Below are positions 1 through 64,000 of a stretch of 64,000 nt of DNA, in pieces (positions within the stretch are counted from its first letter, which is position 1; the number at the start of each line of letters is the position of its first letter). The translations under genes and the position numbers were made by a program. The notes under the pieces were generated by a model. That model was given only the letters and a program-made list of their open reading frames with translations, ran no database searches and was not told the origin of the DNA. This DNA is from Porphyra umbilicalis (taxonomy: Eukaryota; Rhodophyta; Bangiophyceae; Bangiales; Bangiaceae): the NCBI GenBank assembly GCA_002049455.2, contig KV919115.1, positions 10,798-74,797 on the forward strand, written 5' to 3'.

Positions 1-136
1 TCGAATTACTTCGAACCATCCCGGGGTGTGGCGTCGTGGTCGTCGGACCTGGGCTCACGCCGTTGGCGACGCCCGATAGGGCCGCTTCCGCCCGCGTTCA
101 CCGCGGCGCGATCGCTCGCCATCTCCGCCCCGGGCG

Positions 137-622
137 GTGGATGCCACTTGGCCGACCCGCGCGTCTTCCACCGCGGCAGTTGCCTTGTTTGGGTCGGCGC
201 GCGCGCGCGATGTACGCGCTCGCGCGCCCCGCGGGGCAGCCTTGTCGGCGGTGGCTAGCGCCTGGGTCGAGCAGATCGCAGGCTTGCGTACCGCTGTTGA
301 GCGCGCGGACGGACGGGGTGTCGAATCGGCTTTGTCCATTATTGGACAGGCCGTGGCTCGCGCCGTTGACGGCGAGGCCAACTACGGGCGCTTCGCCCAG
401 CACCTCGAGGCTATCCAGCCAGAGGAGGAGGCCGCGCCGGCGCGCTTCAACGCGCAGAGCATCCTTGGTCGTGGGACCCACGAGGGCGGAGGCCCGTCGA
501 CGGGGGTTCCGCACTCGGCGCGCAACACGCGTGCGCGTAGTGTCTCGCAGGAGTCGGCGGCCAGTGTTGGCGCGAGCCGCAATTTCCGGCGGGACTCGCG
601 TCGTCGTGACGACGAGGAGTAG
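137..622 (+). CDS. Unknown ORF antisense to gypsy 1
   Basis: This 161-codon open frame starts at GTG, so the true start may lie upstream or across a splice. It is on the opposite strand to gypsy 1, in the stretch between the chromodomain and the unseen 3' LTR. It encodes an Ala/Val-rich helical segment (WVEQIAGLRTAVERA...) followed by an Arg/Ser-rich tail ending RRRDDEE. Element 2 also carries an antisense ORF in the same relative place, with a similar Ala-rich helix and a low-complexity C-terminus. I recognise no family. High GC makes chance ORFs common, so the support comes mainly from its position. Confidence 0.35.
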   Translation: MDATWPTRASSTAAVALFGSARARDVRARAPRGAALSAVASAWVEQIAGLRTAVERADGRGVESALSIIGQAVARAVDGEANYGRFAQHLEAIQPEEEAAPARFNAQSILGRGTHEGGGPSTGVPHSARNTRARSVSQESAASVGASRNFRRDSRRRDDEE

Positions 623-764
623 CGAGGTTCAATTTTCAGTGACTTGCTCGGTTGACCCCGGTGGGGGGGTGGGGTTGACAATGTCGGGGTCTTACGCCTT
701 TTTAGGGTGTTGATGTTTCTTCGTCTTGTTGTTGTTTGTCGTTTGACATGTTTGTATCCACTTC

Positions 765-1487
765 TCAGTTTTTCTGTTTATCGTCATAGCGATGAAGGAA
801 GTGGCAGGCCATCATGGCCCATGTTGTGGGATTTGTATCCCTTGAGTCTGCTGATAAAAGCACTTCGTACTCGAAACATGCACGTATGGCAGTAGCGTAC
901 CAACTGGTGTTGGTCCATTGTGGTATTACCACGGTTGCTTCTTCTGTGGTTGTTACCAAGCGTCGAAGGACTGAGTCCAAGTGTTGCACCGGAGGTACAA
1001 GAAACCCGTTGCGGAGCACTGGTTCAGGGGTATCGCTCCCGATCAGTGTCGCCTGTGCGGATTTCGGCCACACATATGTGTACGGGCCGTAAACACGGTT
1101 CAGCCGAGAGAAATGCCGCAAGGCAAGTTGGGGATCATACGCAAAGTTGCGCGTCATGGACGGCAGAATGGACTTGAGCCATGCAACAGGGATTACTTCC
1201 TTAATTGCAACGTCGGTACTTGACTCTGTCCAAGAGACATCGGCGTGGATAACTCTGTCACCGGTAACATGGACATGTTGGATAGTGGGTATCCACGTGG
1301 ATTCCATGACGATGTTGGCCACAGTTGTGAGCCCGGCCTGTCGGCGACTTCGTCGCGTTGGCGTTTGCCACTCGTACCCCGGTACATGCTTCTTCTTCTG
1401 TCGAAGGAAACGCACCACCAGGTTGCGGGGGAGGTTCTCCAGGGGTTCCCAAGTGTCGTCCTTCGACCCGTAGTCGAACCAGCGCAC
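765..1487 (-). pseudogene. Chromodomain and extra C-terminal domain of gypsy 1
   Basis: The first residues, MRWFDYGSKDDTWEPLENLP, match the second half of a chromodomain (RW.GY...DTWEP..NL), the targeting module of chromoviral integrases. Beyond it the frame continues for about 190 residues, much longer than a usual chromoviral tail. The end holds VVIPQWTNTSWYATAI, a P.W....W pattern reminiscent of a short motif seen near the RNase H of DIRS-type elements. The chromodomain call is firm; the meaning of the extension is unknown. Confidence 0.75.
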
Positions 1488-1496
1488 CTTAGCGCT

Positions 1497-4400
1497 TTAG
1501 CTGTCACCCGTCTGGCGTAAGCCTAGGAGTTTGTCGATCACATACTCATCGGCAGTTGCCGGTGGTGACTTGCGTTCGTCTACACCATCTAGCAGGAGGT
1601 GTGGAACCGTGTCCGTCGTCGTTGGACGAGGAGCTGGGGTGACATGGTCACTGCTGACGCGTTTCTCCTCGCCGTCAATGTCAATGACAAACGTAGAGGC
1701 GTCCGCATCGGCGTCAACGACCACGAAGGGGCCAATGGCTTTGCTTTGCAGCTTGTTTTGCCGATCGTGGTTGGTCGTGTATACGTAGTCGCCGATCTTG
1801 ACGTCCGCATTGCGGGTTGCGAACCAATGGTCTAAGTTACGTTTGTAACTGTTGCGTCTTACGCAAGGCCTCGACCACGATGGGGATCTGCTTGCGCAGG
1901 CGGGCCATGAACTCGCGCTTGCGAGCTAGGGGGACCCATCCTTGAGCGTTCCCTTATTGGTAAGCGGAGTGCCCGGGGGCAAGTTGCGAACCGTCAGGTT
2001 GGGGATCCGCCTTGGGATAACGAGCTCAAATGGGGCGATGCCCGTCGACCGATGTGGTTGGCTATTATACGCCATGGTGATTACCAAGAGTAGCTCATCC
2101 CATCGTGATGGGTCGTCGGCGACGTAGTGTCGCAGCTGAGTAGCCATGGTACGGTTGTACCGTTCGACTTGCCCATTGGTTTGGGGATGATACGCCGTGG
2201 TGCGAACCGTTTTAATGCCAAGCATTTTCGTCACAGCGATGAAGAAGTTCGACATGAACTGGGGCCCTTGGTCCGATAGAATCCGGTCCGGTGGCCCGTA
2301 GGCTGACACCCACGCGTCGATGATGGCTGACGCCACTGACATGGCCGTGATTCGCCGCAAGGCGACGCACTCGGTGAGCTTGGCGAAGCGGTCGGTAATG
2401 ACCAGGATGAAGCGGTTGCCCTTCTTGGAGGCCGGGATGGGCCCAAAGATGTCAACGGACAGCTCCGTGAGAGGCTCGGTAGCCTGAAACAGGGTCAAGG
2501 GCGTGGTGTGTCGCCGCAAGGCGAGGCGAATTTGCGCACACGTTGTGCATTTGGTGATGGTCGAATGAATATCCGTCACCATTGAAGGCCAGTAGTATGC
2601 CTTACGCTTTGTGTAATACATTCGGTTCATACCAGGATGGGTGGCCACGGTTGCGTGGTGCTCGAGGGTCAACACGCGTTCGCGTAGAGACTTTGGAATA
2701 ACCAGTTGATTGTCGTAAGGCGCACGGCTGTACAGAGCGTGATGCTCATCGCGGAAGAAGGCCTTGGCCGTTTTGCGCTCCACGCGAGTGGACATCTCGA
2801 CGCAGAAGTCGTCTTTTTGTTGTGCTTCGACAACATCTTCGAACTCCACCGGTTCCGGTGTGTCGGTACCCGTGTACCTCCCCGTTCTTAAGCCGTTGGC
2901 CGTCTCGGTCAATGCCAGACAAGGTATATCATCATGGATATCTTCTGGTGGCGCCACCGTAGAGGCGCGCGACAGGAAGTCGGGCAAGTGGTGAGATGCA
3001 CCTGGTTTATAAACCATATCGAATGTGTATTCGGAGAGCCGAAGTCGCCATCGCATCAAGCGTCCGCTTGAGTCGGTCGTGCTGTAGATCCAGCTAAGTG
3101 CTTGGTGATCCGTTCGGATGAGGAACCGTTGCCCGTCGAGGAAGTGCCTCAACTTGAGGACAGCCCACACGACGCCGAGGCATGCTCGCTCCGTGGTGGA
3201 GTAGTTTTGTTCTGCAGCAGTGAGTCCTCGGCTCCAATACCCGACAGGGTGAAGCAGTTCGCCCGGCTCCTCTTGGAGGAGGGTACAACCCACTTGGTCG
3301 GCGCATGCGTCCACGTCAACGACGAGCTTCCGATTGGCCTTTGGCAACGCAAGTACCGGTGGGCACAACGGTGCGTTGCGGAGGTCCTCGAAGGCGGCGA
3401 TAGCAACGTCCGTAGGTGGTGGTAAATCCGGTGGGATCTCGGCCCTAGTCAGGGCGTTCAGGGGCTTTGCTCGTTTGGCAAAGTCTTTGACAAACCGTCC
3501 ATAGACGTTGCACATGCCCAAGAAGCTTTTCAGCTGGGTCTTTGTGGTTGGGAACTTGGCATGATTCAGAGCATCCACGTTCTTGTTGTGCACGTGCAGT
3601 TGCCCGGGGCGGACAATGTGTCCTAGGTACTCGACCTCATCGGAGAACCACGTGCACTTTTCCAAGTTGAGGGTGACCTTGGCTTCGCGGAGACGGTGAA
3701 GAAACGTGTCAACGTCTTTGACGTGTTGTTCCGCGTTGGCGGAGAAGATGATGACATCGTCTAAGTAGACAAGGCATATCTGCCACTTCAAGCCCGAGAG
3801 GATAATATCCAACGCGCGCTGAAAGGTAGCGGGCGCGTTCGTCAAGCCGAAAGGCATGGATAACCAGTGGTATATACCACAATGCGTTGTGAACGCTGTC
3901 TTCTCTTGGTCTTCCTTGCGTAAGGGTACTTACCAGTACCCCGCGGTGCAGTCGAGAGACGTGAACACCTGGGCATCTCCCAAGGAGTCGAGGCAGTCCT
4001 CCATCCGAGGCAAGGGATGAGCATCCTTTTTGGTGATGTTGTTTAACCGACGATAGTCGACACAGAATCGGGCTTTGCCGTTCTTTTTTGGTACAATTAC
4101 CACGGAGCTTGCCCAAGCACTATGGCTAGGGGCAATGACGTTGAGCTTCAACATCTTGTTGATCTGATAAGCGATGATCTGCCGTTTAAACGGCCCGGTC
4201 CGGTAGGGTTGGGCCCGTATGGGCAGAGCGTCGGGAGGAGTGACGATGGCGTGCTCCGTAGCACGAATGACGCCAAGGGTTCCATCCCACATAGACGAAT
4301 GCGTCTTAAGCATGTCTCGAATCTGCTTGTGCAGGTACTCGGGTGCCTCACTGAGGACGAGGTCCTCGAGTGGGTCACGACTCGCGTCGTCCGATGGGTT

Positions 4401-5225
4401 ATCGGTTCCACCCTTTGGGTTGTTGTCATCCAAGACGGCGGAAAGCATCGGCCCTTGGTAGGGTTCCGCAAACCCCAAGGTAGAGTTCTTGCGAACAATG
4501 ACTTGGTCCTTGCCGAAGTTGCATAACTTGACCAGGAATGGTTCGTCCGGTTTGACGATGGCGATGCCGCGGGCGACTGCCATGGACTTGTGTCGGCACA
4601 ACCGAATGTTCGGTGTGATGGTAACCATACCAGGGGTGTCGCACGTGGCCATGATCCACTCCTCCTTGTGTCCGTTGACACGCACCTGTTTGCAGGCTCG
4701 AACCCGAGCGGGTTTATCTTGCCAGTGGCGGTCCCACGCGCTGTCGTCAAGACAAGCTTAGATCGGCGTTGGCCGAGGTTGCTCTTCCGTGCATCGCACG
4801 TGCTCTTGCCAGACAATCTTGCGCAAACGCGGCAGAATGCCTTCGATGTTTTGTTGAATGAACTCGGTGCCAAGAATGCACGGGACTGACAAATTGTCGG
4901 CAACGAGGAATTGGTCAAATAGACGCACACCTCCGGTGTCTACATACAGATGTATGGCATACTTCGTCACAAGACGATTGTTGTTTGCATCTCCGATGCG
5001 CGGAAGCGTAGTAAACTCTTCGGCGTAAGCCATCCAGTTCGAAGGGAGAACACTAGTTCGCACTATGTTCACCCCGGCGCCCGTGTCTAAGACAGGGCGG
5101 CAACTTCGCATTACGCGCAGGCATGGGCCTAACGTGGCTGCGATCTCGTAGTGCCGAAGGGCACGACGTAAGAGTCTTGTCACCGTACGCTTTCGCGTTC
5201 CGCCGGGCAACCCCAAGTCGGGCAC
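1497..5225 (-). pseudogene. pol: pol region of gypsy 1 (PR-RT-RH-IN)
   Basis: Domains lie in Ty3/gypsy order on the minus strand. The aspartic protease has VLDTGAGVNIV near 5100. Reverse transcriptase spans about 4450-3300, with FCVDYRRLNNITKKDAHPLP, MPFGLTNAPATFQ and CLVYLDDVIIFS. RNase H lies at about 3350-2950, with VDVDACADQVGCTLLQ. Integrase lies at about 2700-1930, with an HH...CTTCAQ zinc finger, an SVDIFGP core and HPQTNGQVERYNR. The integrase C-terminal part extends towards 1500. RNase H before integrase is the Ty3/gypsy arrangement. The region is broken in several places. Confidence 0.9.
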
Positions 5226-5230
5226 CCGGC

Positions 5231-6876
5231 CTAGACGTTTTTCGAGTCGTCCACGGCGTCGGCCGGATGTTCGACCTCGTCTTCTTCGACGTTACCGTCG
5301 GCAAGGGCATGAACGCCGATAGGCGGTTGCCGACGCTCGCGACGGCGATAAGGCTCGGCACACTGTGCGGCGAAGTGCCCCGGCTTGTTACAGTTGTAAC
5401 AGATGTCAGCCCGATTGGCTTGAGGGACGGCGGCCCGAGGGGGCGGCGAGGTGCGAACCGGTAAGAACGGTCGTTCTGTCGTCGTCCGCTGGTCTTGTGT
5501 CGCGTAAGCGACTTTGATCGCCGTTGGGCGGGTCATCTTGAGTTTCAAACGCAACTTGTTCGTACAGTCCCAATACATCTGGGCGGTGGCGACCGTCTCG
5601 GACAGGGTTCGGTCGGGGAACTGGTCGTTCAGTACCCGGACGTGCGCTTGCACAAGGTCCGAAAGACCAGGGATGAAGACGTCCTTAACGTCTTGGATGT
5701 CGAACAAACCGTTCAGGAAGTCGCATTGCGTTTCCACGCGATGAACAAAGGCCGTGGGCGCCTCGTTGTCTTGTTGCTTCATCGTAGTGATTTTTTGATA
5801 GGCGTTAGCCATAATTGCGTGTGTCGCATACTTCGAAAGAAGCCAGTTGACGGCATCTTCGTAGGTACGGATGGCGTAACGCTTACGTCCGAGGGTGCTG
5901 TTAAGCGCGCCGGAGAAGGCCATCTTGGCGTTGCCGGCTAGTCGAAAGACCATGAGCGGTACGGCTTGACCGTGCGTCAGCCCAGCCGCGTCGCAGGCGC
6001 GGCGAAAGGTCGTCAAGAACGTGAAGATGCCCGAGGGCAGGGCTCCCGTGAATGGCTGTTGCCCATGGAACGCTCCGTCCAAACGTTTGTTGAGACGGTG
6101 CGACCGCTGTGCCTCTTTAGGCGTATATGTCAGATGACGGCGGATCAGGAAGAAGGTCCTGTAGTCCAGGAGTGTCTTGAAGCGGCTATTAGCCGGGCGG
6201 ATCACCTTGATCCTATCGGCTTTTTCAAGTCGCTCCTTCCGTTTGGTGGGAGGCGCGGGGCGCTTGCGCGCGGCCGCGTCCGACTGGCTCGAGCTGTCGC
6301 TCGGCGAGGACCCACTTGGGGGCGACGCCGGGTGTGAGGGCCCGTGGCCATCGTCCGAAGAGGACGTGTCCGTCGGGTTGGGGTTGTCGTCGTCTGACGA
6401 CGTCGGGCTTGACCCAGAAGCGGAATCGTCGGAAGATGAGGAAAGCGCGGCGTTAGCCGGAGCGTCCTTGCTGACGGACTTGCCCTTAATCACCTTGCTC
6501 GTCTTATCGACATCCTGGTCTTGTCGCCCGACCGGTGGCGAGACTTAGGCACACGGCATTCCTCCTCATGGGAGTCGACCTTGCGCAGGGCCTCGACGTC
6601 GTCGACAAACTTGTCATTTGCTCGCGCCAGAGACTCGTTAGTCTGTTCTTAGGCCGTTAGGCGTCGCTAAAGTGCTTCAACGGCCGCCTTCAGGCTCTCC
6701 ACCACCTGCATCTGCCCAGAGGCGGCTTGATCCGCAGGGATGGGAGGAGTTGGAGCACCGTCCGTTGGGGCGTCGGAGGCGGCAGGAGTGCCTTGTCCCC
6801 CGCCCGGCGGCCGGTAGCCAGATGGCAACTTGCCGGCTCTGGCTCGCCGAGTGCCGCCGGTACCACCAGTAGACAT
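5231..6876 (-). pseudogene. gag: gag region of gypsy 1
   Basis: This is the structural polyprotein region of the fossil. The N-terminal part is rich in Gly, Pro and Ser and includes a long Ser/Asp-rich low-complexity stretch. The middle has the helical capsid-like region typical of retrotransposon Gag (segment beginning FTFLTTFRRACDAAG). Near the C-terminus is one CCHC zinc knuckle, CYNCNKPGHFAAQC, followed by a basic tail. Gag would form the intracellular virus-like particle and the knuckle would bind RNA. It lies between the 5' LTR and the protease, as expected for the family. Confidence 0.85.
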
Positions 6877-7088
6877 ACTGGGACCTGAACAGAGTGTTCC
6901 GACTTGGCTTACGCCCTGTGCGCCAACGTCGGAGATCTCAACCGTGATGCCCCCGGCACCACGCCCACAAGTCGATGGCTTACGCCCCGCGCGCCAAGCG
7001 ACCGTATCGACACCGTCACAATGCCACGAGGCACCGAGAAAGTTTTCGGGGACACCGTGCCGCGAGGCACGATGAAGGCGAGGGTATC

Positions 7089-7106
7089 CCCTGCTGCTCC
7101 AGCAAA
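7089..7106 (-). promoter_or_regulatory. Primer-binding-site region of gypsy 1
   Basis: The stretch next to the putative 5' LTR matches the equivalent stretch of element 2 except for one base. This marks the likely minus-strand primer site and shows that the two elements are related. I could not assign the tRNA with confidence. Confidence 0.5.
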
Positions 7107-7500
7107 TGTGGTAATAATAACGTTAGTTCAATTACCAGTGTACTGAGACCGATCGTAGCCGAGCAATAAAGCGAGTTCTATCGCCGTCGCGGCGAGGAAG
7201 AAAGACCTTTTGTTGAAGGGCATCCGATGGGGAGCCGGGTGGTGCCCACGACGGCGACCCCGGACCCACGGTGGTTTAATACAAACAACGGCACTGGTCG
7301 ATCGACCATCAGATCAAGCGATCGTAATGAGTGCCGGCAGACAGATAAGACAGGCAAGCAAACAAGCAATAAAAAATAAACAATGCGGAAGTAATTCCCC
7401 AAAGGGCGTGCCACAAGCCGAGTCACACACATCCGTGGATTCGGCCAGTCAAGGGGGCTACTCGTGGCTAATTGCCAATTGGTAGCAGAGATATGCTACA
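7107..7500 (-). repeat. Putative 5' LTR of gypsy element 1
   Basis: The minus-strand sequence just below 7107 (TTTGCTGGAGCAGCAGG) nearly matches the sequence that follows the 5' LTR of element 2 (TTTGGTGGAGCAGCAGG), so 7107 is the LTR-internal border. The outer border is placed at 7500, where the plus strand ends GCTACA, mirroring TGTGG at 7107. No second LTR is available for comparison, so the length of 394 is an inference. The LTR contains an A-rich stretch around 7350-7390. Confidence 0.55.
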
Positions 7501-7774
7501 AGCACCCCCACACGCCCGAGAGCGGGCAGAAGCCGCAGGGCACGCCCCTCTTGGGCAAGTGCACCGGCACTGACACCGGCACACCATGTTGCAAAAATAC
7601 GACAATGACAAGGTCCTTGTAAATGCGCCACACAGGCGACTCGTCGTCGATCAGGTCGACCTCGTTGGGGACGGCGTGGGTGTTGGCCGCCATGGAGGAC
7701 TGCAGCCACGTCTGCACGATGGAAACCGGCCGCTTGAGCGCCGAGGCCATCTGCTCGATCGCGGCGGCAAACAC
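7496..7774 (-). CDS. Small unknown ORF abutting the gypsy 1 LTR
   Basis: This 92-codon minus-strand frame (MFAAAIEQMASALKRPVSIVQTWLQ...) lies downstream of the MITE-bearing gene and may be a further exon of it. It has a helical start, an acidic EVDLIDDES patch and a C-terminal GVPCGFCPLSGVWGC segment. Its stop codon uses bases of the putative gypsy 1 LTR terminus, so the original frame may have continued past 7500 before the insertion. Function unknown. Confidence 0.35.
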   Translation of the reverse strand: MFAAAIEQMASALKRPVSIVQTWLQSSMAANTHAVPNEVDLIDDESPVWRIYKDLVIVVFLQHGVPVSVPVHLPKRGVPCGFCPLSGVWGCL

Positions 7775-7822
7775 GTCCGTGTGCCCGCAGCTGCTTGCCC
7801 GGTTGAGGCTGACGTCTGCGTT

Positions 7823-9009
7823 CTACAAATCAGTGCCCACCCACGTGCACCTGACCGAGGCGTCCGGTGAGATCCAACAGCAGCAGCTGCTACTCTTGCC
7901 TTGGTCCGTCTTCCCCCACAAGGAGAACCGCGCAACCACCCCAAACAAGTACGGCATTGCCCACACCTCCTCCTTGCCGACAGCTCTCCTGCAGGATACC
8001 TCGAGCTCTGTGAAGGCCCGGCGGTCGTCGAGAGAGACGTCTTCAAGCGCCGGGTCTTCAAGTAGAATGGGCAATTCGCGGAGATAAAGGGCCTCAGACG
8101 GAAAGCGCAACAAGCCACGATAGAAAATTTCGTGAGTTCTTACCAGGGGTTGACAGAATACGGTTTGTTGGCCGTATCCGGGCCAGAATACGGATATAAT
8201 CCGATATATGTCGCAGAATATTCGTCCACGATTCTCCATTGAAGAAAAAAGGACCATCCACGGGAAGCTCTGGACGTCACTATGTCAATATTCCGAGCTG
8301 CTGGCGCAAATAGATGTCGAATATTGTCGTTTTGTTTGTAATGACAGTAGCTCAAGATATCGGATATTTATCCTGAGAACCCCTGGTTCTTATGCCAGTA
8401 CCTTCGGGCCGTGCGCCCATTCCTGCCGCGCCACCGCCACGACGCTTGTTGGATTCGGGCTGGCTTGCAGCGGGAACCGACTCGTACGCGTCCCCCCCCG
8501 ACCCACCTCCATCGTCCGCGCCGGCGGGGAGCACCACGGAAGGAACCGCATCAGCAGCCACTGACGCACAAAAATCGAGTATGCCAGAGCTATGCGAGTC
8601 GGGCCACTGCACAGAGGATCCGTTGTCACCGTGGGAGCCAAGAGCAACTGGGTCATCCCCATTGAGCGCTTCCTCCGCAGATATAAATATTCCAGCGAGG
8701 GACGGGAAGGTCGACATCGGCAGCTTGGAAGAAGATTCGTGACGCTGCGGGGGGTGCAGCGGCACGACATGCGGTCTGCAGGTGCTGGTTGCGTACTCAA
8801 GATCTTTCTCGAAGAGAGAGTATACCCACTCGTAGGGCGGCGGCCCTGTTCTTCCCTTTGATGCAGGTGAAAGTAGGAAAACAAGCAAGAGCAGATCGGA
8901 AAGCGAAGAAAGGACCACCACGACGGTTGAAATACTGCGCCAAAGGTCCCAGTGGACAGTGTGGTACCACCGCCTCACTTGCCGCGCGGCAGAAAGGAAT
9001 ATAGGGCAC
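7823..9009 (-). pseudogene. Unknown minus-strand gene with hAT MITE insertions
   Basis: Codons run open on the minus strand from about 9009 down to MITE 1 (8385) and resume in the same frame from 8143 to a stop at 7823. Ignoring MITE 1 and one copy of its 8-bp duplication, the frame is uninterrupted for about 310 codons. The product is rich in Gly, Ser and Asp in the middle, with an acidic C-terminal part (ALYLRELPILLEDPALEDVSLDDR) and a Cys cluster (SSSCCCW). I recognise no domain. MITE 2 sits exactly at its 5' side. The gene predates both MITEs. The start codon and any upstream exon are not resolved. Confidence 0.45.
8144..8385. mobile_element. hAT-type MITE 1 (242 bp)
   Basis: The terminal inverted repeats are CAGGGGTTGACAGAATA at the left and, read inward from the right, CAGGGGTTCTCAGGATA. 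The flanks are GTTCTTAC (8136-8143) and GTTCTTAT (8386-8393), an 8-bp target duplication with one difference. An 8-bp duplication with CAGGG termini is the hAT signature. The interior is rich in GGATAT/ATATCC words and has no coding capacity. Confidence 0.88.
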
Positions 9010-9762
9010 CAGGGGTTGTCATGGATATATCCCTGAGGAATATATCCATGCATTATATCCGTATCCACGTCGGATACGCGCCGGGGACGCATATTCTAAA
9101 TGCATTATGAGAAAGAGAGGAGAGGATATATCTATCCTGTCCGACAAAAACTGCAAGATTATATCAGATCCGTATTCCAGATATGAGAGGCTGGATACAG
9201 GGATATACAAGGTTATAAAACTTCTCGGGCCGACAGAATTCCGGTACAACGCAGTCCACCTCTCTTTTCCCAATCCGACCATCGGGAGATTCATGTGAAA
9301 GCATGTTGCAGCGACAAGCGGCAATCCCGCCCGACCCGGAAGAAACCGTTCAAGCACGCGACTCGGCCCGCTTGCGATATCAGCAAAGTGTGACACGAGT
9401 TTCAGAACGGTCTATCTGACGACCGTTTACAAGAACGGCGGGGAACTGCCTGGACAGCGCCCGTTGGGGCGCACACATCAAATGTGAATATCACATCATA
9501 ATTGATGTCCATTTAGCACTCAACAAGTGTCTGAATGGCGTCTTTCGCTGGCCCTAATTATGCGTCCTGACGGACTTGTAGGAATATAATCGGATACGAT
9601 AATCGTACTCGGACACGGATATAATCTACGTAATAATCCGGTTTCGGAGGCAGATATCCGCATCCGGATCTTAGTTAAGCGAATTATCCGTAATCAGATA
9701 CACCGCATCGGCGTGTATCCGTATCCTATTTCGCCTTGAAATGCGTATCCTGACAACCCCTG
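9010..9762. mobile_element. hAT-type MITE 2 (753 bp)
   Basis: Perfect 8-bp target duplications TAGGGCAC lie at 9002-9009 and 9763-9770. The terminal inverted repeats are CAGGGGTTGTCATGGATA and, from the right, CAGGGGTTGTCAGGAT. The subterminal regions are dense in ATCCGTATCC/GGATATATCC words. There is no transposase-like frame. The perfect duplication suggests it is younger than MITE 1. Confidence 0.92.
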
Positions 9763-9770
9763 TAGGGCAC

Positions 9771-10560
9771 CCCTGTCGAACGTCACAAAATGAACCCACA
9801 CATTCCAGACAGCCGGTCCACGATTGGAGCTTCGAGTCAGAGGAAATAGGCGATGTAGGCGTGCCGCTGTACCGTACCGTCCAGGGTGTACAATACCGCG
9901 AACGAACAGGAGCGGCACGACGAAGCAGGCGCGGCGCGACCCCGCAGAAGCGGCGTGAAGGCGCTGGGGCGGCGTGACATATTAGGGGCAGCGAGACGGA
10001 GCAGCGTCACTGTGACGGCGCCGGCGCGGCGCGACGCAACGCGAGCCGTGGTACGCGTCACGAGGCGCTCGATACCGCGACGAACTCGTGTCACACCACG
10101 AGCAATGCGCCAACGCACAATCGGCGCGGCACTCCACGAGCGACGTGTTGCACCACGAGTCGCGCGACACAACGGGCGCGGCGCACTGATCTACGATGCG
10201 ACCGCGACGAAGAAGATTGCGACGGCGGTTGTGGTGCACGCGGATAGCAGGGCGCTACTTGAGCGCCACCTCACTGTACCTTCTGACAATATACCCCTTC
10301 ACATAATGGTACCAGAATCGTCTTGGGCACACGCAAGATATCAGATATCACTTGCGATGCCCATTCAGTGGACTGTGAGGTTCTGTTTTGCAAATCACAA
10401 CGCTCACAGTGCACTATTTGACTCCATGTGTAGAAGAAAGTTCATCTTGCGAGAGGAATTCATCCGGCAGGACTAGTCGGCCTCTTGGCTTCTCGTTGCA
10501 AGTCGAAGGAAGGTGAGCGCTACCTCCTTTCCATGTCGGTGGGCCAGGCGGCAACTACGC
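9771..10560. other. Intergenic, degenerate GCGACG-rich stretch
   Basis: About 9890-10200 is made of short degenerate words such as GCGACG, GGCGCGGC and CACGAG repeated without a fixed period. Open frames on both strands are Arg/Ala-rich low complexity and are not supported. The rest shows nothing recognisable. Confidence 0.5.
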
Positions 10561-12253
10561 TTACCAAAGTGCTATGACATCATCAACCACAAGAGCGTGA
10601 GAATAAGAACAATATTGATATGCGCTGCGTCGGTGTTGTGCCGACAGGGTTCCTCGTCGCCGAGGCCGTGGCGGCCGTGACGGCGCCGTCGATGGTGACG
10701 GCGATGGCGGCCAAGGGCGGTGCGACGGCGGCAGCAGCGGCGCCTCCAACGGGCGCCATCGCGACTACCCGCCCCTTCGAAGACGTCGCAGCCGGGCGGC
10801 GCTTCGGCAGCCAGTATCTGGCAGAGGCTGTCAAACTCGCTTTGGCAGAGGCTGCGGACATTGTCTTGCCCGCGGCGGCCGACACCGCATCCCCTCCACG
10901 AGCAAATGTTCCCGCCCCCTGCTACCCTCGCGGAGAGCAGCCTCGCCAACCCCTTCACTACCGCTACCACCCGACATGAAAAGCATCTGACAACGTTTTC
11001 CCGGCGAGTGGCGCTGCTACGCCGAAAAGCTTACGCACATGCGCCCATGTCCAACGTGCCGTGACTGATGAGCACGCCCCCGCCGTTGTCGTGGCGGGGC
11101 CCCGGCTGGGAGCGCGGAGGCGTGGGGAAGGCCGCTAAAGGTGGCACGGCGGCTGCGGTGGCAGATGATGTCAAGTAAAAGACAAAGATGCAGCGGCGTC
11201 TCCGAGCGTGAACCCTGGTGAAGGTGGTGGTGGCGGCAGCGGCTGAGTCAGCGGTCGCTTCGACGGCGGCGGTAGAGGCCTGCAGCGATTTTCGTGGCGG
11301 CAGTTTCATTCCGCAGGGCGCGTTTATACCCGCCTCAGACGCCGTCCCGCGCTGCTCTCCGCCCCCGCGCACGTCACCGGCGCACCGCTCTCATCCGACC
11401 AAGAGACCAGCTGGCTGGTCTGCTCCCACCCTGGTGGGAGGCGAGGTGTCATCGTCGCGCGTGGTGGCCGCGTCGGCGTGCTGACTGGCAACAGGCGCGC
11501 CGTCATTCCGTCGTGGATCAGACCGGTTGCGTTTGAGTGGACCCTGCTCTAGTCCCCGAGGCCATAGTCTCCGCGTCGGACGAGGTCTTCTGCGTCATAG
11601 ACGGCCTGGCCCCACCCAAAAGCTCTCTGAATCGGGCCGGCTGTGGCAGCGGGTGCTGTTTTACCCGCCGTTGAAGCGGGGGCGCCGGCGGGTGTCCAAG
11701 TCCGGCGCCCCGCAAACACACCGGCTGGGTGACAGCACCAGCCGGTGTGGGGGGGCGCTGCTGGTTCTCCGTGAAGTGCACTCCCTTTCAACGGCAGCAG
11801 TGGCGACGGCGGATGGCTCACCCCTGCCGCCACAGCTCCCACGGATAGGAGTCGTAGACGGAGAGAGGGCGAGCGAGAAAAGAAGGGCACACAAGGTACC
11901 ATTCTTGCCACCGCAGCAGTGTTGAGGTGGGCCCCAGATGCTGACAGCGGCGACCTTCGCCCGGCGGCCAGCACCCGCCTTGTTGGCAGTCACTCACGAG
12001 CTGCGCCGGATGGCCGTGGACGCGGGGGGAGCGGCCGGCCAGCCGTTTCTCGACGGCGCCCGCCCGGCCCCTCCCCCGGCGCCCGTGGCGTTCGCCGCCC
12101 GGGGCCACCCGCGGCCACCGCTGCTTCGTTTGTGTCAGCGGCGACATCGCCAGAGCAAAGGACGGGCGGCGGCGGGCGGCACCCGGCGCACCGAGTGAAT
12201 GGCCGATTTGCACGGGCATCGGCGCCTGGCAGCAGCGTGGATGGGGCTGTGGC

Positions 12254-12285
<32 letters not shown>

Positions 12286-15200
12286 CTGCAGGGGCAACAT
12301 TGAGCTCGGAGTGTTCGCCCTGCCCCCCCGCGGCATGCTCCGCGTCGCGTCTTGGAGCACAATGGGCAACGACAGCGTTCTCGCCACATACCCTGTAGCT
12401 ATGGCAGTACGGAATGTCGAATTGGGCGACCTTGGAGACCGCTTGCAGCTGATAAGGGCGCTGTTCGAGGCGCAGCTGCTGATCGGCTTCACCACATGAC
12501 CTGGTGGTAGGGGGGCCGATCGAAGCCGGGTCGTCGCCGTCGCGCGGGCGGGGGTGGCGGTGGTGAACTCGGCGCCGATTCGTAGTCATTATCCGGGTAA
12601 ATGCGCCCCGTTTGTATCCGCAGTGGAACGGAACGGGCCGACGGAGGCACCTCAGAGCCCGAAAGAGAGTGAACTTAGAGACCGAAACGGAACTAAATAG
12701 CGGACAAGAGACTTGCACCGAGTGCCGTGACTTCGCTATTGCATTAAAAGTTGCCAATCAGGTTGTCGTGCTGGGCGGGCCGTCAGACACTAGTGTAACC
12801 ACGCCAGTCTTGCCGGTGCGACTTGACGCGGGTGAGGGGGGTCGCCTTCCAGCTTCGCACACGCTGGGCGGGAGGATCCCCCCGCCCCGACGGCAACGTG
12901 TGCCCCGCGTGTTCCCGTGTTTGCTGGCGGCTCGGCGGCCGGCGGTTTGGCCGCGAAGTCGGCCGCGGTGCACTTTTTGGCGCCCTCTGGTGAGGCCGCG
13001 GTTCGTATTTGTATCCCTGCTGGCTCTTTGACCCCGCTATCCCCGGTGCTTGGACCTTCGACGGGCAGGGCGGCCCCTTCCCCCCCCTTGGGCGCCAGCT
13101 AAGGGGGGGGGGGGCTGTTTCCCCCTTTGAAGCGGGCGGCGGTAGGCCGGCCGGCTGCCATTCTAACGTCTGTCCCTGTTCGCGGGTTTCCTGGTGGTCG
13201 CGGCGGCGGTGCTCAACCTCACGGCGGCCAAGGACAAGGTTGTGCTCGACCTCGACTTCCCCAATATGCCTCTCAAGACGGCGGTCGTGGGGCTCTTGAG
13301 GGTGGTGCGGTTGGTGTTGGTGTGCGTATCGGCGGCAGGGATGTTGTAGGTGCTGCTGCGGTGGCTGGTGTTGGTGGTTCTCCTGATTCGGGGCGGGTTG
13401 CTCTCCCTGCTGCCGCTCCTTCCCCTGCTACTGCTCATCTCCTTGCTGTCGGGCATTGGACGCTGTTTCCTCGTGGTGGGCGCCGTCGTGGGCGCTAACC
13501 TGGGGGTGTGTCAGCGGCTCTCGCTGATGGACTTACCGGTGTTGCTGCCGCACCGCCGGCTGTCCCCCCTTTTGGTGGTCATCCTCCCCCCATTTTCGCC
13601 TCCGCGCACGCACACCGCGCACTGCTTTCACCGGCGGAGCGGGCGCCACGCGCCGCCGCGCCGCTCACGCGCGTGCGGCAGTTGCACGGCCACTCGCGGA
13701 CGGAGAGTTGCGGGAAAACGGGATCAGGGTTAGCCCGAATGGCGGTGACACAAACAGAAAGGTGGCCAGTGATCCCCTGCCTCCCCGCGTCCAACCAACG
13801 CCGGCGGGCAGCAGGGGCCGATGCGGAACTCCCTCGAGCTGGGGAGAAGCTTCAGCCCCCCCGACCCGCGGGTGAAGGGCGCCGGGGGGGCGGCCGCCAG
13901 CGGCGTGACAGCCACGAAGAGGTCTACCGGGGGGGCGATGGGTGTGCGAGGGGCGATGGCGTGTCGCTTGGATCAAAGGCTGGAGAACTGCTGCACGCAG
14001 AGATAGGAGGAAACAGCGATGGGGACGAAAAAAAGGCACGGCTTCCGATGGTGTGATGGTGAGGCGGTGGGGGATGGGGGGTCTGCGGACACGCGCGAGA
14101 GAGCTCGTTAAGCTGCGGGTGGTGTGGGAGATGCCGAAGGTGGCGCACCAGGCAGTGGAAGGCACCTCGCTCATCATAACTGAAGGGGGGGGGGGCGGAC
14201 GGCAGGGCAGTGGGGGGGGATCGGGACGGGGTGCGCCTATGACAGTGCGGTCACTCTTGCCGCATCCGCGGCACGAGATACCATGGACGATTCTTGGCAC
14301 CAGGTTGCCGCTATGCCGCCTCCCGCACAGAACGCGTCACTGAGGACGGGCGGAGCGCGCTCCTCTTCTTTCATTCCAAAGAGGGGAGGGCGCGCAGGTC
14401 GGGCAACGGCGTTGCGGGTCGTCGTCGCCGCCATGCAACTGTCCCCCGCCGCCGTTTCTTCGCCGACGCCGTCCTCACCGACGATTCCGCCCTTGATGAC
14501 GTCGTTGCGGATCCATGGGGCGTCTAGAGGCGGCCGCCGACACCCGCTCTTCGCGTCTCGCCGCCGACACTCAGCGTCACGGTGGTTGCCGCCACGCGGG
14601 TGCCGAGGCCGGCCAGCGCCACTGGCGCCAAGCGGTCCACTGTCGCCGTGGGGGCGGCCCCGTGCGACAACGCCGCCGCTACCGCGGCCGCCGCATTCCT
14701 TACTGCAACCGGTGGCAACCGCCACTTGGTCCCCGCCGCGCCGCTTTCCACGCTGACGGTTGCGCCGACGGGGGCGCAGGCAAGCCATCCACGACCATCT
14801 TCAGGAGGGGGGGGGCCCGCTGACCTCTTTCTTGTCGCCTGGGGAAACGACGCTGGTGCGCACGTCGTCGTGGCTTGGCCTTTGTGCCGTCTGGCAGGAG
14901 ACGTTGCAAGAACGAGGCGACATTTTTTTTATTGCAGGACGACTGCCGCAGAGCGGAACGACCGTCAGTGACCGCCTGAGTGCCGAAAGCCGGCACGTCA
15001 CAAGTGCCCTTATTGGATTCCGTGCGGCCTATTTCGGCATACCACTGCGAACGGTGGCAAAGGCCGACGGAAGCCGCCGAATGGTGGCGTCACGCATCCG
15101 GACCCCCCCCCTGGTGTAACCGTCGGGAGGCCGGCGGGCGCGCGTCGGGCGTGCGAGCCGCCGCTCTCCCCGCACGATGAGTGCGTAGCTGTCATTTAGA

Positions 15201-18080
15201 ATCGAATGCAGTTTCGCTGCGCCTTTGATGGGGTATTCCTCGCTTTCTTTGCAGGTCTGAGTTTTGGTGTTAATGCAAGCAGACCAGTGCGAGCCGCGTT
15301 TCCGTCATCATGCATGCCCGCGTCCGTCATTGAGACCACCCCCGCTCCCCACGTCTGCTCGGCACCCGTGCACAACACCCCTGCCCCGCACCCCTGCCCC
15401 ACACCCCTCTACCACACCCCTGTCCCACCACCCTGTTAGACCTCCCTGTCCAGCACTGCCGCCCCCGTCTGGTTCTCTGCCAAAGGCGCACCTATTCCGG
15501 GTACGACGGTTGCGGCCGCGCCGAATCGGAGTGGCAGGGAACGCTGACGACAGCTTCGTGCATTTTCGGCTTTGTGGGGCCGACACCTCGGGCTGCGGTC
15601 CGTGGATGACCGCCGTTGCAACGGCGGGCACGGCGGCGGCGCCAACGTACCTCGCACGCGGCCGTCTGCCAACTTGAGGGCAGGAGTCAATCGTTCCTGC
15701 CGGCGGGCTCCATCCTACCGGCAATTTTGGTGCCGTGAGCTCGTCGCCTCCGCGGCCGCGGCCACCGTCCCATGCCGACCATCGGTGGTGGTCACTGTGG
15801 CCAACGCGGGTGCCGCCGCCGCCACCACTGTCACTTGCACCGCAGACGCCACCGCCGCCGTGGCGCGGTGACGCCGCTACCGGCGTGCTGACTTGGCGTT
15901 GTCAGACGGTCAGCAGCGCGCACTAGCGGTTTCCGCCACTGGCCTGCTGCCGTGCCGCCCCACATCTCTCAGTGGGGGGGGGGGGGGGGCATTCGCATGT
16001 CCAGCGGCAGTGGGGGGGGGGGGAGCCGGTCGCCCACCGAATTCGACGGCGCCGCTGGGGGCCAGCGTGTTTCAGACGACTTTGCTGCTGCGGGGAGAGG
16101 CGGGGGGTGTCCCTCCTACATTGGCGGGGGCTACCGTCACCGCAGCCCCGCGCCCTCAGCCTCTCCCTGTGACCGCTGATGTTGTCGTCCGCGCCAAAGA
16201 CGACCAGCTCTCAATAGCCCGTGCCGCTCCGTCGCCGACGCGCCGGGAGTTCATGCCGGCTCCAGTCGCCCCACGGCCTGTCGTCACGCCGAAGGCGGCG
16301 CTGGCCGCTGGCGTGTTGATGACGATAGCGCTACTGCGCAGCGCGACCTCAATATCCAACGCCTGGGCGCGGCCGAACTTATGGCCGGGCTTCCGGTCGA
16401 CGCCAACGTCGCGGGCCGCGTCACCGCCAGCGGCGGTGTCAGCACAGGCGGCCGCGACCGCCGCCCCGCCGCCACCCTACCCGTACATGTCTGCGGGGTG
16501 CCGACGCTGCCGGCTACCTAGAAATCATGCGGAGCCGACGTCCCTCTTATCTGATTCCGACGGGTGCGGTGCCGCCGCAAGTGCAATCACCGCCACCACT
16601 ACGTCTTCGCTGTTGTACGGCCCGCATGCACGGACAGCCGGAGGCCCCTGCTTCCCTCGCACTCGGCGACGTGTGCACCGCCCTCAAGTTTTTTCCTCCC
16701 CCGCGGCCGCCGCTGTCGCCGCCGCCCCACCGGCGGGTGGGCTCGCCCGGAAGCGTACCGGCCCAACGTCGGACGCCCGCCGATCCCGGCCTACTTCCTG
16801 CGGTTGCCTTCAGCTGCAGCTCTCAGACTTGTCTGAAAGCGCGGCCACTCGCGCCCCCCACACACTACCGTGAATCATTCCGAGCGCTTTTGGGTGGCTC
16901 GGCTGTCCGTCGCGGTTGCCAGCGGTGGCGCAGGAATGCTGCAGCGGGCGAAAACGCGGCATGCTGCGGCAGCGCACCGCCGAGGTGGCTCCCAAGGTTG
17001 ATATCCGTCGTTTGGGGGGCGAAACAGCATGGGCAACACGAAACAGGCGCTTAAACGAGCGGCTGCCGGTTTGAAAGTGTCGAAGCACCGCCACCAGGCG
17101 ACGGGCTTCCTCGTTTGCCACCGGCAGATGCGCGAAGTGTCCCGCTCGGCCATTCGAGTCGGGCGGCCCGCCACCGTGAGGTCTTTCGGTTGGTCGCCTG
17201 CTCTCACGTCAGGGGGGGGACGGCGAGTCGTTCGCCGGCATGCAGACGGCGCTGCCCGACGCTCACCGCGGCGAGTGGCCCGCCTGCCCTGCGAAGGCTC
17301 GGCTCGGCGACCGCCCCAGTCCGCTGTGGATGCCATCTGTGATGTCGAAGCTGCGACAGCCGCGCCGGCGGCCAAGCCACCGCTGGCGTTGGCGGGCAGT
17401 AGCCACCGCAAGGGCGCTGCAGTGAGGGGGGGGGGGACGGCACGAAATCCCGTCGGCGGCCGCGAGGAGTCGGGGGGAAGAAAGCTAGAGAAGACGCTGG
17501 TGGCCTGTTAGTCCGCTGGGGAGGAGGTGGCCTCGTAGGCCACGGGCGACAGCAACTGCGAGGCCAGGTGGTGCAGAATGCCGCGCAGCGCCAGAAGCGG
17601 AAGGAAACCCCAACGGCGAGCAAAATGGGACTGGTGAGGTGAGATGTCGCCGGCAAGTACTAGCGAGACCGACGACGCGCCGGCCGGTGCGGCGCGATTG
17701 AGCCGCGTGCGGCCGAGGCCAGCATCCTCCAAGGGGGAGGGGGGGGGGGGGCGACAGCCTGGTTGGTGATTCTCCGTGTTTCAGGTCCGGGGAGCGCAGC
17801 GTCCGGTCGGGCTTGCTGCCGTTCGCAGGCAACGGCACCCCCATCGTCTCATCAGGTGCAGCGGGGCAGCCGCCGAGTGATCTTTGGCGAGGAGGGAAGA
17901 GGCAGAGGGTGGGGGCACGGCGGCGCGGCCGGCTTGTGCGGGAGTCAGCGATGACGATCGACAGGCACGACGCGGTGGTGCCCAGCTGAAGGTCTCGCCC
18001 GCAAGAGCCGCCGCGTCCACCGTCCCCACAAACAGAAGATGCCGCCGCGTCCACCGCTGCATGGGAGGGCGGGATGAGAC
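10561..18080. other. Very GC-rich tract with poly-G runs, no supported gene
   Basis: The whole stretch is GCC/GCG/CCG-rich and open in many frames on both strands, which is what such composition gives by chance. It contains many G or C homopolymers, for example around 13105, 14187, 14807, 16010, 17215, 17425 and 17740, with the longest of 16 G at 15974-15989. Translations are Ala/Pro/Arg/Gly low complexity without a recognisable domain, so I report no CDS. Exons could still hide here. Confidence 0.55.
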
Positions 18081-18370
18081 GCAACCGGCGAGTGAGGCCG
18101 TCACCTTGCCGACTGGGACAAGGGGAGGGCAGGGGAGGGAAGTGCAGGCGAGTGCGGCAGCCCGTACAGGCGAGTGAGGCAGTCCATTTGCCGACGGGCA
18201 CGAGAGAAGGGCGGGGGAGGGAACTTCAGGCGAGTGCGGCAGCCCCGTTGCCGGCGGGCACGTGGGGAGGGCGGGGGAGGGAATTGGGGGGGAGCGCAGG
18301 CGATTGACGCCATTTCGTTGATGACGGGGACGAAGGGAGGGCGAGGGAGGGCAGTAAAGGCGAGTAAGGA
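18080..18370. repeat. Minisatellite, about 60-bp unit, ~5 copies
   Basis: Units start GGCGAGTGAGGC or GGCGAGTGCGGC and end in a purine-rich GGGCGGGGGAGGGAA block. One copy is shortened. The purine block gives strong strand asymmetry. No gene is seen here. Confidence 0.8.
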
Positions 18371-19135
18371 CAGGCCAAACGGCCGTCTGTTGCAGCCCCT
18401 GAGCATACCAGAAGTGCTGACGCCAGCCCCAGGTTAGGGCGTCATCTGCGATGATGGCTGAAAAAGTGGGCCGATGGGGATTCGGCGATGACCGTCATCG
18501 CCTCCAAACCAACGCCAGGTGCTCCTTCGTACGGGTGGTCCAGATTGGCGGTGGGGGGCCACGGCGTGGAGGGACGAACGAGACGGGACACGACGACGCG
18601 GCGATGGCCACAAAGAGCAAGTGTCCCCCGCGACGTGTAACCTGTAGGATCCGGTACATGGGATTGGGGCAAGTCGTACCGACCTGCAAAAAGAGGACTC
18701 AGTCAGCAAAATGCGTCGAGGGGCCGACCAATGTCAGCCTCGTCCTGAGCTGCTACGCGAAACGGGCAGCAGCTGCGGGGTCTCTGGAGCTGGCCTGGCA
18801 GCCGTGGGATGCAAAAACACGCAGGGGCCTTCGAGTGACATTCTCAAACGGACGGCTGCGGGCCGCTCCCCCGAAGTGGCCTCGCGACCCCATTTGTTTG
18901 CCCTTGCACGAACCTGTCCAAGGATAACCACGTGAGATGTTGCCACCGTTCTCATCGGTCCACTGATGCGCGAATGTCATTGGCCGAGCGTCCCGCACGT
19001 TTGCCGACAGCACGTTTTCCCCCGCCGCGTCGGGAAAACGAGAAGGGCCCATTTTTTAGGGATCTGCCATAATATGGCGATTTGGCGCACCGATAGACGT
19101 GCTCTCAGCACATGAGCTTTGGCGTTGCAGACCTC
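18371..19135. other. Intergenic, no supported gene
   Basis: Only short overlapping frames occur on both strands. The last 30 bases (GCACATGAGCTTTGGCGTTGCA) recur at about 19507-19530, inside the neighbouring inverted-repeat element. Confidence 0.5.
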
Positions 19136-19137
19136 TA

Positions 19138-20000
19138 TGGTGCGTGTCCCAAAAATGAGACATCGCGGTTTTTTCTTTCTTTCTCGGCCCACTGGCCTTC
19201 TGGAACGGTCCGAAAATGTAATGTGACCCACTCGGTCCCACTGTGCTTACAGAACAGCCCCTGACAGTGTTAGCAGAGGCCGGCACATCCTGACGTGTCA
19301 TGGAGGAAAGTGTCATTCATTGCAACTTCGACAGGTGACGATCACGCGGCCTCATCAAATGCACAGATACTAGAGCAGGCATGTGCTGACAATTTGTGCA
19401 CGAAGAAAAGGGCACCACCTTACCAATAAAAACGTGAAAAAGACCCCGATGTAGCCCCCTGTGAGGAAAACACGATTTGGGACACCCCTCATCGAAGCTC
19501 CGGCTAGCACATGAGCTTTGGCGTTGCAAACCTTTGACCCCAAGAAACTGAAAAAGACGGGCTCCAAGATCGGGGCTATCCGAGAGGTCCACCGAACAGG
19601 GCCCACAGGCGGGTATTAAGCAGGTGTCAGCCAAGCAAGCGTCGGGGGAGGCTCTTTCCATGGAGGCCAGTCGAGAATTTTCTCGTACCCAACGCCGCCT
19701 GCCCCCGTGCAGTGATGTGTCAGTCCTTCAGAAAACGCGCATGTCTCACTTTTGGGACACGCACCATAACCCCAAGAACCTGAATAGGACTGGCCCCAAG
19801 ATCAGGGTTATCTGAGAGGTGCACAGAACAGGGCCCACAGGCGGGTATTATGGAGTTGTCAGCCAAGCACGCGCGTCGGTAGAGGCTGTTTCCATGAAGG
19901 CCAGTCGAGAAATTTCTCGTACCCCACGCCGCCTGCCCCCGTGCAGTGATGTGTCAGTCCTTCAGAAAACGCGCATGTCTCATTTTTGGGACACGCACCA
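19138..20000. mobile_element. TA-flanked inverted-repeat element (Tc1/mariner-like MITE)
   Basis: The ends are a perfect inverted repeat of about 26 bases beginning TGGTGCGTGTCCCAAAAA, directly flanked by TA at 19136-19137 and 20001-20002. A TA target duplication is typical of the Tc1/mariner superfamily. No transposase frame is present, so it would be non-autonomous. A third copy of the terminal sequence lies inside at about 19740-19766, at the junction of an internal tandem duplication. Confidence 0.7.
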
Positions 20001-20002
20001 TA
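19537..20002. repeat. Tandem duplication, ~232-bp unit, two copies
   Basis: Unit 1 (19537-19768) and unit 2 (19769-20002) both start ACCCCAAGAA and end in the inverted-repeat terminus GGGACACGCACCATA. They differ at scattered positions. The duplication therefore includes the right end of the TA-flanked element. Confidence 0.88.
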
Positions 20003-20689
20003 GGAACAAGACATCATTGCACTAGCAGGAAGGGCGATTCTGCTATCTTCTACACGAAAAAAGAGGGCTACTTAGGGGTTTGTCAGGCGACGAAAAGGGT
20101 GGACAGCATTGGAGAGAGACTGTACTCTAGTGACGTCTGAGATGTACAGCAGGTCCCCAACACAAGCAGCCAAGTACTGCATCGCTCAGTTATCCTTGCG
20201 AAGAAATCGGACTTGGCTACAGGGGAAGCGCGCATTCATATCCTACCAAGACCAGAAGCAAGTCTCATGCTTAGTGTGATCGACCGGAGCGATGGGGCGT
20301 GTGACTGTCAGCACCGTGACCGGATATACGTTGCAATCGAGGGGATCGATATCAAGCGGCCTCTGCCGCGCACATGCGAGGGACAGGTGGCTGCCATTTG
20401 ATCCAGACTCGATCGCAGGTCGACCTGCACCTTTTACCCTGGCATCTTGCGTGCTTTGAGGGTCAGTGAGGGGTGCGCGATAGCGTGGTTTCCCCCGCAC
20501 AATGCTGTGCTTCCTGTGGCCGATAACCGTGACTAAAAACGGTTACTTGCCAGGGGAAACACCACGTAAGCTTCAGGAACCACAAGGTTGAGGTGCGCAC
20601 CAGACATCAGAAGGAGCGATCACTGCTAGCCGTACGCCATTTTCACGAGGTGGATACCGCATATAACATTGCGATCCGCAAGCCATGGG
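20003..20689. other. Intergenic, nothing recognised
   Basis: Composition is moderate and only short frames occur. I see no repeat or conserved coding signal. Confidence 0.4.
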
Positions 20690-21308
20690 TTATATTGAGC
20701 GCAAGGCCGGCACAGAGTGACGCGCATTCTTCTTCCGCCTCAGGCGCCACGGATTCTTGGCCGGTAGGCGCCGTCCATGGTAAGCTGTTTTGCCTCGTTT
20801 TCTGCCATAGCGGCGCTCTTACGGCATAAGTAGGCCGCGAGCGCGGGCTCAGCCGTATACCAGTAGTGGTTGTGCACGACGTCGCTGTCTTTGAATGCGC
20901 ACGCTTACGCGGGACCGCCGTAGCGCAGCTCTTTTTTACTGCCGGCAGGCGTAGTCTATGGTACGCTGATTTGCCTCGTTTGTTGCCGTTGCGGCGCTCT
21001 GAGGGCACATGTGGGCCGCGAGCGCGGGCTTAGCAGTGCACCAGGGGTAGGTGCGCAGGACGTGGCTCTCTGCGGATGCGCACGCTTACGCGGGACCGCC
21101 TCAGCGCAGCTGTTTTTTACTGCCGGCAGGCGTCGTCTGTGGTACGCTTCTTTGCCTCGTTTGTTGCCGTTGCGGTGCTCTTCGGGCACATGGGGGCCGC
21201 GAGCGCGGGCTTAGCCGGGCACCAGGGGTAGGTGCGCAGGACGTGGCTCTCTTCGGATGCGCACACGTACGCAGGACCGCCGCAGCGCAGCTCTTTTTTA
21301 CTGCCGGC
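20690..21308. repeat. 180-bp satellite array, left part
   Basis: Copies are recognised by the core TGCCGGCAGGCGT..TCT.TGGTACGCT at about 20941 and 21121, by a diverged copy at 20759, and by a copy at 21302 that is cut by the gypsy 2 LTR. Spacing is 180-182 bases. Another shared block is GCGCACGCTTACGCGGGACC. The array resumes at 33848 beyond the retroelement. Confidence 0.9.
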
Positions 21309-21992
21309 TGTGGCAGCATGGCCACACGTAGGCCTGCGAGATTTGACGGCTGATGGAGCCATTTAATTGGATGGTCCACAGACGGTCACGCCCTTCGGGC
21401 GGGTCGAACCTGGAGCACAGCCAAGTACGGCCGAGATCCGTGCTTACCGGGATTAGCTAGACTAAGCGATTTCCGAGCAATGAGGAGACCAATGCCGCGT
21501 GATCGGATAGTGGTTGGAATGACCCACTTGTGATTCCCGGACATACCACTCAACGGTCGGCTGAGATATTGCCGCACCCTTGCTCTGTTCTTTTCGTTGT
21601 GGGGATTCTTATCTGATGTGCTTGGTGCATCTCACCCTCGCCTCGGGGATTCTTGTTGGCGTGTTTTGATTGGGTCTTGGGCACGCCCCGCTGGCGGGTG
21701 TAGCCCGCGTTTGGCCCGTGTTTTTGGCCCACTGAAGAGGGTCCCCCTGAGGGTTGAGGGACGGGGACCAGTGGATATATCTGAGCGGGACAGCAGAGCG
21801 GTCCCGATCCCTTGAGGGAGGCAATTAAACGTTGAGCCGCACAACGCTGTGTCGTGTTTGCGCCTTGTATTTGCCGCCCACACCAGTTGTTTGTGTGCGT
21901 CTTGGCGCTTGCTTCCGGGGTCTTTGACGAGACTACCGAGAGCACGGGCGGGACGACCGCCCCAGCGGGATCGGCCTGCCTGTGTTGCCACA
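21309..21992 (+). repeat. 5' LTR of gypsy 2
   Basis: This is 684 bp, TGTGGCA...TGCCACA, and collinear with 33164-33847. It contains the promoter side of the element by family knowledge. I could not single out a TATA box with confidence. Confidence 0.95.
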
Positions 21993-21994
21993 TT

Positions 21995-22010
21995 TGGTGG
22001 AGCAGCAGGG
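21995..22010 (+). promoter_or_regulatory. Primer-binding site of gypsy 2
   Basis: TGGTGGAGCAGCAGGG begins two bases after the LTR. It starts with TGG, the complement of tRNA CCA, and the stretch is shared with gypsy 1 except for one base. The tRNA species is not assigned. Confidence 0.65.
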
Positions 22011-22039
22011 AAAGGAGCTCACTTTGCACCTTCGTGTTC

Positions 22040-23990
22040 GCGACACGAGGGGGTCGAGTCGACCTTCTTCCCCTTGCGATCTTTGTTCATCCGTCGCAAC
22101 CCCGCAACGTTGGTTTGGTGAACCTACTCGGTACCCTGAAGACGGGAGGGGAGGGTGGAGACCCATCCGCCCCCTCATATGCGGCTAGTGGGAGGGAGAG
22201 CACGGATTATCTCCCCCCTGGCGGCTCGCCTCAACGAGGCGAGCATGTCGCCCCACGCAGCCAGGGTGGCGGAGAGGTTGGCGGAGCTCGTCGTAGCACT
22301 TTGTTCCTTCCTCCGGCCTCTTCCGTCGGAACGCGTGGAGTTCACCCTCCGGCGGGAGCGACCACGGTCCGTAGTGACATCGTGGAGCTCCCGGCGGATG
22401 CCAACACTCCCTTCAGCACGAGACTGCCGCTCGTAGCTGGGAGGACGGATCGTGCGTCCCGAGCTGCGGCCGGTGAGTTGGAGCCACGGCCTGGAAGCGA
22501 ACCCGTGGGTGGGAGCTCTAGTCGTGCTCCCCGCGGTTCGTAAGGTGGATTGGTCATTGTGGGTCCTGCTTTGCAAGACGCCATCGCTGAGGCGGTACGG
22601 TCCGGAATCGCCCGGTCACTTCCCGTTACGCCCGGTTCTGCCCGGAGCCCGATTGAGCGTCCCGACCCGCAACGAAGTGGACACACTCAGTCCCGCCGAC
22701 GACTACACTACTCGTCGCAATCGTCGAATGGTGACTATTCCGGCGGCGACTCCCCGCGCGGTAGTAGGCAACGGCACCCACGACGGGGTACCCCCCGTCA
22801 CGCCCCGTTACCGCGACTCCATCGCTCGGCGCAGCGCTCAGCGGGGCTGGTACAAGTTGTACCAGACAAGATCACGGTCAACAATCCTCACTATCGGGAT
22901 TTGTTTGATTGCGAGACGTATTCGTTGGAGAACAAATCGGTCTCCTATACGCGGGAGCACGCCCATATGATGAGGCGCCTCAAGAAGGATGTCATGCATT
23001 CCTTCGGTCACCGCGCAGAGTGAAGCGGTGACCCGCCGCAGAAGGTTTTCCAACTCTTGCGCAAGTTTAGCAAGGCGTGCGACGGCAATGACGCCTCGGA
23101 AGGAGAGGCCTTTTACATGTTACAAGATTTTACCTTGGAGCCACTGCGCGCCGAGGTAATGGCCGTCATGCCAACTCGACGTGGCGGTAACCCCGGAGAG
23201 GTCAGCTCCTACTTGGAGTTGGTCAATTGGATCATCCGCATGCACGCGGATGAGTCCACCGTAGCCGGCCTCGTGGAACAGTTCCACCAGGCTCGGCAAG
23301 AAGAAAAAGAAGACGAGATGTCCTACGCGGAACGTCTCAGAGGTTTTAACACCGCATGCGGGTTCCTCCATTCGACAGGAGCCCTCAAGGGACGCTATGT
23401 CGAAGGCGTTCACCCTGTGGTTCGTGCTACTCTGCGCAAACATAATATCCAGGGATGACCTTGGCCGAGTTGTCCCGCATCGCCCAAACTCGAGGCGAGG
23501 AGTACCGCTGGATACAAGCGGCACAGCAAAAAGAGCGAGCCGAAGAGGCTGTGAAGCGCGCCGAGGCAACTCGCCTCCGTCGACAAGCAAAGGCGCTCAG
23601 CACGCCACGGTACCCGGTCCGTTCGAGAACTACTCGCACGGAACCAGGTGAGCACAGTGTTGCCACAACTACCCCGCCTTAAGGCGGCGGGAGTGGAAAA
23701 GCGTCAAGTTTCCCGTGCTGGCAGTGTAGCCAGACGGGCCACAGGGCCGAAGAGTGCCCCAAGTTGGATTCTCGTCTCCGTGCCCGACTAGCACAGAGTA
23801 GTCGGTGGGCTAAGGACAAGTCTCATCCTGCCCGGTTCCAAAAGGGTGCAAGGCCGACCGGGCCTCCCGATGTCGCAGTAGCACGCGACAACGTGGCCTC
23901 AAGTGGGATTGAGTCACCCCTTGAGGAGCGGGAACCCAAAATCCAGGCGGGCGAGCCCGTGGAATCCTCATCGGAGTCGGATGAGGGAAA
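22040..23990 (+). pseudogene. gag: gag region of gypsy 2
   Basis: Downstream of the primer site lies a capsid-like helical region (about 22880-23450, with the segment LEPLRAEVMAVMP and a Glu-rich QARQEEKEDEMSYAERLRGF helix). It is followed by a CCHC zinc knuckle, CWQCSQTGHRAEEC, at 23716-23757. This is the nucleic-acid-binding end of Gag. The region is broken. Its role would be particle assembly and RNA packaging in the cytoplasm. Confidence 0.8.
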
Positions 23991-24029
23991 CGAATAACCG
24001 CTGGGGTTGAAGAGTCCCCGACAAGCCCA

Positions 24030-27000
24030 GTGGGTAACCCAGGGACGGGCCGCAAGAGCAAAGTCAAGCTCCTGCGGCATCCTCAGGGGATCCGCCCTCG
24101 GGACATGCCAATCCCGAAGTGTGTGGATCGCACCAAAGTCGTGGCGATCCTGACAGGCAGCAACTATCAAGTTGCCGCCCGTGTCTGGATGCATGACGGA
24201 CACCTCTTGGCAACCCGGGCCATAATCGACACCGGGTCCGGAGTGTCCTTGATATGGGAAGACTTACTCCCGCCGGAGGTGACGGTTTGTCCACTTGACA
24301 ACGCGACACTCAACATGTTTGATGTGAATAGGAATATCCTTCCCATTACGGGTTTGGTCACCCTGCATGTGCGCCTCGGTACGTATGATACCACGCACTG
24401 GCTGAACGTAGTGCAGGGCATGTCCGTGCCCTTACTCTTGGGCACCCTATACGCCGATGCCCACGTCCCGATCATTTCGAGACCACGCAGCTTCATTCAG
24501 CTGAAGGATAGGTGCAGAGTCCCCATCCCCCGCCGGGGTAAAAGTACTGCTCCGGTGACGACGTCAACTGCGACGCCTTGCGACTGCGCCTATAAGGGGA
24601 AAGCAAAGGTGCAAGTGGCACAGCAACTCATCATAGAGCCCAAGTCAAAAGGCTATGTGAAAGTGCAAACATTCTTCAATGGAAACGGCCTGTTCACTCA
24701 GAGGCAGCGGGTGTTTGAACGACATCGACTACATTTCGCTCCGGGCACCATGACGTGTAAGGCAGGTGCGCCTTGGTGGCTAGAGATTATTCACACTGGG
24801 ACGAACAAACTCCGTCTTCCCAAGGGTATGTCTCTCGGCACGATCGAGGCGAAAGAAGGTAACATGACCGTCGTGACGCCAGAACAGTGGGGGAAGTTCT
24901 TCCACGAGGACCCCCCGCTAGTGTCAGTGGGGAAGTCAAAACCAATCACGAACAGGGGGAATGATCCCCCAATTGCCACCGCGAACGTACCGGAACATCT
25001 GCGCGGCCGCCTCAAGGAGCTCATAGACCGACACCACGAGTTCTGGGACGGGTCCCTCGGGACGATTGAGGCGACCAAGCACCGGATGAGACTGAAGCCG
25101 GGCGCCAAACCCGTGCGGCTCCAACCCTACCGCATGGGTCCGCGAACCCGACAACTCGTCGGCGAGCAGGTGACCAAGATGCTCAAGCTGGACGTGATTG
25201 AACCCAGCACTGGTGAGTGGGCCAGTCCGATTGTTTTGGTGCCGAAACCGGATGGTTCCACACGCTTTTGCATCGATTATCGTCAACTCAACGATAGAAC
25301 AGTGCGAGACGCGTATCCTCTCCCAAGGATGGATGACTGTCTGGATTCCCTGGGAGACGCCAAGTTCTTCTCGACGTTAGACTGTATCGCGGGATACTGG
25401 CAGATCCCAGTCGCCGAGGAAGACAAGCACTTGACGTCCTTCACGACTCATGTGGGGACATATCAGTGCACCCGTCTCCCCTTTGGTCTTTGCAATGCGC
25501 CTGCCACTTTCCAGCGCGCAGTTGACATGATACTGGCCGGAGTGAAATGGCAGTATGTCCTCGTCCACTTAGACGACATCATTGTGTACTCCACGGATGC
25601 GGAGTCACACCTCTCCCACTTGGAGAAGGTGTTCACTTTGTTGGGCGAGAACGGTGTCACCCTCAAGGCAAAGAAGTGGCACCACTTAAGTAATGAGGTG
25701 GAGTATCTCGGTCATGTCATACGACCGGGACGCATCAGTGTCAATGAGAAAAACCTGAAAGCTTTCAGGAAGGCCATATACCCCGAAGACGCAAACGCAA
25801 CTGCGTAGCTTCCTGGGTATGTGTACCGTATTCCGACGTTTCACGGCCGACTTCGCTCAAGTCGCGAAGCCCCTGAACAACTTGGTAAGCACCTCGCTAC
25901 CCAAGAAACTACTCTCTCCGACTATGGAGGAGCAGGCCGCGTTCGACCGACTACGCGAACAACTGTCTAACCCGCCCATCTTGGCACTACCAAGGAAAGA
26001 AGGGAAGTATATCATCGATGTGGATGCGAGCTACGACCAACTTGGTTGTGCTCTGCTGCAAGAACAGCCTACGGGGGCATATCTTCCCGTAGGCTACTTC
26101 AGTAGGGGACTAGAACCTGCTGAGCGGAACTACACCGTGACCGAAATCGAAGGTCTTGGTGTGGTGTGGGCAGTAACTTCACTGCGACCATACATCGCGG
26201 GCACCCGGTTCTTAGCCCGGTGTCACCATAAAGCGTTGAAGTGGATACTCACCACAACAACATGTACAAACAACCGCCTGAATCGATGGCGGATACGACT
26301 GGCCGAGTTTGACTATGAAGTTGAGTATGAACCTGGTCGACAACATGCTGTCCCGGATGCACTATCCCGCATGCCGACAGAGGGGCTGGATACTACTCCA
26401 GTCCCCAAAGACATCCCGGTGGTCGGGGTGACGACGCGGTCGGGGGCCGTATTGGACCCACGACGTTCAGAGAATAAGGAACAGGTCCCCATTTCGATGG
26501 CTGAGTTGGCCAAAGAACAACTTGACGATAGTTTCTGCCAAGAGGCCCGGAAGGATCTGAACACCATGAATCAGAATCGGTTCCATGAGAATGGTGACGG
26601 CATGCTCTGCCGTCATGGCCAACAAGAGGGAACACAACAAGTGGTTGTGCCCCGCTCCCTCGTGGCCGATGTCCTCAAGAAGGAACACTCGTCCCTCTTG
26701 AGTGGGCACCCGGGGGAAACCAAGATGTATCGGACCCGGAGACGAAGGTACTACTGGCCTTCGCTCGTAGCCGATGTGTTCGGCTGGGTCGCGGCTTGCG
26801 GCACTTGCGCAAAGAACCGGTTGATGGAGGTCCGAAGCTCCTCCGCCATGAGGTTGTTCCCCGCTACGGAACCTTTCGAGGCAGTAGCCATCGACCTTCT
26901 TGGTCCTCTCCCTCGAACTCCAGAGGGATATGAGTACCTATAAGTCATGTGTGACCGCTTCTCGAAGTTAACTCGGGTAGTCCCCCTTCGAGATGTGACC

Positions 27001-27690
27001 GCACTGGATGTTCTCAGTGCCTTTATTGATGTTTGGATAGCCAGTTATGGCATCCCTGACTCGACTGCGTCAGATAACGGACCGCAATTTGCGTCCGTTC
27101 TTTACCAGGGCGTGTTGTAAATGCTTGGCATAAGTACAAATTATGCCACGCCTTACCACCCACAGACAAATGGTCAAGTGGAACGCTTCAATAAGACTTT
27201 GGTACGACAATTGAGGCACTGTGTGATTAAACATGTCGTAACCTGAGCAAAGTATGTGTCCCTACTGGTCACTGCCTACAACTTCCAAGTGCATAGTACC
27301 ACAGGGGAGGCACCGTTCTCTTTTGTGTGCCCCCGGAAACTCAGCCCGGTGGCGATCGAGCGCCTTCCCCAAGGCACGGGTGAAGAGGAAACTCCCTCGA
27401 CACCGAGCCAAGCGCGCGAGAACTTCCGCAAGCGCTTGGATGCGCTGATCCCTCTTGTCAAGAAGTCAATGGACAAGGCCCAAGCCCGCTATAAACGGCA
27501 CTTTGACAAGCGAGTCAAGAGCCGGCGGGAATCTCTCCGAGTCGGAGACTAGGTTTTCGTGAAGTCACACGAGAACCAGGGAGGTAAACTCATCTTCAAC
27601 AAGACGAAAGGGCCGTATCAGATACTCAAGACTGATGGCCGGTGTCTCACCATCGAAAGTACCCATGGGATCCGTACAAAAAACAGTTCT
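24030..27690 (+). pseudogene. pol: pol region of gypsy 2 (PR-RT-RH-IN)
   Basis: The protease has AIIDTGSGVSLIW near 24220. RT runs from about 25000 to 25800, with FCIDYRQLNDRTVRDAYPLP, LPFGLCNAPATFQRA and VLVHLDDIIVYS, a LDD variant of the usual YxDD. RNase H is near 26010-26330 (VDASYDQLGCALLQ). The integrase zinc finger lies near 26690-26820 (H...H...CGTCAKNR), with the core after it and a lysine-rich C-terminal part to about 27690. The order RT-RNase H-integrase is Ty3/gypsy. Several breaks are present. Confidence 0.9.
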
Positions 27691-27693
27691 CAC

Positions 27694-27934
27694 CAGGGGC
27701 TTTGGAAGGATTATTCGGATAAAGCACCGTTCTGTAAGCAGAGGCTTTCTGCTCGCAGCAACATCTTATATTCATCAGTCTTTCCACGAAGAGCCTGAGC
27801 ATGAAGTGAGCTGTCCAGCAATGTCCTCTGTTTTGCTCTCACATTGGATGGCGAGAAGATTCCAACGGATATATCCGGATATATCTGGATATATCCCAGA
27901 CTCTGCTGAAAAACCCGGATTCTGAAAGGCCCTG
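27694..27934. mobile_element. hAT-type MITE 3 inside gypsy 2 (241 bp)
   Basis: The ends are CAGGGGCTTTGGAAGG and, inward from the right, CAGGGCCTTTCAGAATC. Flanks are GTTCTCAC (27686-27693) and GTACTCAC (27935-27942), an 8-bp duplication with one difference. It has the same length class and GGATATATCC-rich interior as MITE 1. It is younger than gypsy 2. Confidence 0.82.
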
Positions 27935-27942
27935 GTACTCAC

Positions 27943-28256
27943 GCCACTCTGGCGCCGGAACCGCCGGAGGGTGACCCTGCGTGGGAGCGCGCCCTTAAGG
28001 CATGGCGTGTACCCTCCCTCCCGTCTTCAAGTGAGAAGACGATGGAGGCTGTCTTCTACCAGTTTGTCGGACAAGGGTATGATGACCACAAGCGCCTTAT
28101 GCTCAAGGTCCGCTGGTTCGGGTATGGACCAAGGGAGGATACATGGGAATATGTCGAGGACCTTCCAACTGAGAAGGTCCGTCTGTACTGCCAACGGCAT
28201 AACTTATCCGTAAAGCAAAAACGAGGCGTCGACGAACTCTCGTCGACTCCTCAGTG
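27943..28256 (+). pseudogene. Chromodomain end of gypsy 2 integrase
   Basis: The segment contains MEAVFYQFVGQGYDDHKRLMLKVRWFGYGPREDTWEYVEDLP in adjoining parts. The core VRWFGYG...DTWE..EDLP is a chromodomain signature, as at the end of chromoviral integrases, where it targets chromatin marks. A hAT MITE lies immediately upstream, between integrase and chromodomain. Confidence 0.85.
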
Positions 28257-28446
28257 ATGCGAGTCTCACTACTGGATCGCGAAGCGAGGCACGGGTGGGG
28301 CCCAAGGAAAGACTCAAGTAGGTCTACAAGTAGAATGATGGTTTACTACGACCATCAACAACTAACAAACCCAACACAAGCATGAACGACTAGAACATGA
28401 GACCCCAAGGCCTTTCCTAACCCGGCCTTGGTCCACCCACCGCCCC

Positions 28447-29438
28447 TCACGACTGCATGTCGGGGCGGTAGTCGTTGTTGTGGCCGCCGCCCTGCTGCGT
28501 GTCGTTCTCAGCGGGACCACCCCGAGTACGAGGGCTCTCGGGGCGGTACAGCGGCCCGTTAGGGTAGATCGGCACCGGCGGGGTGTGACTTCCACCCGCC
28601 GGGGGTCCGGTATAGTAGCCGTACCCCCCAGTCGGCTCATAGTACTGCGGCGGAGGCACCGGCGCCCGCCCGTAGTTGGGGGGGTTGTGCCACTGCGCCC
28701 CGGACGCAGGGGCGCCTGCGGCACTTGGGTGTTGGCCGCCCGACGACGGGGGGGTCGACACCGAGTGAGAGGTAGACCCGTGCCCCGTCGCGGAGGTCGG
28801 CAGCTGCGACATAGTCGTCGACAGCTGTAGCCGCAGTTGGTCCCCTAGGGCTCGCCCCGACAAGTCGTCTATGAGGCGCTGGGCCAAAGCCGGCTGCCCA
28901 GCTTGGTGGATGTCAACCGCCAGGGAAGATGCCCGCCGGCTGACCCTCGCGAAGACTTTGGCGAGGGCGATCACCGCCACGACGGGCGAGGCGTCCCAGA
29001 TGTCTGCACCAACCGTAGGGAACATAGTCAGCAACCCCCGGGTGCCCTGCTCCGGCAAACTCCTGCCACGGCAGAACTCCGCACGCAAGTTGGCGGCGGG
29101 GAAGGGCTCGGCAAAAGCCGGCGGCTCGAGCGGGGTGACCACCGCCGCGCTCGCCGTCGACGGAGCGGCCCGGTGTCCAAACCAAGGCAGCGGTAGGGTA
29201 GCCGCTGCCGGCGCGTCAAGATCGACGTACGCGAGCACCCGCACTTGGGGCGGCCCGGCGCGAGAGGGACCATCTTGGTGGGCGGACCAGCGGCCGCGGA
29301 AGCTCCGCTTGGGCGGAAGGGGGTAAGTGACCCGTCGCTCCGTGTTCTTGGGGGGCGCGTGGCGCTTCCCCTACACCATCCAACCACTGGCCGGCGGCGG
29401 CGACTGTGCGCCATTGCCGGGGCCATAGGGGTATGAGT
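28447..29438 (-). CDS. Antisense unknown ORF in gypsy 2, downstream block
   Basis: This minus-strand coding block lies on the other side of the hAT insertion and is best seen from 29244 downwards (VLAYVDLDAPAAATLPLPWFG). It has an Ala/Leu-rich helical part (VIALAKVFARVSRRASSLAVDI, ALAQRLIDDLSGRALGDQL), then a Ser/Gly/Pro/Tyr-rich low-complexity tail (PPPQYYEPTGGYGYYTGPP) ending near DYRPDMQS. It was probably adjacent to the upstream block before the hAT insertion. The Ala-rich helix plus disordered tail resembles the antisense ORF of gypsy 1 in style. Function unknown. Confidence 0.5.
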
Positions 29439-31535
29439 CAGGCCCTACCATGGGTATTTGTTGATTGAGTATACCCATGAGTATTTAGGTATCGGCACCC
29501 ATACTCAAAAGCCAGCACCATGTGGGCGATTACACCCACGATTGGGAACGCATACAAGAAAATACTCATGCGACATCCAGAAATGAGTATCTCTCGCGTA
29601 AGAAGAAGCTTACAGTCGTACAGATCAACGCGCCGCGGAGCTGCGAACATCCTTGCTGTCTGGTCAAGCGAATCGCTCGAAACTGGGGTTTAGAAAGTGG
29701 CCGCATTAGAGTACGGCTCTGTGAGACACTCAGCTCGGCCAAGCAAATATCGGATTGCTATTACGGCTCCCTCCGCGGGCTATGATCAACATCAGTTTGA
29801 ACAGGCACGCCTGGGACGTCGGCGCGAAATACCTCATCAGGTCCACACTGCTCTGTACCCGTCATGCTCCGCATCAGGACACGAAAAATGTGCTGAGGCT
29901 GCGGTACGGTATGTCGCGTGAGCTCAAGCAGTCTGAGCGCCAATTGTCATGCACAAAGAAGTGGGTGCCATCCGAACTTTTGATTGCTGGATCTCGGGTG
30001 GTGCCTGTTGCCCTCAATGCCGCGGCTGGCTCGCCGGCAGGTCGCTCACCGGCAGCTGTCCCCTCCTTCCTTTATGCTCGCGCCTGCACAGTGGCCTCTT
30101 TCCGAAAGTGCGTGTTGCTCCTTCTTTCTTGCGTCCTTTTCATTGTCTTGACCGTCTTTATGGCCTCTGTCTGCCACTCCTGGTCAGCAGCCCTGACCAC
30201 TGTCTTTCGAGCGGTCGACCCCTCCACCCCCTTGTGGATTAGATGGATAATTTTTCCGACCTTCAGGACAGGATTCTCTCTGAGTGTAGTGATGCACTCA
30301 TTTACTTAGATCAGGAGACTTGCTCTTCGTTTCAGAGGTGGCAGTTTGCATTCGTGTCCTCAGTGATCTGAGGACGCGTCAGCATTTAATGACTCACAAT
30401 GACGCTAACAGCGAATGGTGTTTCGTACCTGAGAAGGACTGTCCTGCCACAGAAGACACACAGCACGGACGGCCCCTGCCCCCCTGCCCCTCCCAACCGA
30501 CCAGAGTGGCGCCCGGAAACCACGCGCAGAGACTTCCGGGGTTCTACGACCCCATGAGGACCCGCGAGTGAGCATTTCTGCGCGCCGGATTTTGCTGCGG
30601 CGGCTCTTCAGAGGTTTCTGACGCCATCGGGTGGCGCGGTTACAGGCGCCTCGTCGCGCGCGGTCGGTCCCACCCGCCCGTCCGTACGCCGTTTCGACTG
30701 CCCCGTCCGCCGTGCGCAGGTGTCCTGCGTGTCGGAGTGACGGCCCCTCCCTTGGGCATCGCGCGACGCCGGTGGGCCACCCCCGCTGCGGTGGCGGCGG
30801 CGGCACCCGTCTCCCCGCTCCATGCACCTCCCGCCACGGCAACGTGGCTGAACGTGCCCCCGCGCGCACTCGCGGCTATGGAGCCGGCCCGAGTGCCCGG
30901 TGTCGATGCGTCGCCGAGCGCGCCACCGCCTTGAGGTCCAGGGTATTGCATGCACGTGCCTGGAATTGCGTTCGGCTCGTTCCCGGCCGAGAATCACGTT
31001 CCGACGTCGGCATACCCCGTCCCCCCCTCACGGCGACCGACCATTTCGGAATTTGATACAGGTTGCCTCCCCCCTGCACGCGCTGCGAGACTCTTCCTTG
31101 GACGCTGCGGCGCGCCCTCGACGCACATCCCCACTCTCTGCACTCGTTCGGTGCAACAGCCATCTCTGCAGAGGGTCTTGCTACATCGACATGGTCAGGG
31201 CAACAGTGATGGGCCACATCACGAAGGCTTCACGGTACGAGGCTGTCACTCGAGTCTGTCAGCACGACCAATCCTCGTGCTCGCCGAGCGCTTGCGATGA
31301 TGTCCAAAATCATAGAAATCGTCCCCATCAGATCTCGACAAGAAGTGATCCCCCATTTCGCAAAGTAGCCCCGCCTCAAGAATATATGTGATGAGTGAGT
31401 ATCAGATACCCACATCCTTGGATATTTCATATACCAATACTCACGTTGCGTGTCTGAAAGAGCGAAAATACTCTGTCCCAAGATGTTCGGAGGGAAAATA
31501 TCCACGACCAAAATCGATACCCATGATAGGGCCTG
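29439..31535. mobile_element. Non-autonomous hAT element, 2.1 kb, inside gypsy 2
   Basis: The terminal inverted repeats are CAGGCCCTACCATGGGTAT and, inward from the right, CAGGCCCTATCATGGGTAT. A perfect 8-bp target duplication GTATGAGT lies at 29431-29438 and 31536-31543. Both subterminal regions carry several TGAGTAT/ATACTCA and ACCCATG words, as hAT transposase-binding regions often do. The longest internal frame (29755-30309, plus) has no hAT transposase motif, so the element depends on a transposase made elsewhere. It splits the antisense ORF of gypsy 2. Confidence 0.93.
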
Positions 31536-32537
31536 GTATGAGTCAACCCCCAGGCGCTTTTGAAGGAACAACTCGCCCTTCGAGAGCCCACAGAAGCAAT
31601 GGACGAAGCCGCGCGTCGCCGCGTCCGTCCCCTCCGCTACAGTCCGACGGAGGAAGGGTTGGAACGACACCCAGTCCAACGTGTTGTGGAGGATGATCAT
31701 CTCCTCGAGGAGCTCGGCATAGTCGCCGTCCCGCCCATCGCCCAGGCGAGCAGGGGTAAGAGTACACATCCCCTCGACCAAGGCATTCGACAAGTGCCAC
31801 AGGTACCCCTTCACCTTGAGGGAAGCCACCCAAACGGGGGCCACCTCGACGACCCACTGCGTCGCGAGTATGGCATAAAGTCGGTGCCCCTCCTCAATCG
31901 TCCGCATCCGCGACAAGTTGTACGCGAGGAAGCCGGGGAGCATCGCCGGGAAGCCCATCGGGACCTCCATTTCCTGCCACCACTTGGGCAGGACGACATA
32001 CTTGCGGCGCCGGTAGTCCCGGGTGCGGGGGAACTCCAATTGGAGAACCGAGACGAGGTACCGCTCGTCGCGCCGCCAGCCATACTCATGTCGGGCGGAA
32101 GGGTGGTTCACATGCGGGTCCCTCGTCGCCAAGTAGGGCGGGGCCCGACAACACCAACGCCAAACGACAACCGGTTGGTCCGCCGCCAACTCGGTGGCGC
32201 CCGTACTCTGGGCAGGACACCGACGTACCGGGTTGAGACGACCCCAATCCTCCCGCTCGAGTAGGGCGGCGAGGTCCACCAGCCGCCCGGCAGGGAGAAC
32301 CACTTGCCGGGGGAAGCGCGCGAGGCGGCGGTTCCACTCCTTCACCTGCTCCAAGTCGGGAAAGGTGATGTAGATCGAGAAAAGATGACACCCCCCACCC
32401 ATGGAAGTTGGGTGGTTCGGGGGGACCCACCAGTCGAGGTCCTCCGACCGACCGGACTCGACGGGCATCGCCGCCGCTTGGCCTGGCGTCGCTGACGCCG
32501 CGACACCTTGACGCACACCCGACTCGGGCGTCGCCAC
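31536..32537 (-). CDS. Antisense unknown ORF in gypsy 2, upstream block
   Basis: A long minus-strand frame lies between pol and the 3' LTR of gypsy 2, opposite to the element. The translated part here is about 330 residues with normal residue composition, unlike chance GC frames. It includes WWVPPNHPTSMGGGCHLFSIY, RRKYVVLPKWWQEMEVPMGF and ALVEGMCTLTPARLGDGRDGD. An Ala/Pro-rich N-terminal extension may start nearer 32670 (MSAAATPAPDLLDEEPLAGM, another frame). I do not recognise the family. Antisense ORFs in this position are known from some plant gypsy elements such as Grande. It could be a captured host gene. Confidence 0.55.
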
Positions 32538-33149
32538 GGAAGGGGGAGCGCGACGGGGGGCAACGCCGACTGTGGCGTTGCGGACGGTGCCCCGGCCGCC
32601 GCCCCGTCGATGTCCATGCCCGCGAGCGGCTCCTCGTCGAGCAAGTCCGGCGCAGGAGTAGCCGCCGCCGACATCTCCCTTTGCACCCTAGTAAGGGGAA
32701 AATGTGGAAGGGGGGGGGAACGGGGGCAGAGAGAAGGCAACCCGAGTGAGGGGGACCCAGAGGGACTGGGGGCAAGAAGAGAGCCGCGCGCGTCCGCGGA
32801 CGACGAGGGTGATGGACGATGTGCGGCAGCCCAAGTGAGGCAGCCGCCTCACACCGACCGCTAAATAGCGTCGGTGTACCAGTGCGTGAGTGAACCGCAC
32901 ACCCACCGACCCCTCCTTCCCTCTACCACGGGGCCAGCACAGGGGAAGAGTGTCCCCTGCGTCCCACACAGGCGAGGACACCTCCACGCAGCAGGCACAG
33001 GGGAACAGTGTCCCCTGCGCCTCCAACAGCAAAGGCGCAACGACTCCGCGCGCCCTGCACCCTCAACGTAGAGGGGGCCTGACACAGCCGTCACACCCTC
33101 TTCTCGCGGACCACTCGTCCGTTCCCGGTCAGCCGGTGCGGCTGACCCT

Positions 33150-33163
33150 TGAGAAGAGGGAAA
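33150..33163 (+). promoter_or_regulatory. Polypurine tract of gypsy 2
   Basis: GAGAAGAGGGAAA directly abuts the first base of the 3' LTR, the expected plus-strand priming site. Confidence 0.8.
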
Positions 33164-33847
33164 TGTGGCAGCATGGCCACACGTAGGCCTGCGAGATTTG
33201 ACGGCTGATGGAGCCATTTAATTGGATGGTCCACAGACGGTCACGCCCTTCGGGCGGGTTGAACCCGGAGCTCGGCTAAGTAAGGCCGAGATCCGTGCTT
33301 ACCGGGAATAGCTAGGCTAAGCGATTTCCGAGCAATGAGGAGACCAATGCCGCGTGATCGGATAGTGGTTGGAATGACCCACTTGTGATTCCCGGACATA
33401 CCACTCAACGGTCGGCTGAGATATGGCCGCACCCTTGCTCTGTTCTTTTTGTTGTGGGGATTCTTATCTGATGTGCTTGGTGCATCTCACCCTCGCCTCG
33501 GGGATTCTTGTTGGCGTGTTTTGATTGGGTCTTGGGCACGCCCCGCTGGCGGGTGTAGCCCGCGTTTGGCCCGTGTTTTTGGCCCACAGAAGAGGGTCCC
33601 CCTGAGGGTTGAGGGACGGGGACCGGTGGATATATCTGAGCGGGACAGCAGAGCGGTCCCGAACCCCCGAGGGAGGCAAGTAAACGTCGAGCCTCACAAC
33701 GCTGTGTCGTGTTTGCGGCTTGTCTTTTCCGCCCACACCAGTTGTGTGTGTGCGTCTTGGCGCTTGCTTCCGGGGTCTTTGACGAGACTACCGAGCGCAC
33801 GGACGGGACGACCGCCCCAGCGGGATCGGCCTGCCTGTGTTGCCACA
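33164..33847 (+). repeat. 3' LTR of gypsy 2
   Basis: This is 684 bp and matches 21309-21992 along its whole length without length change. It is preceded by a polypurine tract and followed by the CCGGC target duplication. Confidence 0.95.
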
Positions 33848-33930
33848 CCGGCACGCGTCGTCTCCGGTACGGTACTTTGCCTCGTTTTTCGCCGTTGCGG
33901 CGCTCTCAGGGCCCTTGTGAGCGGGTGCAG
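33848..33930. repeat. 180-bp satellite, right remnant
   Basis: It begins CCGGCACGCGTCGTCT, followed by TTTGCCTCGTTTTTCGCCGTTGCGGCGCTC in two adjoining blocks. These match the satellite copy interrupted at 21308, so the retroelement split one unit. It fades after about 33930. Confidence 0.85.
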
Positions 33931-35800
33931 TGACCCCCGGAGAGTACTCCAGGGAAGTCTTGATGTGGGCCTGTGTATTGTGACTATATTTAGTTTGGTG
34001 TTCCATGGTCGATCCTCGCTTCGCTTGGTCGTGCAGCACATCGTTATTGCACGGGGTTTCGCACCGACAGGAAGAAGAGTGTCGTGCTGCAGTGGCAAAT
34101 TGTGCGACCAATATTATCATTGACGGTATTTATTTTAATCTCGTACGTATCACAAAGTTTGTGACAAGCTTAGCTATTATCGCTTGCAACATTTGACAGC
34201 AGTAGCACCCCTTCTGTCGCCGCGTCGACTTTCCCGCCTGCCCTTTCGCTGCTCCAGGACTGCCATTGATGATGGTCGCGCGCCCATCTCCAGGGGCCCC
34301 ATGCTCGCCACACTCCGGCGGGCTCCGCTCCGCCATGTCCACCAACTGCGGCGGCCACCGACAGTCTCGGCGAGAAGAGCCGCGCGCCCGCGCCGAAGTG
34401 GGCCAAAATGCTGCTGCCTGTGGAGACCACGCTGGGCGTGTGCCCGCTGGCGGCGGTGGGTGCGTTTCCGGCCGCTGCTGCCCCAAGGTCGGTCGCTGTG
34501 GCGGGGAAGGAGGACGTCGTGCCGCCGGTGGTGGCGGTTCTGGACTTGCGGCCGCTAGCGGATCGGGGCGTGCTACCCGCTGCCGCCGCCGCCACGTCGG
34601 CCGATGCGGCACACGGCGGTGGGCGTGATGCCGGCCGCTGCCCCCGACAGGTTGGTGGTTGTGGCGGGAGCGGGGCAGACGTGTTGCCGCGCGTGGGGGC
34701 GGTGATGGGCTTGCTGCCGCGGGCGACGGGTCGAAGGCGTTTTGTTGGCTGCCGACGTCGCTACGTCGGGCTTTTTGGGTCGGGAAGGGGCGCATGAGGT
34801 CCTGCGCGCGGGGGCGGCGCTGTGCTGTCGGCCGCCGGCGTCTGGGGGGGGCCTTGCTGCCGGCTGCCGACGTCGCCACGTCGGTCGTACATGCGTGGGG
34901 GAGGTTGACGTGATGCCGAGGGCGGGGGCGGTGGTTGCCGTGCTGCCGCCGCCGGCCGAGGGCGCTTGGTCGGCTGCCGCGGTCTCCAAGTGAGTCGTTC
35001 TGGCGGGGGCGGGGAAGGGAGCAAACGTGGCGGACATGGTGTCGCGCGGGAAGGGGGCGGACGTGGCGGACGTGCTGACGCGCGCGAGGGTGGTGCTGGG
35101 AGTTTTGTCGCAGACGGGGGGGGGCCTGCTGCCGGCCGCTGGGCCGCCAAGTTGGCGGCTGTGTCGGGGAAGGCCGACGTTGTGCCGTGCGCGAGAAGGG
35201 TGCTGTGCTTTCTCCCGCCAGTGGCGGCGGGCGTTTTGCCGGCTACCGCCGCCTTCGAGTCTGTCCTGGAGGCCCAGGGGGCAGCTGTGCTGCCGCGCAA
35301 CACGACGAGGAAGAGGCGCTGGCGGGGTGGGTGGCTGTGGGGACGAGTCGAAAAGTGGCATTGCCAGCATGTGCATGAATAAAACAAGGCACGAAGACAA
35401 GCACACCGTCCCAATGGTCAATGGCTTGCGGCCAGATTACCAGCTTGTAATGTCTTGTACTGAGATGCATTGTTCCCTCCAGCCTCATGTGTACCAAAGC
35501 ACGCCGTGACAGCGGGACGCCTGATGCGGCTGTCCCCACAGCCTCACATGTGCCCCACGAGCAGCAGCATCTTAGGCGAATGTGCCACTTGTGACGTGGC
35601 GCGAGGCGCAAGGTGCAATGGTGCAATATGGCGACAGTGAGCGACGAATATCATAGCGACTGGACAAGGCAGCATGAAATGAACATGTAAAGAACCCTGC
35701 CGCCCCAAAGCAAATCCCACGATGCAAACGACCCTTCTCCAGGCTCCGAGTCAGTGAGCCTATGACACCTCGCCACACGCCTACCAAACGCATCAAGTCA
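33931..35800. other. GC-rich degenerate repeat tract
   Basis: From about 34260 to 35340, blocks such as GCTGCCGACGTCGCCACGTCGG, GTGCTGCCGCGGGCG and GCGGGGGCGG recur every 100-130 bases in varied form. Translation of either strand shows the same degenerate repeat (minus strand PTWRRRQPAARPPPDAGG-like). I take this as a decayed minisatellite and do not call the Pro/Arg/Ala-rich ORFs here. The rest, to 35800, shows nothing recognisable. Confidence 0.55.
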
Positions 35801-35810
35801 GCCGACCGGC

Positions 35811-36128
35811 TCAACAACACGCGACATCCGGCATGGGGCGTTGATGAAAACGATAAGCAGCTCGCAACACCGTCTGCACTTGCGACAGGAGCATGAGAGA
35901 CGCCCCCGCGCCCCGACGCATGCCGCACTTGGCAGACGCCTCTAGTATGGCGGCGGAAAACCAAGGGGCCAGTCGATGACGGCTTGCAGGAGGGTGCCAC
36001 TGGGCGACGCCCGTGGCAAAGAGGTTGACAAAAGCCGGCGTACAGCCATCCGTCTTGTCGAAGACGGAGCAGAGGGTGCGCGCCACCACCGGCTCCATCG
36101 GCAAATCCCACCGGCGGAAGTCAGCCAT
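35811..36128 (-). CDS. Small unknown ORF downstream of the protease gene
   Basis: A 105-codon minus-strand frame (MADFRRWDLPMEPVVARTLCSVF...) with balanced composition follows the C48-like gene and may be a last exon of it. It has no recognised domain. An alternative frame over the same DNA is longer but Arg/Ser-rich and looks like a shadow. Confidence 0.3.
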   Translation of the reverse strand: MADFRRWDLPMEPVVARTLCSVFDKTDGCTPAFVNLFATGVAQWHPPASRHRLAPWFSAAILEASAKCGMRRGAGASLMLLSQVQTVLRAAYRFHQRPMPDVACC

Positions 36129-36284
36129 CCATCGGGCCGCGTGAGCATCTGTCTCGTCCTACCGCGCCCGCTTTCGCTTCCCCGACATACTCCCAGATGG
36201 TAGAAGGTCGGCCGCAAGAGAGATGTCGGTTGAAGAGGCGGGCAAGATGCCCAGGAGGAAGTCCATCTCGCCAGCGTTGCCGTC

Positions 36285-37654
36285 TTATGCGACCGTCGCG
36301 GCAGTCGCGGCTTTATGTGCCTTGGCGGTGACTGGGGGTCCCGTGGAAGCGCCACCGAGTCGAGCCGCGCCCTCCGGTGCTTGGCCGGCAGGATTGACAT
36401 CCGCGAGCGTCGTAGGGACCTTCGAGTCCCCGGTCGTCGACTTCGGGTTCTCAACCGCCGGAATGGAGGGCCCCAGGCCGGTATGACGCGTCTGCTCCAG
36501 CGGTCCGTACGCCGCAGACGGCCGCCCCCCCTCGCTCGGCCCCGCCGACGGCTGCCCCCCCTCGCTCGGTCCCGCAGACAGCCGCCCCCCCTCGCTCGGT
36601 CCCGCAGACGGCCGCCCCCCCTCGCTCGGCCCCGCCGACGGCTGCCCCCCCTCGCTCGGTCCCGCAGACGGCTGCCCCCCCTCGCTAGGCCCCGCACCAG
36701 CTCTCGTCGAGCGCAAACGACGCCGCCGCTTCGGTCGCGTGTCGACCAGCTCACCCTTGCCGTCAGGCTCCCGCTCCGTCAGCGTCTTGCAAAGAGTGCG
36801 CATGGCGGCGCGCGTTAGTAGATGGAAGTTCTCCGCCCACGCCCTCGTGCCCAAGCCGTCCCCGCGCAACAGCGAGGAGCGCTCATCAGCGGGGCATGCG
36901 AAGAACGACCGGAAGAACGACAGCGCAAACAGACCACAGTCGTGAAACTTGGGTTGCTGGGGCACATCCGGCGAGGTGACGGCGAGGTAAGACAGCGACC
37001 ATCCTTGCCGAAGTCTTCCATCGTTAGCTCCAACAACGCCACGCCGCATGCACTCTTGCACAAACCATTCAACAATAGAGCTAGACGCACGTCCGGCGAT
37101 CGATACCGAGCCCAACGAGTTGAAGAAAGCGAGAGTAGCCGTCGGCGACCCCGTGTGCGCGGCACCACCAGCGGCTGTCATGCCCAAAGCCCTGTGCAAG
37201 CGTTGAACCCCCGAAAGCACAGCAATCCACCAATGATGGCCCTCACAGAAAAAGAACACCCAGGTAGAGAAAGAAAAAATATCTACAGACCGAGTCATAG
37301 CGGTCACACGAGACGCCCCCCCCCCACGTCGCGCAAATGCTTGTTCCAAACACTATAAAACACCAGGCAGTCGGCAGAGCTGTCCGGGGAGAGCTCCTCT
37401 TCCCAGATGTACCGGGCGACGGCGTCCACGACGCCGTCGCGCAAGTCCGTCCCGTCCATGAGGCTCATGCAGTCCGTCCGGTTGACGGTGAGCGGGCCAC
37501 CTCGGCCTCGGGCGTACGTGCAGATGACGTCATGGGGCTGCGCACGGACGCCACGCGACGCCCCGGGCCAGGTATTGTCACCCTTGCTGCCGTCTTGGGG
37601 CGCGGGCGCCGGTTGCAAGCCACGACCGCTGCGAGTCCGCATGGTGAGCTGCAC
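36285..37654 (-). pseudogene. Ulp1/C48-like cysteine protease gene
   Basis: Two overlapping minus-strand frames carry the halves of a Ulp1-type (peptidase C48) domain. The upstream frame has GPLTVNRTDCMSLMDGTDLRDGVVDAVARYIW, matching the family entry region. The downstream frame has EGHHWWIAVL with the likely catalytic His, and then QPKFHDCGLFALSFF with the Gln and the catalytic Cys of the DCG motif. The family removes SUMO-like modifiers and is also often carried by DNA transposons. The frames change at a run of ten G/C near 37316-37325, a site prone to sequencing or replication slippage. After the protease come six GPSEGGQPSA decapeptide repeats and a disordered tail. Host gene or transposon passenger cannot be told apart. 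Confidence 0.7.
36514..36696. repeat. 30-bp tandem repeat coding GPSEGGQPSA
   Basis: Six near-identical 30-bp units lie inside the downstream part of the protease gene. On the minus strand they read as GPSEGG(Q/R)(P/L)SA decapeptides. Unit length is a multiple of three, so copy number can change without changing frame. Confidence 0.9.
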
Positions 37655-38008
37655 GTCGCTCGCGGGCCAACCAACAGCGCCAACACGCTGCGTGGCTGGT
37701 GCTGCGGCTAAAGACAGCGCAGCGAATGGAAATCACGTTGGGAGCACGGCGAGGACGCCACGCGCCTGACAAGCTGCATCTCGAAGCACAGTGTAAGTGC
37801 CGCATCGAACCTTGTATGCAATTCATCAATCGTGTATGTACTTTTTATCGCGTACTCTGATAACATTCTAGTCCAGCAGCTTGATAGTACGTCCTAATGG
37901 AGGACCGCTGCCCCTCCCTGCTACCGCCCACGGCCTCAGCCCCCACCTGTGGCCCTTGCCCACACCTGCCGCCCCCACTACGGTGACTAGAATGGTTTTT
38001 CACTTGCT

Positions 38009-38240
38009 GCAGTGTTTCTTGCTTCTAGAAGGTAATAAATGTATTGGGCGGTCCATAGGTATAGTGGTAGGGTTGTGGCAGCACCAGCAGTCTCGAACAG
38101 GTGGCGCATTGCATGTCCAGAAATGCATGAAGAACAGGATTCTGTGTCAAACGACGCATACAGCAGGAAAGCACGTTTGAGTTATCTCGATAAAACCGAT
38201 GAAAAGTGCTCCAGGTGTGTTGCGAAGCGCAGCCGAGTGA
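38009..38240. repeat. Diverged dispersed repeat, copy A
   Basis: From TTTCTTGCTTCTAGAAGGTAATA through CAAACGACGCATAC to CTCCAGGTGTG it aligns with 40556-40755 at roughly two thirds identity. No coding signal is visible. It may be the relic of an unnamed transposon. Confidence 0.6.
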
Positions 38241-39953
38241 CGCACTGTACCGTGCAGTGTCAGCCGAGCCTCCCATGCAAGATTATGTTGCTCTGTGAGA
38301 TCGTAACATCAGACCTGACAGTGGCCGTAACTGCCAATCTCCGGATCTTGCGGGCCAAGACCGCGCATCCCTGTGACTCCTGCGGAGTTGCAGCCGCTCG
38401 GTCTCACGTCAAACGCAGAATCGAATTACAGTACCTTTCGCTTCCGTCGCGTCAGTGTTGCGCGCGCGGTCGACCAACGGCGAGTTGAATGTAGCCTGAA
38501 AACGAGAAACTCTCGCAAGACACCGCGTGCGTATCGAGCTCCTCTGCCTGTAGCATTCCTGGCGCTCATGCAGCCTGGCAAGCCGCCTCCTAGACTGACG
38601 TCTGACGTGCAGCACGCACTGCTTTGTCTCAGTTCCTGGAAAAATAGCGGTCTTCCACGGAAAGGTTCGCGGTGTCAGCGGTCAACAATCGTCTCGGGTT
38701 CATAGACGCCTGACATGCATGACAATGCCGTCCACGGCAGCGTGACACGCACCAATTTGCATGTCAGCAGCACAGCCTCGACGCAAGGTCAGATGTCCGA
38801 CTCGCGTCCGGGGTGACAGACCAGGTGGCGCCGCACGCGTTGAGCGCTCTTCCCACCGCGCTTTTACGCCAGCCTTTTCCGGACAGGAATGTCCTCTGCA
38901 TTTAGCAGTCATCGGCACGGGGGCGTGCGGCCTGTCAACAGCTCTCTCCCGGCCGAGGAGGCCTGGTTTATTTTCTGCTCCGGCTTTGCTGCGTCATGAT
39001 CATGGTGAGAGAAAGAGGATGTAAGCACGCTGTGACTGGGAATTAACATCCAATAATCGTGGGACGAGTCCAATAATAGATCAGACAAGAGTGTGACAGG
39101 TGTCAGGGGTGGGGTCGGGTCCATGCTCAATCCAGATTGGGATCGAGTTCGTTTTCATCAGTGCAGATGCCGCTAGAAACTCGGCCTCCAGGGAGACACA
39201 TCTGCTCAATATCCCCACTTTCAGGCCATGGGGGCGGGTGGGTTCGAGTCTGTGTTAAGCCTCCGATGGGGGGCTGCTTTGCAACCTCTGAAGGGAGGTG
39301 GCCTGGAATCATCCGTGGGCGGCCGCCCACGTCATCATCACCGACGAAGGTGATCTTGGCATGGCATAACAAATTGACGTTTGACCGACTGGAGGCCAGC
39401 AAGCAGCGCGGGTGGCGGCTCGATCTGTCGTCCATATGAATTATCGGGCGGTGATGGCACTACATCTGGGGCGATGAGCATCCCCCACCCCCACTCAATG
39501 AGCACCGGCTGCGGCAGGGCCACCCGCCACCGGCACCACTCTTGCCGACCACACTGCCGCGCATCAGCACTGCAGCCGGTTGCTGTCTGCAGCCGCCCCC
39601 TTGTCCCTTACTGCCCCCCGGGCCACTGGCCGCCGCCTCTTCCACGCCATGGGCACCTCGTGGAGGCGGCCGGCGGGCACCTGGTCTGGCGGTTGTGGTG
39701 CACGAGGTGCTTCAACGCGGTGGCAGCGTGCTGAGACCACCCAGCGCGTCTGTGCGGCCGTGGCACAGCAGCGCTCGCTGACAGGACGGCGTGCCCTTTC
39801 CACTCTGGCGTTTTCTCGCATCGCTCAAACAAACGTTGCCTGATCTGACACTAATCCTCTTGTCTGCCATGGTGGTCTGCCTGTCCCCTTCTTGTGCCAC
39901 TACCGCGCTTTTGCCTGCCGTCCCCACCTTCTGACTGTTCCTCCCCCCCGCAG
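38241..39953. other. Intergenic, no supported gene
   Basis: Frames are short and overlap on both strands. About 39500-39800 is Pro/Ala/Arg-rich low complexity. Nothing is recognised. Confidence 0.4.
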
Positions 39954-40100
39954 CCCCCAACGACCCGGCATTCTTAAAACAAGTCGCGTACCTGACCAAA
40001 GACGTCTACCGGCGCCTCGGGCGGGAGAGAGTGGGGACCCCGCCGCTGTCGTCGACGCAGCCGCCCCGCCGCCACCACCCGGCCGCCACCCGCAGGCCAA
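39954..40100 (+). CDS. Possible isolated exon
   Basis: A CTGAC branch-like word and a pyrimidine tract ending CCCCCCCGCAG lead into a frame reading NDPAFLKQVAYLTKDVYRRLG, a balanced amphipathic stretch unlike the surrounding low-complexity frames. It decays into Pro/Arg-rich sequence by 40100. No matching donor or neighbour exon is evident. It could be a remnant of a host gene. Low confidence. Confidence 0.2.
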
Positions 40101-40555
40101 ATGAAGGGGTCGGGGGAGGGGTAGGGGAAGGAGGCGGATGAGACGCGTGACGCGATTTTTTGGGAGAAGAGGGGGAACGGCGTAGCGGGTTGAGGGCGGC
40201 GGGGGATCGCGATGCCGCGACGAGCCCGCATGCCTAGGGGGGGAAGGGGTTCCTCCGCGGGACAGGCAAGCGTCAGAACGGCTCCCCTCGCGTCAGTCGC
40301 CGCCGGGGCAGGTACTGTGAAAGTGTTCATGATTGCGCGTGGGGGCGGGTTACGACGCGTCGAGCGGCGAGCCGCCCCCACTCCGCTGACCGCTGCCCCC
40401 GCCGCTGGCGGCCATTCCTTCCAGTAGCTGCCCCATTGCTGAGCGCCGTCCCCACCGTGGGCCACCCCCCCGCCGCTGGCCGCCTCTCGCTGCTGGCCGT
40501 CACTCTTGACGCTGGTGGCCGCCCCCGCTTCGTTCGCTAAACTGTATCTTACCCA

Positions 40556-40755
40556 CTCTATACACTATTTCTTGCTTCTGAAAGGTGAGATATGTCATAG
40601 GTGGTCTATAGCTACGCTCGTCCGGTTCGAGTGCCGCGGGCTGTCTCGGACTGGTGGCACCTTGCCTGTCCAGTAAAAGCATGAATAATACGTTTTTGCG
40701 CGAAACGGCGCATACCATCGCGACCAGCCCACGTGAGTGCACCAGGTGTGCTTCC
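40556..40755. repeat. Diverged dispersed repeat, copy B
   Basis: This is the second copy of the 38009-38240 repeat (TTTCTTGCTTCTGAAAGGTGAGA...GAAACGGCGCATAC). It directly adjoins the foldback at 40766, so the repeat and foldback may be parts of one element. Confidence 0.6.
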
Positions 40756-40765
40756 TAGCAGGGAG

Positions 40766-41383
40766 TGCGTGTTCTGGTCCTTTTGCTCATCATTTTCTGG
40801 CAAGTGCCCATTTCACCCCCGGAAGAGACAGGCCACCGGACTGGCACGTATGCAGAAAGACGTCCATCCGGACAGCTTCTTCCATGTATAGAGATGCTCA
40901 GAAGAGATGGAGTGCCCTCCAGGAGACAGGTCCATCGCTTTTTTCTTGGAAATAAACATGAGAAGAGCCGTAGGCAGGTGGGAAGCGCGTCTGCGTGTTG
41001 CACTGGATTTTGCAGTGTCAGCTGTTTGCGATCAGCATGCTCTGCATCGACCTCATTGAGCCGCAGATCAGTTGCGACCCCCAGATCGGTTTTGACACTC
41101 GCCAATGCAGAGCATGAGGAGCGCAGCTGACACTTCACAATGCAGTGCAACGCGCGGTCGCGCTTCCCTCCTGCCTGCGGCACTTCTCATGGTTATTTCC
41201 AATAAAAATCGATGGACCTGTCTCCTGGAGGGCACTTCATCTCTTCTGAGCAACTCCATCCATGAAAAAAGCTGTTCGGATGGACGTCTTTCTTCATATA
41301 TGCCAGTCCGATGTCGTGTCTCTCCCGGGGGTGCAATGGACTCTTCCCAGCAAAAGATGAGCAAAACGACCAAAACACACATT
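40766..41383. repeat. Long inverted repeat (foldback), ~280-bp arms
   Basis: The left arm (about 40766-41047) and right arm (about 41105-41383) are reverse complements with scattered mismatches, separated by about 57 bases. For example GAAGAGATGGAGTGCCCTCC in the left arm pairs with GGAGGGCACTTCATCTCTTC in the right. Transcripts would fold into a long hairpin. No gene is supported inside. Confidence 0.9.
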
Positions 41384-43061
41384 TTCTGCCAGAGAACACA
41401 TTACAAAGAGCGTGAAGCGCAACGAACAGCCTCGGACGGTGTGCTCCCTGAGAAAGTTGTGCAAGGCACGCGCCACAAAAAAAGAGCAAGAGCAGCACCA
41501 TAGACCTCGTGCACGTGCGGAGCTGTCGTAAAACAGCAGCGCCTCTGTCCCTCGGCATTGACCAGCCCCCCCCCCTCCGCCCGCCGCACTGCCGCTTTCG
41601 TCATCTGCGTCCACTCCGCCAGCCCCGCAGGGAGGCGCCCCCCCCACCCGTGCCACCAACGGGGCTCTCCCCTCGCCACTCACGCCCCTCCCACCGACCC
41701 ATTGCGGGGGCACACGCGCATCGAGCGGCGGCGGTCGGACCGCGACGCACGCCTCTTCACGGCTGGGCGCGTCCCTCCGAGGGGTCATTGCCCCTGAGAA
41801 GGACCTCATCAGCCCGATGAGCGCCCGCCACGGCGGTGGGCGACGTGCCCGGGACCGCCGGAGGGGCAGTAAAAAGGCGCCCAGCGCGGCCGCCGACGCG
41901 TCCCCCCGCCGCGCGCCGCACGCGGACACGCGGCGCAAAGGCTCGTCGTCTCTCGCCATCGCGCGCGCCTGCACTCAGCCCTCGGCCGACCAGTCGGTCG
42001 AGCTGGGCGCAGACGTCTCACAGGCGCGCGGAGAACGACGCCGCTCTGCGCCGCGGCGCCGCCGCCGCCCCTCCCTTTCACCGCCAACCACCCCCCACCC
42101 GCACCGACGCGCGCCGACGAGGTCATGTTCAGACGGGCGTGGCGCGAATGACCGCCGCCACATGGCCGCTGCAGGTCGCCGCCGCAGCGCAGCTGCGGCG
42201 CGTCGTGGTCTGCCCTCCGAGTGGGAGGACGACGAACCGCGACGGCGGCAGCAGCTGGGGCAGCGGCGGCGGCGGCAGCTCAGTGGTGGCGCCACCCACT
42301 GCCGGCCGCTGCCCCTTGCGGGGCGGTGTCGGCGAGATGCCAACGCCACGGCCGCGCCGCGCGGACCGCACAGGCGGGCGCGCCGCAAGCGCCACAGGCA
42401 TCGCTGCCAGCAGCTGCTGTTGCCCTCGCCACCGCCTTTACCCCTCGCGCTTCGGTCGCACGATGGCGCCGGGCGGTGCTGGCAGCGGCGCCGCCACCGC
42501 CGGCGCGACAGCACCGCGAAGGTGGTATTTATGCCGTTTGCTGGCTCAGGCGCCGCCGCCGCCACCGGCTGCTCATTTCGGGCGTGCGGGCGCTCTGGCA
42601 CCGACAGACACGCGAGACCGCCGCCGAAGGCTCCGGCGGCGCCCCTCACGCCGCAGGCCACGCCGCCTGTTGGCACTACTGCCAGGCCCGTGGCGGCAGC
42701 CGAGAGGGGACCCCCGCCGCCCGCCGGCCGCCGCCGGCCGCCACGCGGCTCGACGGGCGTGGCGTCTGCCTCCGCCGCCCCCGCCGACGAGGGTCCCAGA
42801 CTGAGACTGCTACGTTTGCGCCAGTTAAGACGGCGGCAGCACCAGTGGGACCGCCGCCGGTGAACTGACGCTCTTCAAGCGGACGAGGGGACGGTCGGTG
42901 ACGGGGATAGGCGTGCCGCCTGCGCCGGCGACGCGGCGCAAAAATGCGGCCCGGCGCCGCGCCCCGCGCCGCTGGACGGCGCCAACCGCCGGCTTACCGC
43001 GTGCGCCGCGGCACTGGCCTTTGGCCTTGTCGCCCCCGCCCTCTCCTCTGCCGCTGCCGTC
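41384..43061. other. GC-rich tract, no supported gene
   Basis: GCC/CGC-rich DNA is open in all frames on both strands, including a 348-codon Arg/Ala/Pro frame on the plus strand that I do not accept as a gene. The copia element inserted at its right edge, and similar DNA continues at 49035. Confidence 0.5.
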
Positions 43062-43066
43062 GCGAC

Positions 43067-43438
43067 TGTTGAGCATGGCTCAGCAATTCCATTTGTCTGT
43101 ACTTACCCGGTTGAGCATTGGGACTCAGTTTTGGGTATTTACCTATGCACTTGTTGTATGTTTTGTACTTGTGTGTACTTGATTTGTTGGTCTCGTAGTG
43201 GGCACTCTCTGCTGGGGTGAGCTCGGGGGGGGGACTTGTGTGGGGAGGTGCATGCCCCGTTCTGGGAGGTGCGCCGCGGCCCGCGCGCACTGAGAACCGA
43301 GGCACGTGGGTGTGCTCCGAGAGCGGGCTGCCCGACGACCTGTCCTGGGGCCGCCTGGGGTACATTAGGTGGCTGGACACGGCCCAGGACCTCTGCCATA
43401 GTAAAACAACGCACCCACTTGACAACACCGACTGCACA
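43067..43438 (+). repeat. 5' LTR of the copia element
   Basis: It starts TGTTGAGCATGG and ends ACTGCACA directly before the primer site. It matches 48657-49029 almost base for base. Confidence 0.93.
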
Positions 43439-43452
43439 GGTTATGGGCCCAG
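43439..43452 (+). promoter_or_regulatory. Half-tRNA primer-binding site (initiator Met type)
   Basis: GGTTATGGGCCCAG, right after the LTR, is the reverse complement of CTGGGCCCATAACC, the anticodon-stem-loop sequence of eukaryotic initiator Met tRNA. It does not match a tRNA 3' end. Drosophila copia and its relatives prime with such an internal tRNA fragment. Confidence 0.85.
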
Positions 43453-43594
43453 TGTCGCTGGTGGTCATCGTCGTCTTCCGTGCCGTTGTTGGCGGGACGA
43501 CCTTGGTTGGGTTGCCGTGTGTTCCGGCGTCGGGCAGGTGGGTATAGCCTCCCACGTCGTCAGTGCCGCGCCTGCTGGCGTGGTTGTCATCGTC

Positions 43595-46500
43595 ATGTCG
43601 GAGTACGGCCGCTACGCTGGCCCTCGCTTCGCGCAGCTGGACGACGACTACAAGGTCTGGGCTGTGTACTGCCGTGCACAGATGATCAAGGAGAAGGTTT
43701 GGGCTGCGGTTGTGACGGACCGCCCCGCGTCTGGGAGCGGTGCCAAGAGCGACGTTGCAGCTGAGGCGTGGGACCTCATGAACGAGTCGGCCCTGGCGAC
43801 TATCCAGATGTCGGACAAGCCGGTTCATCTTTATTCGGTGACGGCGGTCAGTACGGCCAAGGAGGCGTGGGATGCGCTCAAGGACATCTTTGAGGCGCGG
43901 GACAACGCACGCCTGCTGCAGCTCATGCATGAGCTGAGCAACCTCAAGAAGGGCAGCGACGAGAACATCATCAAGTACACGTCGCGCGCCAAGGGCATCC
44001 GTCAAGAGCTCTCCATGCTGGGAAATCAGGTGGACGAGAACACGCTTATCCTGCAGATCCTGTCGGGCCTTCCGGCCGAGTATGACATGATCAAGACCGT
44101 TCTGGAGAACATGGACGGGAAGCGCAACCTCGCTGACGTGAGCGCCAAGCTGCTCACTGTGGAGCAGCGGGGGAGCCATGGGCGGTCGTCCTCGGCGACC
44201 GGCGTCAAGTCGCAAGCGTTTGCGGCAACGGCTTCTAAGAAGGCATGGGACAAGCGCGCGGTCGTGTGCTACTACTGCGACAAGAAGGGGCACATGAAGC
44301 GCGACTGTCTCAAGAAGAAGGCCGACGACGCCAAGGGCAACAAGAAGCCAAATGGCGGGCGTCGTGAGGGTGGCGGTGGAGGTGGTGCACCTCCCCGCGC
44401 CGCATTGGCCTACGCTGCGTCGGCATGCCAGGCCGGGAAGCTCAACGCTTCCGGGAGCACCAGCGGGTTCTCGACCTGGGTATTGGACTCGGGTGCGACC
44501 AACCATATGGCCGCCCAGGACGCGGGTTTCACCGTCAAGACGACGGGGAGCGGGGCCAAGGTCACTCTAGCTGACGGCCACAAGGTGCCCATCAAGGGGC
44601 ACGGATACGCGTCCATGGACGTGGGGAAGGGAATCGCCACGGCTCGCATGGTCCTCGATGAGGCCATGCTTGTGCCGGATCTGACAGACAACCTTCTGTC
44701 GGTCCGAGCGGTCGACCGCTGTGGCGGTGCCGTGGTGTTCGTTGGCGACGCCTGCTATATCCTCATTGATGGGGAAGCGGTGCTCGCGAGCGGAGTTTTG
44801 AGCAACGCGTCTGTCGTCGGCTCGGTCAACGAGTCGGAGAACTACGTGCTCAAGGTAACTCCGGTCACGGCATCGGCCAGAGCCGCCTCCACGCACATGG
44901 ACGGCGAGGCAGAGCTGTGGCACCGCCGGTTCAACCACTTGGGTTTCGAGAACCTCAAGCGTGTGGTTGGGATGGTCGATGGGATTCCATCGACGGTAGC
45001 CGACGCCAAGCGCGTTCCTGGTACGGTATGCGTGCCTTGTGTCGACGGAAAGATGGCGCGTTCTCCGCATCATCGCTCGACAACGACCACCACCAAGTGC
45101 GAGTTGGTTCACACGGACGTTGATGGGCCGTTGACGGCGTCGCTGGGCGGCTCTGTCTGCTTCGTGACTCTGATGGAGGACTCCACTGGGTTCATCACGG
45201 CGACGCCCATCAAGTCCAAGGGCATGGTTCCGGATGTCCTCAAGACCCGCATCAAGCAGCTAGAGACCCTAACTGGGCTTAAGGTGAAGCGGGTTCGTCA
45301 CGATGGCGCCAAGGAGTACGTGAGCCGCGACCTCCAAGCCTGGTATGAAGACAAAGGCATTACGTCTGAGAAGACGGCGCCGTACTCTTCGCAGCAGAAC
45401 GGGAAGGCAGAGCGCGCCAACCGGTACATCATGGAGCGCGTCCGTGCGGCTCTTCTGGACGCCGGAGCGGAAGAGGAGCTGTGGGCGGAGGCTTTGTCAT
45501 CCGTCATCCACGTGCTCAACCGATCCCCCAAGGCGGGTCAAGATGTGACCCCGCTGGAAGCCCTCACGGGGAGACGCCCCGACGTGAAGGGATTTCGGGT
45601 CTGGGGGAGCCGGGCATGGGCTCTGAAGCCCAAGCAGCAGCAGCGAAAGCTGGAACCCAGGACCGACGTCGGCCGTTTTGTCGGCTACACTGTTGGTGGC
45701 AAGGCCTACCGCATCCTAGAGGATGGCTCAAACAAGGTCTTTGAGCGCCGAGATGTGCTCATGGAGGAGACCTCAAGCAAAGCCATCAAGATGCCCTCTG
45801 TCCCTGGCCCTGCTTCCACCCCTTTCCTGACCAGTCAGACGGATGGTGACAAGGAGGACGGCGCCATGGACATGCTGGAAGCGGAAGCCGCAAACGGGGA
45901 CGAGTATGCCTCGCAGCAGTCGTCAGAGAGCGACGTTGAGCCGGAAGAGGCTTCCGGACTCGACGCAGAAGACGGAGATGACAATGACGCCGGCGAGGAC
46001 GCGGCGGATCATGATGGACACGACGTGCTGTCTGGATCCACCACAGAGAGTGGTGACGACGGGGTGCAAGCACTCCGGCGGTCGAAGCGCAAGCCGGCAC
46101 CCAAGGTTACCTGGTGGGAGCGTAACCCAAAGGCATACGCTGCAGAAGGACCCAAGGGCGGAGATCCTTCGGGATGGGACCTGACCAAGGCGCCAGCCAA
46201 TGCGAAGGAGGCGCGTGCGCGATCGGACTGGCCGCGTTGGAAGGCGGCTGAGAAAGAAGAGTACCTCGCACACAAGAAGCTTGGTACCTGGTGCAATACC
46301 AGGAGCAGCAACAAGCGTAAGGCTGTCAAAACGCGGTACGTGTACGACATCAAGCACGATGCTGAGGGCAACATGACTCGGTACAAGGCGCGACTGGTGG
46401 CGCAGGGCTTCAACCAAGTGCCGGGGCGCGACTTTGATGAGACATGGGCACCAGTGCCGAGCTCGGCCACGACACGCGCGCTCTTCGCGGTGGCGGCGGC

Positions 46501-47938
46501 CAAGGACTGGGAAGTTCACCACGTGGATGTGAAGACGGCCTTCCTCAACGCAAAGATGGACAAGGAGATGTACATCAAGCTTCCGGTCGGAGCCGAGCCG
46601 GGGGAGGAAGGTGATGTCCGCCGTCTGAACCTGGCTCTCTATGGGACCAAACAGGCGGGACGATTGTGGGGCATCAAGCTTAACAAAGAGCTCAATGCCA
46701 TCGGAGCGGTCCGGTCCAAGGTGGACCCGTGCCTCTACACGTGGAGCCACCCTGTGCACGGGCTTGTCTACATCCTCGTCTACGTGGACGATCTCATTGT
46801 GGCTGGAAAAAGCCTCGAAGGGGTCCGGATGGTCAAGGCCTCGGTGTCGGCGTCTTTCGACGTGCGCGACATGGGTGAGGTCAAGGACTTCATTGGCATG
46901 AAGGTCATGCGAGATCGGGCTGCCAAGGTGATCACCCTGAGCAATCCGGGGCATGTCAGTTCCCTGCTTGAGGCTTTCCAGATGGACAAGTCTGCGCCTA
47001 ACAAGACGCCCATGGTGGCAGGTGCCAAGCTTTGCAAGACGGGGGAGAATCTACTGCCCGAGGGCAACCGGTACGCCGAGCTTGTTGGCTCGTTGCTGTA
47101 CCTCACCACGACGACGAGGCCAGACATTGCCTTTGCCGTGGGCGTGCTCTCCCGCTACATGTCATGCCCCGAGGAGGACCACATGCGCGCGGCCAAGGGG
47201 GTGCTCCGATATCTTCGCGGGGCTACGCGACTAGGGGTCGTGTACGGCGACGACAAGCCTCTCCAAGGGTACGTTGACGCAGACTGGGCAGGCGATATTG
47301 ACGCTCGTCGGTCGACGACGGGCTTTGTCTTCACCCTCAATGGCGGGCCGATATCGTGGACGAGCAAGCGCCAGTCGACCGTGGCGACGTCAACGGCCGA
47401 GGCCGAGTACGTCGCCGCCGCTATGGCGACCAAGGAGGCGCTGTGGCTGCGCAAACTTCTGTCGGTGCTGGGCGTCGACGGGGACGCCGTGCCCATGGGG
47501 GAGGACAACCAGGCGTGCCTCGCTTTGGTCAACAATCCCGAAGCCACCGGGCGTACCAAGCACGTAGACGTTGCGTACCACATGGTGCGCGACTACGTCG
47601 CGCGTGGGGAGGTTGCCTTCTACTTTCTTCCCAGCGCCGACATGCCCGCAGATGGCATGACGAAGCCACTGCCGGCCCCGGCGTTCACCACATTCCGGGG
47701 CGTCATCGGCGTTGGCTCGGATCTGGGCACTTCGGGGAGTAGCGGCACGCGGGCCCTACGTCCTGCGCCGCAGTGCTCAACCCCCTCGGGGGGGGCGGCG
47801 GTTGGCGGCGGAGTGGCGGTGTCGGCGGCCTGGAACGGCTTCGGGTCGATTGGGCGGTTTACGGCGAAGTCGGGGGCTGGGCTGTATCAGTACAGCCCTC
47901 CTCGGAATCGGGATCCGATTGTCGGCGGGCTGTACTGA
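43595..47938 (+). CDS. gag-pol: Copia gag-pol polyprotein
   Basis: This is a single frame of 1447 residues from the first ATG after the primer site (MSEYGRYAGPRFAQL). Residues 1-200 are the copia Gag (AKEAWDALKDIFEARD...). A CCHC knuckle CYYCDKKGHMKRDC lies at about 225-238. The protease is near 298 (LDSGATNHM). The integrase zinc finger starts near 441 (HRRFNHLGF...CVPC) and the core follows, with YSSQQNGKAERANRY. RT begins near 930 (YKARLVAQGFNQVPG) and has YVDDLIVAG near 1063. RNase H is near 1228 (DADWAGD...STAEAEYVAA). Integrase before RT defines Ty1/copia. The last 90 residues are Gly/Ser-rich and end within the first palindromes of the 3' region. Confidence 0.96.
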   Translation: MSEYGRYAGPRFAQLDDDYKVWAVYCRAQMIKEKVWAAVVTDRPASGSGAKSDVAAEAWDLMNESALATIQMSDKPVHLYSVTAVSTAKEAWDALKDIFEARDNARLLQLMHELSNLKKGSDENIIKYTSRAKGIRQELSMLGNQVDENTLILQILSGLPAEYDMIKTVLENMDGKRNLADVSAKLLTVEQRGSHGRSSSATGVKSQAFAATASKKAWDKRAVVCYYCDKKGHMKRDCLKKKADDAKGNKKPNGGRREGGGGGGAPPRAALAYAASACQAGKLNASGSTSGFSTWVLDSGATNHMAAQDAGFTVKTTGSGAKVTLADGHKVPIKGHGYASMDVGKGIATARMVLDEAMLVPDLTDNLLSVRAVDRCGGAVVFVGDACYILIDGEAVLASGVLSNASVVGSVNESENYVLKVTPVTASARAASTHMDGEAELWHRRFNHLGFENLKRVVGMVDGIPSTVADAKRVPGTVCVPCVDGKMARSPHHRSTTTTTKCELVHTDVDGPLTASLGGSVCFVTLMEDSTGFITATPIKSKGMVPDVLKTRIKQLETLTGLKVKRVRHDGAKEYVSRDLQAWYEDKGITSEKTAPYSSQQNGKAERANRYIMERVRAALLDAGAEEELWAEALSSVIHVLNRSPKAGQDVTPLEALTGRRPDVKGFRVWGSRAWALKPKQQQRKLEPRTDVGRFVGYTVGGKAYRILEDGSNKVFERRDVLMEETSSKAIKMPSVPGPASTPFLTSQTDGDKEDGAMDMLEAEAANGDEYASQQSSESDVEPEEASGLDAEDGDDNDAGEDAADHDGHDVLSGSTTESGDDGVQALRRSKRKPAPKVTWWERNPKAYAAEGPKGGDPSGWDLTKAPANAKEARARSDWPRWKAAEKEEYLAHKKLGTWCNTRSSNKRKAVKTRYVYDIKHDAEGNMTRYKARLVAQGFNQVPGRDFDETWAPVPSSATTRALFAVAAAKDWEVHHVDVKTAFLNAKMDKEMYIKLPVGAEPGEEGDVRRLNLALYGTKQAGRLWGIKLNKELNAIGAVRSKVDPCLYTWSHPVHGLVYILVYVDDLIVAGKSLEGVRMVKASVSASFDVRDMGEVKDFIGMKVMRDRAAKVITLSNPGHVSSLLEAFQMDKSAPNKTPMVAGAKLCKTGENLLPEGNRYAELVGSLLYLTTTTRPDIAFAVGVLSRYMSCPEEDHMRAAKGVLRYLRGATRLGVVYGDDKPLQGYVDADWAGDIDARRSTTGFVFTLNGGPISWTSKRQSTVATSTAEAEYVAAAMATKEALWLRKLLSVLGVDGDAVPMGEDNQACLALVNNPEATGRTKHVDVAYHMVRDYVARGEVAFYFLPSADMPADGMTKPLPAPAFTTFRGVIGVGSDLGTSGSSGTRALRPAPQCSTPSGGAAVGGGVAVSAAWNGFGSIGRFTAKSGAGLYQYSPPRNRDPIVGGLY

Positions 47939-48553
47939 TACAGCCCGAGTCGGATTCGTGCCGAAATTCGTCGATCAAGTCGACGTTTCGCCGATCGAGT
48001 CGGGGGCGGCCGGTCGAATCGATGTCTACCGAACGTTTCGTCGGACGATCCGATCAACATTGGACGACCGCGTCAATTCGATTTTCGGCTGGGCGGTAGC
48101 CGTTACGGCTGTACTGATACAGCTCCAGGCCCTTGCATCGCTACGAAGGCAGCGGCTTGCGTCGCCTTTACGCCGACTGGGTGGCCTGCGGCGGTCGGGC
48201 GGTCGGCTAAGGGCTTCTCCGATGCTGTCCGCGTCGACCGAGGCGGACTTGGCGGACATCGTTGTTTTTTGTTTTAAGTGGCGGGGGAGGGCTGTAATGA
48301 TACAGCCCAGCTTCATGCGTCTCTACCAAGTCGGCGGTTTGCGTCGACTTTGCGGCGGTTGGGCGGCTTGCGGCGGCCTGGCGGTCGGCTGGCGGGTGCT
48401 CTGATGCTGTCCGAGTCGGCGGTTGTCGACTTGGCGGTGGGCGGGTTTTTGGCCCACATCGCGTTTTGCGGCCAAGTCGGGGAGGGGGGGTTCTGTATCA
48501 GTACAGCCCAAAACTAATATGGCTTCCCGAGGAGGGCTGTACTGCTACAGCCC
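47879..48553. repeat. Six dispersed GGGCTGTA-N4-TACAGCCC palindromes
   Basis: Copies lie at 47879-47898, 47927-47946, 48106-48125, 48289-48308, 48491-48509 and 48534-48553. The 8-bp arms are nearly constant, while the 4-base centres differ (TCAG, CTGA, CTGA, ATGA, TCAG, CTGC). The first two are in the end of the gag-pol frame and the others in the untranslated stretch before the 3' LTR. They could form RNA hairpins or bind a dimeric protein. Confidence 0.92.
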
Positions 48554-48648
48554 GGGCCCGAGCAGCGGCGATCGGGAAGCCAAATCAAGCTGTAAGCCGG
48601 AAGCCGGGCTACCTTGCATCCGGACTCCGGAACCGTCACAATGTAATT

Positions 48649-48656
48649 GGGGGGAG
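48649..48656 (+). promoter_or_regulatory. Polypurine tract of the copia element
   Basis: The sequence GGGGGGAG immediately precedes the 3' LTR, as expected for the plus-strand primer. Confidence 0.8.
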
Positions 48657-49029
48657 TGTTGAGCATGGCTCAGCAATTCCATTTGTCTGTACTTACCCGG
48701 TTGAGCATTGGGACTCAGTTTTGGGTATTTACCTATGCACTTGTTGTATGTTTTGTACTTGTGTGTACTTGATTTGTTGGTCTCGTAGTGGGCACTCTCT
48801 GCTGGGGTGAGCTCGGGGGGGGGGACTTGTGTGGGGAGGTGCATGCCTCGTTCTGGGAGGTGCGCCGCGGCCCGCGCGCACTGAGAACTGAGGCACGTGG
48901 GTGTGCTCCGAGAGCGGGCTGCCCGACGACCTGTCCTGGGGCCGCCTGGGGTACATTAGGTGGCTGGACACGGCCCAGGACCTCTGCCATAGTAAAACAA
49001 CGCACCCACTTGACCACACCGACTTCACA
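48657..49029 (+). repeat. 3' LTR of the copia element
   Basis: It is preceded by a GGGGGGAG purine tract and followed by the GCGAC target duplication. It is one base longer than the 5' LTR because of a G-run difference. Confidence 0.93.
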
Positions 49030-49034
49030 GCGAC

Positions 49035-49869
49035 CCCGCCACACACCGTCGGCGCTTTCACCGCGGCGGCTCGGCGCTTCAGCGGCGGCGGCGGGGACGG
49101 CGGCGCGCACCCCGAGCGTCGTGCCCGGCCCGCGGCAAGCAGCCACAGAGTGCTGTGGCGACAGCCGCCACCAATGGACACGAGGCAGCCGCGTCCCGGC
49201 GTGGTTGTGCCAGCCATCGCCCTTCAAACATGGGCAGCGGCACATCTGCCAGTCCGCACACGGGCGTCACGCAGCCCCACACCCCCCCCCCCCCCCTTCC
49301 AGCTCTCACCACCCACCACGCGCTGTCCAACGTCCTCGGGCCGGCAGCAACGTCAACGTTGGCCGCGAGCCGACGACCTGCCGCCGCCGCCGGCCACGAA
49401 GGCGGTCGGCGCGCACCGGGGACGCGCGGGCGCCGACGCGCTCAGGCCGCGCGGTTTGTGGCGGCCTCCGCGATGGTAACGCCCACCCCCCCAGTTGTTA
49501 CCGGCGGCGGCGGGGCCATGTCCCACCAGTTCGCGCCGCCGCACCCGTGGTCGTCGCCCCGAGGTGGCTGCCCATGAGCGTGGCGCAAGCCGTGACGCGG
49601 CTGCGGAGCCACCACGGCTGCCCTCCGACCACTTGATGGCCGCCCCGCGCGCCAACGACGCCGGTCGGCGACGTCAAAGTGGGGGGAGGTCTCGGGGTGG
49701 CCGCCGCGTCGGCCAGCGGCGCCGCCACGCCGCACTCGCCAGCCGCCGTGGGCCGAGGGTGTGAGAGCCCGCGCGAAAGGGCAGCGGGCAGGTGCCGGCC
49801 ATGTTTCCCAAAGCAACCACGTTGTAGAGCACACAAGTTCCTGCCCTACCGACTACCCGTGCTTCTTGA
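49035..49869. other. GC-rich tract, no supported gene
   Basis: This continues the GC-rich DNA left of the copia insertion. It includes a C-run at about 49287-49301. The overlapping Arg/Ala/Pro frames are not supported. Confidence 0.45.
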
Positions 49870-52800
49870 CTAATCTTCACCGGCTCCACCACCTGGCTCT
49901 TGGCCCGCACCACCCCCCTGCCCTTCAAGATAGCCACTCTCCCGCCCCGCATCTTTGACACCACTCTCTTGTTCGTTCTCGCCAACTCCTTGCTCACCGT
50001 GCTCGCCTCCGCCATCACCTCTACGCCCACCACCACCACACTCACCGACGTCGGCGCGCACTCCCGGCGGCGCAGGCGCATCGTCTGTGCGATGATTGCT
50101 TCGGTCGGCGACGGTCCCAGCCTTGTAAGCGCGCATTTTGTCCAGCTCTGGGACAAAGGCAAGCAGCTTGTCCAGCCACAGCTGCCAAGGCACGCGTACA
50201 GACGGCTTTCTCTTGCCAGCCGCGGTCGTCGTGACCTCCCGCTTGGCCTCCTTGTCCTTCCAGTCGGGGTCCGCCCACGCAACGTCCCACAGGTGCAGGA
50301 TGTACACACGTTCCTTCTCCTTGTTGTCGACGCCCGGTTTGCCCATGGCCACTTGGCGTAGCTCGTCGTAAACCCGGTCCTCCGGCTTACCGTTCCCCCC
50401 CCAGCGAAATGAAGACAGCATTATACGCAACGACTCCGTGCTGGTGATCTTTATCGTCTCGGAGATGACGTCGGGGCGGATTTTGTCAACGTCGGACCAG
50501 ATGTCTTGCTCCGCGTCGTACTCCTCTATGAGGATGCGCGCGGCGACCATCATCCGCCTCCAGGTAGGGTCTTGCTTGTTCGGGTAGACCTTGTTGACGA
50601 CTGCCTCCTTCTTGGCGCCGCTGCCTTGACAAACGCTTTTCCGGGGTGAGCGCGCCGCGGCGATGCCGCCTCCGCCCCCCTTCAGAGTAGGGGCATCTGG
50701 CGTGCTTGGTGGTGGCGCGACCTAGCTTGCCGAGGACGGTTTGACCGTCAAGGCGGTCTTGACGCTCGCCGCCCCAGGAACCGCAGATGGCGAGGACTTG
50801 GCGACGCCCAGCAGAGCTACAACGGTAGCATCAGGAGCCGCCGAGTCCGGCAGCTCATGGTTGAACTTAGCGTACAGGAGGTAGATGACGGTGAGCAAGT
50901 TGGAGATGAGGAACGGACCCACCTTCCAGATCTCCCCGTTGATGCCCGCCGGTAGCGCGTCACGCAAGACGTCCAGGAACCACGGCTCCAGCCCCCTCTT
51001 GGTCGCCGGTGGCGAGTGGACCGAGCGACCAGCCGCAAAGTTGACCAAGTAGTACGGCCACACGTCGGCCTGGACGAGGACAGAGAACAGTTGGTAGCGG
51101 GGAGTGGCGTCGAAGACGCCACACACAAAAGCAAACAGCCGAGCCCATCTGCTTCCCGGAGTCTGGGAGACAGGAGCGATGACAGGGACGGCCGGGGGGG
51201 TCACCCAGGCTGCAGCGCCCGCCCCTCCGCCCATAGGCAAATCGTTGCCGGCAGCCGCGTGAAGTGGCGGCGGCGGTGACGGCGCTGCGGTAGCGTCCGA
51301 AGAGGCCCCGTAGCGGGACCCAGGCAGCTCGAGTTGGGGGCCACCGCCAGCCTGCGGGTGCCAGGCACTGCCGTCAGGGACCGCCGGCGGCCCACGAGGT
51401 GCGCCGCGCCAGACCGTTTGACCAGCTTTTCGGGCGGCCGCGCTGAGCTCAGCAGCGGCCGCGTCGTCCGCCTCCGACCACTTTGGGTGCAAGGCCGCTG
51501 CCTTCTCTTCTTCTGCGGCCTCACGCTCGGCCGCCGCTGTTAGCGCCAGCGCCGCCACCACCACCTGCTCGTCGGCGGCCTTGCGGTCGACGGCGGCCTT
51601 GCGCGCGAGCGCCGCCGCCGCTTCTTGCTCCTTCGCGGCCTTGCTGTCGACATCGGCCTTGCGCGCAAGCGCCGCCGCCTCCTGCTCGTCGGCAGCCTTG
51701 CGGTCGGCGGCGTCCTTGTGCTCCAGCGCCGCCGCCGACTCCTGCTCTTCGGCGGCCTTGCGGTCGGCCGCAGCCTTGCGTGCGAGCGCCGCCGCCGCCT
51801 CCTGCTCGTCGGCATCCTTGCGGCCGGCGGCGACTTTGCGCGCGAGCGCCGCCGCCGCCTCCTGCTCGTCGGCGGCCTTGCAGTCGGCGGCGGCGTTGCG
51901 CGCGAGCGCCGCCGCCGCTCTCTGTTCTTCGGCGGCCTTGCGGTCGGCGGCGGCCTTGTGCTCCAGCGCCGCCGCCGCGTCCTTCTCGTCGGCGGCCTTG
52001 CAGGCGGCGGCGGCGTTGCGTGCGAGCGCCGCCGCCGCCTCCTGCTCGTCGGCGGCCTTGCAGTCGGCGGCGACCTTCTGCTCCAGCTTCGCCGCCGCTT
52101 CCTGGTGGTCGGCGGTCTTGCGGTCGGCGGCATCCTTGTGCTTCAGCGCCGCCGCCCCTTCCTGATGGGCGACGGCCTTGCGGTCGTCTGCGGCCTTGCG
52201 GTCTATCGTGGCCGCCGCCTCCCGCTCGTCAGCGGCCTTGATGTCGTCGGCGGCCTTGCGCTCCAGCGTCGCGGCCGCCTTCTGCTCATGGGCGGCCTTG
52301 CGGTTGATGGCGGCCTTCCGCTCAAGCGCCGCCGTCGCCTTCTGCTCGTCGGCGGTCTTGCGGTCGGCGGCGGCCTTGCGCTTGAGCGCCGCCGCCGACT
52401 CGTGCTTGTCGGTGGCCTTGCGCGCGGCCGTGGCGCCGCGCACAACCACCCTTGCCGCCTCCTGGTCGTCCGCGGCCTTGCTACAGGCCGAAGCTTCACG
52501 CTCGCGCTTCCTCCCGGCTCCGGCCTTGCCGGTGCTTTCCTTCACGCCGCTTGCTGCTTCGTTCGCGATTTGGCGGCGCCGCTTCTTCTTGCCTAGCCGT
52601 CGCGAGGGCTGCCTGTCGCCCGCGACGGCCAGGAGCTTGTCTTTTTCAGCGGCCAAGCGTCGCTCGAGGTCGACGTTGTCCTCCGCAACTGTCGCCTCAG
52701 CCGCGGCGATGGCTTCGTGCATTGGGTTGCGGGCAGGCGCCGAGGCCTGGGAGGCAGCCCGAGTCCAAGCGCTGCTGTTTTGCGGTGAGACCCGTTCGTT

Positions 52801-52962
52801 GGCGGTAGCGCCGCCAGGGCGTCCGTCCGACGCCAATTTGGCCAGCGTGGCGCGCTTGGAGCGCGGAGAGGATGGGACATTGGAAGAACCTGTAGCCGGT
52901 GCACAGTCGCCGGCGTTGTCGACGGTGCGCTTAGTGCGCGGCTTGCGCTTGTTGCCGCCCAT
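49870..52962 (-). CDS. Unknown Ala-rich repeat protein, amber-separated C-terminal region
   Basis: From ATG at 52962 a minus-strand frame runs 746 codons to TAG at 50722-50724, then stays open in the same frame for 283 more codons to 49870. The N-terminal 200 residues are basic with KKKRRR. Next come about 15 copies of a 20-residue repeat near KAAADRKAADEQEAAAALAR, predicted as long helix or coiled coil. A Pro/Gly linker and a hydrophobic C-terminal part (VGPFLISNLLTVIYLLYAKF) follow. The continuation begins with basic sequence, then DPTWRRMMVAARILIEEYDAEQ and RVPWQLWLDKLLAF, balanced and domain-like. A short intron containing the TAG, read-through, or a single nonsense change could explain this. 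No family is recognised. Confidence 0.6.
51540..52480. repeat. 60-bp coding minisatellite, ~15 copies
   Basis: In-frame 60-bp units on the minus strand encode the 20-residue repeats of the preceding gene. Spacing is regular apart from one unit lacking a codon. The plus strand is also open here because of the codon bias, giving Ser/Ala/Arg shadow frames. Confidence 0.92.
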
Positions 52963-53007
52963 CTACGAAGAAAAGGCCAATGCAGTCGCACAATCGGTGT
53001 TGCACAC

Positions 53008-53610
53008 GAAAGGACAGCAAAAAGTAAGGGAGTTTCAACGTTAGGCTACAGTGCTCCTCGTGCCTTGACGCCGATCAAGAGTATGCCCCTGCCCCTCGTG
53101 TACCAAATCAGACAAGACCACCAACACGCGAAAAACCAAGTCACAAGATCGAGCTGCAGTCATACCGTTGGAACACAGAACGACGCGGCGGGGCTTGTAG
53201 CCAGATTCAGGCACACCATCAACACCAACAGCGAGCAGCCCCACCCCGCAGCCAATGGTGTCGGCCGCAGAGTGTACCACTGCGCCTCGCACACCAGCAC
53301 AGGCACATTACATGAAAGGGCAGCAAAGAGCATGGGAGTTTCAAAGTTAGACTACAGTGCTCCGCGTGCCTCGATGCCCATCAAGAGTATGCCTCTGCCC
53401 CTCGTGTACCAAACCAGACAATACCACCAACACGCGAAAAACCAAGTCACAAGATCGAGGTACATCCGTACCGTTGGTAAAGAGAACCACGCAGCCCGGC
53501 ATGTAGCCAGAGCGTGGCAATAGAGCAGCGACAAGCTCTGCCGCGCAGCGAGTAGTGACGGCAGCCGACCGTAGCACTGCGCCCAGCGCACCAACACGGG
53601 CACAGGTCCA
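53008..53610. repeat. Tandem duplication, ~306-bp unit, upstream of the repeat-protein gene
   Basis: Copy 1 (about 53008-53313) and copy 2 (about 53314-53610) share GGGAGTTTCAA.GTTAG.CTACAGTGCTCC, ATCAAGAGTATGCC and CGCGAAAAACCAAGTCACAAGATCGAG in separate blocks. The array begins 45 bases upstream of the start codon at 52962, where the promoter of that minus-strand gene should lie. Confidence 0.9.
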
Positions 53611-54925
53611 GCGCAACTGTGAAGGATGCACAGACACTGACAGCAACAACAACAGACGCGATTGCCTCCCAGACGCGAACGGAGGTCGATGCGTGCGAGA
53701 TGAGTGCGCCATGCCTTGTCGGGTGCGTGGCCCACTTCGTGACAGCATGCGGTCCGCAATCGAATCGTTACCATGTGACCGGGCTCCCAATGTCTGCAAT
53801 GATGACGACACCTGACGTAGAGACATCTGTCAAATGATGCGGCTAGATTTAGTCGAAGTTGTACGACATATAATGATCTAGTTACTAGATGATAGGGCTG
53901 CTTACCATATCAGAAAAATACCGTCTGTCGCATTTTGACTCTTACCTCGGGTCGTATCTGATGCAGGGGCCAACATATTCGACCGTCACGTGCACCGTGA
54001 ACAATGAAGCTAGCGTGTGCATTTGGTAAGGATGGGGTGGCTGTGGACGGCGCCATGTGGACACATCGGTGCGGCCACCCGCGACGCTGGGGCGGACCGG
54101 GGGGTCAACGGACGTGGCGGACCGGGGCGTGACGGGACTGGGCGGGGAACGTCGCCGCCGCCGCCTCGACAGCGGGCACGCGTCTCTGTGTGGGGTGGAA
54201 TGGTCGGCGGCAGTGCCCTCTGTGGCGCGAGCGGGCTGGGTATGCAGGCGGCCGTGGCAGCGCTGGAAGGGTCCGGCGGACAGCCGCCAGCCACAGCCAC
54301 ATTAGCCACCAGGTGGAGCGGTCGGCTCCAGCTTGGCGGCTGCCGTGCTCCACGAACCTCGCTGGCGCACCGTCGCCTCTGCCGCCACCGCCGCTGTCAA
54401 TGCACACTGTCGACCGTTCCGCTCTGCACGGACACCTCGACGTCTGGCGGCTGCTCGGCGAATGCGACCGGCCGGTGGCGTGGGCCGGCTGTCGCGCGGG
54501 GCCCCCGTCTTCATCTGACGCCTTTCGTGCAATGTTTTGTAGTAGGCTGGTGGGGGGCGGGACGGGTGCGGCGGCTGCGGTGTGGCGTCCGGCGGCAGCG
54601 CGAATCGCCCATCTGAGTGGTGTATGTGCCTCTTACGAAGTACTGGCGGGTTGCGTCGTTGGGTGTGGTTAGGCGCGGGGCCGGGCTGAGAACGGTGTGC
54701 CTCCATGCCGCCCGTTTGCAGGCGGCGGGTGGCAGCTGCGTCAGCGGATGCGCTGGCCGCATGTGCTTGCTTTTGTGGCCCATGTTTGTTCTGTGGGCCG
54801 CTTCAGCGCTGAGCGCGTGTCGGACGGACGCCTAGAATGAAATTGGTGCTCAGGAAGCTCTTTTCATGCCTCGCAGAGTGGCGATTCATTACTCACAAGT
54901 AAATGAGCCCGTCTGTTTTTTGCAT
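53611..54925. other. Intergenic, no supported gene
   Basis: About 54030-54640 is GC-rich with frames open on both strands. The AT-richer part near 53830-54000 holds nothing I recognise. Confidence 0.45.
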
Positions 54926-55897
54926 CTACGATCCACGCAACATGACAGAGCAAAATGTGTGCACCTCGTCATATCCAAACCACTGTCCTCGCCCATCCTG
55001 CTTCACGCGCTCCACGCGAAGCTGGTCACGGAGTGCTGCCCACCCACCGGCTCTGCTCGCAGCCTTGGCAATTGCTCGGCGCTTGGCGAGCATGGAAGAA
55101 GATGCCCGTCCAAAATGCTGCTTCTTGTCCAGCTCGCGTCGTTCAGGCTGGCCGTGTTGAAGCTTTTTGAGCGCGATGGTGGAACCAACACCTACTTCCC
55201 AAGACCGCTCGACGACATCCATCATAAGCTCCCAGTCACGGGGGAGCCGCTCCGTTGCAATTGGCTTAACACGGATCTACGGGGCAGCGGATGAGCTCTA
55301 CTTACGAGGATGAACGCTGCAAGTGCACGAAGAACAACCGCTAGCACTGGTGACCATAGACGGTGGCAAGTTCCCTGCGGGCAGCGCGCTTGACCGCATC
55401 GGCTGGGACCTTGCCGCCTCGAGAATCGGTTGCCCAAAAGAAGCACTGGCAAGAACCGAGGCCGACTGAACGAACTGGGCGGCCAAACCCACGGAGGCAG
55501 CGCCTCGGCGATGGGCTTCTTTGATGTTCTTGAGCCGGGCCTCGATGGAGTTGCAAAGCGCGCGGACCGGCGCAAATATTTGTTGCTGCCGTCGACCAGC
55601 AACGAGAGCGTGCGCGAGACGCAAATGACCGTCAATGTTGTCAGGAAGAGTACGCGGTACAAAAGCACGGTTCAACGGGTCCACGGCAGCAGCAATCCCG
55701 ACGACGAGCTTGTCTTGGGTTGGATGGCGGGCTTCATCTCGTGCAGTTCGCCCTTCCGATGCACGGGCCGCGGCATCTGCTTCCAGCAAAGGAGGGCGGG
55801 CAGCTGTCGGAGGAAGAGCCATCAGACGACCCGGAATTCTGACTTGTTCACGACAGAGACTGCTAGTGACACGTCCGAGGTTGGCGAGGCAAAGCAA
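54926..55897 (-). CDS. Unknown two-block gene
   Basis: Two minus-strand blocks have balanced composition. The first (55897 down to about 55305) includes GLAAQFVQSASVLASASFG and EARLKNIKEAHRRG. The second (about 55225 to 54926) includes GWAALRDQLRVERVKQDGRGQWFGYDEV and a Lys/Arg-rich helix. At the end of the first block a consensus donor GTAAGTAG lies at about 55304, so a short intron is likely, though I could not fix the acceptor. I recognise no family. The gene is oriented away from the recombinase gene and may be a divergent neighbour or part of the same element. Confidence 0.4.
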
Positions 55898-55939
55898 GAT
55901 GTCGGTACCGTCCTGCGGGCCAAGGAAAACCCCCGATAA

Positions 55940-57065
55940 GAGACGAGTTTTGCTTCCATATGGTCCTAGCCGTTATGGTCAGAAACCGCATGTGGACGCG
56001 CGTCGCAATTGTGGCCCACTGATGTCATATTGCACGCGTGTCGTGATTATCGAGGGAGAGAAGTACATCGCCTTTTCAATCGCTTAAGTAAATTGAGAAT
56101 CCGGTACGGGATAACGCCATCCCGTCACCGAATTGAAGACATAATCGGGTAGGTAATTGTATTTGTCTGGGCGTATCTTGTCCGTCGCGCACAACACGTC
56201 CCGACGGCTAATCGGATCTGCGCAGCAACAGCCCGCTGAGAGTTGCTGATCCGGTGGCCCGATCCAGTCCCTGGTTTGTTGGCCCGGTGGGCCAGGCTGC
56301 CGCAGTCGACGCTTGTCGAACGCCGATCCGAGCTCCTGACGCGCCCACCTTTGGAGTCAGCCGCCCCAACTCGTGTCTCATCATCGTTTTTGATTTTCTC
56401 TGCTTACATACACACACTGTGCCTCACTGTCCGGCCCCCTGAAGTGTACTGGAGATCGATTCTCTACGACGTGCACAGCCTGGTCGTCAGCAGCCGCGGG
56501 GACTCGTCTTTGCGACCAGTCGCTTTCGAGGAGCTCTACATATTTTGGTTTTTTTATCGTGGCGCACTCTCCTTATACCTCATGGTCTCGTCCCTGCTGA
56601 CCAATCCTGCCCCACCGGCGTGCCCTCCATTTTATGTATCGGCGCCCGGTGATGGCATCGCAGTCAGGAAGGCGGACGAATCGGCGCGGACTGCTCCACC
56701 CGTGTTGCGCGTTGTGAGCGGATACGCTGTACGGGCCCATCCTCCGCAATCATGTAGCGTGCTTTTGGCAGCTTGTACGCGACAAGGTGCTGGGACCCTG
56801 CTCGGAGAATGAGGGGAAGCAACCGCTTCTTGCTTATGACGCTGTTCCTCAAAGTCTTCCCTGCTACTTGTAGTCCTCTTTTTCATCTGCGTGCGCGACT
56901 TGGCTGTTGACGAGCTGACTAACACTAAGAATGTGCTATCGTGCTTGATGCTTTGTCAGTGGATTTCTTTTTCTTTGTGCGCTGTGGGCTTGTGCCTGGT
57001 CTTGTGCGGATCAGACATGGGATGCGGTATTTTCTTCGAGCTTCGCTGCTGCCAACAGGGCCTCC
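55940..57065. other. Intergenic, lower GC, nothing recognised
   Basis: GC drops compared with the left part of the window. Only short frames occur. A 24-base direct repeat (CAACAGGGC.TCCGTGCAACC) sits at 57053-57100, at the border of the next ORF. Confidence 0.4.
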
Positions 57066-57401
57066 GTGCAACCCGGCAACAGGGCGTCCGTGCAACCCGA
57101 CGTACGACAAGGGTACCGCATTCTTGTCCAACGAAAGAGACGTTTTAACATGGTGATGCAATATTCGAGAAGGCCCCGACGCATTGATGTTGCGAAGTTC
57201 TTTGGAGCTGGCGATTCTCGAGCCACGTTGTTTGTCAATGCCACAGACAGGCGGGAAGATTACATCGCTTGTTTTTCCGTACAAACGATATTCCAGTACA
57301 ACACAAAAGATCCAGTCACAAGGTTCGTAAATACATACGACTGCAAAGCGAAACCTCGTAGGTCATTCGCCAAGATTTTCGAGGAGGCTGCATGCGGATA
57401 A
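57066..57401 (+). CDS. Unknown small ORF upstream of the recombinase
   Basis: This 111-codon frame has balanced composition (VAKFFGAGDSRATLFVNATDRREDYIACF...). It is on the recombinase strand and ends 154 bases before its ATG. It could be an upstream exon or a separate small gene. No family is recognised. Confidence 0.3.
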   Translation: MQPGNRASVQPDVRQGYRILVQRKRRFNMVMQYSRRPRRIDVAKFFGAGDSRATLFVNATDRREDYIACFSVQTIFQYNTKDPVTRFVNTYDCKAKPRRSFAKIFEEAACG

Positions 57402-57554
57402 TTTGTCAGCACGCGCACGAATCATGTTCCCACGTCATGGTGCGAGGTGTCTTGATTATGCGGATCATTTCCACTCGCTGCGGCGTGCACTCTCGCTGCA
57501 CGCACGCTCTCATCTGGCAGGCAGGCCCGCGCGTCGACATCGGCTGTGAGCAGA

Positions 57555-58981
57555 ATGTCATCTGCGGCTTCCGTGGATCGCGGTTCGTCGCGGCTTTCCG
57601 GCTTACAAGATGGCCGCACGAGCGCAGCTCGGAGCGTGGCGTTGTTAAGTCTTGCACCCTCGGCCAACACGTATGATCCTGTGGCTTCTACAGCGGCCGT
57701 TGTTGAGACGCCTCGCTCACAAAGCAGCTCGGAGGTACACAAGCGCACCCGGAAGGAATACTTCGAGTATTGCGCAAAGGTCGGCGTTGATCCGTTCAAG
57801 GTGAACGAAACCACTGCGGCGCACGTCGCCACGTTCTACAAGGCCCGCACCAAGAACTTCGAGTTCGGTACGTCGACTTCCAAGCATGTGTCTGCCCAGA
57901 TGACATTGTTTTTTACTGAGCTAGGTTGCACTGGTCGTTGGACGACGGGCGAGATCGACGGAAAGGTGTTTTTCGACGGCAACCTGAACGACAGCAAGGC
58001 TGTCGAGGACATGAAGCGAGCTCATAAGGTCAAGCTCGCTCGCGATGGACGCGTGACACTTCCAATGGACCCACTGGAGTACGGGCACATCTGTGCCTAC
58101 TACGACCACTTCATTTTCGACCAAGACCACGTCTCCCCGCGGATTTTGTCGCAGTTTGCCGCCATGATGACGGCCACCTTTCTTCTTATGCGCTTTGACG
58201 AGGTGACCAAGATCAAGTCCGTAGATGAGAGTTCACGCCGAGTGCGCGACCAATCCATCTTTGCGCCTGTCCGAGCCGAGGCCTCGTCATTTGTACTCGG
58301 CTTGTCCCGATCTGATCTTCACGGGCACTGATACTCACCAGCTTGAGCTCATTTGTCCGAATGCGGTTCTTGTTTGGAACGTATTGTATACACGGCGCTT
58401 TGTGACGCAGGCGAGAAGACGTCCTGCAGACGGAGGACGTGCGAGGTAACCTGGTGTTTCGCATCAACATCCTTGACGGAACGAAGACGTCAACGTCAGG
58501 CCGACGGTACTACCTTGAAGGTGGGCCTGGTTTGGTGGGGGACCCCCGCATGGATCCTGTTCTGGCTTTGGCCATGTACCTGATGGTTCGTGGAGATGCC
58601 GACGGCTTCTTGTTCTGTCCATTTCACGCTCTGCCGTCTGTGGGTTGGGAGATGTCGGTTCACATCAAGCTCAAGGACAACGTCTTTGTCGAGTCCTTGC
58701 GCCATTCGCTTGATGAAGCTGATGTGGACTCGTACAAGTTGTTGGGGACCCATTCCTGTAAGCGTGGAGGTGTCCAGCTTTATCGTCTTCTGGGTGTGGC
58801 CGATGCGGAGATCAAGGAACGCGGTGATTGGTATACCATGGCCGCGTACTGGGCCTACGTCCAAGCATCTAATCGGCTTGAAAAGCGCTTTACGTACACG
58901 TCTCCGGTGGCGGCGCTGGCAGATGTAATTGTCAATGGTGGAGAGGTGCCCGAGTGCGTGCATCGGAGTTTGGAGAGGTGA
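57555..58981 (+). CDS. Tyrosine recombinase, two exons (Crypton-like)
   Basis: Exon 1 is 57555-58220 and exon 2 is 58430-58981. The 209-base intron starts GTAGAT and ends CTGCAG and joins in frame to give 405 residues. Residues about 50-200 look like the SAM-like N-terminal DNA-binding part (RTRKEYFEYCAKVGVDPF...). The catalytic part has Arg213 in FLLMRFDEV, the beta-strand lysine region after TEDVRGNLVFRI, the box HSCKRGG (His330, Arg334), GDW at 354-356 (Trp in place of the second His) and Tyr362 or Tyr365 in AAYWAYVQ as nucleophile. HxxxR with GxW is the pattern of Crypton and related eukaryotic YR transposases. The start at 57555 is the first ATG in the frame. A RecQ gene follows 434 bases downstream. 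Confidence 0.75.
58221..58429 (+). other. Intron of the recombinase gene
   Basis: Inferred from the break in open frame. The donor is TCC|GTAGAT, the acceptor is TCCTGCAG|ACG, phase 0. The joined sequence reads TKIKSTEDVRGNLVF, which fits the spacing between catalytic Arg and the following strands in this family. Confidence 0.65.
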
Positions 58982-59577
58982 GGAGCTAGTCACAACGCCC
59001 GGTTCAGCATGATTGCCTACTGCCAAGAAATGGTGTCGATCTTCTCTTTGCTTTGTACGATGATTCTTGTTCGAACAGCATCGTGTGATGGTAGAACATT
59101 GGTTGCGACATGGTCATCATGCCTTCTCTATTTCCTTGTGCATACTTTCCAGTCGTGAGATGGTCACGCGCTCTGATGCGCGCTGAAAATACATGTAGGC
59201 ATGTATACGTGATATTGAACTGGTACGGTACGCTGCTTTGTGGTTACCAGACCACGCCATAACGTAACGCGAGTATCGCGTTCAAAGAGAGGGCTCGCGC
59301 GGATGCCAAATTCGACAGCTGGGGCCTTCGTAAAGATACTTGAGGGGCGGTGCCGTGCGGCCGCGGCCAGCCCTGCACGTCGTGCACGAGGTCAGCGACA
59401 CACTCGTGCGTAGCCATGGAGCGATCCGATGTCGAGGCAGCCGCTCTGGACACCCTCGACCATAAGTTTGCCCATGCAAGCTTCCGGGCTGGACAGCTTG
59501 AAGCTATCATTCCACTTCTCGAACAGGACCGTGATGGGGCGGACGTCCTGTCTGTGATTGCCACGGCATCGGGCAAG

Positions 59578-59745
59578 GTATGCTACATCTCGTCTTTGGG
59601 CGGAGTCCGTGCTACTCGTTCTGGTTCTCGTTCAGCGTATGTGGCATGTGCGGCAGCGACCGTCGCATTTATTTTTCTTTTTGTCATTGCCCTGATAAGA
59701 TTGATTCTGCTAGCTATTGCCGTCGTTCTCCTGCTCCATCTGTAG
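59578..59745 (+). other. Intron 1 of the RecQ-like gene
   Basis: The sequence GGCAAG|GTATGC...CATCTGTAG|ACGACT interrupts Walker A between Lys and Thr. Splicing restores GKTT, which strongly supports the call. Confidence 0.8.
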
Positions 59746-60615
59746 ACGACTATCTTTGGTGTTGCTGCTACCCTGCTCTATGAGCGACGCAAGGCTTTAA
59801 GCGTTATGCTGGTCCCTCTGAAGGGCCTTGACCGTCAGCACGCGGACATGATGACAAAGGCTGGCGTGCCGGCATTGGCACTTTCTTCTTCTAGCATGAC
59901 GGCGGAGTGAGCGCGCTGCAAAACGATGATCAACGAGAAGGCTCGGTGCGCGCTCTTCATCTCTCCAGAGGTCTTGTGCCACAACCCGAGCTTCGTCAAG
60001 CTGTTGAACGAGCACAACATCGCTCTTCTTTGCTTCGACGGAGCTCATCTCAACGACTGGTACCTTTGGAGGCCCACCATGTCAATGGCGGCATCCTTGG
60101 TGAGCGCTCAACGCCGCCTGGGTCTGACGGCCACCATGCGTCGTCGGGACCAGCAGCTGGTCGTTAGGCGCACAGGGATATCTGCCCCCATCGTGCAGCG
60201 TGGACGCTTCCTCCGGTCAAATCTGCTTCTTTAAGTCATCAAGCGGCCGGCTGCCCTGACGTTTGGCCAGGCGTCACTGGCGGACCAACTTTCGGCCGCC
60301 ACTGAGGCCAAATGGCGGATTGCACGCACTCTTCTTATGGCCATCAAGGCTCGGTCACTCCAAGGGAACACCATCGTTTATGTGCCTTCACGTGCACAGG
60401 CAGAGACAGTTTGCAAGCAGCTGGTGCAGGCAGCCAAGGACCAGAATTTGGTTGCTGTAGGGGCGGCGCTCAAATTTCGCCCTTATCATGCAGGCCGTAC
60501 GGACCGTTCCGAGGTCGAACAGCTGTTCTTGTCCCAGCGCGGAGTCGTCGTGGTCGTGACGACTGCGTTTGGTCTCGGCGTAGACTGCGCCCACGTCCGC
60601 GTGATCATCCATTTC

Positions 60616-60852
60616 GTACGTTGTTGGTACTTTGCTCACCTGTTCTGGTCACCATGTTCTATACTTGTAACCATCTTAGCCGGATTTCTCGTGCTTCGCA
60701 CGGGCTGCCAGCTTGATGTCCGGTCTTGAACAGCGACGTGGACAGCTCGAGCTCACCATCTTTTTCGTTATATGCGTGCGCTTCTCTTGGCGTATCTTCT
60801 TTTTTCTCTTGTGTTGTTTTTCACACGTGGCCTCTATGTACGTCTGATTCAG
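60616..60852 (+). other. Intron 2 of the RecQ-like gene
   Basis: The sequence ATTTC|GTACGT...CTGATTCAG|TCAGGG joins VIIHF to SGARSLAEYAQQVGRGGRD, reproducing the spacing of RecQ helicases (HF....S...Y.Q..GR.GRD). Confidence 0.75.
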
Positions 60853-61919
60853 TCAGGGGCGAGGTCCTTGGCTGAGTACGCTCAGCAAGTCGGCCGCGGC
60901 GGACGTGACTGTGAAGACCCTTACTGCTTGTGCTTCTACAATCCAAGCGACAGCCAAGGGATCCGGCGCAGCATCGAGTCGGCGGTTTTAACGACGTCGA
61001 CGACGACTGCCCTCTTGCGCAAGGTAGCAGTGCGCACAACCGAACGCGGCCCAACTTCATTTTTACATTGGACCGACTTCCACAGGGCTGGCATCGACGA
61101 CGACAACACGGATGCCGTCTTAGCCGCGCTCTGCCGCACAGGCTCGGCGCTAGCAGGTAAGCGACAACTCGCGCGCATCTTGGCAATGAAGGGCCCAAAG
61201 TGGACCATTCAGCCGCTCCCCGCGTTGTCCAGGTTTGCTCTAGCGCTGAGGAAGGATCGCTTTCAGGCCGCGTTCGCTTCGGGCAAGCTCAATGTGGCTG
61301 TTCGATGTGATGTGCGAGACGTGTGCACGGTGCCACCCTTTCTGGAGATGGTCGCAGGTGGGCCCACGGTGGTTCACTACGCGCTGGAGGACCTGGCTGC
61401 TGCAAAACTCGTCGACATCGACTATAGTGATGACTACCCGTTGGTTCAACCCCTGGCAGTGCTCGATCGCCAAGATGCGCGAGCTGCTGGGCGGCTGCTT
61501 TCCAAGTCCATGAAGTCGGCTGCGGCGCAGAAGCTCGCTGTGCTTGACAAAGCCCTCGACTTCATGGAAGCTGATGGGTGCCTTCAACGTCGGCTTTGTG
61601 ACGTTTTCGGTGCACCTGATGATTTGGACGCTGCTGTTGAGTCCTGTCGTTGCGGTATGTGCGAGCCCGCGACGATTGGAGCCGGTTTTGCTTGACCTCT
61701 GGGTTGCTTCATGAGACGTGACCTTGGCGTGTGCCCGCGTGATGTGGGCGCCACCTCTTTCTTGAGTCTGTCGGTGCCACTGAAAGGAACCCTGCGGGTG
61801 TTTTGCGGCAACGTGTTTTAGATACTTCTAGGTGCTACAGCAACCTTGCTTTTTTGTCCCATCCCCATGAGCACGGTCTCAAATGAGCTGTGCGTGTGTT
61901 CTTGCTTTGTTTTGCTCCG

Positions 61920-63290
61920 TGCCTTTTTGTTGCAGGGTCCGCATGCATGCGCACGATGTTACGTCTTGCGATTTATGGGTACCAAAGTAGGACGTGCATG
62001 ATTCATCAAACTGGGTATGTGTGGTCACGGAGTTCCAGTTTGATTACGGTATAACAGGTCTCATATATTGTCACATGTCGCTTGACAGTTTCAGAGAGAT
62101 GTTTTCCCACCGTGTTTGTCAACACGGTGCTGCGATCCGGCCGCTCTCTTCGTGCACATCCCGCCTTTTTCTTCGTTGCGCACTACTCGTGTACAGGTCC
62201 TTTTAGACGCTTTCGTCGTTCCGCATGCAAAACTTTGCTCAGACAGGCACCAAGATCGTGCCATGTACTTTGGAACACCCTAGAGGTCGTCAAACCCCGC
62301 GTCAGTGACCATGTCATCACCGATGCGCGCTTCAGCGAAGACGAAGAACAGATGCCAGCTTCAGCGGAGACGACGAAAAAACATTGTGAGCCCGGAAATA
62401 GCTCTTCGGCTTCAGCATGTTGCATAACACTCTCTTTCTTTCGTGTACTTACATGTCAAGGGAGGCGGACGTGGTGTAGAGGCTGAGGGGTTGTGCGCAT
62501 GCCGGCTACAAACTATGGCTTACTGACCGACTGTTACGGTGGAAGCGCCACGTTGCTCGTGAATGCCTTGCGGGCGAGCACCCTGCGCTGATGACTTCAC
62601 TTCGTGTTGGATGGCTTTGGCATGCGACAACGCGCGTGCTTGTGAGCACGCAGACACCAGGGAAAGCACGTTTTGGTGCTCCCGCTGAGCCCAGCACTCA
62701 GCCCCCCAGAAGGCAGGCTGTTCCGAATGAGAAAGAGAGGCGTTCGCCTAGCCCTAGTGAGACACCCGCATACGCGAATCGCGCAGCGGGCGCAAGGCTG
62801 AGCGCGGATGAGCTTGCTTTAGCGACGCGTTTATTTTTGGTGTCTTTTTTCCTGGCTTTTGACCGCCAGATGTGGTTGTTACCTCTTGCTTTAATCTGTC
62901 TGTGCTGTGCCATCTACAAGAATGTTGTTGCAGGGTCCGCATGCATGCCCACGACGGTGCTTCTTGTTTTTCAAGGCTACTAGATTACGATGGACAGGAT
63001 TGACAAAACTGTGTACGTCTAGTCCTTTTATGTAGCTTCATGTACCATATGACGAGTCTTTTCTCACATGTTGCTTGGTAGCCTAAGAGAGCTGTTTTGT
63101 TGTCTTGTTTGCCGAGACGCCGCTAGAACACCGCCGCTCGTCTCATGCGTGTCTCGTCTTGGCCTCTTTTTCGCACCAGTCGTGCAGAGGTATTTTTAAA
63201 CGCTTTCGTCTCTGTGCATGCGAAGCTACGCTCAGACGGTCCTCAAGAACGCGCCATGGACATTGCATCCCACTTATGGCCGTTGCGCCC
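61920..63290. repeat. Diverged ~1-kb tandem duplication downstream of RecQ
   Basis: Copy 1 (about 61920-62280) and copy 2 (about 62920-63290) share TTGTTGCAGGGTCCGCATGCATG, then a TCACATGT(C/T)GCTTG block, then ACGCTTTCGTC...GCATGC(A/G)A, GCTCAGAC and GTGCCATG-like blocks in the same order, about 1 kb apart. The DNA between them (62290-62915) has no clear second copy. No gene is supported. They could be terminal or subterminal repeats of the recombinase-helicase element. Confidence 0.7.
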
Positions 63291-64000
63291 CTAAATCGGG
63301 CGACAGCTACCGGGCCCAGCGCGGTCGAGCCTATCGGTGAGACGCCATTTTTCAACGCCCTCGGTAGAGCGACCGAGACCACCGTGCGCGCGCGCGCTTT
63401 CATATGGCCGCAAGAACACAACAGCAGAGTACCACGTCTGTGTGGTGCTGGTCCGCTCAGGAACGAATGCCAGCGTGCGTGCCTGCGGCGGCAGGCCCCG
63501 CCGCCCCGCCAGCGTCGACGCGGCGGAGGCCGCCCCCCCCCCCACTGGCCGGACGGGGGCCACGTACGGCTGCCGTTACGAGCAAATAGAGGGGTGGCCG
63601 CCTGTGTCTGCGCACGCGTGCACCCCGATGGGTGCGCGTCGCGCGTGTGTGTAGGGCGCCGCCGCCATTTTGAGAGGCAAGGCGCCGGCGGCGCGTTTTA
63701 CGCGGGAGGTCGGCCGGCCAGTGCGGGCAGCGTGCTTTCAACGCACACGTGCCATGCTCGGAACACCAATTGCAGCTGCGCGACATATGCTTTCAAGCTC
63801 CGCACGTGAAGTCAAGTCATGAATAGTTCCGAAAGAAGTGCACGAGCACCGTCCTAATGGGCCGCGTATCCGGCCAGCTGGCTGCCTAATACATGCGATC
63901 GACTGATCCGACTGAGCGATTACGTGCGATCAAGCTGGTTAAGAGGTCGATCACATGCCTGGTAATCCGCGATCGGCCAGATTGACGCCGCCAGGGCACC
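63291..64000. other. Intergenic to window end, no supported gene
   Basis: GC-rich to about 63720, with Arg/Ala frames on both strands. The last 200 bases are rich in CGATC words (GCGATCGACTGATC, GTGCGATCAAG, GTCGATCACATG) without a clear period. Confidence 0.4.

What the first reader, a model, noticed from the sequence alone, without database searches (positions are those of the whole stretch)
57555..61695. Tyrosine recombinase and RecQ helicase as a co-oriented gene pair
Seen: two spliced genes on one strand, 434 bases apart, with small GT-AG introns, in DNA of lower GC than the left half. The first has the R...H..KR...GxW...Y pattern of Crypton-type transposases. The second has motifs 0 to VI and the zinc region of RecQ. 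Known: canonical Cryptons encode only the recombinase. Inference: this is a YR DNA transposon that carries its own RecQ, perhaps to process recombination intermediates or replicate.
Basis: partly seen in the sequence, partly recalled or inferred. Interest (0 to 1): 0.88.

Follow-up and report, generated by a model that had tools for sequence, protein, structure and literature searches.

The report
Large jumping element carrying RecQ helicase
The two genes belong to a large mobile DNA element, present in many copies in this eukaryote's genome, that appears to move with a recombinase and carries a RecQ DNA helicase and two further proteins of unknown type, a combination we did not find described.

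Summary
Confirmed and enlarged. The window holds a two-exon recombinase (YR, 57555-58981) and, 434 bases on, a three-exon RecQ (59416-61695). They lie at the right end of one mobile element running from 20188 to 70 bases past the window (64070): 43.9 kb, about 25.4 kb without two nested LTR retrotransposons. Twelve copies (11 sites) end at one right-hand nucleotide; six share the left end. There are no terminal inverted repeats; both ends carry a CAGNTA-like core, and one copy's right end meets its target at CAGTTA inside the terminal repeat of a ~690-bp repeat family. Of 27 loci of the YR clade, 22 have RecQ downstream on the same strand, 24 gene B upstream on the other strand, 19 gene A; of 18 distant YR loci none has RecQ or B. 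The set persists between families about 50-57% identical in YR. Against: RecQ carries stops in all nine family I copies seen, this one included; it is open in five copies of other families. YR identity rests on motifs and one weak profile match; structure prediction failed. It works like a Crypton but has a larger fixed gene set; what RecQ does is inferred.

The parts
20188..64000 (.). whole mobile element; the right end lies 70 bases beyond the window at coordinate 64070; 43.9 kb with nested retrotransposons, about 25.4 kb without them
   Evidence: shared right end in 12 copies, shared left end in six
20187..20200 (+). left terminus CAGTTATCCTTGCG (element from about 20188)
   Evidence: alignment of six copies
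20760..21308 (.). 181-bp tandem repeats just inside the left end
21309..33847 (.). Gypsy-type LTR retrotransposon nested in the element (LTRs 21309-21992 and 33164-33847; 5-bp target duplication CCGGC), itself holding an insert at about 29439-31537
36285..37352 (-). Ulp1-like C48 peptidase ORF in the left arm (family I)
   Evidence: Pfam PF02902 1.2e-4 here, 5.6e-6 in copy C177
43067..49029 (+). Copia-type LTR retrotransposon nested in the element (target duplication GCGAC)
50047..52962 (-). gene A: long protein with coiled-coil-like repeats and a conserved C-terminal part (50080-51162); one stop in this copy; no Pfam family found for copies C177 and C84
54929..55939 (-). gene B: conserved protein of about 330 aa; two stops in this copy; no Pfam family found for the family II copy
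57555..58216 (+). YR exon 1 (includes the first catalytic Arg)
58411..58981 (+). YR exon 2 (K, H..KR, W, Y)
59416..59577 (+). RecQ exon 1 (motifs 0 and I)
59746..60615 (+). RecQ exon 2 (motifs Ia to V); two in-frame stops in this copy
60853..61695 (+). RecQ exon 3 (motif VI, about 200 aa of unknown type, zinc-like cysteines)
63796..64000 (.). right terminal region, conserved between families I and II; it ends at 64070

Best explanation
This is one decayed copy of a large DNA transposon that moves by tyrosine-recombinase site-specific recombination and carries a fixed gene set: A and B leftward, YR and RecQ rightward. Shown: many copies, shared ends, no terminal inverted repeats, a CAGNTA-like core at both ends, one right junction that meets its target at CAGTTA, and long conservation of the four genes together. 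Inferred: YR joins the two ends into a circle and recombines it with a CAGNTA-like target, sometimes within the terminal repeat of small repeat families. The left core stays the element's own (AGTTA) while the right core varies, as expected if the target supplies it. RecQ most likely works on the element's own DNA, unwinding or migrating recombination intermediates or helping the circle or the excised gap to be copied, so that the element gains copies. A and B may bind the ends or regulate the reaction.
For: Multi-copy gene set (tallied): RecQ 22 of 27, B 24 of 27, A 19 of 27 in the clade; 0 of 18 for RecQ and B at distant YR loci. One shared right end in 12 copies (11 sites) of two families; left end in six copies. 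No inverted similarity between the ends beyond 11 bp. Target: the right flank of C84 is the terminal repeat of a ~690-bp family, entered at CAGTTA (to within a base or two, since both sides read CCCAGTTA); the left flanks of C177 and C119 end CACGCCT before AGTTA, like such repeats, and the C70 right flank is a related repeat. dN/dS between families I and II: 0.04-0.05 (YR) and 0.12-0.14 (RecQ). YR and RecQ trees recover the same families. A database protein, P0008, joins YR exon 2 to a RecQ piece.
Against: YR is not recognised by Pfam, NCBIfam or PDB profiles; structure models failed (pLDDT 33 and 54) and the top fold match, an integrase, is not significant (E 0.23). RecQ has one or two stops in all nine family I copies seen, while YR is open in six of nine (partly on partial sequences); dN/dS within families is 0.19-0.66, as in decaying copies. 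Five of 27 clade loci lack a RecQ row (one of them, C110, has a RecQ exon 1), and the C10 row is 66 aa long at 14 kb. Only four of 11 right-end sites show a link to the repeat families. No complete empty site with both junctions was obtained. No circle, transcript or movement was observed. Gene A is inverted in C46, C29 and C92. The left end of family II was not found, and gene A regions of C84 and C108 differ strongly.
Confidence: 0.7

Rival explanations
1. RecQ, A and B are passenger cargo: YR alone moves the element and RecQ has no part in transposition. (This rival shares the YR-transposon part of the best explanation.)
For: Known Cryptons are described with YR alone (PMC3212892, passages); RecQ has stops in all nine family I copies seen, YR is open in six of nine; five of 27 clade loci show no RecQ row.
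Against: RecQ stays in the same place and strand in families only about 50-57% identical in YR, is under purifying selection between families and is open in five copies of other families (C108, C41, C46, C77, C411); cargo usually varies.
Confidence: 0.25
2. A subtelomeric or segmental repeat that carries a RecQ, like fungal telomere-linked helicases, spread by ordinary recombination.
For: RecQ genes in subtelomeric repeats are known in fungi (PMC4522978, passages); C48 and C275 copies start about 650 bases from contig starts; C355 and C439 share flanks.
Against: YR lies more than 5 kb from both contig ends in 17 of the 20 loci whose contig length was listed, though contigs are not chromosomes; flanks differ from copy to copy while the right end is exact; one copy sits inside a repeat family's terminal repeat.
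Confidence: 0.05
3. A DDE-type DNA transposon of the Academ or Kolobok kind, whose transposase is gene A or B, with YR and RecQ as accessories.
For: RecQ is known in Academ (PMC3627910, passages) and KolobokH (PMC9587614, passages); A and B have no assigned family.
Against: No terminal inverted repeats and no target-site duplication seen; 12 right ends share a CAGNTA-type core (11 of 12 with TA) as expected of YR.
Confidence: 0.07
4. An integrated DNA virus or polinton-like virus with a YR integrase.
For: Size of about 25 kb; YR integrases occur in polinton-like viruses (PMC12220804, passages); an Ulp1-like peptidase is present.
Against: No capsid, packaging ATPase or DNA polymerase match among the ORFs scanned (not every ORF was scanned); no relative of YR, A or RecQ in viral contigs by single-protein scans.
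Confidence: 0.03

Closest known systems
Crypton YR DNA transposons (CryptonF, S, A, I)
   Same: YR with R-H-R-Y type residues; no terminal inverted repeats; short terminal direct repeats (4 or 6 bp in the literature, CAGNTA-like here); one oomycete group of CryptonF also carries a C48/Ulp1 peptidase (PMC3212892, passages)
   Different: about 25 kb with conserved RecQ, A and B; none of these is described for Cryptons in the passages read; YR is not matched by Pfam models
Starship elements (fungi)
   Same: large elements moved by a YR; some captain families insert into other transposons (PMC12134995, passages)
   Different: YR is not at the 5' end of the element and shows no DUF3435 match; a fixed small gene set instead of variable cargo; the host is not known to be a fungus
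Academ / AcademH and KolobokH transposons
   Same: DNA transposons carrying a RecQ or other helicase (PMC3627910 and PMC9587614, passages; AcademH seen only as a cited title)
   Different: those use DDE transposases and terminal inverted repeats (for Academ recalled); this has YR and no inverted repeats
Telomere-linked RecQ helicases of fungi
   Same: multi-copy RecQ in repeats (PMC4522978, passages)
   Different: no YR described there; tightly linked to telomeres

Membership tests
Crypton | tyrosine recombinase with R, H, R, Y residues | tested here: met
   residues conserved across families and in 27 aligned database proteins where covered; but only 1 of 11 members matches an integrase profile, at 8e-4
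Crypton | no terminal inverted repeats and no target-site duplication | tested here: met
   best inverted match 11 bp, off the ends; flanks of copies with both ends read share only the core; no full empty site seen
Crypton | short terminal direct repeats | tested here: met
   left (N)AGTTA in five of six, right CAGNTA in 11 of 12
Crypton | YR is the only conserved gene (rarely plus C48 peptidase) | tested here: not met
   RecQ, A and B conserved with YR
Crypton | YR groups with Crypton YRs in a tree | not tested
   no reference Crypton sequences were at hand
Starship | DUF3435 captain at the 5' end | tested here: not met
   no such Pfam match in 11 members; YR lies in the right part of the element
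Academ/Kolobok | DDE transposase and terminal inverted repeats | tested here: not met
   no inverted repeats; no DDE match in the ORFs assigned to the element that were scanned; rve matches lie in LTR retrotransposons
DIRS/Ngaro YR retrotransposons | reverse transcriptase with YR | tested here: not met
   among ORFs scanned, RT domains lie only in nested or flanking LTR elements
RecQ helicase | helicase motifs 0 to VI and match to RecQ | tested here: met
   motif II is altered in this copy

The most novel reading that the evidence does not exclude
A new superfamily of tyrosine-recombinase DNA transposons in which a dedicated RecQ helicase, together with two new proteins, is part of the transposition machinery, perhaps turning cut-and-paste circle recombination into copying, with integration aimed in part at the terminal repeats of other transposons.
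Probability: 0.4. Interest if true: 0.85.

Novelty: new variant of a known kind. Interest (0 to 1): 0.7.

Why it matters
How YR DNA transposons without a replicase raise their copy number is, to our knowledge, unclear. A YR element that keeps its own RecQ across deeply split families, with exact ends and a candidate target core, makes that question testable. It would also show RecQ recruited by a YR transposon, beside the DDE transposons in which it was known.

Tried and rejected
Structure prediction of YR: an environmental protein with three rows gave pLDDT 33 and exon 2 with 28 rows gave 54. The fold search ranked an integrase first, but at E 0.23 and TM 0.23: not counted as evidence. The profile search of the PDB with the YR alignment found nothing. 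Relatives in viral contigs: none for YR, A or RecQ, with single-protein patterns only. The left end of family II was sought in C84 and C108 and not found. The host species was not identified; one haptophyte, Tisochrysis lutea, was looked at because its assembly size is close (82 Mb, 193 contigs; passages), but nothing links it to this genome. In the YR tree the distant group attaches inside family I, which we take as an artefact of aligning to one query; the RecQ tree is unrooted and has only three outside RecQs. By chance, 39 RecQ rows in 83.8 Mb would put one in a given 16-kb stretch about 0.7% of the time (arithmetic). Rows left out of the tally: 3 of the 39 RecQ rows (42-residue pieces of copies already listed) and 10 of the 61 rows (nine short pieces of genes already listed, one weak lone row on C84 some 35 kb away); all 50 YR rows were used.

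Full report
What is there. The window is part of contig C355 of an unnamed assembly of 83.8 Mb in 665 contigs, taken as eukaryotic from its introns and retrotransposons. The YR gene has exons 57555-58216 and 58411-58981 (410 aa). RecQ has exons 59416-59577, 59746-60615 and 60853-61695. All three introns are GT..AG. The YR donor sits at the matching place in copies of families I, II and III. RecQ is certain by Pfam and by its PDB match 1oyw, 2.8e-27. YR is assigned by residues: R213, K, H335..K-R339, W361 and Y are conserved across families. Only 1 of 11 members matches an integrase profile, at 8e-4; Pfam, NCBIfam and PDB searches gave nothing useful, and structure prediction failed.

Copies. 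YR exon 1 gave 50 matches in the genome, which cluster to 45 loci. Twenty-seven of these are at 43% identity or more. Of them 22 have RecQ downstream on the same strand, usually at 1.5-5 kb (11-14 kb in C119, C70 and C10; the C10 match is only 66 aa). Twenty-four of 27 have gene B upstream on the opposite strand and 19 of 27 have gene A beyond it (the few short rows left out are named under Tried and rejected). The other 18 loci, at 22-29% identity, have no RecQ or B match (0 of 18). Twelve RecQ rows have no YR match within 20 kb. Three families are clear: I (window, C429, C75 twice, C383, C177, C119, C70, C181), II (C84, C108, C41, C48, C275) and III (C77, C411, C1, C110), with C46 and C123 as further branches.

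Ends. DNA similarity runs far beyond the gene pair. On the right, 12 copies of two families stop at one nucleotide, window coordinate 64070, after ...CTAACCCCCAG-NTA; C355 and C439 share their flank and are one site, so there are 11 sites. On the left, six copies start at about 20188 with AGTTATCCTTGCG; C145 has lost its last bases. No inverted repeat joins the ends. In this copy a Gypsy element (21309-33847, duplication CCGGC) and a Copia element (43067-49029, duplication GCGAC) are nested; without them the element is about 25.4 kb. C177:104892-131830, 26.9 kb, is the most compact of the four copies with both ends located (C355, C177, C383, C119).

Target. The right flank of C84 belongs to a repeat family of about 690 bp; one search gives 43 rows (40 of 59 candidates scored), about 40 places. 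Its terminal inverted repeats begin CACGCCCAGTTAAG. In the seven unoccupied copies read, six run CACGCC-CAGTTA-AGACACC and one CTCGCC; in C84 the element's right end takes the place of CACGCC and the repeat continues from CAGTTA, to within a base or two. The C70 right flank is a related repeat. The left flanks of C177 and C119 end CACGCCT before AGTTA, like another such repeat. The other seven sites, including this copy's, show no such link. The right core varies (TTA, ATA, GTA; TTC once), whereas the left core is AGTTA in five of six copies. We read this as the element supplying the left core and the target the right one.

Gene content. Gene A (984-aa ORF in C177, 1133-aa ORF in C84) has coiled-coil-like repeats and a conserved C-terminal part, 69% identical between families I and II; gene B is 61% identical. 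Pfam found no family for A in either copy or for B of C84. Family I also has an Ulp1-like C48 peptidase in the left arm. dN/dS between families I and II is about 0.05 for YR and 0.12 for RecQ; within families it is 0.19-0.66. Synonymous change between families is near saturation, so these are rough. Relatives of YR (15 proteins, 30) and of A (4) occur in public genomes and metagenomes; one, P0008, joins YR exon 2 to a RecQ piece.

State of the copies. In this copy YR is open; RecQ has two in-frame stops and FDGAH instead of FDEAH; A has one stop and B two. The other aligned copies lack these particular RecQ stops, but over aligned columns RecQ has one or two stops in all nine family I copies seen, and none in C108, C41, C46, C77 and C411; YR has no stop in 15 of 20 copies, six of nine in family I. 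This copy is probably not autonomous, and family I as a whole looks old or dependent on other copies.

Mechanism. Shown: many copies with exact ends, a shared core, and a long-kept gene set. Inferred: circle formation by YR and integration at CAGNTA; RecQ acting on the element's own intermediates or replication; A and B as helpers.

Known or new. The Crypton survey describes YR elements, in one oomycete group with C48 peptidase, with 4- or 6-bp terminal repeats; 'helicase' does not occur in its main text (PMC3212892, passages). RecQ is reported in Academ and KolobokH transposons (PMC3627910 and PMC9587614, passages). Searches of the open library for YR with RecQ, Crypton with RecQ, Crypton with algae or haptophytes, telomere-linked RecQ, Starship with helicase, and Crypton with Ulp1 and helicase listed no title or abstract start describing such an element; we saw passages of eight of the listed papers and no whole text, and subscription papers and Repbase are not covered, so this is not proof of novelty. 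We call it a new variant of YR DNA transposons that works like a Crypton but fails the single-gene criterion.

Noticed in passing
43067-49029: Copia-type element; the 17 matching places scored elsewhere in the genome are 98-99% identical (only 17 of 1645 candidates scored), so it is probably recently active.
   Followed up: partly
29439-31537: A multi-copy insert nested inside the Gypsy element.
   Followed up: no
L076-L082, near 1494-2183: A ~690-bp repeat family with terminal inverted repeats CACGCCCAGTTAAG and about 40 places; other repeats with the same terminal start occur too.
   Followed up: partly
L067-L070 and other loci: A second group of 18 distant YR loci (22-29% identity) without RecQ or gene B matches: another YR group in the same genome.
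   Followed up: partly
L071, L072, L073: Three RecQ loci (C7, C11, C103) close to each other, with no YR match nearby; perhaps host paralogues or another transposon.
   Followed up: partly
20760-21308: 181-bp tandem repeats next to the left end, with differing copy number among copies.
   Followed up: no
1926-6544: Gypsy-type pol and gag pieces left of the element.
   Followed up: no
L066 and L083: Gene A regions of family II copies C84 and C108 differ much more than their RecQ and right ends, which suggests exchange of modules.
   Followed up: partly
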